NCBI RefSeq assembly: GCF_947623445.1
Contig: NC_135240.1
Span: 12,090,001 to 12,154,000, forward strand
Length of the DNA stretch: 64,000 bases
Direction: 5' to 3'
Source: Clavelina lepadiformis
Lineage: Eukaryota; Chordata; Ascidiacea; Aplousobranchia; Clavelinidae
The notes beneath the pieces were generated by a model, which was not told the DNA's origin, made no database searches, and saw only the letters and a list, made by a program, of their open reading frames with translations. Positions 1 to 64,000 of this stretch are shown in pieces; the first letter of the stretch is position 1; every line of letters begins with the position of its first letter. Position numbers and translations under genes: made by a program.

Positions 1-469
1 TTTTTTTATGATTGCTTTGTCAATACAATTATACTAGAGTTTGTTAATGCTGTGCAACTTTATTCTTTTATTGATTTATTCGACATCAATGATAAAACAT
101 ATTGATAACATCGTTTCTCCAATTTCTTTTGTAAAGAATTAGAAAATAAAAATAAAATAACACTAAAAAAACTGAAAACATGAAAACACTGAAATATCAA
201 CCAAAGTGTTACATCCTGTAGGTCATAAATAAGTATTTGTAGTTATTTAACCGCAAAAATGACAAATTCCATGAATTAACGTTGAATATAGCCTAAAATA
301 AGTTTTAATGCTTGAAAAATTACTATATGCTTTGAAATAGTTTTCCAGTGATTTTAAGGGTGATTTCAGGAACCTGTATGCTATAATTACTTTTAAAGTT
401 TAAAAAGAAAAAACAATTTTAAATGAGCTACATTTTAACCAATACTGACTGTTATACTCTAATTTTTAG

Positions 470-1474
470 AAATCCAATTCATAAGAGAAGAAACTTGTTC
501 GAGTTCCATTCGTCGTTGGAAGACCCGAAAAGCAGCGATATTGACAATATCCCCGTAAATAGTTTGTCACCTTATTATGAAAATGGCGGGCAATCAAAGG
601 AATCAGTGGATTTGGAAAATGTTGTTAAATCAAAGCTTCTTGATTACATGCTTCCAAGAGACCTATATGAGCCATTTCTTGACCAGTAAGGCTCTACCAT
701 AGAGTTCAAAAATTTTCGCTCTATTTGCACAGTGCAAAATTTACACAAAAAGTGTGTTGAAAATTTTACAAACAATATGGGTTTATTGAATAAAACCTAC
801 TCGATAGTAGATGTTATAAAAGTGTGTGCAATGACGGAAGCGTTTAAAATGTATGCAATATGTTCACAGAGAGAACACCTTTTCGCCTAATTTGGTCAAG
901 AAACAAGACGGTTATCGCTATCGGTCATATCAAACGTGGGCTAATAAACCACAACAAATTAATCAAGAAAGCGGCAGGTGATGTATATGCAAAAATCGAT
1001 AAACGTATATATGGAACGTTGGCAGGTTTTTAAAGAAAGCTCATACTCAATCAAGCAAAATTTTTCATGTGCTATTTCGTTTTTTTTTCACACATGTTGA
1101 TGGCTTTTAAAAATAACGCACATTTACAATTCAGAAATAAGTTTTGCATATTTTATTTTTTGTAAAGTCTTTATTTTGCGCCTTGCAGTTTCAACCCATA
1201 CCTTGCAGCACTCATGCCTCCTGCATCGAAGCGAGAGGGCACACTGTTATACAATAACATGTAAGTTACTTTTTGATACCTAGTTTACAGGCGTTTCCAA
1301 CAATGCAAAATATCTCTCATTTTAAATATTTAAAAGTTACAAACTGGCTTAAATTAAAATAGTTGTTTATAACTGTTTTTCTGCAGGTTTGCAAACTCGA
1401 GACGGCACCGATATTGGCAATTACAACAACAAATCTTGCAGTCCGTAATAAATTCGAAAAAACGAAAATCATAA
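470..1474 (+). CDS. Secreted peptide precursor, copy A (exon 1 outside window)
   Basis: Coding exons are 470-685, 870-977, 1189-1260 and 1387-1474. The signal-peptide exon must lie just left of position 1, because the window opens within intron 1. The frame closes through all four exons with phase-2 introns. The precursor part is nearly the same as in copies B and C (KRRNLFEFHSSLE, SVDLEN, LLDYMLPRDLYEPFLD, LAALMPPASKR). After KR the segment is private: it opens EGTLLYNNM, then has FANSRRHRYWQLQQQ, and returns to the shared tail SVINSKKRK, ending in S where the others end in Y. The mature segment is Arg, Gln and Tyr rich. I do not recognise the family. The poly(A) hexamer found after copies B and C reads aataggag here. 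Product function is unknown; a secreted, convertase-processed peptide is the inference. Confidence 0.8.
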
Positions 1475-2748
1475 AAGCAAGCAGAGGCGTAACTGTTATT
1501 ATTAACAAATAACAACTGTTATTGGCAGCAAATTTTTAAAAATCAGTATTTGCTGGGATTTGTAGATGATGCACATTTATTTTTCTCTTTTTCCAAACAG
1601 TTCATAAATAGGAGTAATGAGAAAATTTTCAGATGTCAGTTTTAATACATTTAAAAAAGTACTTCTTGTATTCTACGTAAGAAAGTTTGTTGTGTTTCTT
1701 TAGTATTTCACCACAATGTAATGATTTTAAAAAAGGCGTTGACGACTGATTAATTATTTTTGGCTTTAACCATGTGAATGGAAATCAACAACTCTGAAAA
1801 CCGTATGTTATTTGTGTATTTGTGCTGGCCAGGCTGAGTCAACAGTTCTGCATGCTTGCTTACTAATGTAAAACATGCCTTTGGCTCATCTACGCAACAA
1901 ATGATCAACCAATTGTTTGAATTTGTTGTTTGTTTTTATTGCAGTGACTAATACGTTGTGCTGCTTTTAGTACATGTTCAGCGCTTAATTTGGTCATTTT
2001 TGTTTATTTTTTAGGATCAAAGGTTAGCAATTCCTTTTAAATTTGCATAGGTAAACACAGTTTAGATACTTTAACATAAAACAATAAATTTAAAGCGAAC
2101 ACAAAGTATTTTCAAGTATTTTACTTTATAATTGAAGTTATTTCATAGAAAATATCTGCATAAGCCAATATACTAACAAGTGAAAAATTTAATCCGTGCC
2201 TGTAAAACGTCAGCAGTCAGTTACAAATATCGTTTAGTAGTTGCAAACAGCACAAATATGTTACAGCTACAACAAAGGTAATTAGGCTACAAACAGCTAC
2301 TGTTACAAAAATTTAAATCGTTTAGCGATTTATACTGTAGAACAGGTTATAGGTAAAGCAACGGACAAAAATTAACAACTAAAATATTTAATGGCAAAAT
2401 TATAAAGTATTGGCAGATCTGTAGTTTTAAAATAATCTCAGGAACACGCTTTTAATTGAAAGATATGCAACTTATATGGCTGTTAGTACAGAAAGCAAGT
2501 TTCAGTTTTCAAGATGCAATAATTTCATCGGCAATATAGTCAGCATTAAGCAATATGACAAGAAAGATTACTTTTTAGAAAAAGTATGTAAGTATTCATT
2601 AAAAATACTGTAAAAAAACATAGCAAAATATATGCTAAGTAAATATCGCATGCATGCACTACAAAAAAGGATAATTACAAAAAAGCTAGAAATGCACAAC
2701 AAAAGCAGTATAAATATAAGATTTAAAATAATTGTGTCCGGTACACCA

Positions 2749-5548
2749 TTATGCCTTCTTCGAGCGAGTTTTTCGCGGTATGGGGACGCAGAGTTCGCAA
2801 ACACGTGGAGACGCCACTGCGTTTTTAGCCGCGTACGAAACTTTGAAAGGATCGTGGTCTTGATCTAAAGCTGTCCTTGTTTTAGGGCGTGCTAGTTGGT
2901 GTTGTCTTGTGGAGGCCTGAAAGAGAAACACTGTTTATGTATAGAATACCATGAGAAACTAAGTTTCCAAGTATAGTTTCTCGATTATGTATTCTGGTAA
3001 CGTCAACGTATCTTTCTAAATACAGTCGACTCCGCTTAATTCGGACACTTTGGTTCCGCTCACTTTTGGCCGAATTAAGCGGAGAAACGGCTTTGTCCGA
3101 ATTAAGCGGAAAATCAATTGTTCGTTTCATGGTCATGCATAAAGGCAAAAAACGCATTTAAAATACTGTAGTGTTGCGTAATAAATGAATTGCAGCTGGG
3201 CTATACTGCAGTAACTGGCACTGATGGCATAAAACGTCTTCGTTTACTTTAGTGAGCAATTTCACTTTTTGTGCTAAACTTTTCTGTACAATTTTGTCCT
3301 ACAAGATGGACGCAATTGTACCGAAGTAAAAGCGACTATGAAGCTGGCACGGCGTTATATGAGTTCATTGTCGATTGTTACTACATCGATCGTCATTGTT
3401 TCACCATAATCACTCATAATGCAATTGAATCTTGTCTTAAAACGAACGAAGTACTGTTTATTGTGTCATAACCTAACGATGGAATTGCGAACCTGTGTCC
3501 GAATTAAGCGGAGAATTGTCCGAATTAACAGGAGTTTTTTACGTTCAATTTTTACTTTTGTTCCGTTCCCGAACATTTTGGCCGAATAAAGCGGTTGTCC
3601 GGGTTATCCGGTGTCCGAATTAAGCGGATTCGACTGTATGGTATTTTGTGATAACATTTGTGAGTTTAACTTCGCCTCATGTTTTTGCTGGAAATGTGGG
3701 AGTATTGTGCAAAGCTACGCTTCAACACTTCTTTATGCTGGTAGCGGTAAATGAAATGCCAATTAGAATTTGTTACGCATAGGAGCAAAATTTACAGTAT
3801 GGAAGAACGAGTAATTCGAAGCAAAAAGCACCAGAGCAAGAATAGCTGAAAACATTTTAATGGCATAGGTTTGGAATAAACTCAGTTTCCAGTAATGGAC
3901 GTTTCGAGTAAAAAATATATTCATTCTCAATTCGAGGTAAATTAATTTTAAACCAAGCAAATATTTTCACCTTATATGGAAACAGAGCGTAATAGCAAGG
4001 TTGTTAGATTTGTTTAAAAAGAACAGATCAATCTAATATCACGCTCTGTTCCCATATGAGAAGCAAATAATCTCATCTTCCAAATTTTTTCTACCTCGCA
4101 TTAAGAATGAGTAATTGAGTATAGTTATTACTGGAAACTTCCACAATTTAAACGCTTGCATCAACTCTTGTTTTTTTTGCGTAGAACTGGTAAGAATATT
4201 TTCTACAGTTGCAAACAAAACAATGTTTAACGGTACCATATAATGAACAAAAGGTAACAGGTGTACTTTTTGGCTTTAAAGTTTTGTTATGTACTTAAGC
4301 ATAAGAATTCATTTTAATAAGCTACATTTTCCCACTTTTTGTGACTCAAAAATTTTGAATTCGGTCAATCACATGATATCTAAAATTGACAAAGTTGCTA
4401 AATGACTATTAGGTACCTGAGCATTTTTTGCAGCATCAGATACAGGCCAAACCACTGGCCTGTTATCATCATATTCTTTTGGGGTTTCTTTCGGCTCAGC
4501 TAGCTGTTCCAGTCTTCCAGAAGCGACATGACTAAGAGACTCTTTTGGAATATCACTTTTCCACTCCCCCCAGTCCCAGGAACTATTTGATTTAACAAGC
4601 AGGAGATCATATTGTTTTGGACGTGACAAGTCAAGCAACCTTTAAATAGTAAAATGATGGGTTAGATATACTCCATATACTGGTAGTTCTTAAACTTGTG
4701 TATTGAACCTTCCAAGTCTCATAAATGTAATCACCAGAACTTTTGTTAAAACTCAAAAATGTCCACCATACGCATAGCATGTCGTGTGTCTTAAACTGAA
4801 CCGAGTTGAAGAAAAATTACTCTATTTTAATGAAATCGTAAAAACAGGCAGCAAGTAAGTATGTAACCCTACTTCTCTTCAAACACTTGTTACCTTTTAG
4901 TAGAAACAAATTTCTGGGCAGAATCACTGACTGAAGTGTGAACAGATTGTTCTGGTTGCCAGTCTGGGTGAAACTTCTTGTGCTGAGCTAACTGCTTTAG
5001 CCTCTCTTTTTCAGGGTAGGTAAGAGCTGACTTATTCACATTCCAAATCGGTGATGGTCGATCGGGTAAAAATTCTTTGTGAATGGTCTTGCTTTTTATA
5101 AGTTGTTCTAACCGAGGGGATATATCTGCAAAGTTGTGAAGCTGTGAAATATCGATGTTATATGAAAATCCTGTATCTTCTTAAATAGAAAATTAATTTT
5201 CTCATTACCAATGTAGAATTTGTAATAATTATATTGATAATAACAAATACAGTATGGAGGTAATAGGCTTATATTACAAGCATATCTATCAAAGCTATGG
5301 ATTTCATTGTTATAATAATTATTATTATTCATCGTGAGAAATATTAACATTCAGAGAGTTCTCTATTAAAAACAATTAATTAAGTTATTTGTGTCTAATT
5401 TTAAAACAATTAGCAGTTTTACCAAAATCTGTTGGAGAGGTGTGTGGTTCTTGGTCAACCCAATATACTGATCTTCGATCTTCCTTAAAACCAGGATGTA
5501 CTGGCTTGTGCATGGCCAGAACATCAATCTTTGAATTAGCGGTTGACT
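2749..5548 (-). pseudogene. THEG-repeat gene, copy A, lacking its start exon
   Basis: Minus-strand exons 5423-5548, 4894-5125, 4417-4639 and 2749-2916 are joined by GT-AG introns whose phases close. THEG repeats are seen as KIDVLAMHKPVHPGF, SPRLEQLIKSKTIHKEF, ERLKQLAQHKKFHPDW, RLLDLSRPKQYD, RLEQLAEPK with NRPVVWPVSDAAKNA, and the C-terminal AAKNAVASPRVCELC. THEG (SPMAP2) family proteins are linked to spermatid and sperm flagellar microtubules. The exons read open, but the exon carrying the start codon in copy C has no counterpart here because the array junction cuts intron 1. A protein could only start at an internal Met (LAMHK) or from a new upstream exon, which I did not find. A pogo-like element lies just upstream (in gene sense) of the last exon. 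Confidence 0.7.
3023..3636. mobile_element. pogo/Tigger-like MITE in unit A
   Basis: The 614-bp insert is bounded by near-perfect inverted ends (CAGTCGACTCCGCTTAATTC and its complement) and by TA on both sides (3021-3022, 3637-3638). Units B and C show the empty site. The inside is studded with copies of ccgaattaagcgg in both orientations. A TA target duplication and CAGT ends are typical of pogo/Tigger elements of the Tc1/mariner superfamily. No transposase frame is recognisable. Confidence 0.85.
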
Positions 5549-5992
5549 CTAAAACAGAGATTTAAGTGGCTACATGATGAGGGACACAAAAATGCATATG
5601 TATTGTTTACATTTTCTAGCAAGTATTCATGGCAATAAATTATTTTCTACGTCCACTCTAAAACAATTAGCAAAAGCCATAAAATTCTTTTTCCAATACA
5701 ATAGTTGTTTGCAATTCCGTAGTGTTGGATAAACATTTCAGACAATATCTGGCCATGAAATGTCTCAGAATAGTAGTAACTGTAATTTATTGTTACTGTT
5801 GGATGTTGCTTCAGCACAGGTCCAGCATATAAAAAAAGGTTTAAGGTATGACAATTTTTAGAAAAAATATGAACCAAAATGTAGTGGTGTCGGATGTACG
5901 AGAGAAAAATACAATTTTCTGGCTTGCTGAACGACAACTCAATTTGCTTTGATTTGTGAACTTTTGGTAAAAAATTTGTGTTATTTCGTGTT

Positions 5993-6239
5993 ATGTGGCC
6001 ATTGTATCAATTGTTGAGTTAGGCTGTGAGCATAGATGCGGTTACCTGATTTTTATTGTGTAACTTTCAGTGACTTCTAAACGAATTGCCCGTCGAATAC
6101 TGAAAGGTCGTGTTTTAAATGGTGTCTGTGTATTGCAGGGAGTGTGTTTTCTTGGCCACCTTGGTGCGCGTGTCCAAGAACGAAACAATAGATCAAGTGT
6201 TTTCATAACATCCAAGTTATATTGATACAATGGCCACAT
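5993..6239. repeat. Inverted repeat beside the unit junction (unit B)
   Basis: A perfect 19-bp inverted repeat lies at 5993-6011 and 6221-6239 (atgtggccattgtatcaat and its complement), enclosing about 210 bp. It begins 9 bp after the A/B junction. It may be the ends of a small DNA element, but no target duplication is clear. Confidence 0.6.
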
Positions 6240-6443
6240 TATTGAATTACGCACATTTTTAAATGGCCACACGGTATATGGTTTAAGGCGTTTGAAAAGG
6301 TATTATTTTTATTGGGAACTGTCCTATTAACTTATTATGTATAGGTATGAGTTTAATTATCTCCAAAATATACTTTTTCAACCAATATGTCTTTAATCAA
6401 GAAGACTACAAGAAACACGGACAATAATTATCTTTCTTATTGA

Positions 6444-6786
6444 CAGGGTTGCCATCAGTCTCAACTCAAAAATAAGGACGACTAGAAAATGAACGACGAA
6501 TACCTCCTTAAACAGTGTACAACAAGAGAAAGCAACCAATGTTCTAAAAAAAAAAACAAGACACTATCTGCATGTTCATAATTTTGGTATCTCTTTGGTA
6601 CAAAATGGTATCGTAAAGGTGAAAAAATGCCCAAAATAAGGACAAAAGTGCCCACCTCCGCCCTAAAAATAAGGACGAAAGTGAAATTAAGGACATTTCT
6701 TAGAAAAAAGGACAAACATATTTTCTAAGACACGGACTTTTAAAATAAGGACAAATCTTAGAAATAAGGACGGTATGGCAACCCTG
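6444..6786. mobile_element. hAT MITE in spacer of unit B
   Basis: Ends are CAGGGTTGCCAT and ATGGCAACCCTG, with an 8-bp duplication CTTATTGA (6436-6443, 6787-6794). The inside repeats aataaggac motifs. It is shared with unit C, so it was present before that duplication. Confidence 0.85.
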
Positions 6787-9690
6787 CTTATTGACCTATT
6801 TTAAACCGCAGTTGTACTATTTTATATTAGGTATCTGCCCCTTTTGTGTATCTGTTAACCACAAGCTTAGGCAAAGTGTGTAGTATAATTCCTAATCAAA
6901 TAATCGTTATTATTTGACTGTTGATTATTATAGCCAAAGGTATAATTATAAGGTTTTAGCGATAAAGAATAGTTTTTTTATACCACTATATTGATTTGAA
7001 AAATTATCTTATCTTTGGTAATATATATAGTTCTTCCGGCTTTCCTCGGGCCTCTTACTTCCCTGCGGTTGATGCTTTGCGGGAGTCAGTATTTGACAAG
7101 CAAACACAAATTAGAACCTCGTCGAACCGTGTCTTGTGTAATGTGTAAACACCATTTGTAACTACGTACGACCATGGACTCATTACTTTTATTGCCCAAG
7201 CTCGAAAAACAGACGCTACGAGTGTTTTCTTTCATATCGACGGGAATTCGAATGTATGTTATCGCCATCAACTGACAACGATTGAAAAAAAGAAGAAACT
7301 ACGCATTGTTAATAACCTAGATACTCAATTATAGTGCAAAGCTTGTTGACATTGTTTCTTTAGAAGAGATTCTTAGAAATAATTTTGATCAAAAACACTC
7401 ACGTTTTTGCGCTTTTCTAGAATTACGAAATACATTCTCTTCACAAGAAATGACGCAAGTAATGTCAAACTTCCCTTCTCCAGGTTATCTTTCCTCTTAC
7501 AATCTTTATCGTTTACGATGAAAAACAATCCTTTATTTATGTATAAGGACCTTCTCCAAAGATGACCATAATCTAAAAAGTTGATATGAAATCCACATAT
7601 ATTTCAGTCCATAATTTTGAAATAGGCAATATCAATATCAATATCCAGGACGTGTATTCTATTATATACAATATATTTTAATGTAGTCATATGTATTATA
7701 ATCTTCGTGTGGTCAAAGGTGTCGCTTTGTTGTAAGTTAGATATGTCACTGCTCAGTACTCGCAATATCCAACAATGACTATATGTAAAGTATAAAGTGA
7801 TTTATTTGTAGTTAATAAAAGATACATATGCTGTACATATAAAACGTTACAAAAAATATAACCTTTTCACATACGTGTAAGGCCCAATGGATAATGTATA
7901 CTTGCACTGCTTGTACTTGCCCATCAATCGCTAACAATAAAACACAAAACAAAAAACTAATAAGTAAGCTTAAAGGGTTTGTAAGTTTTTTTGGTTAGTT
8001 GTTATTATTTTTGGTAATGCCGGATATTACCCGACTTTTAAAACATTTCATATTTCAGTCACACTTCAACGGTTATTAGCGCGTTTCTTACTCGCTTCGA
8101 ACGCAACATTTCATGGTGGTTATACGAGGTAAATCCGTTTTTTATTTCCAACATCATCCAAAAAAGCGACAAGTTTTTGGTGTCGTGAATGACGTAACAT
8201 TGACGTTATAGTTAAAATGAAATAACACTGAAAATACACACGTCACAAATAGTCTATGCGGTTTTAAAGCATCATCTGGCAGATAAGGATGATGGGTTTA
8301 TATTTCCGTAACTTACACAAGTTTTAACATTTATATAGACAGGTTACGTTTAGAAGGCAGAGTCAAACACCGCAGGGGTGCAGGCCACACAATGTACATC
8401 CTGCATAGGCGAAAATCAATAACGTGTTTACGTAAAAACCTAAATCTCTAGTTTTGATACGTACGGGTTATGCTATACTACAATAGATAATAATTGGATT
8501 TATATCCCAAATGGGAATTGTAATTTTTCCGACACCAAGAAATCCATTACACTTTTTGTAACTCTACAGAAAAAAAAGAAATACGAATATACGGCAATGT
8601 ATTGCAACGTCCTTGGTTTGGATAAGCAATATACTCGATGTAATATTGTAACCAAGTTTTTCTTGGGCCAGGAGGCCTCCCGCTTTTACAGCTAGTCGAT
8701 AAGCCGGTTTCTGCCCTCCTATCTTTTATGAGTCTTCCTTTAATAAAAACAAACGTCTTCCTTGTATTAAAAACGAAGGTAGACTGAATTAACTCTTCTC
8801 CAAAAAACCACGGCGTACGCAATTAATTAATTATCATTCCGGTGTGAGAATGGAAATTGCGGGCAGCGTAATATACCCCGGGGGGAGTTGTGGGGCGTAA
8901 AACGTATACGTGTGTAGAAAACTTACTAACAATAAAAGGAATCACAAGTGAAATATCGATGAATTACTAATACTAAATAAAAACGCAGTCACACATTATG
9001 GCCACAACAATACGGGTGAAATACATCTTAATATAAATCTAAAAACACATCGTGGAATATACATCTAACTGTACAACTAAAACGTATCAATGTGCAGTGC
9101 TACATAATAAAACAAGGGTGTAGAAATAATCCCGTGACAATATCACAGTCACAACAATATCGGAAAATTCAAATATAAAAATTTCCAGCTCGTGTACCCA
9201 ATTTCTACATATGTTTTTGATTTTTCATCACGAAAGCTATTATAAACACCATAATACAGCTAAGTGTTTCAAATGGGCACAGGGGCGAAATTCCTAAATT
9301 AAGCGATCAGTTGCATCTTCTGTTAGTGTTATTGTCAAACCCATAGCTTATATATGTTTTCCATGTATTTATATGCACTATATCGAATCACAGCGTGACC
9401 TGATAAAAACCGTTTGCGTGTAGCAAGGACTTTTCTGTAAAAATCACGTTCTCCTGAAATTGTAGATCAAAATGTAAACCAACAAGTCTGTTACGAAAAG
9501 GTTTAGTGCCGAGTACTTCTCTTTAGCCGGTGTTTAGTTTGGGTGAAATATCTTCATATAACATCTGTAGATATAAATTTGCCATTGACACTTTTCCAGG
9601 AAGTTACAGTCCGTTCTAAAACAACTAGAGTTCCACGCGAAAAAAGCTTGTTTCATCGATTCCCTTTTTTTCTGTCTGCGCTTGTACGAT

Positions 9691-9727
9691 TATAAATACC
9701 AAGAGCACATACAGATAAGATCAGTCC
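9691..9727 (+). promoter_or_regulatory. TATA box and initiator of peptide gene copy B
   Basis: TATAAATA at 9691-9698 is followed 30 bp later by an initiator-like TCAGTCC at 9721. The leader up to the ATG at 9991 contains a possible donor (gccgtgagtg, about 9761) and a possible acceptor (tttttcatcag, ending about 9945), so the 5' UTR may be spliced. Confidence 0.6.
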
Positions 9728-9990
9728 AGCGATATATTAAACTCGCAATACTGCTAAAGAGCCGTGAGTGTAGAAAACTTTAAGCTTTGTCCAACGTTTT
9801 TTTTCCTGACTTAATTGTAAGGAAGACGGATGGTTTGAGCAGTTGGGCCAAAAGAGTTAATTTTGTTTTTTTATTGTTCAATTATTTTGTAGTTATTTTA
9901 CAACCGCCATAGATTTTATAAGTTAGTAAAAACATTTTTCATCAGATTTAAATAAGTTATACCTTAGTTGATGTTTGAACCTTGATTAAG

Positions 9991-11624
9991 ATGCATAGAA
10001 TGAAAACAGGTTTCCCGATGTTGTTGTCTCTTCTTGCCATATTTTACTTCATGCTGATGTTTTGTCCAATAGCGCCTATACACGGGTAAGAAGAACATCA
10101 TTATTGATTTAGACATCATCGCAAACTATAATCGTTTTTTTATGATTACTTTGTCAATTCAATTATTTTAGAGTTTGTTAATGCTGTGCAACTTTATTCT
10201 TTTATTGATTTATTCAACATGCATCAATGATAAAACATATTGATAACATCGTTTCTCCATTTTCTTTTGTAAAGAATTAGAAAATGAAAATTAAATAACA
10301 ATAAACAAAACTGAAAACATGAGAACACTGAAATTCCAAACAAAGTGTTATATCCTGTAGGTCATAAATAAGTATTTGTATAGTTATTTAACCGCAAAAA
10401 ATGACAAATTCCATGAACTAACCTTGAATATAGCCTAAAATAAGTTTTAATGCCTGCAAAATTACTGCATGCTTTGAAATAGTTTTCCAGTGATTTTAAG
10501 GGTACTTTTCAGGATCCTGTAAGAGTGTAAGCTATAGTTACTTTTAAAGTTTATAAACATAAAACAATTTTAAATGAGCTACATTTTACCCAATATGACT
10601 GTTATACTGTAATTTTTAGAAATCCAACTCATAAGAGAAGAAACTTGTTCGAGTTCCATTCGTCGTTGGAAGGCTTGAAAAACAGCGATATTGACAATAT
10701 CCCCGTAAATAGCTTGTCACCCTACTATGAAAATGGCGGGCAGTCAAAGGAATCAGTGGATTTGGAAAATTTCGTTAAATCAAAGCTTCTTGATTACATG
10801 CTTCCAAGAGACCTATATGAGCCATTTCTTGACCAGTAAGGCTCTACCATAGAGTTCAAAAATTTTCGCTCTATTTGCACAGTGCAAAATTTACACAAAA
10901 AGTGTGTTGAGAATTTTACAAACAATATGGGTTTATTGCATAAAACTTACTCTGTAGTAGATGTTATAAAAGTGTGTGCAATGACGGAAGCGTTTACAAT
11001 ATATGCAATATGTTCACAGAGAGAACACCTTTTCGCCTAATTTGATCAAGAAACAAGACGGTTATCCTTATCGGTCATATCAAACGTGGGCTAATAAACC
11101 ACTACAAATTAATCCAGAAAGCGACAGGTGATGTATATGCAAAAATCGATAAACGTATATATGGAGCGTTGGCAGGTTTTTAAAGAAAGCTCATATTCAA
11201 TCAAGCAAAATTTTTCATGTGCTATTTCGCTTTCTACCCACACATGTTGATAGCTTTTAAAAATAACGCACATTTACAATTCAAAAATAAGATTTGCATA
11301 TTTCATTTATTGTAAAGTCTTTATTTTGCGCCTTGCAGTTTCAACCCATACCTTGCAGCACTCATGCCTCCTGCATCGAAGCGAGAGAGCACAAAGGAAC
11401 ACGATAACATGTAAGTTACTTTTTGATACCTAGTTTACAGGCGTTTCTAACAATGCAAAATATCTCTCATTTTAAATATTTAAAAGTTACAAACTGGCTC
11501 AAATTAAAATAGTTGTTTATAATTGTTTTTCTGCAGGAAAGCAATCGCGGAACAGCAAGAATTAGCGAAATTGCGACAAGTTATCTTGCGGTCCGTAATA
11601 AATTCGAAAAAACGAAAATATTAA
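9991..11624 (+). CDS. Secreted peptide precursor, copy B (192 aa)
   Basis: Five coding exons: 9991-10085, 10620-10835, 11020-11127, 11339-11410, 11537-11624. All introns are GT-AG and all are phase 2, giving 192 aa. Residues 1-32 are a signal peptide (MHRMKTG, then a hydrophobic core LLSLLAIFYFMLMF). A Lys-Arg-Arg at 37-39 and Lys-Lys at 114-115 are possible processing sites. The middle is acidic and Asn/Ser rich. PPASKR ends at 155; residues 156-182 form the hypervariable segment (starts ESTKEHDNM; contains QQELAKLRQVILR), followed by the constant SVINSKKRK and a final Tyr. The start is the first Met in frame; the ATG at 9971 meets a stop after four codons. A TATA box and initiator lie upstream. 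No cysteines follow the signal peptide, so no disulfide fold is expected. The family is not recognised; candidates are a defence peptide, hormone or gamete ligand. Confidence 0.82.
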
Positions 11625-11756
11625 AAACAAGCAGAGGCGTAACTCTTATTATTAACAAATAACAACTGTTATTGGCAGCAAATTTTTAAAAATCAATATT
11701 TGCTGGGATTTTTAGACGATGCACATTAATTTTTTTCTTTTTCCAAACAGTTCATA

Positions 11757-11762
11757 AATAAA
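11757..11762 (+). terminator. Poly(A) signal, peptide gene copy B
   Basis: AATAAA lies 133 bp after the stop codon. Copy A has aatagg at the matching place. Confidence 0.5.
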
Positions 11763-12218
11763 AGTAATGAGAAAATTTTCAGATGTCAGTTTTAATACAT
11801 TTAAAAAAGTACTTCTTGTATTCTACGTAAGAAAATTTCTTGTGTTTCTTTAAAAATTCCACCACAATGTAATGATTTTAAAAAAGGCGTTGACGACTGA
11901 TTAATTATTTTTGGCTTTAACCATGTGAATGGAAAGCAACAACTCTGAAAACCGTATGTTATTTGTGTATTTGTGCTGGCCAGACTGAGTCAACAGTTCT
12001 GCATGTTTGCTTACTAATGTAAAACATGCCTTTGGCTCATCTACGCAACAAATGCTCAACCAATTGTTTGAATTTGTTGTTTGTTTTTATTGCAGTGACT
12101 AATACGTTGTGCTGCGTTTATTACATGTTCAGCGCTCAATTTGGTCATTTTTGTTTATTTTTTAGGATCAAAGGTTAGAAATTCCTTTAAAATTTGCATA
12201 GGTAAGCACAGTTTAGAT

Positions 12219-12715
12219 CAGGGGTGTCAAACTCAATTGCACCAGGGGCCAAAACTCATAACTTATTTAACGTCGCGGGCCGTAAGGATAAAACATGATT
12301 AAATATTTTGTGACACGAGTACATGAATTGGAAAAGGCAGCGAAACAACACCAAATTTTTGATGTTTTTGACGATTTTTAACTGGGCTATTTTTGATTAT
12401 TCTTCTCTTACATCATTATGTTTCATTCATCTCCTTGCAAAAACATTAAAGAATTAACAAACAATAAAGAAAAAAGCAGCCCAGATTACAAGCGTTAGAC
12501 TAAATCCATTTATGCTATCGTATGATGGGGCAACTGTTGTGCTGCTGTATTGTGCGACTTGTTATAATCTTGTTCCTTGCTTGAAAAAACTAAGTTATAA
12601 TGTACAATGATCTCGCGGGCCGGAAATAGTTCAATGTATAAAATAGCATTGCGGGCCTAGTTTTATTGTAAAGCGGACCGCATGTGGCCCGCGGGCCGGG
12701 AGTTTGACACCTATG
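12219..12715. mobile_element. hAT MITE in unit B (shared with C)
   Basis: The element is 497 bp, with ends CAGGGGTGTCAAACTC and GAGTTTGACACCTATG and an 8-bp duplication GTTTAGAT (12211-12218, 12716-12723). Unit A has the empty site. GC-rich gcgggcc motifs lie near both ends. It is non-autonomous. Confidence 0.9.
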
Positions 12716-13414
12716 GTTTAGATACTTTAATAGAAAACGAAAATTTAAAGCGAACACAAAGTATTTTCAAGTATTTTACTTTATAATTGAAGTTATTTCA
12801 TAGAAAATATCTGCATAAGCCATTATACTAACAAGTTAAAAAATTAATCCGTGTCTGCAAAACGTCAGCAGTCAGTGACAAATATCGTTTAGTAAGCTTA
12901 GTTGCAAACAGCACAAATATGTTACAGCTACAACAAAGGTAATTAGGCTACAAACAGCTACTGTTACAAAAATTCAAATCGTTTACCGATTTATACTGTA
13001 GAACAGGTTATAGGTAAAGAAACGGACAAAAATTAACAACTAAAATATTTAATGGCAAAATTATAAAGTATTGGCAGATCTGTAGTTTTAAAATAATCTC
13101 AGGAACACGCTTTTAATTGAAAGATATGCAACTTATATGGCTGTTAGTACAGGAAGCAAGTTTCAGTTTTTAACATGCAATAATTTCATCCGCAATATAG
13201 TCAGCATTAAGCAATATGACAAGAAAGATTACTTTTTAGAAAAAGTATGTAGGCTAAGTATTCATTAAAAATACCGTAAAAAAACATAGCAAAATATATG
13301 CTAAGTAAATATCGCATGCATGCACTACAAAAAAGGATAATTACAAAAAAGCTAGAAATGCACAACAAAAGCAGTATAAATATAAGATTTAAAATAATTG
13401 TGTCCGGCACACCA

Positions 13415-16312
13415 TTATGCCTTCTTCGAGCGAGTTTTTCGCGGTATGGAGACGCAGAGTTCGCAAACACGTGGGGACGCCACTGCGTTTTTAGCCGCGT
13501 ACGAAACTTTGAAAGGATCGTGGTCTTGATCTAAAGCTGTCCTTGTTTTAGGGCGTGCTAGCTGGTGTTGTCTTGTGGAGGCCTGAAAGAGAAACACTGT
13601 TACCAGAAACTTTATGTATAGAATACCATGAGAAACTAAGTTTTCAAGTATAGTTTCTCGATTATGTATTCTGGTAACGTCAACGTATCTTTCTAAACAT
13701 GGTATTTTGTGATAACATTTGTGAGTTTAACTTCGCCTCATGTTTTTGCTGGAAATGTGGGAGTATTGCGCAAAACTACGCTTCAACATTTCTTTATGCT
13801 GGTAGCGGTAAATGAAATGCCAATTAGAATTTGTTACGCACAGCAGCAAAAATTACAGTATGGAAGAACGAGTAATTCGAAGCAAAAAGCACCAGAGCAA
13901 GAATAGCTGAAAACATTTTAATGGCATAGGTTTGGAATAAACTCAGTTTCCAGTAATGGACGTTTCGAGTAATTACTATATTCATTCTCAATTCGAGGTA
14001 AATTAATTTTAAAGCAAGCAAATATTTTCACCATATATGGAGACAGAGCGTAATAGCAAGGTTGTTAGATTTGTTTAAAAAGAACAGATCAATCTATTAA
14101 TTATCACTAGGGCCCGCAAAAGTCAATAATGTCAAAAATTTTTAAGCACCTCGTCTGACCACGAATCAAAGAATAAAGTTGTTTTCAGCACCTAGGGGAT
14201 TGTTTCTAAGAAGTTAATAGGTCAAAATAAAGTCAAAATTTACAATAAAGTCAAAATTTTCAATAAAGTCAAAATTTGTCAAAATATGGCTTTTTACAAA
14301 GTTTTTGTGTTTCTTGAGAGTTGTTTTTGTAAAAATCCTCTTGGAAGCATTGTAAATCAGGAACTGCGACACAATTAAACCATATTAACCGATAAAAGCA
14401 GGAAATAAGTCACAATGCCCACTTGGATCAGCAGTAACTTTTATCGCAAATTCTCCATTGTTTATTCATTGTTACGTATTTAAATAATCCTTATGCAGCG
14501 TGAAGGGGGTTACATTACTTTTTCCCTGTTTAATTTGCTGTTTATTAGAATTTACCATGCGGAGAAAATCGAGGCAAAGTGCCCTTTTCACAAGGACAAA
14601 ATAACACAAGCTATACCTAAATCTATCGCCAAAAAACACGAAGCACTTTTTATAATCCATAAAACACCTTGAATTTTCGACAAAATATTACGTTTGGGTC
14701 TGAAATCGACAAAATATTATGTTTGGGTAACTGGAGGAAGAACTGTGGCCTCTACAAATAAGCAATTTTGTTAGGTCAAAATAAAAATGGCCCTAATTAT
14801 CACGCTTCGTTCCCATATGAGAAGCAAATAATCTCATCTTCCAAATTTTTTCTACCTCGCATTAAGAATGAGTAATTGAGTATAGTTATTACTGGAAACT
14901 TCCACAATTAAAACGATTGCATCAACTCTTCTTTTTTTGCGTAGAACTGGTAAGAATATTTTCTACAGTTGCAAAAAAAAACAATGTTTAACGGTACCAT
15001 ATAATGAACAAAAGGTAACAGGTGTACTTTTTGGCTTTAAAGTTTTTTTATGTACTTAAGCATAAGAATTCATTTTAATAAGCTACATTCTCCCACTTTT
15101 TGTGACTCAAAAATTTTGAATTCGGTCAATCACATGATGTCCAAAATTTATAAAGTTGTTAAATGACTATTAGGTACCTGAGCATTTTTTGCAGCATCAG
15201 ATACAGGCCAAACCACTGGCCTATTATCGTCATATTCTTTTGGGGTTTCTTTCGGCTCAGCCAGCTGTTCCAGTCTTCCAGAAGCGACATGACTAAGAGA
15301 CTCTTTCGGAATATCACTTTTCCACTCCCCCCAGTCCCAGGAACTATTTGATTTAACAAGCAGGGGATCATATTGTTTTGGACGTGACAAGTCAAGCAAC
15401 CTTTAAATATTAAAATGATGAGTTAGATATACTCCATATATACTAGTAGTTCTTAAAATTGTGTATTGAACCTTTCAAGTCTCATAAATGTAATCACCAT
15501 AACTTTTGTTAAAACTCAGAAACGTCCACCATTTGCAGAGCATGCCGTGTGTCTAAAACTGAACCGAGTTGAAGAAACATTACTCCATTTTAATGAAATC
15601 GTAAAAACAGGCAGCAAGTAAGTATGTAACCCTGCTTCTTTTCAAATGCTTGTTACCTTTTAGTAGAAACAAATTTCTGGGCAGAATCACTGACTGAAGT
15701 GTGAACAGATTGTTCTGGTTGCCAGTCTGGGTGAAACTTCTTGTGCTGAGCTAACTGCTTTAGCCTCTCTTTTTCAGGGTAGGTAAGAGCTGACTTATTC
15801 ACATTCCAAATCGGTGACGGTCGATCGGGTACAAATTCTTTGTGAATGGTCTTGCTTTTTATAAGTTGTTCCAACCGAGGGGATATATCTGCAAAGTTGT
15901 GAAGCTGTGAAATATCGATGTTATATGAAAATCCATGTATCTTCTTAAATAGAAAAATAATTTTCTCATTACCAATGTAGAATTTGTAATAATTATACTG
16001 ATAATAACAAATAAAGTATGGAGGTAATAGGCTTATATTACAAGCATATCTATCAAAGCTATGGATTTCATTGTTATAATAATTATTATGATTCATCGTG
16101 AGAAATATTAACATTCAGAGAGTTCTCTATTAAAAACAATTAATTAAGTTATTTGTGTCTAATTTTAAAACAATTAGCAGTTTTACCAAAATCTGTTGGA
16201 GAAGTGTGTGGTTTTTGGTCTACCCAATATACTGATCTTCGATCTTCCTTAAAACCAGGATGTACTGGCTTGTGCATTGCCAGAACATCAATCTTTGAAT
16301 TAGCGGTTGACT
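13415..16312 (-). pseudogene. THEG-repeat gene, copy B, lacking its start exon
   Basis: Minus-strand exons 16187-16312, 15657-15888, 15178-15400 and 13415-13582 have lengths identical to copy A (126, 232, 223, 168 nt) and intact frames and splice sites. The last exon reads CVSIP where copy A reads CVPIP. As in copy A, no start exon is present, since the DNA beyond 16747 is the spacer of unit C rather than THEG intron 1. A 688-bp hAT-like element (14108-14795) sits in the last intron. The reading frames remain open, so the copy is either recent or expressed from another start; I call it a probable 5'-truncated duplicate. Confidence 0.7.
14108..14795. mobile_element. hAT-like MITE, private to unit B
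   Basis: The element is 688 bp with ends TAGGGCC and GGCCCTA and an 8-bp duplication ATTATCAC (14100-14107, 14796-14803). The inside has repeated aaagtcaaaattt tracts. Units A and C lack it. Confidence 0.8.
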
Positions 16313-16755
16313 CTAAAACAGAGATTTAAGTGGCTACATGATAAGGGACACAAAAATGCATATGTATTGTTTACATTTTCTAGCAAGTATTCATGGCAAT
16401 AAATTATTTTCTACGTCCACTCTAAAAAAATTAGCAAAAGCCATAAAATTCTTTTTCCAATACAATAGTTGTTTGCAATTCCGTAGTGTTGGATAAACAT
16501 TTCAGACAATATCTGGCCATGAAATGTCTCAGAATAGTAGTAACTGTAATTTATTGTTACTGTTGGATGTTGCTTCAGCACAGGTCCAGCATATAAAAAA
16601 GGTTTAAGGTATGACAATTTTTAGAAAAAATATGAACCAAAATGTAGTGGTGTCGGATGTACGAGAGAAAAATACAATTTTCTGGCTTGCTGAACGACAA
16701 CTCAATTTGCTTTGATTTGTGAACTTTTGGTAAAAAATTTGTGTTATTTCGTGTT

Positions 16756-17002
16756 ATGTGGCCATTGTATCAATTGTTGAGTTAGGCTGTGAGCATAGAT
16801 GCGGTTACCTGATTTTAATTGTGTAACTTTCAGTGACTTCTAAACGAATTGCCCGTCGAATACTGAAAGGTCGTGTTTTAAATGGTGTCTTTGTATTGCA
16901 GGGAGTGTGTTTTCTTGGTCACCTTGGTGCGCGTGTCCAAGAACGAAACAATAGATCAAGTGTTTTCATAACATCCAAGTTATATTGATACAATGGCCAC
17001 AT
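16756..17002. repeat. Inverted repeat beside the unit junction (unit C)
   Basis: Same structure as at 5993-6239, again starting 9 bp after the B/C junction. Confidence 0.6.
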
Positions 17003-17206
17003 TATTGAATTACGCACATTTTTAAATGGCCACACGGTATATGGTTTAAGGCGTTTGAAAAGGTATTATTTTTATTGGGAACTGTCCTATTAACTTATTA
17101 TGTATAGGTATGAGTTTAATTATCTCCCAAATATACTTTTTCAACCAATATGTCTTTAATCAAGAAGACTACAAGAAACACGGACAATAATTATCTTTCT
17201 TATTGA

Positions 17207-17547
17207 CAGGGTTGCCATCAGTCTCAACTCAAAAATAAGGACGACTAGAAAATGAACGACGAATACCTCCTTAAACAGTGTACAACAAGAGAAAGCAACC
17301 AATGTTCTAAAAAAAAACAAGACACTATCTGCATGTTCATAATTTTGGTATCTCTTTGGTACAAAATGGTATCGTAAAGGTGAAAAAATGCCCAAAATAA
17401 GGACAAAAGTGCCCACCTCCGCCCTAAAAATAAGGACGAAAGTGAAATTAAGGACATTTCTTAGAAAAAAGGACAAACATATTTTCTAAGACACGGCCTT
17501 TTAAAATAAGGACAAATCTCAGAAATAAGGACGGTATGGCAACCCTG
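17207..17547. mobile_element. hAT MITE in spacer of unit C
   Basis: This is the same insertion as at 6444 in unit B, with the same flanking CTTATTGA duplication and 341 bp against 343 bp. Confidence 0.85.
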
Positions 17548-20470
17548 CTTATTGACCTATTTTAAACCGCAGTTGTACTATTTTATATTAGGTATCTGCC
17601 CCTTTTGTGTATCTGTTAACCACAAGCTTAGGCAAAGTGTGTAGTTTAATTCCTAATCAAACAATCGTTATTATTTGACTGTTGATTATTATAGCCAAAG
17701 GTATAATTATAAGGTTTTAGCGATAAAGAATAGTTTTTTTTATACCACTATATTGATTTGAAAAATTATCTTATCTTTGGTAATATATATAGTTCTTCCG
17801 GCTTTCCTCGGGCCTCTTACTTCCCTACGGTTGATGCTTTGCGGGAGTCAGTATTTGACAAGCAAACACAAATTAGAACCTCGTCAAACCGTGTCTTGTG
17901 TAATGTGTAAACACCAATTGTAACTACGAGCGACCATGGTCTCATTACTTTTATTGCCCAAGCTCGAAAAACAGACGCTACGAGTGTTTTCTTTCATATC
18001 GACGGGAATTCGAATGTATGTTATCGCCATCAACTGACAACGATTGAAAAAAAGAAGAAACTACGCATTGTTAATAACCTAGATACTCAATTATAGTGCA
18101 AAGCTTGTTGACATTGTTTCTTTAGAAGAGATTCTTAGAAATAATTTTGATCAAAAACACTCACGTTTTTGCGCTTTTCTAGAATTACGAAATACATTCT
18201 CTTCACAACAAATGACGCAATTAATGTCAAACTTCCGTTCTCCAGGTTATCTTTCCTCTTACAATCTTTATCGTTTACGATGAAAAACAATCCTTTATTT
18301 ATGTATAAGGACCTTCTCCAAAGATGACCATAATCTAAAAAGTTGATATGAAACCCACATATATTTCAGTCCATAATTTTGAAATAGGCAATATCAATAT
18401 CAATATCCAGGACGTTTATTCTATTATATACAATATATTTTAATGTAGTCATATGTATTATAATCTTCGTGTGGTCACAGTTGTCGCTTTGTTGTAAGTT
18501 AGATATGTCACTGCTCAGTACTCGCAATATGTGTAAAGTATAAAGTGATTTGTAAAGACTATATGTAAAGTATAAAGTGATTTATTTGTAGTTAATAAAA
18601 GATACATATGCTGTACATATAAAACGTTACAAAAAATATAACCTTTTCACATACGTGTAAGGCCCAATGGATAATGTATACTTGCACTGCATGTACTTGC
18701 CCATCAATCGCTAACAATAAAACACAAGACAAAAAACTAATAAGTAAGCTTAAAGGGTTTGTAAGTTTTTTTGGTTAGTTGTTATTATTTTTAGTAATGC
18801 CGGATATTACCCGACTTTTAAAACATTTCATATTTCAGTCACACTTCAACGGTTATTAGCGCGTTTCTTACTCGCTTCGAACGCAACATTTCATGGTGGT
18901 TATACGAGGTAAATCCGTTTTTTATTTCCAACATCATCCAAAAAAGCGACAAGTTTTTGGTGTCGTGAATGACGTAACATTGACGTTATAGTTAAAATGA
19001 AATAACACTGAAAATACACACGTCACAAATAGTCTATGCGGTTTTAAAGCATCATCTGGCAGATAAGGATGATGGGTTTATATTTCCGTAACTTACACAA
19101 GTTTTAACATTTATATAGACAGGTTACGTTTAGAAGGCAGAGTCAAACACCGCAGGGGTGCAGGCCACACAATGTACATCCTGCATAGGCGAAAATCAAT
19201 AACGTGTTTACGTAAAAACCTAAATCTCTAGTTTTGATACGTACGGGTTATGCTATACTACAATAGATAATAATTGGATTTATATCCCAAATGGGAATTG
19301 TAATTTTTCCGACACCAAGAAATCCATTACACTTTTTGTAACTCTACAGAAAAAAAAGAAATACGAATATACGGCAATGTATTGCAACGTCCTTGGTTTG
19401 GATAAGCAATATACTCGATGTAATATTGTAACCAAGTTTTTCTTGGGCCAGGAGGCCTCCCGCTTTTACAGCTAGTCGATAAGCCGGTTTCTGCCCTCCT
19501 ATCTTTTATGAGTCTTCCTTTAATAAAAACAAACGTCTTCCTTGTATTAAAAACGAAGGTAGACTGAATTAACTCTTCTCCAAAAAACCACGGCGTACGC
19601 AATTAATTAATTATCATTCCGGTGTGAGAATGGAAATTGCGGGCAGCGTAATATACCCCGGGGGGAGTTGTGGGGCGTAAAACGTATACGTGTGTAGAAA
19701 ACTTACTAACAATAAAAGGAATCACAAGTGAAATATCGATGAATTACTAATACTAAATAAAAACGCAGTCACACATTATGGCCACAACAATACGGGTGAA
19801 ATACATCTTAATATAAATCTAAAAACACATCGTGGAATATACATCTAACTGTACAACTAAAACGTATCAATGTGCAGTGCTACATAATAAAACAAGGGTG
19901 TAGAAATAATCCCGTGACAATATCACAGTCACAACAATATCGGAAAATTCAAATATAAAAATTTCCAGCTCGTGTACCCAATTTCTACATATGTTTTTGA
20001 TTTTTCATCACGAAAGCTATTATAAACACCATAATACAGCTAAGTGTTTCAAATGGGCACAGGGGCGAAATTCCTAAATTAAGCGATCAGTTGCATCTTC
20101 TGTTAGTGTTATTGTCAAACCCATAGCTTATATATGTTTTCCATGTATTTATATGCACTATATCGAATCACAGCGTGACCTGATAAAAACCGTTTGCGTG
20201 TAGCAAGGACTTTTCTGTAAAAATCACGTTCTCCTGAAATTGTAGATCAAAATGTAAACCAACAAGTCTGTTACGAAAAGGTTTAGTGCCGAGTACTTCT
20301 CTTTAGCCGGTGTTTAGTTTGGGTGAAATATCTTCATATAACATCTGTAGATATAAATTTGCCATTGACACTTTTCCAGGAAGTTACAGTCCGTTCTAAA
20401 ACAACTAGAGTTCCACGCGAAAAAAGCTTGTTTCATCGATTCCCTTTTTTTCTGTCTGCGCTTGTACGAT

Positions 20471-20507
20471 TATAAATACCAAGAGCACATACAGATAAGA
20501 TCAGTCC
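20471..20507 (+). promoter_or_regulatory. TATA box and initiator of peptide gene copy C
   Basis: The same TATAAATA and TCAGTCC pair as in unit B occurs at the same 30-bp spacing (20471 and 20501). It sits inside the block that shows no visible difference from unit B, so the two genes should share regulation. Confidence 0.6.
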
Positions 20508-20770
20508 AGCGATATATTAAACTCGCAATACTGCTAAAGAGCCGTGAGTGTAGAAAACTTTAAGCTTTGTCCAACGTTTTTTTTCCTGACTTAATTGTAA
20601 GGAAGACGGATGGTTTGAGCAGTTGGGCCAAAAGAGTTAATTTTGTTTTTTTATTGTTCAATTATTTTGTAGTTATTTTACAACCGCCATAGATTTTATA
20701 AGTTAGTAAAAACATTTTTCATCAGATTTAAATAAGTTATACCTTAGTTGATGTTTGAACCTTGATTAAG

Positions 20771-22389
20771 ATGCATAGAATGAAAACAGGTTTCCCGATG
20801 TTGTTGTCTCTTCTTGCTATATTTTACTTCATGCTGATGTTTTGTCCAATAGCGCCTATACACGGGTAAGAAGAACATTATTATTGATTTAGACATCATC
20901 GCAAACTATAATCGTTTTTTATGATTACTTTGTCTATTCAATTATTTTAGAGTTTGTTAATGCTGTGCAACTTTATTCTTTTATTGATTTATTCAACATG
21001 CATCAATGATAAAACATATTGATAACATCGTTTCTCCATTTTCTTTTGTAAAGAGTTAGAAAATGAAAATTAAATAACAATAAACAAAACTGAAAACATG
21101 AGAACACTGAAATTCCAAACAAAGTGTTATATCCTGTAGGACATAAATAAGTATTTGTATAGTTATTTAACAGCAAAAAATGACAAATTCCATGAACTAA
21201 CGTAGAATATAGCCTAAAATAAGTTTTAATGCCTGCAAAATTACTACATGCTTTGAAATAGTTTTCCAGTGATTCTAAGGGTACTTTCAGGATCCTGTAA
21301 GCTATAGTTACTTTTAAAGTTTATAAACATGGAAAAAATTTAAATGAGCTACATTTTACCCAATATGACTGTTATACTGTAATTTTTAGAAATCCAATTG
21401 ATAAGAGAAGAAACTTGTTCGAGTCCCATTCGTCGTTGGAAGGCTTGAAAAACAGCGATATTGACAATGTCCCCGTAAATAGCTTGTCACCCTACTATGA
21501 AAATGGCGGGCAGTCAAAGGAATCAGTGGATTTGGAAAATTTCGTTAAATCAAAGCTTCTTGATTACATGCTTCCAAGAGACCTATATGAGCCATTTCTT
21601 GACCAGTAAGGCTCTACCATAGAGTTCAAAAATTTTCGCTCTATTTGCACAGTGCAAAATTTACACAAAAAGTGTGTTGAGAAACAATATGGGTTTATTG
21701 CATAAAACCTACTCTGTAGTAGATGTTATAAAAGTGTGTGCAATGACGGAAGCGTTTACAATATATGCAATATGTTCACAGAGAGAACACCTTTTCGCCT
21801 AATTTGGTCAAGAAACAAGACGGTTATCCTTATCGGTCATATCAAACGTGGGCTAATAAACCACTACAAATTAATCCAGAAAGCGGCAGGTGATGTATAT
21901 GCAAAAATCGATAAACGTATATATGGAGCGTTGGCAGGTTTTTAAAGAAAGCTCATATTCAATCAAGCAAATTTTTTCATGTGCTATTTCGCTTTCTACC
22001 CACACATGTTGATAGCTTTTAAAAATAACGCACATTTAAAATTCAAAAATAAGATTTGCATATTTCATTTATTGTAAAGTCTTTATTTTGCGCTTTGCAG
22101 TTTCAACCCATACCTTGCAGCACTCATGCCTCCTGCATCGAAGCGAGACAGCGTAGCGCAATATAATCACTGGTAAGTTACTTTTTGATACCTAGTTTCC
22201 AACAGGCGTTTCCAACAATGCAAAATATCTCTCATTTTAAATATTTAAAAGTTACAAACTGGCTAAAATTAAAATAGTTGTTTATAACTGTTTTTCTGCA
22301 GGATTGCAAAATGGAAACAGCAAAAATTAGCGAAAAATCGACAAGGTCTCTTGGGGTCCGTAATAAATTCGAAAAAACGAAAATATTAA
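20771..22389 (+). CDS. Secreted peptide precursor, copy C (192 aa)
   Basis: Five coding exons: 20771-20865, 21390-21605, 21782-21889, 22101-22172, 22302-22389, with the same lengths and phases as copy B. Exon 1 differs from B by one silent base. Precursor changes are few (IDKRR for THKRR, FESHSS for FEFHSS, DNVPVN for DNIPVN). The segment after PPASKR is strongly different: it opens DSVAQYNHW, then IAKWKQQKLAKNRQGLLG, and then rejoins SVINSKKRKY. This version is Trp and Lys rich and, with its basic tail, strongly cationic; it looks like a cationic amphipathic membrane-active peptide, although that is inference. A canonical AATAAA follows at 22522. The gene converges on the unit C THEG gene, the only one of the three with its own start exon. 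Confidence 0.82.
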
Positions 22390-22521
22390 AAACAAGCAGA
22401 GGCGTAACTCTTATTATTAACAAATAACAACTGCTATTGGAAGCAAATTTTTAAAAATCAATATTTGCTGGGATTTTTAGACGATGCACATTAATTTTTT
22501 TCTTTTTCCAAACAGTTCATA

Positions 22522-22527
22522 AATAAA
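22522..22527 (+). terminator. Poly(A) signal, peptide gene copy C
   Basis: AATAAA lies 133 bp after the stop codon, the same offset as in copy B. Confidence 0.5.
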
Positions 22528-22983
22528 AGTAATGAGAAAATTTTCAGATGTCAGTTTTAATACATTTAAAAAAGTACTTCTTGTATTCTACGTAAGAAAA
22601 TTTCTTGTGTTTCTTTAAAAATTCCACCACAATGTAATGATTTTAAAAAAGGCGTTGACGACTGATTAATTATTTTTGGCTTTAACCATGTGAATGGAAA
22701 GCAACAACTCTGAAAACCGTATGTTATTTGTGTATTTGTGCTGGCCAGACTGAGTCAACAGTTCTGCATGTTTGCTTACTAATGTAAAACATGCCTTTGG
22801 CTCATCTACGCAACAAATGCTCAACCAATTGTTTGAATTTGTTGTTTGTTTTTATTGCAGTGACTAATACGTTGTGCTGCGTTTATTACATGTTCAGCGC
22901 TCAATTTGGTCATTTTTGTTTATTTTTTAGGATCAAAGGTTAGAAATTCCTTTAAAATTTGCATAGGTAAGCACAGTTTAGAT

Positions 22984-23480
22984 CAGGGGTGTCAAACTCA
23001 ATTGCACCAGGGGCCAAAACTCATAACTTATTTAACGTCGCGGGCCGTAAGGATAAAACATGATTAAATATTTTGTGACACGAGTACATGAATTGGAAAA
23101 GGCAGCGAAACAACACCAAATTTTTGATGTTTTTGACGATTTTTAACTGGGCTATTTTTGATTATTCTTCTCCTACATCATTATGTTTCATTCATCTCCT
23201 TGCAAAAACATTAAAGAATTAACAAACAATAAAGAAAAAAGCAGCCCAGATTACAAGCGTTAGACTAAATCCATTTATGCTATCGTATGATGGGGCAACT
23301 GTTGTGCTGCTGTATTGTGCGACTTGTTATAATCTTGTTCCTTGCTTGAAAAAACTAAGTTATAATGTACAATGATCTCGCGGGCCGGAAATAGTTCAAT
23401 GTATAAAATAGCATTGCGGGCCTAGTTTTATTGTAAAGCGGACCGCATGTGGCCCGCGGGCCGGGAGTTTGACACCTATG
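22984..23480. mobile_element. hAT MITE in unit C (same insertion as in B)
   Basis: The copy is 497 bp at the orthologous site with the same GTTTAGAT duplication (22976-22983, 23481-23488). It therefore predates the split of the B and C blocks. Confidence 0.9.
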
Positions 23481-24179
23481 GTTTAGATACTTTAATAGAA
23501 AACGAAAATTTAAAGCGAACACAAAGTATTTTCAAGTATTTTACTTTATAATTGAAGTTATTTCATAGAAAATATCTGCATAAGCCATTATACTAACAAG
23601 TTAAAAAATTAATCCGTGTCTGCAAAACGTCAGCAGTCAGTGACAAATATCGTTTAGTAAGCTTAGTTGCAAACAGCACAAATATGTTACAGCTACAACA
23701 AAGGTAATTAGGCTACAAACAGCTACTGTTACAAAAATTCAAATCGTTTACCGATTTATACTGTAGAACAGGTTATAGGTAAAGAAACGGACAAAAATTA
23801 ACAACTAAAATATTTAATGGCAAAATTATAAAGTATTGGCAGATCTGTAGTTTTAAAATAATCTCAGGAACACGCTTTTAATTGAAAGATATGCAACTTA
23901 TATGGCTGTTAGTACAGGAAGCAAGTTTCAGTTTTTAACATGCAATAATTTCATCCGCAATATAGTCAGCATTAAGCAATATGACAAGAAAGATTACTTT
24001 TTAGAAAAAGTATGTAGGCTAAGTATTCATTAAAAATACCGTAAAAAAACATAGCAAAATATATGCTAAGTAAATATCGCATGCATGCACTACAAAAAAG
24101 GATAATTACAAAAAAGCTAGAAATGCACAACAAAAGCAGTATAAATATAAGATTTAAAATAATCGTGTCCGGCACACCA

Positions 24180-27100
24180 TTATGCCTTCTTCGAGCGAGT
24201 TTTTCGCGGTATGGAGACGCAGAGTTCGCAAACACGTGGGGACGCCACTGCGTTTTTAGCCGCGTACGAAACTTTGAAAGGATCGTGGTCTTGATCTAAA
24301 GCTGTCCTTGTTTTAGGGCGTGCTAGTTGGTGTTGTCTTGTGGAGGCCTGAAAGAGAAACACGGTTTATGTATAAAATACCATGAGAAACTAAGTTTCCA
24401 AGTATAGTTTCTCGATTATGTATTCTGGTAACGTCAACGTATCTTTCTAAATATGGTATTTTGTGATAACATTTGTGAGTTTAACTTCGCCTCATGTTTT
24501 TGCTGGAAATGTGGGAGTATTGTGCAAAGCTACGCTTCAACACTTCTTTATGCTGGTAGCGGTAAATGAAATGCCAATTAGAATTTGTTACGCATAGGAG
24601 CAAAAATTACAGTATGGAAGAACGAGTAATTCGAAGCAAAAAGCACCAGAGCAAGAATAGCTGAAAACATTTTAATGGCATAGGTTTGGAATAAACTCAG
24701 TTTCCAGTAATGGACGTTTTGAGTAAAAAATATATTCATTCTCAATTCGAGGTAAATTAATTTTAAACCAAGCAAATATTTTCACCTTATATGGAAACAG
24801 AGCGTAATAGCAAGGTTGTTAGATTTGTTTAAAAAGAACAGATCAATCTAATATCACGCTCTGTTCCCATATGAGAAGCAAATAATCTCATCTTCCAAAT
24901 TTTTTCTACCTCGCATTAAGAATGAGTAATTGAGTATAGTTATTACCGGAAACTTCCACAATTTAAACGCTTGCATCAACTCTTATTTTTTTGCGTAGAA
25001 CTGGTAAGAATATTTTCTACAGTTGCAAACAAAACAATGTTTAACGGTACCATATAATGAACAAAAGGTAACAGGTGTACTTTTTGGCTTTAAAGTTTTG
25101 TTATGTACTTAAGCATAAGAATTCATTTTAATAAGCTACATTTTCCCACTTTTTGTGACTCAAAAATTTTGAATTCGGTCAATCACATGATATCTAAAAT
25201 TGACAAAGTTGCTAAATGACTATTAGGTACCTGAGCATTTTTTGCAGCATCAGATACAGGCCAAACCACTGGCCTGTTATCATCATATTCTTTTGGGGTT
25301 TCTTTCGGCTCAGCTAGCTGTTCCAGTCTTCCAGAAGCGACATGACTAAGAGACTCTTTTGGAATATCACTTTTCCACTCCCCCCAGTCCCAGGAACTAT
25401 TTGATTTAACAAGCAGGGGATCATATTGTTTTGGACGTGACAAGTCAAGCAACCTTTAAATAGTAAAATGATGGGTTAGATATACTCCATATACTGGTAG
25501 TTCTTAAACTTGTGTATTGAACCTTCCAAGTCTCACAAATGTAATCACCAGAACTTTTGTTAAAACTCAAAAATGTCCACCATACGCATAGCATGTCGTG
25601 TGTCTTAAACTGAACAGAGTTGAAGAAAAATTACTCTATTTCAATGAAATCGTAAAAACAGGCAGCAAGTAAGTATGTAACCCTACTTCTCTTCAAACAC
25701 TTGTTACCTTTTAGTAGAAACAAATTTCTGGGCAGAATCGCTGACTGAAGTGTGAACAGATCGTTCTGGTTGCCAGTCTGGGTGAAACTTCTTGTGCTGA
25801 GCTAACTGCTTTAGCCTCTCTTTTTCGGGGTAGGTAAGAGCTGACTTATTCACATTCCAAATCGGTGATGGTCGATCGGGTACAAATTCTTTGTGAATGG
25901 TCTTGCTTTTTATAAGTTGTTCCAACCGAGGAGATATATCTGCAAAGATGTGAAGCTGTGAAATATCGATGTTATATGATAATCACATATCTTCTTAAAT
26001 AGAAAAATAATTTTCTTATTACCAATGCAGCTTTTGTAATAATGATATTGATAATAACAAATACAGTATGGAGGTAATAGGCTATTAGTACAAGCATATC
26101 TATCAAAGCTATGGATTTCATTGTTACATTAATTATTATTATTCATCGTGAGAAATATTAACATTTATAGAGTTCTCTATTAAAAACAATTAATTAAGTT
26201 ATTTGTTTCTAATTTTAAAACAATTAACAGTTTTACCAAACTCTGTTGGAGAAGTGTGTGGTTTTTGGTCAACCCAATATACTGATCTTCGATCTTCCTT
26301 AAAACCAGGATGTACTGGCTTGTGCATTGCCAGAACATCAATCTTTGAATTAGCGGTTGACTCTAAAACAGAGATTTAAGTGGCTACATGATGAGGGACA
26401 CAAAAATGCATATGTATTGTTTACATTTTCTAGCAAGTATTCATGGCAATAAATTATTTTCTACGTCCACTCAAAAAAAATTAGCAAAAGCCATAAAATT
26501 CTTTTTCCAATACAGTAGTTGTTTGCAATTCCGTAGTGTTGGACAAACATTTCAGACAATATCTGGCCATGAAATGTCTCAGAATAGTAGTAAATGTAAT
26601 TTATTGTTACTGTTGGATGTTGCTTCAGCACAGGTCCAGCATATAAAAAAGGTTTAAGGTATGACTATTTTTAGAAAAAATATGAACCAAAATGTAGTGG
26701 TGTCGGATGTACGAGAGAAAAATACAATTTTTTGGCTTGCTGAACGACAACTCAATTTGCTTTGATTTGTGAACTTTTGGTAAAAAATTTGTGTTATATC
26801 ATGATATAGAAGACGTTGAACTGTTTAGCCAACGATATTAATTCCTTATAAAAGACAGCATATTTTTGGTTTTTATTTATATTTATGGTGTCGGACGTTT
26901 TTTAAAAGAGTGTCGGATGTACATTTCCAATTTTCAAGCTGTAGACTGTTTATACACTTTCTTTGATTTTATGTAAAGGTCTTAGCAATCATTTATATCA
27001 AATGAATAAAAAGCAAACACTTTCACCAATTAAAACATTTCAAACAATTAAAAACTTTTTCAACTAAGCCAGTGATTGCAACTGTGATCTACTTTATAGG

Positions 27101-28725
27101 GCTACTTCCAATTTTTTCCTGCTTTGTGAGTAACATTAACTGTAATATCATTATTTAATATTTTAGTGACTTCTCAAGGAAATTTGTAACACTCATATCT
27201 AGCAAGTTCAACCCAATGGCCAACAGTGAGTTACAGTTATTTGCCATCTTTTTAGCTCCCGTTTTAATCTTACTTAACTTTTTTTCTGCATCACTTGCAT
27301 TTTAATTGGCAGTGTGATCTTTTTGAGATCCAACCTACACTTTAACTTTGTCAATGGTATCTAATACATAACTCAAATGTGAATGAACGTTTGAAGCATG
27401 TGAAAAAGTGAAGAATTAAGGAATAGCATTTTACAGAAAAATGAGAAATAATGAAATAATAGAACTCAATATCTGTAGTGAATGGTTTTGCAAACACAAC
27501 AACTGACCATTTTTTGCATAAATTGCCTGTAAGAAAAGCTTGCATTTCAGCAGGTTCTAGGTTCATTTTAGGTTCTATGTTTTATGCCATTCCTGTATTA
27601 AAACTTTAACTATTTTTCCCCACAACTAATTACTATTTTAACAAATGGAGCTGATTCTAAGGCTGTTGACTTTGCCCTGCTTATTTGTGCCACTGTCAAG
27701 TTACAATTGTCAAGAGATGAACCTAAAGGGAATATCACTGCACTTGTAATCTTTGTATGTATGTTTCTTGTGACATGATTTCATGACACCACTGCCAGAA
27801 AGGTCGAAGCTGATATTTACGCCAGTGTCGTATTGACATTTTCTTCTTCGCCACGCCAAAGATCTTTGGCGTATCATACAAACTTTCCATACAGGATAAC
27901 TTGGTAACTTGGATGAAATATTTAATCTGACCGGAAAGTACGGCAGTTTTCAACAAGAAATTGTGCGTGCAAAGATGAAAATTTTGGCATGATGATGACA
28001 TGCACTGAAGCCTCAATTCTTTGTATATTTATTAGAAATTGGCGTTCAAACAAACTTTTTTCATTGTTTATTTATTACAAATCAACTTGAAGATAAAAAA
28101 TTTGTTGTTCACGTTAATGAATCTCCTGGATGCAGCTACCACACTTTTCTCTGTGGTTGATACAAAAATATTGGGTCTAATATACAAGTGCACAACCAGA
28201 TGACGTCACAATTTAAGTAGCTTGAGTCTAGTATACAAAGGCATGCACTTGTATACTAGAATCCAAAAATCTTTTTCTGAAATTTTCTCAAAGCTATAAC
28301 CTAAATAATTCTTATTTTTTGCAGGAAAATGTATTTTTAAGTTGTTTCTTGTTCTCATGTTCAAGTCAGTGGTCCAGACTGCTAACTTTGCAAAGTGTCC
28401 GCCAAATAGGCTACCAGTTTTAAAAAAAATTAGCCTGTCTGATTTTGTGAGAAATAAAAAGCTTTGCTTTTCGCTGTCCAAACGCAAACTATTTGCAAAA
28501 AATATTTACCAAATTATACTTTACGGGTAAACTGCGAGCGTGGGAGATCTTAGGCGCGGACTACCTACAGACTTACAGTAGCAGTCTGGCTAGGCACTCA
28601 GGTTTAGCTTATAGAACTTTGCTAACTTGCTAGCATCAGTCTTACTTTAAAACTTAATAAGTAAACTACAAACACTAAGCTATAAAAAATAAGATGGTGT
28701 TATGCATACCTTGAGTTGCACTCAT
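24180..28725 (-). CDS. THEG-repeat protein, copy C, complete gene (254 aa)
   Basis: Five coding exons on minus: 28710-28725 (MSATQ plus one base), 26237-26362, 25708-25939, 25231-25453, 24180-24347. The splice phases close exactly, giving 254 aa. The body consists of THEG repeats: KIDVLAMHK, RLEQLIKSK, RLKQLAQHKKFHPDW, RLLDLSRPKQYD, RLEQLAEPK with RPVVWPVSDAAKNA, and AVASPRVCELC near the end. THEG/SPMAP2 proteins act in spermatid differentiation and bind flagellar microtubules. The first intron (26363-28709) crosses the right edge of the array at 26797, so only this copy kept its own promoter and start. The MSATQ exon was chosen because its donor and phase fit and a TATA box stands upstream; it is short, so that exon is less certain than the rest. 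Confidence 0.78.
27853..27872. repeat. 20-bp perfect palindrome
   Basis: acgccaaagatctttggcgt reads the same on both strands. No role is assigned. Confidence 0.7.
28181..28255. repeat. Small foldback repeat with a CRE-like TGACGTCA
   Basis: A 12-bp inverted repeat tatacaagtgca / tgcacttgtata encloses about 50 bp that includes the palindrome TGACGTCA (28201-28208). A diverged relative lies at 57162-57219. Confidence 0.6.
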
Positions 28726-28885
28726 GATGATACCGGCAACAGATCCACAACAAAACAGTCTCAAGAACTTGCAACACAATTACAGTCCAGCATTTTAGCT
28801 TTTGGTGACAATTTCCACCGGGCTCTTGCTGGCGTCCTTAGCAACCGTGATTTTCTGGGGTCAAAGGTTTTGTGATTTATTTATA
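28726..28885 (-). promoter_or_regulatory. 5' UTR and TATA box of THEG gene copy C
   Basis: Reading on minus, TATAAATA occupies 28878-28885. A start about 30 bp downstream would give a leader of roughly 125 nt before the ATG at 28725. Confidence 0.45.
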
Positions 28886-29699
28886 GACATCGTATAAATA
28901 ACCATGAATGTGCAAAAGTGAAAAAATCGGATTCGTAAAAATACGAGTAATCTTACATTTTAATATTCACGCAAATCCAAATCGGCAACCTTTGCCGGTT
29001 GCGCTTCAACTTATCTAATGACGAGCATAGAAAGATGCAAGATGGAATTCATCAAATCAACTTGTTTTCTGCACATTTCAAATTGCGAATTTAAAACTGT
29101 TGCGAACATTTCACCAACGTTATGAAGAACTTTCCCTAGCTGTTTCCTATCATGTTCTTTATTTCGTTGATTTCACAGTCTTTAATACCTAACTACATAC
29201 TGGAAAATTCAACGTTTAACTTTCGTTTTCTTAGTTTAAAGAAAATAAAGGATTCGAACAATTTTGTCAGCAAGATTCGGGTTCGTGAGAAGTAAGAAAA
29301 ACATGTAACCTAATTGCATTCAGTACGTTATGCATTTCCGACATTCTTTGGTTGGTTGATCATGGCGGTCTCGTGACGGGACCATGTAAGAAATAGAATC
29401 TCCTAAAAAACTTAGTCATAGTTTTCCAACTTGTTACAGAAGGATGAGCTTTTACCTGTGGCACAAATGATTGCTACATGAACAACGAGTTCACGAATTG
29501 TATTTAAAAGTCTGTTACAACTCGAAAATACAAGCAGCTGACCTCACGGTGACATGTATAGAATATTATTACTGGTCAGCATCGTTAATAACTTTTAGTA
29601 GTTGACCCTTATTAGCAAATACACCAATCAGACAAAATATAAATAGTGACGCAAAATGATGAATAATTGGGGTTTTCACCAATCGATGAAGTAGTTTAG
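28886..29699. other. Intergenic, nothing recognised
   Basis: Lies between the THEG promoter and the LINE. No coding or structured feature was found. Confidence 0.5.
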
Positions 29700-31220
29700 G
29701 GATGCTGTCTATGTTGTCTGCCACACATCCTCGAAAGACTCATCTACGCCCGTGTCGAACCGATAATAGACCCACAGCTCCCTCGGGAGCAAGCTGGCTT
29801 CCGACAAGGAAGATCAACCGAAGACCAGGTCACACTTATGACCCAAGACATCGAGAACAGCTTCTCAGCTAAGAAGAAGGCCGGCGCCGTGTTTGTTGAT
29901 CTCTCGGCTGCCTATGACACTGTGTGGCACAACGGTCTTACCTGCAAGCTACTCCGTCTACTTCCTGACAGGCACATGGTCCACATGATTATGGAACTCG
30001 TACAAAACCGTAGTTTCACCCTCACGACCGGCAGCGGCCCACGAAGTAGACTACGCCGACTCAGAAACGGCGTCCCACAGGGCTCCGTCTTGGCTCCCCT
30101 CCTGTTCAACATATACACTTACGACCTGCCCACCACCACCTGCAGGAAATATGCCTATGCAGATGACATGGCACTCCTGCATTCTACCGGAGACTGGCAG
30201 TCGATGGAGAGGTATCTTAGCCAAGACATGCAAACACTAACTGCATATCTCCAGAAATGGAAGCTGAAGCTCAGCAAGGCAAAGACAGTGTCGGCGGCCT
30301 TCCACCTTAACAACAAGGAAGCACAGCGTGAGATAAGCATCAGTATTGATGGGGAACACCTGCCCTACAGCGCCGAGCATACCTACCTCGGCGTGACCTC
30401 GGACAGGGCACTCACGTATCGTCGACACTTGGAGTCACTGCGCAATAAACTATCTGCGCGCGTCGCACTCCTAAGGCGGCTGGCGGGTTCAGGCTGGGGG
30501 GCCGGCGCAAAAACCCTTCGCACGGCCACCCTGGCACTTGTCCACTCCACCGCCGAGTACTGCGCACCAGTGTGGTGTCGTAGCTCTCACACCCGCCACA
30601 TCAACACCGTCATCAACGACGCGCTGCGTATTGTGACTGGTTGCCTGCGTCCCACTCCAACGGACTACTTACCAATCCTTGCAGGTATCCAACCTGCTGA
30701 GCTACGCCGCAAAGGAGCCATGATTTCTCTCGCTCGCCGCGCTTTGGACCCTGAACACCTTCTCCATACCCCACTCCAGCGACCACTATCTGGAAAGCAG
30801 CGACTGAAATCAAGACACCCCTTTGTGCCAGGCGCACAACAGCTACTCAGTAGCGTAGAAGACCTCGGACTAAGTGCGGCGCACTGGACGAACCACATGT
30901 GGAGCACGGAGTGGCAAAACAACACTTCCAGACTCTGTGACTTCATAGCCGACGCGGACCCAAACCCAGGAATGTCCCTCGCAAGACCTGCTTGGGTCAG
31001 GCTCAACCGCCTGCGCACCGGCGTCGGACGTTTTCGCTCAGACATGCACAAATGGGGACTGGCTCCCTCATCAGGATGCGAGTGTGGTGCCACAGAGCAG
31101 ACAGCAGACCACGTCATCAATGACTGCCCAATCCATCGGCCCCCACATGGTGTGCGTGGTCTGAAAAGATTGGACGAAGATACAATCACATGGCTGATGA
31201 CCTCATGCCCGGAAATCTAG
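29700..31220 (+). CDS. LINE reverse transcriptase, C-terminal part
   Basis: The frame is open from 29700 to the stop at 31218-31220. The first Met in frame is at 29838, but homology starts earlier (ILERLIYARVEPIIDP, EQAGFRQGRSTEDQVT), so the LINE frame enters from a missing upstream part. RT motifs are visible: VFVDLSAAYDTVWH (motif A), NGVPQGSVLAPLLFN (motif B), KYAYADDMALL (the catalytic YADD, motif C) and YLGVTSDRALTYRRH. The C-terminal part has WCRSSHTRHINTVINDALRI, LRPTPTDYLPILAGIQP, LRTGVGRF and a CxC...H...C zinc-knuckle-like end (CECGATEQTADHVINDCP). The product would copy LINE RNA at nicked DNA. No stop interrupts about 500 codons, so it is a recent copy, but not autonomous since the endonuclease is gone. 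Confidence 0.85.
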   Translation, partial: GCCLCCLPHILERLIYARVEPIIDPQLPREQAGFRQGRSTEDQVTLMTQDIENSFSAKKKAGAVFVDLSAAYDTVWHNGLTCKLLRLLPDRHMVHMIMELVQNRSFTLTTGSGPRSRLRRLRNGVPQGSVLAPLLFNIYTYDLPTTTCRKYAYADDMALLHSTGDWQSMERYLSQDMQTLTAYLQKWKLKLSKAKTVSAAFHLNNKEAQREISISIDGEHLPYSAEHTYLGVTSDRALTYRRHLESLRNKLSARVALLRRLAGSGWGAGAKTLRTATLALVHSTAEYCAPVWCRSSHTRHINTVINDALRIVTGCLRPTPTDYLPILAGIQPAELRRKGAMISLARRALDPEHLLHTPLQRPLSGKQRLKSRHPFVPGAQQLLSSVEDLGLSAAHWTNHMWSTEWQNNTSRLCDFIADADPNPGMSLARPAWVRLNRLRTGVGRFRSDMHKWGLAPSSGCECGATEQTADHVINDCPIHRPPHGVRGLKRLDEDTITWLMTSCPEI

Positions 31221-31280
31221 TCTGGAAGTGGAAAGAAGAAACGCTCAAACGACGAAGAAAGCAATGTGATGAATTTCATG
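29700..31280 (+). mobile_element. 5'-truncated jockey-like LINE
   Basis: A GC-rich island in AT-rich surroundings carries the reverse transcriptase and C-terminal half of a non-LTR retrotransposon. The endonuclease and early RT are absent, as in usual 5' truncation. The 3' end lies shortly after the stop at 31220 (about 31280); no clear poly(A) tail or target duplication was found. The open frame and distinct base composition suggest a young insertion. Confidence 0.85.
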
Positions 31281-31759
31281 TGATAACCTAATGCAGGGCC
31301 AGTCTTAGAAAGTGTTGGGCCCTATTGCTCTTTTGTACAGCAGTAGTTCCCAACCTTGTTTGGTTCGTGGCATCCTTTTTTCAAAGTTAAGTTACTAAAA
31401 GTCCGTTCGGGTCAAATACCAATAGCTTTCGGCTTTAAGCTTTCCGGCATTTTTTAACGAATAATACTAGTGTCAAGGCCACACTACATTGCCCACGCTC
31501 AAGAAAATCTTATTTTTGATCGACTACAAGAAAACTATTTTCATTAAGCGGTTCACTGCAGAACACCGGTTTTGGCAGTCTTGAGTCATTCATCTTGACC
31601 ACATTTCTAATCCATTGCAGTTGTGTTTGAGTGAGAAGAGTCTCAACGCTCAGCATATGCTGAATTTCTGCAACGTTTCAGAACTACTGCATTTAACAAT
31701 TTTTCCTTTTTCATTTCGTGTTCACATACAGCCTACATATCGGGTATAACTTACGTCTC

Positions 31760-32760
31760 AGCAGAATAGAGGAGACTATAGAAAAGACAGCAGCCTGGTG
31801 TGCCTACACTTTGCACTTGGTGTCAGTTTGAATGCCTGGTCTTTTCCATATCCGAATTTACGGTTGATTTGGCTTACACATCCAGGGGGACATCCAAAGC
31901 AGAGCCCGTATAGGCAATTTTGATTAACTGTGTCAAATACCTTCGCTAAATCCCTACTTAAATGTATGGATGTTGTGCTCAACATGTTCTGACATGACTT
32001 TTTCTTAGAGTTGGGTCAGAGAGTAAAGATTATATGTTGCTGAAAGAGTTATTGTATTATCACACTATAATGGTTAGCATTTTGTTTTTGTTTAAATACA
32101 AACAACGAAAAAAACTAAACGATACTATATCAATTGAAAACATATTGCTTCGAAAACTATGTTGCGATTCAGGAAGCATATAATTACTGTGTATGATGGG
32201 CTGTAGCAAAGTAAGATGATTTTTGCCAAGACTTATCCTACAACAGCCAGGATGAAAAATACTCCTGTATTCTCCACAGTCCTGTTTGTTTGCTCTTTTC
32301 TTGAAGAAAGAGATAACAGTCACATCTTTGAGATTTTGTGATATGCTATTGATTCTTGTCGTTCTGTACAAAATTGTTGACAACACATCAAACAAAGCAA
32401 GCATAATACTGCTAACACCTAGTTTGAATAACTTAACTGGTATGTAATCAACGCTCGATGTCTTGAGAGATGCAAAACTTCTGACTGCTAAGCGAACTTC
32501 TTAAAGAAAAAAGGCTCCAGCGCGGACAGGCACCCCTTCTTCAACTTTCATCTGCTCTTGATGCCAGGAAAATTGCCACTTTTGAATATGACTGTTTAGC
32601 CACTATCGACGCTACTCTCAACGTCGGACTGACCAATTTGTAGATCCATAGTTTCTCGAGACTCAAGTATGCCATCCACTATTCAGGCATACACCTCAGG
32701 TATGGCATCAATTAACCCATTTGTGGTAATATATGCTACAATGTTTTTGAAGCTTTTCCT
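31760..32760 (-). mobile_element. Degraded LINE reverse transcriptase fossil
   Basis: On minus, an RT-like stretch is readable in pieces: KDVTVISFFKKRANKQDCGEYR (here shortened: DVTVISFFKK, DCGEYRSI) near 32250-32330, PESQHSFRS near 32170, and LSRDLAKVFDTVNQNCL (motif A with VFDTVN) near 31930-31975. The pieces lie in different frames and are separated by stops, so this is an old copy. It is AT-rich like the host, in contrast to the LINE next to it. The 5' limit is approximate. Confidence 0.6.
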
Positions 32761-35700
32761 CGCAAATCGCCCAAGAACTTTCAATTGGTTAACTCCAGTT
32801 GTTACTTTCCAAGACATAGCCCAACAACTTCATTTTTTGTAGTTATAAAAGTTTTAATAGTAGAAAAGGTCAGGTTTGAAGATATCCAGATAAGTACTTA
32901 CAAGAATGTCACATAAATCATTTCGTAAAACATCTATTAAAGAAAAGATTTCGGAGCTACCTACGTGTCGTAAACGGTATGATGCAAGAACTACAATAAA
33001 GTCAAGTTTTGGGGTGAAAAGTTGTTCCAGAATTAAAAAGATATTTCCAAATGGTTCTAGGATTTTTCAGGAAAATCTGTTTGTGTCACACATAAAAATT
33101 TGTGAAAGTTGTTATTACTACAAAAACAAATGGATAGTCATTTTTCGTAATACTTCAGTTAATTTGCACAAGGATATTGGCACAAGGACATTATATGCAT
33201 CACACTAAAACACAAACCGAAAATTTGCAGATATTGTGGACAAATTACGAAAATAAACGACCATAGTCAAGGCCACGAAGACTATTCTGTGATATAGCGT
33301 AAAGGTCTGTGCGGGATATACAGTTTATGGACAAAAATAAAAAAATTGGTTTTCGTTGTATAGCTTAATATTAACCAAATTAGCTAAAATGTAAAGTCTT
33401 ATTATGATATGTTGACACATGCTGTTGGCTATGCAGGTATAGACTCTTTTGTACAAAACATTAAAACATTACATTTAACTGTTTTAATGATCTTGCAATA
33501 TCTGCTCTGAAACGCAAATACGTAAGTAAATAGGCTTCCTTGTATAACTGAGCTGCCGATGGTGTCACAATGTTTTATTTGACGAGGAACTGTGTTGGGC
33601 GTCAAACCTGTGTTGATTAAAATGGTCCCGTCAATAACATGCCTCTTCTATAATAAACACGTTTGCAGAGTACGTACCATAGCCAACAAAGTTGCAGTAT
33701 ATACGATTGTCTTTGCTATTTTCTTATCAAATTATTTTTTTTATCAAATTAGGTTTTTATAAAAATTAGCTTATAAGTTCATTTAAGTAACTGTCTAATA
33801 GTGGAACTTTAAATATGACACGCAATATAGCTTTACGCATTTGAGTCACATTTCACCGTAAAAGCGACATGATTTTGTTGTTGCAAGAAAACTCTTTGAT
33901 GTTTGCATGTTTGCCTCAACTTAATCACAGATTACGGTAAATCTTGTTATCGGCAGTTTAAGGTTGGGCCACAAGAAGTTAATGGGTTAGGGTGAAGTTG
34001 AAGTACAGAAAGTGGATTAGTGGATGAACCCGGTCCAATCACGTGACCGACACAGTCCTGTTTGCATCACTATCGCCGTTATTCTTCGAACCGAAACCAA
34101 ACATCTGCAAAAAAATTCTGCATTTGTAATGATTGCCTGTTGTTGGTTTAATAGATGCTATGAAATCAAAAGACGTTAAATTCCTGGCACGCTTAACCTT
34201 ACCATATATTGGGTCGCTCGTCAGAATTTTCCAGACGTTGAAGGCCTTGGTCTAGCCACGTGCTTTTTAACCCAAAAACGCCAAGACACTTTAGCTATCC
34301 AGCGTCGAATCTTAAGTAGTTTACAGGTAAACAAGCTCGCTTAAAAGCAAGCCACGCAAAATCCAGTGAATCGTGAACAGAAACATCCAACAAGAAACTT
34401 CTGCCGAAAATAAAGGCTTACAAACAATATTTTCCTTTAATTTTCATGCCGTGTGTCATGGTAAGGCATTTCTGCTCTACCAGATCTGTATGCTACGACC
34501 GCCATTGCTTGGTCATTAAGTATTTCAAGACTAATAGATAATTTATTCAGCAACTTGATTGATGTCCGCGCGTTAAGATGCCTATTTACTTATGGAATAC
34601 TACAGTACACACACAGGGGTAATTAACTGTGGAAATTTGAGTTAAAAACTTAGTCGTAATAAGTCAGAAAATTCAGCTTATATCGCAAAAGGTTTTATTC
34701 CATACAACTAAGAGAGAAGTGTTTGTAGACTAAAAAAGCTAAAACAATATATTAAAAAGCAGGCATGATTTTTCGTATTTCGCCTATTATTAAGTGCCTG
34801 ACAGATCGTCAAGCATCCTTAAAAACGTTGAGCCAAGCGCGTAAAAACGGTACTTGATTCAAGAACACTTGTAGAACATGGGAGTAAGACAAAAAGTGCG
34901 ACCAAAGGAAAATAAAAAAGTAGGTATCGTAAACGATTGAAGTGTCTTCCATCTCGAATAGATTCACGAAGGTTCGGAATACTCGGAGCATGTTTATTGT
35001 GAAAATGGTTATGATGGATTACCTGGACCGTTGTCAATTCATTTGCTATGATCAGAAGTAAATTTCGACAAACGTATAGGCCACTTGTGTCGTGACGTAC
35101 TCATGAGAAATGTGAGCGGGCTTTTGCAAGATCAAAGAACTCACTGCTTTTTTAGATAAAGAAAGGCTGCGAAAAAAGCTTGTCAAGTAGCCTAAACATT
35201 TTTTACTATATTCAGCGACGATCTTATAAAGCAATATCACAAACGAGATAGTTGTTAAGTTTATCACTTGAAGCTGTCATGCTGTTCTATTCTGTAAGAT
35301 CTCTGCTTCAAAGGAGGTTCAAAATAAACAAATAAAAGTTAAAATTTTCAGTGAACCATGTTAAACAAGGTTTTGAATTTTTATGTTTAAGTTTGTATTA
35401 TAACTTAGTCCAATTATTTAATTATGGTAAGATTATTCGTTATAGAATGTCTTTGAATCAGAATAAGTCTAAGATGGTTTACTTCAGTTTGTCGTTTGTT
35501 TGCATTAGTAAAATGCTGTGAGAAACCAAGAATATATATAAATACAATTGAAAAGGACTGCTCTTCAACTTTAATATACAAGCTAGGCAGCACTATTACG
35601 TTTTTGAAAATATAATTAACAACTGTTGATAAAAATACTGTAACCGAAATATTAATTTTTTAATTTTTTACGATTTAATGGTGATATTCGTATTTTGAAC

Positions 35701-36706
35701 GTTGCAAAACAAGCATTAATAGTTTTACCTCTAAGTTATTGTTTGAGAAAGCAATGATGCAAGTTCGACTGCGTACTAATGTAGACTAACAAACAACTAC
35801 CACTAATCAATAAACGTGATAGCGTTCGGCGAAAGAAACCATAGGTGAATATAAAATGTCGACATAAACAACTCATTTTTGAACTTTTGGGTTACTAAAA
35901 TACACCTTCATAGGATAACAGTTTGGGTGTGTAGTGCGGCGACAGCGGCTGTATACGGCAATTTCTTTTTATTGCAATGTAACCATTTTGAGAGATGCTG
36001 TTTTATAAAAAATTTCATGAGCAAAAAAGAGAACAAGCGCCCATTTTTTGTCTCTATGAGTCAATTCTAATGGAAGGTACATCACCACAAGATAAAAGGA
36101 TGTTTAGTTTGTGAAAATCATATGTATACAGTAGCCTACTAATGCACGTACGATTTTCGTTGTAATACAAAAAAGCTCCTCAAGTTTTTAAAACATAGTA
36201 GAGTAAATTATGAAAGATTTTGATATGGCCGCCGTTATAAATGAAAGAGAATTTCGTAGCCGTAGCCTTTTGAGACAGTTAAAGTTATCTTCAAGGGAAA
36301 CTACTGCTGTAGGCCCATAGTAAGGTGAGAAGCCTTACTTGCAGAAAACTTCAGGTGACTGCATGTTTAATCGAGCGAAGCATTTGGTAAACAATTGCGC
36401 ACATAAAGATGTCCTAGTGCACAAGGAAAATGTCATTATCAAATAGCACCGGAGCAGAATAGGCATGTCTTACCTGGACCAATAAAGAAGTATCGCTAAA
36501 CGATCGTAGTTACTTCGAAGGCGACAAAAATAGATTTTAGTTGTCGGTCAGGCAAAAGATCTTTCCGTTACCATTCTAAGCCTGAGTTTAACTTTTATTT
36601 TCTTTATGTTTTTATTTTATTTCAAATGTCAAACATTTTTTGTTTTATTACAGCTTATTCTATATGCTAACAGTAGAAGATTTGGTTTATAATTTGCAGC
36701 CTGCCA
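32761..36706. other. Upstream region of the ASCL gene, no other gene recognised
   Basis: About 3.9 kb without a convincing exon. It probably contains regulatory DNA for the bHLH gene. Short open frames (for example 32906-33208 plus) show no recognisable domain. Confidence 0.4.
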
Positions 36707-38381
36707 ATGAGCTCAGATTATAATTCAAACAAAATGCAACAAATGGTAGCTTCCGCTGCAATGGTACAGCACTCCGACGTATGCTATCCAGGTGCTGCTT
36801 CCTACCAACAGGAATCATCCTTTGTAACTCCGGAAGCTCTTCTATTTCAACCTCTTCATCCTGCGTTTACTGGAGGGATAGAGAGTTACTTGGACCCGAA
36901 ATACGCGTGTGATCCAGCTGCGTTTGCTTCAAGGCTTCCCTACCTTCCTTTTCACGCCGCATACGGAATGTATGACTATGGATTCGAACCTGCGTTCATT
37001 CGGAAGAGAAATGAGAGAGAAAGACAGCGAGTAAAATGTGTCAACGAAGGTTACGCAAGGCTACGAGAACATCTTCCTGAGGAATATGCCGAAAAACGAC
37101 TGAGCAAAGTATTCAAACATAAACGATTCAATATAAACTATAGCCAAGCACACCTGAGAAATCACTGCGTCTATGTTGTATAGAGTAACAGCAATTTAAT
37201 TTCTTTATTTAATTTATTCTGTATACTTTTGAAACATATTTGTAAACTTAACTGGGACGATACATAGTCAATGTATATGTCATGTATTCAAGGTTGAAAC
37301 GCTTCGTGGAGCCATCAAATACATAAAGCAATTACAAAACTTACTTGGGATGGATCTGGTGAAAGAACGAAGAAGCGGAAAGCGTGTGCAAGGAAAAATG
37401 AGTGAAGAACAAATCGAAGACGAAGAAAGTAAAATGCAGGATGAATATGCTTCCGCATCGTGCTCAGATGAGGAAGTGGAACTGAAGGCCTCGTCGAGAA
37501 CAAGAAAGTTTCAAGTCCAGGGTGATGACGCAACTTCCGCATCAGAATCAACCGGAATCAAAGAGGAAGCGCTTTCAACTGAGGATGACACTGGAAGATA
37601 CTCCTCCAACCAAGAAACCGAAGAGAACACTGGTGGAGATTCTTACTTTAACTCCGCAGTAACAAAATTGCCTTACTCTGCAGAAACTGGGATTTCATCA
37701 AACTGTTTCAGTCATCTCGATCCTAAATCCTCCTGCCAATATTCGGAGGCAGGAAACTCGGGAGGGATGCATTTTCTATCATCAAAACGACACCTTCCTT
37801 CCAATGATTTCATCTCTTCGTGCAGGTTTAATGCAGCAAAGAGCTGCGGAGGCTTTAACGTTTCACGCCTTGAACAGCGATGCGATATAAAAAATTCTGA
37901 ATACCGAGGCTGCACACTTGACAAACCCTCTAGGAATTGTAACTCACGATATGTTAAAAGTACTCCAGAAAATCAAGTATCGGCGCCAACGATGATACAA
38001 AATGGACACGAATTTTTAACACAGCCGTCGCAGTTTGTGCACTCTCAGAACACAATGATTCCAAACAGACTCTCTTTGCAGAGCCTTCAAAATACTGACG
38101 CTTGTAAGTAAAAAAAAGAGTTAAAATAACAAATAACTTCATAAGGTAATTTAGCCAACGCCGAGATATTAAAATTAAAAATCAACATTTCATGTTTTTG
38201 TTTTTTGTAATGTTTTTAATGTTTTTGTTTTGTTCCTGTTTTTAAAACAGTTTATCGAGGATCCGTGCAAGGCATTTCGACATCTTACTTTAATTTCTTG
38301 CGTGGGCGTCCTGACGGAGATTCGGATGGCTTTAAGTCTGACAACAGCCCGGGTTCCAGCAGTTCAGGAGTATCGTCTTAA
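36707..38381 (+). CDS. Achaete-scute family bHLH transcription factor, ASCL3/4/5 type (447 aa)
   Basis: Exons are 36707-37108, 37293-38103 and 38251-38381. The frame closes over both GT-AG introns and gives 447 aa. Residues 99-109 are the basic region (RKRNERERQRV), followed by helix 1 (KCVNEGYARLREHLP), the loop (EEYAEKRLSK, up to 134) and helix 2 encoded by exon 2 (VETLRGAIKYIKQLQNLL, 135-152). The preceding FEPAFI and the helix sequences fit the ASCL3/4/5 group better than ASCL1/2. Such proteins pair with E-proteins and bind E-boxes to drive cell fate, often in epidermal or neural lineages. The first intron splits the HLH between loop and helix 2. The C-terminal tail of about 295 aa is acidic and Ser rich and ends DGDSDGF...SPGSSSSGVSS; it is long for the family. 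Intron 2 read-through would end after DACK. A possible acceptor at 36699 suggests a spliced 5' UTR. Confidence 0.9.
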
Positions 38382-38385
38382 TAAA
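38380..38385 (+). terminator. First poly(A) signal of the ASCL gene
   Basis: AATAAA overlaps the TAA stop codon. A second AATAAA lies at 38661-38666, and the second is more likely to be used. Confidence 0.4.
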
Positions 38386-39766
38386 AATCCTAAAACCGTT
38401 GGCTTTTTGGTTGGTTGTATTTTCCTTTCAACTTTATATTTGAATCTGGTTTTTGTTGTATTTTATTTTTCAGTCTCCGTTTTGGTTTTTTTTTTATTTC
38501 ACAAATTTTCATTAAAAAAACGAATTGAGAATTATACAACTTATATTACTCGGTTTCACTTTAAATCTTGATTTTATATGCATGTACTAAAAACGCTGTT
38601 TTACGACGCAATAATTTCAATTTTTTCCTTTTACTGTTCAAGTAAGTGATGGCGTTTCATAATAAAACAGTTGAGTGTAACTCGGTGCTTGGAGTGTAAG
38701 TTAAAGCCAATCATTTAATTTGCTCTAAACAAATTATTCTAACAATTTGTAAAATCGGGCTTGTACATGACCTAAAGGGTTTTTCACTTGCATGCAAAAA
38801 GTGATCTCTAAGTATAGTTTACGTTTCGGTGTGAGTCAGTTCAGATATTTTATTGCCGATATAGGATCATATTTGCAGGTATATTAGCCCACTTGAACTT
38901 CTGGTATTTGGCAAATAAACTGCAGATTCATTATGGTATATTACATATGGCGACTTATTGCCACCTGATGGATTTGCCTCATTACCGAACCTTTGACCAA
39001 AGATTTTTGAAAACGCCTGCACAGTGCTATAGGTTACGAAAATAGACAGCGATTAGATGTTGATGTTGCCGCGCTAACTTCATTCTAATCACCAACAACC
39101 TAACCTCACCACCCTGCCAAGAATTTCAAACCGGTAATGGCATCCAAAACAAACCTGCGGTTTTGAAGCTTCATTGATCAGTCAAGTAACCTAACTTACA
39201 AACCCCATTGTGGGATCGCTCTTCTGTTTTGCAGTTTCACTTTAGAAAAGTAATAGCGACACATTGCATACACGTCAAAGAAATAACTCTGTCTTCTTCT
39301 TCCAGTCTAACAAAATTGCAATTGAAAGCCTTAATTATAATTGGTAACGCATTAAACACAGCAAAAATGTTTTATAATGCTGGCTCAACATGGCTGGACA
39401 ATATCCAATGCATTCGAAACTATCACAGGACAGTTAAAACGGAACAGAATTACAAAAAAATATTAAGCTAACTTTTGTAAATATTTCTCCCTTAGGTATT
39501 AAAGCCCCTGCTACCCATGTAAACTTGAAATATCAAGTGCTGCTACAAGAAAAAAACATAAAATAATTTTGTCGTTTGTTGTTAAATAGGATATAGGCTG
39601 GCTAGAATGATGTATTGTTGTCGTGTTGTTTTTGTTCTTGACCTTGCGCGTGCCTTGTATCGATAATTGGTTTGTAGTAGTTCAACACTAAATACTGATA
39701 GTAATCAGATCTATTTAACATGGGTAAAAATAGTCGCATTTTCTATACATTACGCTAATTGTTTGT

Positions 39767-39832
39767 TCAAATTTGTATAAGGATTACTGGAGACAAGAGT
39801 CAAATTTGTACAGGGATTACTGGTGAGCACGA
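39767..39832. repeat. Two-copy 33-bp tandem repeat
   Basis: tcaaatttgta followed by ggattactgg occurs twice in direct tandem with a few differences. Confidence 0.6.
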
Positions 39833-40206
39833 GCAAGTGTGTATAGCAGCGTGAACTAATCCCACAATTACTGTAGCTCACTTCACTTGCAAGGTTTGCG
39901 TTACCTCGTTTAAGTGATAATTTACTATGTGCATTATAGCAAGCAGGGCTAGTCTCAAAAAAAGTTGAAGTGTTTAAGGCATAATACGTGTGAGTAATCA
40001 CCGAGGAGATTTGTTAGAATACTGATCACGGCGGAAAGCAAACAAGAATCACTAGACAAATATATTAGATCAAAAACGACAACTTCTTAGGCATATATTT
40101 AATAGAAAATTAATTTACCAAATATGGTGAAAGTTTGAAGTTTAACTTTGTATGTTGTTAGCCTATATATTGCACATAGCACACAAATTTTTTTTATATC
40201 CTAACC

Positions 40207-40388
40207 CAGGGTTTACCAAACTACGGCCCGCGGGCCAGGTCCGACCCGCAAGATTAATTTGTCTGGCCCGCCTCACTGAATCAAAAATAACTTGTATGGC
40301 AGCCCATTGAACAAAGTGGGAAGTTTGCCCACTATGGTAAGTTTTTATGATTATCTGGCCTTTTGTGAAAAACATTTCGTGACGCCTG
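40207..40388. mobile_element. Short hAT element
   Basis: It starts CAGGGTTTACCAAAC with gcccgcgggcc just inside, and ends in gcctg. The flanks TCCTAACC (40199-40206) and CCCTAACC (40389-40396) match at 7 of 8 bases. At 182 bp it is probably internally deleted. Confidence 0.6.
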
Positions 40389-43300
40389 CCCTAACCCATA
40401 CAGTAAAATGATATTTCGAATAAAATCTATTTTTTACATATTCATTGCTAACCAACAGACAAAGCAAACCAAGTGGAGACAACGAGCAGAAAAATACGAA
40501 AAATCAAGTACAAGGTTTATTTGCTTTCGAAATCGATGACACGCAAGGACCCCGCTGATCAAAGCGTCTCTATATTTAAAACTCATATGCAAACGCTTCA
40601 AGATTAAAAATGCTATAAAAAATTTTTCCAAAAAGCGAAGCACGCTTTAACTATGTTACAAGCACCGTCGCCAACCGGACGTTTAAGTGCGATCTCTCTA
40701 TGTGTGCCATTTTCTATCGTATAAGTCTGCAAAATGCTTTTAGCGGCGACCATTTTGATGTCCAAGGACTCTTCTTCAGCTCTTTGTAATTGTTATATAG
40801 TGCATGCTTTAGACATGTATAGATAGTTTTTCCATCTGAATTAAAACATGATTTTTTACCAGCAACATATTTTCATTTAACAAATTTTTTCGTTAAAACT
40901 TTTGATATTTTAAACTTCTGCATGCAATTATTTCCTTGAGTTATCCACTGTTCCTATAGCAAACAACTTGCTGTTTAGAAATTTTTGATGTAAATTTGAT
41001 CTTTACCACTGTAATTTTGACAAGAACTGTTTCCAAACAATTTGTAAAAACAAGAGTTCACCAAGTCCAAATTTTGTTATTTTTGTCATCGAGGTCAGTT
41101 TTTTTTGCAACCGATTCACAGCCTTCATGACTTATCTCTCCAAAGATCTGATAACAAAAAAAACATTTCAACGAAGCATCATCGGACATCCACATATTTG
41201 TGTTTTCAAAGATATTTCGTATTTTAAAATGTGCAAGTGTGTGGCCCTGCATATCCTGGGAGAAACATTGCTCAGGTGTTTGGCAGGTAAACAACAAACC
41301 TGACTTCAGAATGACTGATGCTGTTTTGTATATACAGAACCTCTACGCTGATATCCATTATATGAACTAAACGATAAAAATGTTTCCACTTATTTTACTT
41401 CCCTTTATTTACAGTGATATGTGGTGGAGGGGAAATGCAGAAACTTGCCGTCCCCATGTCTCTATGACCGGTATCATGTTTTTGCACGCGTGGGTTCGAA
41501 TCTCATCCTTGTCCCCAAATGTCGTGTTTTATATTACTTTTGTATTATATTCATCATAATCATGCTGGTCACAAACACGGTTCTAGAAAGACTGAATTAA
41601 CCCGGATGTCAAAACCATGAGGTAGCGATCCAACATAGACAAAATAAAACAATACAATAAAGACAGCACTTCAATACACTACAACCGGTTGATTGCGATA
41701 CCCCGCTTTTCGATTTATTTGTGACTTGCTGGTAGTTATAGTAACTTTTGTAACTTTGCAGACTTAAAGGTCGACAGAAAACTTTTTTTAGCTTATCGAA
41801 AATAAAATTCATACATATCGTTTACTAATAACCAGTTATAGAATGGGTTTTATATGTGAATATTATGAACGCTAATGTTTGTTGTTTTGTTCTTTGACCA
41901 CGTCTTTTTTGGCTATTCTGCGATCTGATTTGAAAAGCGTCAAAGGAATCTCAAACGTGTCTGCGAAGTTTAAGTTTAATGAAAGAATTCACAAAATGTT
42001 TATGAAAATTTGCAGATTATACTGCCCAATTTAATAAAGTTTGACAAAAATGTTTCTCCTTAAGTATAAACTAAGCATCTGCAACCATCAGTATACTAGC
42101 GGACCGTATATAATCAAACTTTTGGGTGCTCACGCCGGCCGCGCAAGTTGCGTTAATATTGTATTCTAAATGCCAAACATTTTCATTGCTTTAAAGTCAT
42201 GTCAGACAAAGCAGTATGTATAGCTAATGAAGTAACAGAGCAACAGATTTCATGTCAATCTCGATATAAATTGTATGAAGATGAACTTGTTTATCTACTG
42301 TAGTTTGAAAACATTCATGTTGTACATCATCACCAGTCTAATATTGAACACAAGAACTCGATAAGATATAACAGTTCTTTGCACGTAAGTCGCGTTCAAA
42401 AAAAATCAGCTTTTAACAATTTGCACTGGCTTGTGTTTGGTGACAATGCGTAGAATTAAGGCAATTGGACTTGCGCGGAGTAAAGTGATGTTTTCTTGCA
42501 AATTGCAGAAAGTATAGGCCATTTGTACAGTTCTATACCGGCAAAAAGCAAAATGTTATAAAGAAAAAACGCAGCAAAACCGCTCAAACGGTCAAAATGG
42601 CAGCGCATAACATGTTAGTGCACAAACTCTTTTATATATTAGGCGACAGGCCTATATTTTTGTTGCCAACAGGCGGCGACAGCGTTCAACAAAATATTTC
42701 CATGGACTCAACACAATCGTCGGTGTGTGATCAGAAAAGTTAAAATAAATTTTTGTCGGTAGTGCTTTGTAGCACTTGTATTTAGGGTCATTTCAGAGCA
42801 AATTACTTTTAATCCACGTGAAGCAGCTGCAGTGCAAAGGTCAAGTACTTTTGCTGAAAGTCCTGACCGTTGCTTCCACCCTGTAACTTATTAGCCTAAG
42901 AGGAAATATTATAGGGTAGAGTTTGCACAAAAATGATTTATTAGCGTTGCAATAACACACGATTCAAATTAAGGGAGTACTTTTGTCCAAACTGTTTTCA
43001 GTGAGGGCCATGTGCTAAAACCAAGGAAAAAAATCACACAACCGACTCGCTTGCCCCTACAACTCTAAAAGGTACCACAAACGCAAAGTTTACGCCGCCT
43101 AGCGCTATATAAAAGAAAAAGCAACAGAAGAATTAATCTAATGATCTCATTTCAAAATGGGCGGATAAAGGATGGCAATATTTCGACGTACTTCGTGAGA
43201 GCAGTGAGGCGACGCGAAAGACGTCGCATAAATGCTTGCCAGTCATCCTGGTTCTCAGAATATTTTCATTAAGACTTATGTAACAATGATTATATGTACA

Positions 43301-43679
43301 TGCATTCGAAAAGTTCCTTTTGTTCTGCCACATTTGATGTAACACATATAATAGCATTAACAGTTAACTGCAGTGTACAGGCACTACAGGGTCTCGTGAC
43401 AGGTATAGGACCATAAAAAATTACACTTTTGTATAGTTTTTGTGATACATAATTTTCAAACTTCTACGTAATATCTGCTCAATAACGTTATTATCAATAA
43501 CATCAATTAAAGAATGCAAGTTAATGATTACCTCTAAATGTTTGGAAAAATGATTTTCACCTGAATAGTTGGAAGTTGAACAGTTTTATGTAAACCATAA
43601 TGAAATAAAGTTTGTTAAAGTTATACTTCCAACGTTTGTTTCGTCTTTCTTTGTCTTTGAAAGTTACGCACGAGCTCAA

Positions 43680-43736
43680 TGATGGCCGCAGGCCAATAAA
43701 ATAAACAGGTGCCGGGCCGTAGTTTGGACACCCCTG
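43680..43736. mobile_element. hAT terminal fragment
   Basis: The sequence gccgggccgtagtttgga followed by cacccctg is the complement of a CAGGGGTGTCC hAT end. No partner end or duplication was found upstream, so it is truncated or its other end has decayed. Confidence 0.5.
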
Positions 43737-45628
43737 TTCTAGTAGACAAAATGGGTAAAAGTTCATGGTGTTACTGCTACCAATCAATGATAAATCCACA
43801 TTTGTCGTGGTGTTGTGATGGCACACTTGTTCATGTCGAAAATAAAATGGTAAAATGCAATAACGTAGTGCCCAAACCCCGTATTTTACGTACCTGTAAT
43901 ATTGAAACTTTTTGTTTTGTCCAATGACTGATGGATTCTCTGCTAATCTAACCATCTTTGGTAAGCTAAATCAAACCTTTCCGTCAAGTTCCACTACGAG
44001 TTTTGCCTTACCCTTAGGTTAACCTCATTACGTCACTAGCCTACAGGGACACGGTACTGTACCACGCTGTTCTTTGTTTTAATGACAACATGCATGGCGC
44101 TCTCCAATAGCGAGATAGGAAACATTGAAACAAAAATTTTAAACAGATGATTTTCAGACGCATCAAGGCCGTAAGAATCCAAATTTTTTGTCAGATTTTA
44201 AAGCATACAATAGTCAATATAGCCTAGATAGCACATGAAAGTTTATATAGATTATAGACGATTTTATTTTCATTATACCAGGCGCACAGCCCTACATTAC
44301 TACAAATAAACTGGGGTTTTTGGATAGCCAGCCTTTAACCCTCGTTTGATTCCTTTTCTTGAATAGTTTTTGAACCAGGTCAAGTCTTTCACTTATAATG
44401 CAAAACGTTGAATAGTTCGATGTTCATTTTGGTTAGACTTTTTTTGGCGAAAACACACGCTATATAAGTGTTGACCGTGCAACGTGATTTAAATATGAAG
44501 ATTTTTGATCTGTTCTCAGATAACACGAAGAAGCTATTTTCTCAAAATGAAATTCTTGATAGAACAGTTCAATCTGTTTAACCGATTGTTTCCACTTGAG
44601 CCCACCGAGATGATCATTCGTTATTTTTGTCGTGTTTCTCTACCCGAATTTTCACTCTCTCGCAACAAATAAATTATTTGTTGTCATTCTTAAAAGATTT
44701 TGCAGTCAGTTTGTAAACTGTTTCTTAAAGCTGCATACAATGATTGCCACAATGACCTCACCCATGCAGTCGATAATCTTGAAACAAATATTTATTTGCT
44801 CGACCCGCACAAGGCTACAACGTCGAAGTTCAAGGGCCATGTTCCCCACTAAGTTTTATCCTCTCGGGCCTGCAGGGCTGTAAAAATAGGGGTTTGTAAA
44901 TAATTTCTTTTGACTCTTTGTTCCAACAAAATTACTAGTTATGTTTTTTTCAAGTGTAGGACAAAACGTTAATTATCATCTTAATCCGGTGAAGACGAGC
45001 TTGTTTAATAATTTTATAATAATAATATTAATTTATTTTATAATAATTAATAACCTTGTTTAATAATTACTGACAAAACTTTCAACAAAAGCCTTTTCCT
45101 TTCTGACTTAGAAAATATTTGAAGTTATGATTGAGTGTTTTTACCCAATGATTTAAAAATGCATAGAAGCAAGAAGCGTTTTCCATGTCTTCTTTGCTTT
45201 AATGAAATCAATTGCTGAATTAAAAAGCTATCAAAAATTTGATAATTGCATTGGTCTCAAGGAGTCCGGTTTAGACATAGATGTGAATTACTTTAGCCTT
45301 TGTAATTACAGAACCCAGTGTTTTAAATACTTTCTGACAACGAACAAAGTAAACTGAACAGAATACAAATGAACCTAAATAACAGAATGCGCATCTAAAA
45401 CGGTTATTGATTGCGGAAGCTGACTGTATACTGTTACAGCAAATACTGAACAATCGAACATACTGTTGCAACCAATTTTATTCTGTTAATAAAGGGTAAT
45501 AATGTATGCTTATCTTCATACAGTTCTACCACCAAATCTAGAGACTTTCGTTTCTTAAAATCGAAAAACATATCCGCAAAATGATAGCTAACGAAATGGC
45601 ACATACTCAATGACAAAAGTTCCTTAAA

Positions 45629-45925
45629 TTACTGCAATGAAGCTACGCCAATAAAAGTCAGAAGCAACAAAGTAATTTTGCCAAAAAGTTCATTTTTGAC
45701 GTTATGAATATATGCAATCGTACTTCCTAGGTTTCCTGGATCACCACCTAAACCACCATCATTTACCAGAGCAAGAAAAACACATACAAGCACAAATACG
45801 CCCTTCACAAAGTTCAAGCTGCCCAGATCAATCAAGTATGTACCAGTCTGTACTGAGACCACAATAAGCACACTATACCCCACAAGTGAAATGCAGCAAA
45901 CTGGACTGTGCATAATGATAGCCAT
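45629..45925 (-). CDS. Possible small membrane protein (98 aa), unrecognised
   Basis: A single minus-strand open frame with three hydrophobic stretches: about residues 10-28 (CCISLVGYSVLIVVSV), 38-55 (NFVKGVFVLVCVFLALV) and 82-95 (GKITLLLLTFIGVA), separated by a Gly/Asp-rich loop (NDGGLGGDPGNLGS). No family is recognised and no flanking exons were found. It could be a chance frame, or an exon of a larger gene in the 3' direction of TRAM. Confidence 0.25.
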   Translation of the reverse strand: MAIIMHSPVCCISLVGYSVLIVVSVQTGTYLIDLGSLNFVKGVFVLVCVFLALVNDGGLGGDPGNLGSTIAYIHNVKNELFGKITLLLLTFIGVASLQ

Positions 45926-46769
45926 AAACGTGCAACTGGACGGCGAAATTAGACGACAGATCAGTGATGGGGAACGTTTGGCAAGCGAATCGCCACGACT
46001 TCATGGTCGAATTAGAGATTCAACTTGGAAAAAAAACTTAAATGTAAATATCTAACCATTTTGTTCAGGCTTTATCGAAGGAAAGCATTTTTAGCCATCT
46101 CACTATAGTAATTGATAACCACTGCAAAACAGACCATTTAACTGGAATTCATAAAATTCTCGTAGCCCGCCTAAGACAAATAACTATCTAAAGAATTGTC
46201 CACGAAAAAAGGTTCCCCAAACCTGCGTTATATGCTAAGTGTTACCGAAAGTATATATGAAGCCTAAACCCACTTAAGCAAGAAATTTAAGGACAACAAT
46301 GCTACCGTTATTCACATAGGACACAAGCAAGCATTAAAATTCAGAAAAAAATGTCCATAAAAATACATACTGTATGGCGAAGTAGCAATTAAAACGAGGT
46401 GCTTTACGTGATCATTGTGCCACATTAGCAACAGAACTGCTTCTCACGATGAGCCAATTTGCACTAAAGAATATACCACCTTTAATAAAAGTTATGTATT
46501 ATTTTGCAAGGTCAGTTCAAAAAATTTGAAATTACACAACATTATCAGAAATTTTGATTTGCATATAAAATTACTGTGTCATATGTGTTTACAACATTTC
46601 AGAATAATATTTCATGCTACTATCAAGTATCAATGTTTGAAAGTCATATGTAAATAATGTAAAATGCGTGGTATTTCAAATAAAATCTTGTGCCAAGACA
46701 TAATGTGATAAAATAAACTTAACACCGCTGTCGTTGATTGCCCCACTAAATGTCAAAAAATGGCTGCAT

Positions 46770-46775
46770 TTTATT
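46770..46775 (-). terminator. Poly(A) signal of the TRAM gene
   Basis: AATAAA on minus overlaps the stop codon region immediately after KLKKN. Confidence 0.5.
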
Positions 46776-49700
46776 AATTTTTCTTCAGTTTGCCTGAATG
46801 TGTTCCATTGCCAACGTCGTCAGATTTTTTCTCTGTAAAAAAATAAAACATGGTAAGATAAAACAGGATTTTGAGGTTTGAAGCGGACAAGTGGTAATGG
46901 GTATTTCTTTACAACAACGTTATTTAAAGGTATTTTCGTCTGATGACCACCAAGACATTCCGCAAACGAATTCAACTTACGTGACTTTTTAGATTGCCTT
47001 GGTTTTGTCATAGACAGGGCGGCAGTTTTCTTTTTCACTAACTTCTCCTCCCTTCTTCGGCGCACCTGCAGTTGAAGGAATGGCCACATCAACCACGCTT
47101 GTAGAAGACACAGACTGGACAGTGATGTCATCCTGAACAAACAATCGAACATCCAAATTTGGAAATTAGGTATGAAACTCTGAACAAATCAATGAGAAAA
47201 CATACAAAGAATAACTACGATCTAGTACAGCGTGGTCCAACTTCTTTTCATCGCGGGCCAAAATCAGAAAATTTTTTTATCTTGCGGGCCAATGTTTTTA
47301 AATTAGAACTGAAGAAATGTGAAATTAGAACTGAAAAACAATGTGACATTGATATTAGAACTGAAATGAGAACTGAAAAAAGTTTTCATTTTTTATTAAA
47401 CCTGAAATTAGAATAGTTCAAAATTTAGCTATAAAATGCTGATCAATGTGACATCTGCAGTCGAGGTTCTTCCTCGACAATAGCCACTCTCAAAGCTGAC
47501 TATCAGTTCGCGGGCCAAAATATCGGTACTCGCGGGCCAACTTAGGCCCGCGGGCCTGCAGTTGGACCACGCTGATCTAGTATATAATGCATTCAAACAA
47601 AAATGTGCAGTAGATACTAAGGCAAATTATTGAAATATCTCCGTAATATTTTAACATTAAACAAGAGATTAAATAAAAACTCTTCAGTTTTACCGTATAA
47701 AAAAGGAGTTGTAATTTCCAGAAGCAAAATCTATTCCTTGATTCTCAGCGCGGCCAAGCCCAAACCAAAACATTAAAAATCCCAAAACTAAGGTAAATAA
47801 TCTGACCACTGGAAACACAATACCCCAGAATTTAAACCTAAACATAAAAAGTGAACATAATGTAGTCAACGGATTGGTGTGCTTGCAATACCTTCAACAT
47901 ATTGATCAGTTAAAATCTCAAAGAATTACAAGCATACTTTTGGCTGTCATACGTTTTACGCTAATATTGCACTTCAAAGATTACCCATATTTGGCAATGT
48001 CGTTTTTCTCAGCATAGTACAACATGCGTGAAGCATGGAAGACTCCTTCAGCCATGTAATGCATTGCCATGAGAATGACTGAAACTCTCCAAAAACTTTG
48101 AAATACAAAAGCAAAACAATATTTGACATTGCAATAAAATAAGCGATTTCTTGCATTAACGTGACAAGAATGCTAATCTTGATAGAGAGCATTACATAAT
48201 TATGTTTGATCGAAAAACAACTTACTGCAAAATATAGGCACCAGCTATAAATGCAAGATGCAGGGAATAATACTGAACCCGAGCAGGAACTTCCTCCTTG
48301 CGAGCTTTTTGAAAATACAATTCAGGATACATATGAACCCAGTAGGCAATCTGTAAAATTAACACAACAGCAGCTAAATTTACTTGACCATATAAAAGGG
48401 TAAAGTATAAAAGCAAGATGTGCCGCTTATCTTACCAAGACCACCAGGTGTTAAAAATCAAAACAAACCTGTGCAATGAGAAAAAGTTTGTTTTCCCATT
48501 TCATTATGGAGTGTGGATATCCCTCCCACAGTGATGCAAGATTTTGAAAAAAACCACTCTAATGAAAAAAGTTATTTACATTAGACTTGAGTCTAAAGCA
48601 TTACTTACAGATAAGCAATTAAGTAATTTATATACTATATATATCTGTTATATACAGTATGTATATTATTTACCAAACCTGAACACAAAACATGAAAAAT
48701 AGACAGAAAACCTGAATGAGCTGATGGATAGCCCATCCCGCAGATACAATGCACCAAACCACAATCTGACCGGATTCATTGAACTTGCTATTCTTTGTTT
48801 TTGACAGATGCAGCTTTCGCGAAATTTTCTATGACATAAGCACTCATAAAATGCAAGTGCTTCTGCAAAAGCCATTATTACCACGGCATGGAATATTTCA
48901 CTCAACCTTAAAAATCTCCAAACCAAGTTCCAAAAAATATAATACAAACAACAAGTTTTTGTTATCCCAACTATTAATATACATGAAAATAAAAACTCAA
49001 CAAAATCAATAAACCAAACACATACATCAAGAAAATACTCCTGAATTACTGCATGAACAACAGCAATCATCAAGGCAGCAAACATGACAGTGAAAATATC
49101 AAAGATGCCTCTTTCATATTCAGATGCTTGATATTCTATAAAACAGTTTGAAAGAACATTAACAAAAATCACGATTACACTACTCAAATCAAAACCTACG
49201 AAAAAAAATTTAAAAAACAACCCACCATTTAGTTCTTTTTCTCCTTCAGTTGCATTCTTTACGATACCATATTGCAGGAAAATAAACAAGCGGCTGATTT
49301 TTGCAGTAGCCTGCAAACACACTGACAGTTGTAAAAATTTTGAAAAATACTGCTGAATTTTGGTCCCATTCAAATGTAAATTGGGTCTTTGTTAAACAAT
49401 AATGATTACAAATGTATTGATAAGTTCAAATACAAAGTTAAAACATTGCAAATATATTATATACTTGTTTATAGAAGGGGTAGGCAAACTGTTTGACCAA
49501 GCTCATAAAAAATCACATATTCGCATATAAATTTTCAGGCAAACTATGATCGATGTCATTTCATGTGGTTTTAGCATTTCCGAATTAATTTTCTGTTTGG
49601 TAGCTTTATCAGAGGAGTTAGGCTGTCTGTTTGCTCTACATCTGAGAGATGACATCACCTGGTGTTGCAAAAAAGGCAAAATGAATATGTTCCGGTATAT

Positions 49701-51334
49701 CTGGGTCTGGACATAAGCTACATGCAGAAAGCAATTGATGAAGAATAACTGTCGAGTATGAGTCTTTCCCCTATCTAAGGATGGATATTATGATAATAAC
49801 CTACCACACAGGGAATGTAACTTGCAGTCGACTCCTTTTTGCAGGTCCACCACCTTTTGGTGTTCAGTAATGAAGTAGTTAAACTGAAGTAGATCCTTTC
49901 TACTATGGCTACTTAAGTAGTTTTGTTCATGGGTGCTTCTCCTTTTACTTAAGTAGTTTTAGGCAAAAATAACGTATTTCAGTAAGTTTACCAAATACGG
50001 ACATAGAAAGTAGTCAGTGTTTTAGTTCGAAGATAATTTGCAGTAATTTTCTTTTGAAATCACATTTGCACAAAACGTTTATATACAGTCTTCAACTTGA
50101 TTTTGACGTAACAATGCCCTGACGAAGGACTGAAGTATGTCTGAAATTATTTTATCTTCATAAAATTATATACTTCTCAATAGTTGTATTGCTTTTACCA
50201 AGCTCTCGGTAACTTGTGCTTTCACAACCTCATTATCAACTTCGATAACTGCTTCTTACTTGAGTAGATAAAAATATTCTACTTCATACTTGAGTAAATG
50301 TAAATAACAATACTTCCACTTGTAGTGGAGTAGTTTTTTCGGGAGTAACAATACTTCTGCTTGAGTAACTTACATGGTTACTTTGACCACCACTGCCTAT
50401 ATGCTCTAATTTTAAACCTACTTATCATTAATATTGGTAGTTGATATTATTATTAATATTGATACTGACTGACACAAAAACAGAATATGCAATAAACTAA
50501 TATTATGTTGTTTTCAAAGTGTGTATTTTCGCTGATTTTTTCCCAGGTAAAGTCAAAATGGATTTCTCTGCCACTTCCTACACGTAGCAGTAGGAAGATT
50601 AAATTATAATTTTTTTCTTATGGAAATAAAAATTTTCTGCATTTTATTAAGTTTGGTTCAACAGTATTAATTACTTTTTTCACATTACTAGTATTTTTGA
50701 CCACTAATAATGTGGGTGTTAGACTTGACTTCCAGTTTCATAGACACTGTTGATAAGCTGCATGAAACCTTTACTTGGTCCTAGTTTGCCCACTACTGGT
50801 ATGTACTATGGCAGGGGTGGGCAACCTTTTTGAACCCGAGAGCCGCTTTGGTTGTTAAATTTTTACTGACGAGCCAAGTCATAAGAACTTATGACGTCAT
50901 AAATAGTTTATGTCGTTTAATTGTTCCATATCTGAATTCCTCAATCGAAGAATATCATTAAATTTGGATAATTAACAACTTGTCATCAATGCTGGCCTAA
51001 GTAAGGAAAAGAAAAAGAGAGAAACGTTCATAAACGGTACTCTTGGTAGCCTTTACAATTTTTTTGAAATTTTACGATTCGACTAGAAGAGCCGCAAAAA
51101 ACATGCCGGCGAGCCGCAGTTTGCCCACCCCTGTACTATGGTATGCTACTGTATATTACAACACTGAACAGTAGTTATCAAACATTCCACTTTCAAATTT
51201 TTACTGCTTACTTCAGATACTAATCCAAGGACTATCACAATTGCTACACAAGCCAATATGTCAGCATGATTCTGAATGACAAACTCATGGCTCATCACAG
51301 GTGGATTTTTCGGCTTTTTTCGTGGCATTCCCAT
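46774..51334 (-). CDS. TRAM1/2-type translocating chain-associated membrane protein (368 aa)
   Basis: Ten minus-strand exons: 51212-51334, 49226-49310, 49026-49135, 48712-48828, 48469-48558, 48226-48350, 47985-48086, 47694-47837, 46981-47132, 46774-46832. All are GT-AG and the frame closes at 368 aa, close to the usual 370 or so for TRAM. Landmarks in order: the N-terminal MGMPRKKPKNPPV and MSHEFVIQNHADILAC (the TRAM signature), MIAVVHAVIQEYFLD, HLSKTKNSKFNESGQ, LIAQIAYWVHMYPELYFQKA with VPARVQYY, HYMAEGVFHASRMLYY (TLC domain), FGLGRAENQGIDFASGNYN, and a Lys-rich cytosolic tail ending KLKKN. The protein is a multi-span ER membrane component that sits beside Sec61 and helps insertion of nascent chains. 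The acceptor of exon 7 (ttttggag) is weak and was chosen for frame. Two hAT MITEs lie in its introns. Confidence 0.93.
47228..47574. mobile_element. hAT MITE in a TRAM intron
   Basis: Ends are CAGCGTGGTCCAAC and GTTGGACCACGCTG, with a perfect 8-bp duplication ATCTAGTA (47220-47227, 47575-47582). It is 347 bp, with gcgggcc motifs at both ends and repeated attagaactgaa inside. It lies between exons 8 and 9. Confidence 0.92.
49473..50798. mobile_element. Degraded hAT-like element with ACTTGAGTA repeats, TRAM intron 1
   Basis: Inverted ends ggggtaggcaaactg and agtttgcccactactg are imperfect and no clear target duplication remains, so the limits are tentative. Within it, 49877-50397 is built of variants of acttgagta / acttaagta and ends gaccaccactgcc, which looks like a second, nested MITE. 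Confidence 0.45.
50812..51133. mobile_element. hAT MITE in TRAM intron 1
   Basis: Ends are CAGGGGTGGGCAACC and TTTGCCCACCCCTG, with an 8-bp duplication TACTATGG (50804-50811, 51134-51141). It is 322 bp, with gagccgc motifs at both ends. Confidence 0.92.
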
Positions 51335-54100
51335 GATTATGTTTATTGATGCAGCAGAAAGACACGTTTAATTTACTTGATCACTTCTAATATACAATAC
51401 TCTGAATATTAAATTTTATTTGAAAGTAATCGATACTGATACATATAATTATTGTAATTGATGAATTAAACGGTGCAGGTAAGTATGACCAGACTTAAAA
51501 ATCAATATCTGTATAATTAACGTTATCTTGTCAGAGCAAACCAAACATGAGACTGATACGAATTAATGACGTGACTTTAAGTTAGCTCCCGTTTTGAAAT
51601 TTGAGTCTAGAAGTGCGCTACCAATTTTTGGCAGCCGCTACTCACAACTATTTTCTGGCAAAAATTATACAATCATTGCTAAAACTAAAGGTTGCCTTGG
51701 AGTATGCAAAAGTGAAAGTGCAACCTGGATGGTTCAAATAAAACCCCATCAAAAGAAACACTACCCTAGGGATCAGAATCCTGTTTCTGTGGCTAGGTTG
51801 AAGGCACTGCAAAGCAGGGCCTAATATAGCCAACATAAGACGCTTTGTGTCAGGAAAAATTGAGTCGCATTCCCACCAGGGTACTGTTTATGTCACAGTT
51901 ATCGGTTTAAAACAAGGTTGAAAAATCAACCAAGCAAAACACTTCAACACTCACAACATACCAAACCTAAACATTAATAGGCTAGGAATGCTACATTTTA
52001 AATAAGGGAACTTGAAAGTCAGCTAAAAACATTTTAATTACATTGATGGTCATTGAATTTCAAAAACGCGACAAACAGACTTTAGCTTCAAATTTTGTTG
52101 TTTTAAGCATGCAGTTACACTGTTTATCACACGTATGGTAATTCAGCCAATGAGACGTAAAATGTTTTTACTTTAGGTCTGGCGACTGGCATATAAGCTA
52201 CCCTTCTTTTCAGGCTTGATACAGTATTTTTGCCTTCAAAAGCGGCTTACACACTGCTTGATGACTATATACATGTTTTGTATCATATTTATCTAAGCAA
52301 CTTTTGCTTTTATGTTGCATGCTATGCTGACCACATATCGTAACAACATATCAATAAGTTGAATGTATAATAGGATCGGAAGATTTGAGAAATTGTAAAA
52401 ATGAAAATTAGGCAACATTTTGTTGATAACTTTGAGGGAAACCTTTACAATCAGTTGGGAACAGTATATGTATATTCACTACACAGTTTTCAAAATTCAA
52501 GAAAAGCCTTCCATAATCTTGAGAACTGCAGAAAGCACCTGGTGCATCCTGATTTTAGCCGTCAAGCACCTGGTCACCCTGAATCTGGCAGTTATGCACC
52601 ATCGAAATCTTGTTGAAAAGTGCCAAGCTTTTTAGCCCAGCCAAAGAGTAAGCTATATGACATAAATTGTCTTAAAACAACTAAAGGAACTGAGTATTTC
52701 ATCAAAAGTACATCTTTCAACCGTTAAGAATATGAAGTTAGCTTAGGAGAAGGGGTATATGAAAAAATTTATTCGAGATATTCAGGTTCAGGGTTTAATT
52801 GAAGTATTACTTATGACCCGATTTTCCCGACAAAGATTGTGAGGGTCTCTTGTACTTTTGCACTCCGAATTAAAGCCCGAATTGAAAGGAATTATGAGGT
52901 AATAGAAAAGAAATTATGACATAATAACTCCTCAAAACTCAATCCTCATATTCCAGTGCAAAACAGGGGGGGGGGGAATATTCTGGAGGGGCTTAAATTT
53001 CACACCAGATAGCATAAATAAGATATTATTTTTATGCATAAATCACTTTGATTTATTCATTGACTGTTCAGAAACATTTCTGTGAGTGAAATCTAAAATT
53101 TTACGAACAACAAAGTGAGCAAAAATTATTTAAAAGCAGTCTACAAACGTTTTTGTCTGAAACGTTTTGCACCAAAGCCTATAGCTAAGGTGGACATATG
53201 ATTGGACAATAATCAAGTCAACAACTCGACTTGAGCATTAATCCATTGGATTACAGTTCAATCGATCAACTCATCGATCGACTCAATAATCCATTCCCAT
53301 TTTGTTAAATAAAAGATTATTATGGCGCTACAAACATGTAACTGGTGTTACAACAAAAGTTTATATCAAAAAATATGGTCAACGATTTATAAGGAATATA
53401 AAAGTACGTTACAATGCGGTTAACTCTATGCAAGTATAGTCCTACAATACGCACAGATCTATTAATTTATGCCCCAGCGGATTAAACAATGAACTACAAT
53501 AGCTTATTTTGGTAACATCTACAAATATTGGCTACGAACCCACGGTGCAAGTTTTGTTTCGTGTTCTTTCTTATTAAAATTATGACGTAAAGACCTAAAG
53601 AATTTATGACGTATGCAGAAGATAGCGGGACAAACAATCAATGAGGAAAATGGTGTTTGAATAAATGTAAAACTACCTAATAAAAAAATGAATAGGAAAA
53701 GGAAATTATAACCATAATCCATTAAGATAAAAATTGCAATTAATGCCTGACAAACCAGTCTAATTATGCTTGTGAAGCCACGCTACACGTCTTAGAAAAT
53801 GCCAGCAATTCGATTTGAATCAAATTAAAGATAAAAGTTTCAAACATTGAAAGGGGAATGTTATGACAAAATAATGTTTATTACATCACAGTGTTGTGAA
53901 TAAAAAACTATACATTTTCTAAAAAGCAGCAAACACACGAGAAAAATACTTTACTGAAGTTACTGCTTAAAACAGCAAAGCACAACGTAGGTAACATCAA
54001 AGCTTTTACAAATTTTGAAATGATACATAAAAATGAAACTGTGCAGTCATTTGATGGAATCGAAAGTGTAATTACGTGAGTAAAAAGGTTTTATAAGCAG
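51335..54100. other. TRAM upstream region and intergenic DNA, no gene recognised
   Basis: Open frames at 51594-51824 and 52401-52635 (plus) show no known domain. A run of 11 G lies at 52966-52976. A short cluster of gcacctggt repeats lies near 52535-52575. Confidence 0.4.
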
Positions 54101-54105
54101 TTAGC

Positions 54106-54345
54106 TTATTTCGTCGGCCATATAGGTAGTGAAAAATATGACGGAATCCGAAGAAAAATCTTGATTAGTCTGGAAACAAGAATATCTAGTAGTTGATGAG
54201 ATTCGGCCAGTACCTTGTTGGAGCCAAGAGGAGTAATGGTTGGCTCGGAAGTTAATTTTTCATTGAAGAATTTCTGAAACTGGAGGGTAGCTTTTATAAC
54301 TGAATTCTCAACAGCAATCAGACATGGCATGGCTTGGACGTACAC
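54106..54345 (-). CDS. Possible exon or small protein, unrecognised
   Basis: A minus-strand open frame whose composition looks coding (IAVENSVIKATLQFQKFFNE, PLGSNKVLAESHQLLDILVS). It could be one exon: a donor-like AAG|gtactg follows GSNK, and an acceptor-like cattgacag lies just before it. The predicted segment is helical and polar. I do not recognise a family and found no partner exons, so it may be a chance frame. Confidence 0.25.
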   Translation of the reverse strand: MYVQAMPCLIAVENSVIKATLQFQKFFNEKLTSEPTITPLGSNKVLAESHQLLDILVSRLIKIFLRIPSYFSLPIWPTK

Positions 54346-56045
54346 AGAAAATCTGTCAATGCAAGCTGAACTGCTGCTTTTGTTTTTAAAGTGTAAATCT
54401 GTTCACAAAATGAAAAATGCTCACACTTGTAAACAATGCTTGACACATCTTTCCAGGGAGTGCAGCGCCCCCCTAGTTGAGGGCCTGGTGCAAAAGTGAA
54501 AGATACCCGATTGTGATACTATACCATATGTGGCTAGGCTAGCCTATGTATAGCCACCAGTGGTTCTGTATGGAAGGAATGCAACGCAGCTATCTCATGA
54601 TAAAATAGGTCAATAAAGCTTTTTTGTAAGCTAGCTAATTCCCAAACAGCAATATTTGGTGCACACTTTGCGCTGCCTAATAGGCCTAGTGCACACCAAT
54701 CTTTAAAATTTATGCTGTCCGGTGTACAAAAAACTTCATTCCATACTGGACGTATACGCTGCCATCATGACTATGCCGCATATAAATCCTAAAGTAAAAG
54801 GTAGCTAGGTTTACCGTTTTTTATGAACAGAATTTGTACCAATCGGCAACTGATCCACTCATGCAGATAGGCTATAAGGCTATAAAGCCTAGGCTAGCAC
54901 AGCGATACATTGCCCAATAGGTTAACCCAAAACCTTGCGTGGTTCGACACGTAACACGCTATTTTCGTTTACTGGAGCGTGTCGAAGACCATAGATATCC
55001 ATAGAGAGAAATCAATAAGGGATAACAATGCTTCTCAACTGGGAAGCTTTTCTTGGGTCTGCGGAAACAAAGTGCCCTGTATGCTGCGCAACTGTGAAAT
55101 TTAACTAGTAGCTAATTAATTTTCATCATCAATTAAGATTTTCGCGCAGTCGCATTCCACTTAAAGGCAATAAAAATTTTCTATGTGTTCTTTGGGTAAA
55201 ATTGACTTCAGACATTGCTTTTTGCTGTTATCATGTATCGTAATATGTTACTGTAGCATAGTTATCGTAATCACTAGTGTGTATACGCCATAGCCGGTAA
55301 AATGTAAGAATGTAAGATATTACAAGCGTCAGCACGGCCACCAAACCCAAATTACAAAAAACATAACTTAAACACATTAATACACAACAAAAGTTAAGCT
55401 GATAGTTTGGCAGGACATAAGCGTTGTGTCACCGTCAAGATGGTACAACGATTGTCATGCTACATTAGTGTATTGGAACTATCTAAAGCCAAAGGCTTTA
55501 TTTGGCCTTGAAAACTCCATTGTCTATTTAAGTCTTGACTCCGTTGTTTGTGCTATCTCTTTTTGTTTCATCTAACCAGCAAAACATTCATAAAAGTCCA
55601 ATTCTTATATTCCGAAAATGTAGTAGTACTAACTATATATTAAAAGAAATCGTGCACGTACAATTTCTCAAAACATACATTTTAGAAGACGCTTTCAGAA
55701 GACAAGATTTCAAAAGAGACATTTTAAAAGAGATAGCCAAAACAATTTCTTTTTATCGCCTTGTGCCATAGTCATTCAGAGTAGGCCACCTGTTAAACGT
55801 CACATAAGTGTGTCATAAAATATTTCATTTTTAACCACTAACAATCTGACAACACTTTTACGTCACATAAATATTGCCAACAAGAACACGTATAAATTCG
55901 TAACATTCTAAGTGAAAATCAAGCACTTGAAAGGCCCTACCCCTACACAACTTATTTAATAATATGAACAATTTTTATTTTTAAAAGTCACTGCAAATGC
56001 CACAATGGAACCAACTTGTGTGTCTCGATGGAAGAAGAAAAATCC
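54346..56045. other. Intergenic, nothing convincing
   Basis: A possible hAT end (cagggagtgcagcgcccccc, near 54456) lacks a partner. No exon was recognised. Confidence 0.4.
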
Positions 56046-56053
56046 CACTATAA

Positions 56054-56366
56054 CAGTGGTTCCCAACCTTTTTTGGTGTCGGGGCCGAATTTCAAACTTC
56101 AGCGTAGGTATGGAGCCGCATGAAAACACTCAAGTAATTATAACGAAAATCTTAAAGCATGAAAGTATGTACCAACGAATAGCAACACTAACAAGAAAAA
56201 TAACACAAATCAATTTAATGTCCAACTTGACTCCAACTCCAACTGACAAGTCAAAAAATAATCGCCCTAACTATTATAAAAAGATTTTTTATAATTTTTG
56301 TGGGATTTTCAGGGGTCAATGAGAGCCGCAAGAAGGCTAGCTAAGAGCCGCAGTTGGAAATAACTG
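56054..56366. mobile_element. hAT MITE
   Basis: Ends are CAGTGGTTCCCAACC and GTTGGAAATAACTG, with an 8-bp duplication CACTATAA (56046-56053, 56367-56374). It is 313 bp, with gagccgc repeats near the right end. Confidence 0.9.
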
Positions 56367-56389
56367 CACTATAATGAACTACATCCAAG

Positions 56390-56741
56390 TAGGGATGTGC
56401 TGCGAGGAAGATTATTCGGGTTCGTGTAAATCCGAATATCATGAAGGTCGACACGAACGAATCCCGAATCTATTCGTATAAGAACCACACAATAAAAACG
56501 TGTTTAAAAAAACGATTGAAAAAGCAAAATCGTTAGGAAAACGACCTTCATTGTAAGTACTGCTGACTCTAGTTTAGCATTGTCGGGAAACTAGATCATC
56601 ATTTTTAACAAAAGTCTGTAAATTTATAAGTAATATTGTATTAGGGTTCGCCATTGTTGGTATTCGTGTTCGCCCGAATCTTCCATAAAGGCGATATTCG
56701 GCGAATCTATTCGGGTTTGGGTTCGTATCGGCCCATCCCTA
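56390..56741. mobile_element. hAT-like MITE, 15 bp from the previous one
   Basis: Ends are TAGGGATG and CATCCCTA, with an 8-bp duplication CATCCAAG (56382-56389, 56742-56749). It is 352 bp. The inside has repeated ttcggg / cgaat motifs in both orientations. Confidence 0.88.
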
Positions 56742-57161
56742 CATCCAAGAGACCGGAGTTTCGTTCAGGTGGCCTGTGGAAAGTACATGATGAGAATCTT
56801 TTACACAGGTCGTCGTTGCTCAGAAACAATAGTCAATTACGCACTTGTGCAACGCAGTATGATTATTATTCATTTCCATTTATGCCAATAAAGTAATTCC
56901 TCCCCTATCGAAAAGTAAACAAGTATAAAACCACTTTATGAGGCAATGCGGATTCAAGAATTATTTCTAAAGCAGAGCGAAAGAGTTTATGCAAACCTCT
57001 CTTAGTCTAAAAATGTAATTTTGATATAAACAAATTTGTTCATTTAGTTTGTAAGTTTTAATATCATTTGTCATCAATAGTCCATTATTAAATACAATAT
57101 TCGAACCGGAGTAAGATAAAGTGTACATTCTGTAGCATAGCATATAGTTGTTAGTACTGTA

Positions 57162-57219
57162 GTGTACAAGTGCACAATCAGATGACGTCACTATTTGAGT
57201 AGCTGGGAACTAGTATACA
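57162..57219. repeat. Diverged copy of the 28.2-kb foldback repeat
   Basis: It shares gtacaagtgcacaa, agatgacgtcac, gagtagct and ctagtatacaaagg with 28181-28240 in the same order, so the two are dispersed members of one family. Confidence 0.55.
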
Positions 57220-58008
57220 AAGGTTTCCTGTGGTTGTGCAATGGTCTACTACTCTACTAGACTCCCGTTAGTCCCGTAGTCCCGTATCCGAGTAGCTAAG
57301 ATAAGTAGGCCTAGCACTAGCCTATCAAAAGCCTCAGTTTTCACTGGTTTGTTTAATTGACGGTTAAATCGCTATTTAGTTGAACTAGTCTAGGCCTGTC
57401 AGTTGATAGTAGCTGAACCATCTTAACAGAGTTTATAGTGAAATAAAAAACAAAGTATAGATATTAACTTTGAAGGGTAACTGTATATTTCATTTTTCTA
57501 CATATTACAGCTATGCCTACAAAAAATGTCAGAATGCTGGAATGTCATTAAACTTTAGGATGTCACTATTTCATCGGAAAAAATTTTCCGATCGAAGCTA
57601 TTTTGCACGGTTTCTTGTTTACCTAACATAAATTTTATAACATATTAGCCTAAATCTACCTTCCAATATAGGCTAACGCTTACTCCAATAAAACCCTAAA
57701 TAGCTTAAGTCAAGGCTTTTGGTATATCCATTCTAACCTAACCACCTATTTTAACAACAGACTGCATGATCTACATAGGCTAGAATGAAATAGTCAAACT
57801 TGGTAAACTTTAAGTCAGATAAGTTAAGAAAATATGACAAATATAGACAAGCTTCTATAAGCTATAGACAATACTTCTGTACTTATTTAAATTTTATTCT
57901 TTATCATTAGGTTTGTTTATAAAACTATTGAAGTGTTGCTCGAGGGTTGCTCAAGTCTGACCAAAATTCTAAACCTTACTGCAATAAAAAGTTACCTTTC
58001 CAATAGAC

Positions 58009-59967
58009 TAGTGCAGTGGTTCTTAAACTTGGGGGCGCGTAACATTAATAGGGGGGCGCGAGAGATGACAAACTGTCTATTATATGAGCTAGGCCTATGT
58101 CTAAACATGCTTTCTTGACTTTTGCTAGCCTATAGGTTCATTTTTACTAAAATTTTAAAGTGTGTCACGATGGCAATTGTACTTTTGAAATTTGAATTTT
58201 GAAATACGTCAATGGTTACGTCATAATATTTGGTGTCTCTCCGCATTGTTTTCGTTTACTCATTCACGCACTCCTAGCTCGACTAACTGTTCTCTTGTGT
58301 TCTCTTTTTGCGGTGACATGTTTTTTTTTCACAACGGGGGCTGCGTAACAAGAAAAACTTTTACAAATGTATCACTTGTAGAAATACTTAATTTACACTA
58401 AAAGCATTTTTTTTAGTTTTACAATTATGATGTATACAGAAAGCCAGATGTTTTTGCTACTAACCTGTAAATATCCGATCAGTTTACGACGTTTTATTTT
58501 CGAGTCATTAACGATTGAAAATTTGTGTGCAGTGTCGGCCACACATAATAAAAATAGTAATGTCGCACACCCGGTTTAAATAGGGTAAAACCAACGTCAG
58601 CCAATATTAAAACCGTAAAATGAAGTAAAACTTAAATTTGGTATTGATTTAATAACCAGGTATTTTAGTAATTAAACTAATTGTATTGACACAAAATGAG
58701 TGGATAAAAGAGAAAGTATGACCAAAATTATCTGAAGTATGGCTTTATAGATACAACAGTGAACGGAAAAGTCGTACCGCAATGCGTGATATGCTCAGAA
58801 AAGCTAAGCAACGACGTTTTGAGACCAAGTCATTTGCAGGGTCATCTTCATGAATATAAAGACAAAACCTAGGAACAAATTTGACTGTGAAGCCGACCTA
58901 AGATGTGCATTATCTTCTACAAAGCCTCGAATTAAACGTTTGGTTTCCCAAAAACAACTAGCCTACATCCTTCACATTAATGAAAATTAATTGAAAATAA
59001 ATTGTTGTTTTGTTTAATGCTTTTTTATTTTGCAATGAGGTGGGGCACGAAACTTTTAGGTACCGTCAAGGGGGGCGTGTGCCAAAAAGTTTAAGAACCC
59101 CTGGACTAGTGGTTCCCAACTGGTGGTCCCTGGAATGCTTTTTAGCTCTACTGGAAAGTTTATATGATGCACTGGATTTCTCAGGTGCAGAAAGTTGGCT
59201 TCTGCGCCAATTGTGTCCATACACCAAACAGATTATATTATTGAACCCAGTGTATGCCTACTATTAATTGAACGTTTCAATTGTAACGAAAAATGGCTTT
59301 TTGGAATGAATGCAGTGGTAAACTTTCCAGGTCTGATACATCATCATACATTACGTCAGAAATTTCATGTCATAATGCAAGCATTAGTCTATGTCTGGGA
59401 ATAAGTTAATACAATGATCAGGCAGGGACGCAGAGTACACACAATGAAGATGAATTACTGCTTCTTCTTTTCTTTAATTGCCGATTTGGAATTTTAGTCA
59501 AAAGTGTGTTGTATTAATAATCGACCTTGTGTGTTCGTGCAAAGTTGTTAATAAGGTTTGCATTTTTTAGTTTGAAATGTAGTTTAAAAAACAATAATCA
59601 GAGGATATGGACCTTATACCACTCTCGACATCGAACAGTGTGTGAGCAAAAAAGAGCACTAACGATGAGTGAAAAGAAAAGAGAACTACATAGTTACTAA
59701 ACAAAACCTTTGTTTTATGCACATGAATGAGAGTTTCTCTTGTATTTTTTTAAATGATTAGTATGGTTGATCTTCTTCACAATAAATTGGACATTGTTCT
59801 TTGGATTTTTTTTTCTATCAACATGTGATTGGAAGCCACTATTATGACCTTGAAGCGGATTTAGGAAAAAATAAAATTTCTTTTATATGGAACATCATTT
59901 TGGTGATCCAGGAAAGTCTAAAACTTTTTCTGACAGTCCATAGCTGAAAACGAGTTGAGAACCACTG
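58009..59967. mobile_element. hAT element interrupted by a second hAT element
   Basis: The outer element starts TAGTGGTTCCCAACTGG once the inner insert is discounted, and ends GAGTTGAGAACCACTG. The flanks CAATAGAC (58001-58008) and CAATAGAG (59968-59975) match at 7 of 8 bases. The inner element landed four bases into its left end. The non-nested part is about 860 bp and has no clear transposase frame. Confidence 0.7.
58014..59103. mobile_element. Inner hAT element with ZBED5-like transposase remnant
   Basis: Ends are CAGTGGTTCTTAAACTTGG and AAGTTTAAGAACCCCTG, with a perfect 8-bp duplication GACTAGTG (58006-58013, 59104-59111). It is 1090 bp. On plus at about 58708-58870 it encodes KRKYDQNYLKYGFID, VPQCVICSEKLSND and HLQGHLHEYKDK, which match the N-terminal BED-type zinc finger region of ZBED5/GTF2IRD2-like hAT transposases. 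A stop lies just after the initial MSG, so it is not a working gene. Confidence 0.85.
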
Positions 59968-59975
59968 CAATAGAG

Positions 59976-60746
59976 CCCAAGTTTTGAGTTCCAGCCATAA
60001 TTGTTTGGCTGGTAAATTTTTTTCAATCGCATATACTTCACAATAGAAAATGTCGACCTACTTTGATTCTGTTTTAAATTGCAAGTGTTTTGGGAATCGG
60101 ATTGTAAAGATTTAGCTCAAGTGAGTAGCATAGGAATTTTATTGCAAGATAAAAATTTTTTTTAAATATTTTAAGTAGTTCTTATATTATAGCAGTTTGT
60201 ATTCTATGCACTGGTCTTGTTATATCTGCTGTCTTGAAACGTGGTCAGTGTAGCATGCCATGTAAAATGCATAAGAGCTTGCGTGGTATCTGTGACGCGT
60301 GTGAGTGTAGTGCTTTAGTTCTAGTTGATTATTTTCAACTTTGCTTTACATGCAAAACAAAATCAATCCATGTAACTTCAACTTAATTTTGAATTTAACA
60401 AAATATGCACAAATATATTATAAAAAAACATCAAAAAAATGTTTTGTTAATTGAAGGACATGCTCACAAACATTAAAACATTGTTATTAACAACCTAAGT
60501 AGCAACCGAGGTAATTTAATAAATTATATTCGTTTACATTTAGTTAAGAGGTATATACTTCTTAGTTATCCTTAATCAGAAAGCCAACAGAGTGACTGTA
60601 AAAATCAAGTTTTGTTTACCTGCAGGGATATGCTACTGGGAACTGCTGTGCATCTGTGCACGACTGAATGCTTATTCTGTAGTTAAGTTTTTTGGTTAAA
60701 TTGTACCTATAGCAAAAATATTGAATTTGTTTGTTAGAAATCAAGT
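59976..60746. other. Intergenic upstream of the NCBP2AS2-like gene
   Basis: No feature was recognised apart from a possible acceptor (tttgtttgttag, ending about 60737) that would suggest a spliced leader. Confidence 0.4.
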
Positions 60747-62191
60747 ATGCCATTTCAACGTTTGCTTTCAGTGTTTCTTAGCAACCCACGTTTAGTGGAA
60801 ACTCTGTCAGATACCAAATTAGTGCGGCGGGCAGCTCAAATTTCTGTTGGAATGTACAACAGGTTCAAGGTATGTGCCACCCGTTATTGTTACAGTGCAG
60901 CATTGGTCTCTAAGCTTGTTGAACAATGAGCCGCATTAATCAAAACGGAGGGACGCATCAAAGAAGAAAGTTGAAGCATTGCAATGTAAAAACTTTATCT
61001 TGAATTGTGAAAATATAGACGTTTTTCGAATTACGGCCACCATCTTCTTTGAGTGGCAAAATTTTTTAATTGCCTGTATGTAACTATAATAATTAATCAT
61101 TGACCCGCTTTGATTCTTAAATCGCAAGCGTTCTGGCCATCGCCCTTCGTATTGTGAAGATTTATCTCAGTTGTAGATGAGTAGCATATGTATTCCTTTA
61201 CACTATAAAGAAAAAATATAGAGAAAATGTCGCCTAGCTTATTAATATCGATAAGTCAAACTTGTACGTGGGATTTACAGCACTGTAATACAAAAACTAA
61301 GCCACATTTTTTATTGTCCAGTAGAAATTGGCTAATTGGACACCTCTGGGGAATTATGAAAAAGTGCCGAATTAGTTCGAAAAGGGCTGAAATATGAAAA
61401 CAGGTACTAATAACATACGGACACGGACAAAACACATCCACACTGCCACTGGTCATTAAAATTAGTTAATTCATTCCATATACAGCAGCCTATAAAAACA
61501 GAGTCATTCACACAATCAAAAAATTTTTTTATTATAAACTCACACATTCATACAATTAATATGAACCCATCACTTGAGTTGTGTTTTGTCATAGGCCTAC
61601 ATTACTTAAACACATGTTGCCTGTACTTTAAGAGAAATACTTAATTAGACGAACAGCATGCTTGTTGGGCATAAAAGAAAGGTGCCAAAATATTCGAACT
61701 TTAGAATTATGCAAAGTTGAACTAAACAAGCTAAAAAACATTGAAATGTACTCTGTTTTTGCTTTATTACATCACGATCACATGAAATTTAGTCTGAAAT
61801 CAGTCAAAACCTTTATGATTTATCAACCGCAAGGCGTGTTCACAGCGTTATTTTTTTTTGCCAAGTAAACAAGTGCAAGCAAAAAACGAAACAATTTGAG
61901 CACCTTCACATCTTGACAAACTAGTGCCGCTCTTTCAATCGTTTGCAAAAATTGAGCACACTCGTACATAGCTCTGCCAGTTTGGAGACCTTTGCGTTAC
62001 AAAGTTGTGTTACAATAGCTCTTTTCAGCATGTTATAATTTTCTTGATCATAGGTTGCAAGTATGGGGTTTCAACAGAAGAATAATCTTATAAAAAATTC
62101 ATCAAGAGATTCAGAAAATGGGTTTTTCTCAAACTTTAAAGATGAACTCTTAAAGGAACATAAAAAAATGAAAAAAGAAGGAAATTTATGA
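60747..62191 (+). CDS. NCBP2AS2-like small protein (86 aa), two exons
   Basis: Exon 1 is 60747-60869 and exon 2 is 62054-62191; the GT-AG intron is phase 0 and the frame ends at TGA. Exon 1 encodes MPFQRLLSVFLSNPRLVETL then SDTKLVRRAAQISV, matching the conserved N-terminus of NCBP2AS2 ([20 protein letters not shown]...IRRAAQ in human). Exon 2 encodes VASMGFQQKNN and FFSNFKDELLKEHKKMKKEG, matching the conserved C-terminal helix (FRDAFTQELRRGLRG in human). The family is small, about 80-100 aa, and is named for its gene position next to NCBP2 in vertebrates; its molecular role is poorly defined. No NCBP2 gene is visible nearby in this window. Exon 1 read-through would give 60 aa without the conserved end, so the spliced model is preferred. 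Confidence 0.8.
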
Positions 62192-64000
62192 AAGAAAGAC
62201 TTGTTTTAAAAATGCTTATTTTGTTAGCAAGATATCTATGTTGTATTATTAATATATTCAATATCATAAGTGAAAAATCTTTGTGTTCAAAGTATTGTTT
62301 AACATGATGAAGTTGTCAAATCAGCAAAAATGGCTTTTATTGGTACAGTATATATTTCGATAACTTTTAAAAATACTTCTTTATATTGTCATTAATAATG
62401 CCAAGAGACTGTTACTTAAAGACAGTTTCAAAAAAGTACCAGTAATAAGGTTTACTTTGAAGTATGGGTTGAGAAGAGACCTATGATTGATAATGAAATC
62501 GCTCAAGGTTAATGTTGGAAGACGGCAGGAATTCTAAGTTGGTCGCTTGGGTTTGCACTAAATGTGATTTGCAGTTTGCAGTTGACTAACATCGCGGCTT
62601 CAACTGCAATGCAATCTTATTTTCTCAGTACACTGGATTCAACTGACACATACTCGTAGGTTAACATAATACTACTGAAATCACATAACCACCATGATGG
62701 AATGTTTCACGGCTTTTTATGTGACTCAAATGCCAGTAATTGTGAAGTACTATGTTTGTAGCATACACTCATGCAGCGGAATTGGTTGTTACAATTAAAT
62801 AAATGTTGTTATTTTTGCTTGACTTACGTGACATTTTCCCATGACCAGCTTGGCTCAGGACTACGTACACAACAGAATAAGTATAACTTATGGGTTATTT
62901 AATTCCATTTTAACCAATGCTTGGCGATTTTTCAGGTCATCTACCCAGATTTTACTAAAGTTTTGATTAATTAAGAACATTATGCATAAGGTAGTTGCTA
63001 TATTGTACGTCAACAACTTTTTTAGATATACATTTCCAACTTTTAGGAGGTAAATATATACATTTTTCATGTTTACCCAAACTTTTTCTGAAAGTAAGTT
63101 AAGATACGACCTTATTAATGAAGCATAAATTGAAAAGATATTCCACCTTCAAAAAATTTACCTCAAAATTGGATGTTTATGGTTTTGTTCTATTTAAACC
63201 TTATAGCGTGGGGTAATTTTAAGGTTTACACCACTGCAAGTCCTTATAATTTTTTTTATAATTTCCAAACAAACTTTAAGTAGGCCCGTTGTTGTAAGTA
63301 ATCATATTAGATATGTCATAATTAGTTTAGAAGAAAAATTTTTTTTCTAGATTTCACAAATTTGTAATACTTTTTTTTTCAATGATCAGAAGTGTTTCTT
63401 CAAACATTTTTTATTTTTTGCCTTATAAAATTCTTTTTTGTGAAAAGTTTTGGTTTTCTACGTAGTGATTGTGTGTTTATGTTAAATTTTCAAACAGCTT
63501 TTGGGGTAAAATGGGTACTTTATAGGTAAAAAATTTGAGGGTTAATTTGAATACCATTGTTGTTTTTATTTAATGGTCAAAAAATGTTAAAATCTTGTAG
63601 CCTTGTACAAAACGAAATTCTTCATCCACTGATAGGGCATAAGCCAACAATTTCTCTTGCGATAGCAGGAAAATTTGACAATTTTCAGCCACTATGGAGG
63701 ATAAGGTTAGACCACTAAAAGTTTTAAATCTCAAGCTTCTTTAATATACATGCACTATCACACGCATCACAGTAGAAATCATACAGGAAAAATCAGCTCA
63801 CTTGCTGTCAATTTGTGACAGTATTAATAACATAAATCAGAATTGAATTGGTTGAGATATGGAAATGGATGCAGAATTACGCACTATAAGAAATATTCCT
63901 AAGATAAACACAAAGTCATTTTAAAACAGCTTTACAACACAAACATTTTTATTTTACCAAGTATTATTTATACAGTTTTGTTTGTCTGAGGAAGCTATTA
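62192..64000. other. 3' flank, nothing recognised
   Basis: AT-rich, with many T and A runs. No exon or repeat family was identified before the window ends. Confidence 0.45.

Follow-up and report, generated by a model that had tools for sequence, protein, structure and literature searches.

Introduction

The propiece of frog antimicrobial precursors ends in a Lys-Arg (KR) pair. The frog-skin precursors of temporin, brevinin, and palustrin combine a conserved signal and an acidic propiece with a hypervariable mature domain that contains positively selected codons, according to the available text of that work (PMC7106915). The myticalins of Mytilus, as far as the accessible part of their description goes, are Cys-free, taxonomically restricted, and hyperdiverse; they have a dibasic site, and a phase-one intron is conserved within their coding sequence (PMC12294457). 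The styelins of the ascidian Styela clava are linear, helical, Phe-rich peptides of 32 residues, and the clavanins are His-rich and amidated (PMC7460354, in the portion available). The Ciona self-sterility genes s-Themis-B and s-Themis-B2 are duplicates lying ~70 kb apart and, in the sections of the report at hand, are described as almost identical outside a hypervariable region (PMC7018956).

Here, we analyzed a window of 64,000 nucleotides from the ascidian Clavelina lepadiformis, which holds part of a tandem array of peptide genes. Compared with the available frog descriptions, the Clavelina precursors have the same conserved signal-like start, an acidic propiece (residues 40–113, net charge −8 to −9), a KR site, and a hypervariable C-terminal part. 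No sequence match to the frog precursors was found, and the Clavelina precursors differ from them in that an intron splits the mature segment, the length is constant in four types, the KKRK tail is conserved, and the charge runs from 0 to +4. With the myticalins, as presented in the accessible text, they have in common the absence of Cys, taxonomic restriction, hyperdiversity, the dibasic site, and the coding-sequence intron (PMC12294457). However, the myticalin precursors bear a C-terminal extension and are called antimicrobial there, whereas in Clavelina the variable part itself is C-terminal and has no sequence match to them. The Clavelina peptides are, like the styelins and clavanins of the source consulted, linear and helical by prediction, and their predicted length of 32 residues equals that of the styelins (PMC7460354); unlike those peptides, they are neither Phe-rich nor His-rich and have no Gly before the dibasic site. 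Both the Themis and the Clavelina genes are ascidian duplicates that differ mainly in a hypervariable region and have a sperm link (PMC7018956, available sections), but the Themis products are described there as large domain proteins acting in sperm/egg-coat pairs, and no homology to the Clavelina peptides was seen.

Results

Six tandem copies of a peptide gene on a duplicated unit

The locus contains six tandem copies of the peptide gene, all intact and each of 192 codons. Copies A, B, and C, the half of the array visible to an earlier, sequence-only reading, lie in the window, and copies c1, c2, and c3 are located upstream of it. The tandem arrangement proposed in that reading therefore stands, with six genes in place of three. 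Four distinct variable segments (cassettes) occur among the six copies, an identical one being carried by c2, c3, and A; all six cassettes are free of indels and stop codons.

A genome BLAST search, in which pieces of 150 bases or fewer were left out, mapped the whole duplicated unit of copy B to 9980–20759. Units A and C flank it, and three more lie before the window. The unit measures 9.6–10.8 kb in the first five copies. Unit C matches over ~6 kb only, to 26807, and because it ends there, its alignment past ~16757 (B coordinates) carries no meaning. Co-amplified with the peptide gene on this unit is a sperm gene of the THEG/SPMAP2 family, of which four coding exons were identified in unit B (13415–16312, reverse strand). 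Across units, this gene showed a pN of 0.007–0.013 and a pS of 0.040–0.063 in five pairs, and 0 for both in the c1–A pair. Among ten flanking ORFs, one contained a RhoGAP fragment above the Pfam cut-off and one a Tmemb_cc2 match below it; eight had no Pfam family at E 0.01.

Splice sites and the match to a database protein, P0001 (192 aa), divide the peptide gene into five exons on the forward strand. In copy B, exon 1 (9991–10085) encodes the signal-peptide-like start, exon 2 (10620–10835) the acidic propiece, exon 3 (11020–11127) a further 36 codons, exon 4 (11339–11410) the KR site followed by variable bases 11385–11410, and exon 5 (11537–11624) variable bases 11537–11591, the tail, and the stop codon. 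The 108-nt exon 3 had been overlooked in the sequence-only reading. The five exons of copy C are located at 20771–20865, 21390–21605, 21782–21889, 22101–22172 (variable 22147–22172), and 22302–22389 (variable 22302–22356). Exon 1 of copy A ends ~50 nt ahead of the window start; its propiece exon 2 spans 470–685, its 36-codon exon 3, placed by P0001, 870–977, its exon 4, in which PPASKR precedes variable bases 1235–1260, 1189–1260, and its exon 5, with variable bases 1387–1441, the conserved tail, and the stop codon, 1387–1474.

In P0001, the five exons of a c1-type gene are all joined; the protein differs from c1 at one residue and carries the c1 cassette. Apart from the assembly, it is the sole full-length record. 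The database also gives a model of copy B, P0002 (104 aa), which ends one base beyond exon 2. An AATAAA follows the stop codon at 132 in copies B and C, whereas none of AATAAA, ATTAAA, and AGTAAA was found within ~420 columns 3' of the stop codon in c1, c2, c3, and A, a difference suggesting that some copies may be poorly expressed.

Variability stops at the borders of the cassette

Differences were recounted among c1, A, B, and C, leaving out c2 and c3, whose cassettes are identical to that of A. Between B and C, 26 of 81 bases differ and 17 of 27 codons are changed, all 17 by replacement and none silently. Between A and B, 29 of 81 bases differ and 19 codons are changed, 18 by replacement and one silently. 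The c1 and A cassettes are separated by two replacements only. The 46 nt preceding the cassette are invariant in the four types (0/46), and the 27 nt following it are identical in A, B, and C, with one variable position (11595) once c1 is added. The intron that splits the cassette has 5 variable columns of 126 among the four types and one 3-nt indel. These counts agree with the sequence-only reading, which had described a hypervariable segment between identical borders and a nearly unchanged intron. In the first part of the cassette 14/26 columns are variable and in the second 28/55, against 0/25 where the intron begins and 0/13 where it ends. Variability is thus bounded by the KR site, both intron borders, and the tail.

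For B and C, the 26/81 differences in the segment compare with 22/1548 at the non-coding bases of 9980–12124 (Fisher p = 2e-23) and with 3/126 in the intron that splits the segment (Fisher p = 2e-9); both p values are post hoc because the segment was chosen for looking variable, and the well-separated cassettes number three, picked for the same appearance. In the five pairs scanned, the highest difference count of any 81-nt window clear of the segment was 10–13.

The cassette evolves under an excess of replacements

A codon likelihood analysis of A, B, and C gave an omega of 14.8 (kappa 1) or 16.0 (kappa 2) for the cassette and of 0.48 (kappa 1) or 0.61 (kappa 2) for the upstream coding sequence, so that the replacement rate exceeds the silent rate in the mature part alone (omega 15–16 vs 0.5–0.6). 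Cassette omega differed from 1 in the same three copies by 2ΔlnL of 11.8–15.9. The total silent length was similar in the two regions, at 0.076 for the cassette and 0.088 (kappa 1) or 0.073 (kappa 2) upstream. Because forcing the upstream branch lengths on the cassette worsened the fit by 2ΔlnL of 9.3–9.7 over three branches, the two regions do not fit one common tree and omega.

The three-way likelihood covered A, B, and C only, and equal silent and replacement rates were looked for in more copies by adding c1. An excess of replacements appeared instead against B (2ΔlnL = 8.1) and C (2ΔlnL = 7.5); the c1–A pair, with 2 changes, showed no significant excess. Overall, omega was above 1 in five of the six pairs, which are not independent of one another, with 2ΔlnL of 6.0–10.2 and c1–A as the pair without significance.

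Along the unit, the copy that stands apart from the other two is first A, then B, then C. The remainder of the unit has a mosaic structure, and the copies therefore exchange sequence.

Predicted processing of the precursor

The start of the precursor looks signal-like by eye, and AlphaFold2 placed a helix at residues 3–24. Dibasic sites at residues 37–39, 114–115, 154–155 (the KR site), and 188–191 are conserved in all four types, and there is no Cys beyond residue 32. Ser precedes KKR in all four types, in none of which a Gly amidation signal was found ahead of the dibasic site. An internal RR (169–170) occurs in A-type and c1 cassettes, where a convertase might cut. For P0001, AlphaFold2 predicted helices at 154–166 and 169–191, where ten-residue blocks had a pLDDT of 48, 58, 74, and 82, against a mean pLDDT of 51.6 for the whole protein. 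The predicted peptides carry net charges of 0, +2, +2, and +4 in the four types, with B at 0 and C at +4, and the C peptide appears by eye to be rich in Trp and Lys.

Search for relatives

Within the limits given below, genome, protein-collection, family, and structure searches found no relative beyond C. lepadiformis or beyond this locus. The first Pfam, protein-collection, and PDB searches used a 156-residue precursor lacking exon 3, and all were redone with full precursors. In the protein collection, where candidates had to share 5-residue words with the query, only C. lepadiformis proteins were recovered, two among 31 candidates with the 156-residue query and one among 491 candidates with full-precursor alignment. 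Pfam assigned no family to any of the five full precursors. Two NCBIfam families (best E 0.13 and 0.28), over no threshold, were judged chance matches, as were PDB matches of the 156-residue query (E 0.76 and 1.2) and four of the full precursor (E 0.055 to 1.5), CRISPR Csm4 among them. The B and C peptides had no PDB match up to E 10. A likeness to class B GPCR hormones, with CRF- or VIP-like tails, or to other neuropeptides of solved structure was rejected on this result and on the missing Gly amidation signal. The available text of the open-licence literature on Clavelina and ascidian peptides contained no description of the family. Literature on positively selected antimicrobial precursors in ascidians concerns, in the part at hand, a different peptide from Ciona.

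Discussion

We put a probability of roughly 0.7 on the reading that these genes encode a family of orphan secreted-peptide precursors under diversifying selection, a figure that covers the genetic and processing part and excludes the role. The family is apparently small and young. A constant chassis of signal peptide, acidic propiece, KR site, and NSKKRK tail would bear a cassette of fixed length, and release at the KR and KKR sites would yield a putatively secreted, partly helical peptide of ~32 residues. Selection on the amino-acid sequence would make its first 27 residues diverge among the tandem copies, and unequal crossing-over and gene conversion would mix and homogenise the remaining unit, introns included. 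The sequence-only reading had likewise proposed diversifying secreted-type peptides, in keeping with the signal-like start, the acidic propiece, the KR site, and an omega far above 1; its likening of them to defence and venom peptides goes beyond what was shown.

It is highly improbable that the segment owes its changes to hypermutation or to copies drawn from a donor pool in place of selection. Such a process would suit the very high local divergence, the 8 transitions and 18 transversions of the B–C cassette against 71 and 50 in the rest of 9980–16500, and the somewhat raised Nei-Gojobori silent counts of the cassette. However, the changes halt at both intron borders and skip the intron, a codon-blind process would not yield an omega of 15, and no donor cassette was found in the genome: C exon 5 DNA matched the six copies only, and among the best candidates, which were those scored, the B and C peptides matched only each other. 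A possible, on balance doubtful, account is that the cassettes are old and their flanks young, the cassettes being ancient alleles or paralogues under balancing selection that recent exchange spared as selection removed converted cassettes. Old alleles maintained by balancing selection are known from the MHC. Exchange among the copies is real, the branches of the cassette and of the upstream sequence differ in their proportions, and B–C flanks only 1.4% apart would imply a cassette omega of ~45. Nei-Gojobori silent divergence in the cassette also exceeds the upstream value in all five pairs (0.12–0.27 vs 0.01–0.08), with Fisher p values, uncorrected and from rounded counts, of 0.047 (B–C), 0.043 (c1–C), 0.10, 0.30, and 0.64. 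Against this, the total silent length of 0.076 from the likelihood of A, B, and C resembles that upstream, with a 95% bound of ~0.44 (kappa 1) or 0.37 (kappa 2), and constraining B–C to the upstream silent divergence of 0.0093 worsens the fit by less than 1 in 2ΔlnL. Since omega is still 2.7–3.0 at a total silent length of 0.4, selection for replacements is needed in any case; old cassettes would alter the age of the differences and leave selection in place.

As to the role, a set of surface or haemocyte defence peptides, membrane-active like those of frog skin, the myticalins, or the Styela styelins and clavanins, is the most likely, and we suggest it tentatively. Architecture and selection resemble the frog antimicrobial precursors in the text consulted (PMC7106915), the predicted length of 32 is that of the styelins (available portion of PMC7460354), and the C peptide is cationic with its Trp and Lys. 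The net charge of 0 in the B peptide, however, speaks against this role, as do the missing database matches (none over threshold in Pfam or NCBIfam, and none of the B and C peptides in the PDB), and the helical moments of residues 9–30 did not exceed those of shuffled sequences in any of the four types (P 0.59–0.96). An antimicrobial helix was accordingly rejected on amphipathicity, and, given the charges as well, the peptides are not cationic and amphipathic in the frog manner. The constant length and the conservation of the C-terminal end would suit a receptor ligand at least equally. The next candidate, which we regard as unlikely, is a ligand for recognition, reproductive or of colony self/non-self, with a different peptide from each copy or allele to be read by a matching partner. 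A variable front of constant length and changing charge on a conserved tail would fit, as would the THEG/SPMAP2-family gene on the same unit and the Ciona Themis duplicates, near-identical except in their hypervariable region (PMC7018956, in part). But the THEG gene may be hitchhiking, and, since the 5' exons found for it lie near 16.2–17.0 kb and the following copy of the peptide gene at 20.77 kb, a tight shared promoter was rejected. Moreover, the sole second record, P0001, carries the cassette of c1 from the one assembly, and the Themis proteins are, in the sections available, fibrinogen-like and polycystin-like, unlike short peptides (PMC7018956). That the array forms a compact self/non-self or mating-type locus, with a distinct short ligand per copy on a common chassis and a co-amplified sperm gene, is less likely still; at such a locus, exchange between copies would spread the chassis and selection would hold the cassettes apart.

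Under the favored reading of diversifying selection on secreted-type precursors, the intron that interrupts the variable segment acts as an internal control, so that selection can be read nearly base by base, and its borders make a clean case for separating hypermutation from selection. Tunicates are the sister group of vertebrates, and the locus is suited to testing what drives peptide diversification in chordates, whether pathogens, fouling, mates, or colony recognition.

Six tandem units encode an intact precursor

Blast of unit B, a duplicated block of DNA with one peptide gene and one THEG/SPMAP2-like sperm gene, against the surrounding 124 kb revealed six tandem units, which start at contig positions 12060937 (c1), 12070580 (c2), 12080213 (c3), 12089846 (A), 12099980 (B) and 12110760 (C), and an additional partial unit 5′ of c1. 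The window covers positions 12090001–12154000 of this contig. The similarity of unit C to unit B ends at window position 26807. Divergence over whole units was lowest for c2–c3 (0.04%) and highest for c3–C (4.3%). A protein search of the 209 Mb genome (E ≤10), which scores the best candidates only, returned 28 exon matches, all (28/28) inside the six copies.

An intact 192-residue precursor in five exons was present in all six copies. The sequence-only reading had overlooked the third exon (36 codons); skipping of this exon would leave the reading frame intact. This exon is present in P0001, a 192-residue Clavelina lepadiformis database protein (‘unnamed protein product’; cluster of four members) that differs from c1 by one residue and derives from a different assembly record than P0002, the database model of copy B (‘uncharacterized protein LOC143449218’, Clavelina lepadiformis). 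P0002 is identical to residues 1–104 of copy B and terminates just beyond exon 2. AATAAA was observed 132 bases past the stop in B (window 11757) and at the same offset in C; neither it nor ATTAAA or AGTAAA occurs within ~420 columns past the stop in c1, c2, c3 and A. As the copy B model is short and these four copies lack a canonical polyadenylation signal, some of the predicted copies may be expressed poorly.

The precursor comprises a putative signal peptide (residues 1–32, judged by eye), KRR (37–39), an acidic propiece (40–113, net charge −8 or −9), KK (from 114), a second conserved stretch (116–153), KR (154–155) and a predicted 32-residue peptide (156–187), the first 27 residues of which are variable. 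After KKRK comes one last residue before the stop codon, Ser in c1 and A but Tyr in B and C. The precursor contains no Cys after residue 32 and no Gly preceding KKR. AlphaFold2, run on P0001 alone, placed helices at 154–166 and 169–191 (block pLDDT 48 to 82), and residues 31 to 152 were mostly at pLDDT <50. We infer that the peptide is cleaved, secreted and helical.

Variation and probable replacement selection are concentrated in the cassette

The 27 variable codons, split by an intron, are referred to as the cassette and the remaining precursor as the chassis. Four distinct cassettes were found: c1, A (identical to c2 and c3), B and C. Variable columns numbered 14/26 in the first part and 28/55 in the second, with 0/46 directly before the cassette and 1/27 directly after; the dividing intron had 5/126 overall and 0/25 and 0/13 at its two ends. 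Between B and C, 26 of 81 cassette positions differed; non-coding DNA had 22/1548 (p 2e-23 against the cassette) and the inner intron 3/126 (p 2e-9), for a cassette picked after its variability was seen and only three well-separated sequences. Off-cassette 81-nt windows reached maxima of 10–13 differences in the five pairs scanned.

Nei-Gojobori estimates for B–C were dN 0.50 and dS 0.14 in the cassette and dN 0.016 and dS 0.011 in the upstream precursor codons. Codon likelihood on A, B and C (kappa 1 or 2) gave a cassette omega (dN/dS) of 14.8 or 16.0, with 2dlnL of 11.8 or 15.9 against omega 1, and an upstream omega of 0.48 or 0.61; total silent length was 0.076 for the cassette and 0.088 or 0.073 upstream. 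As a control, the THEG gene carried by these units showed pN 0.007–0.013 and pS 0.040–0.063 in five pairs and zero changes in c1–A.

That the cassettes predate their flanks is possible, though less likely than not. By Nei-Gojobori counts, the cassette exceeded the upstream codons in silent divergence in 5/5 pairs (c1–A omitted), the excess reaching an uncorrected p of 0.04–0.05 in two of them, and imposing upstream branch lengths on the cassette worsened the fit (2dlnL 9.3–9.7, three branches); the flanks may thus be somewhat younger than the cassettes. For the total silent length of the cassette, the 95% bound was ~0.37–0.44, and omega was still 2.7–3.0 with this length set to 0.4, so replacement selection is required under either cassette age.

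Copies exchange segments

When A, B and C are compared, the most divergent copy is A at ~9980–13280, B at ~13580–15600 and C from ~15680 up to the end of unit C, indicating that segments were exchanged between copies. Set against units A, C and c1, the unit at 9980–20759 is a mosaic in which the closest pair among A, B and C changes twice along its length. Donor copying or local hypermutation explains the cassette changes poorly, because variability halts at each border of the intron that splits the cassette and this intron is common to the copies; genome searches, scoring the best candidates, found no donor sequence. The proposed picture is that exchange homogenises the chassis and selection holds the cassettes apart.

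The THEG/SPMAP2-like gene and other features

The THEG/SPMAP2-like gene (window 13415–16312, minus strand) recurs in unit A, in unit C and in the three units upstream of the window, and was thus found in 6/6 units. No premature stop occurred across the four exons compared, and pN was lower than pS. The database cluster to which the gene belongs is named ‘sperm microtubule associated protein 2-like’ and comprises six members on a single contig. In unit B, an in-frame stop interrupts the N-terminal part of the database model, so the 5′ end given here is provisional. The window also holds a basic helix-loop-helix ORF (36707–37183, plus strand; Pfam HLH, achaete-scute kind by eye) and a retroelement reverse-transcriptase ORF (29838–31220, plus strand; Pfam RVT_1), the latter within a stretch of elevated G+C (0.44).

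Possible role

The closest working analogue is the frog-skin precursor, described in PMC7106915 as having a conserved signal, an acidic propiece and a hypervariable mature domain under positive selection. A cationic amphipathic helix, one of the defining traits of the frog-skin antimicrobial class, was tested for and not found in the Clavelina lepadiformis peptides, and the family is therefore not placed in that class. Mussel myticalins (PMC12294457) and styelins (PMC7460354) offer further comparisons. In ascidians, PMC7018956 describes Ciona Themis as duplicated genes that are alike save for hypervariable recognition regions. Given this parallel and the THEG/SPMAP2 sperm gene in the unit, the peptides may have a reproductive or recognition role, which is worth testing.
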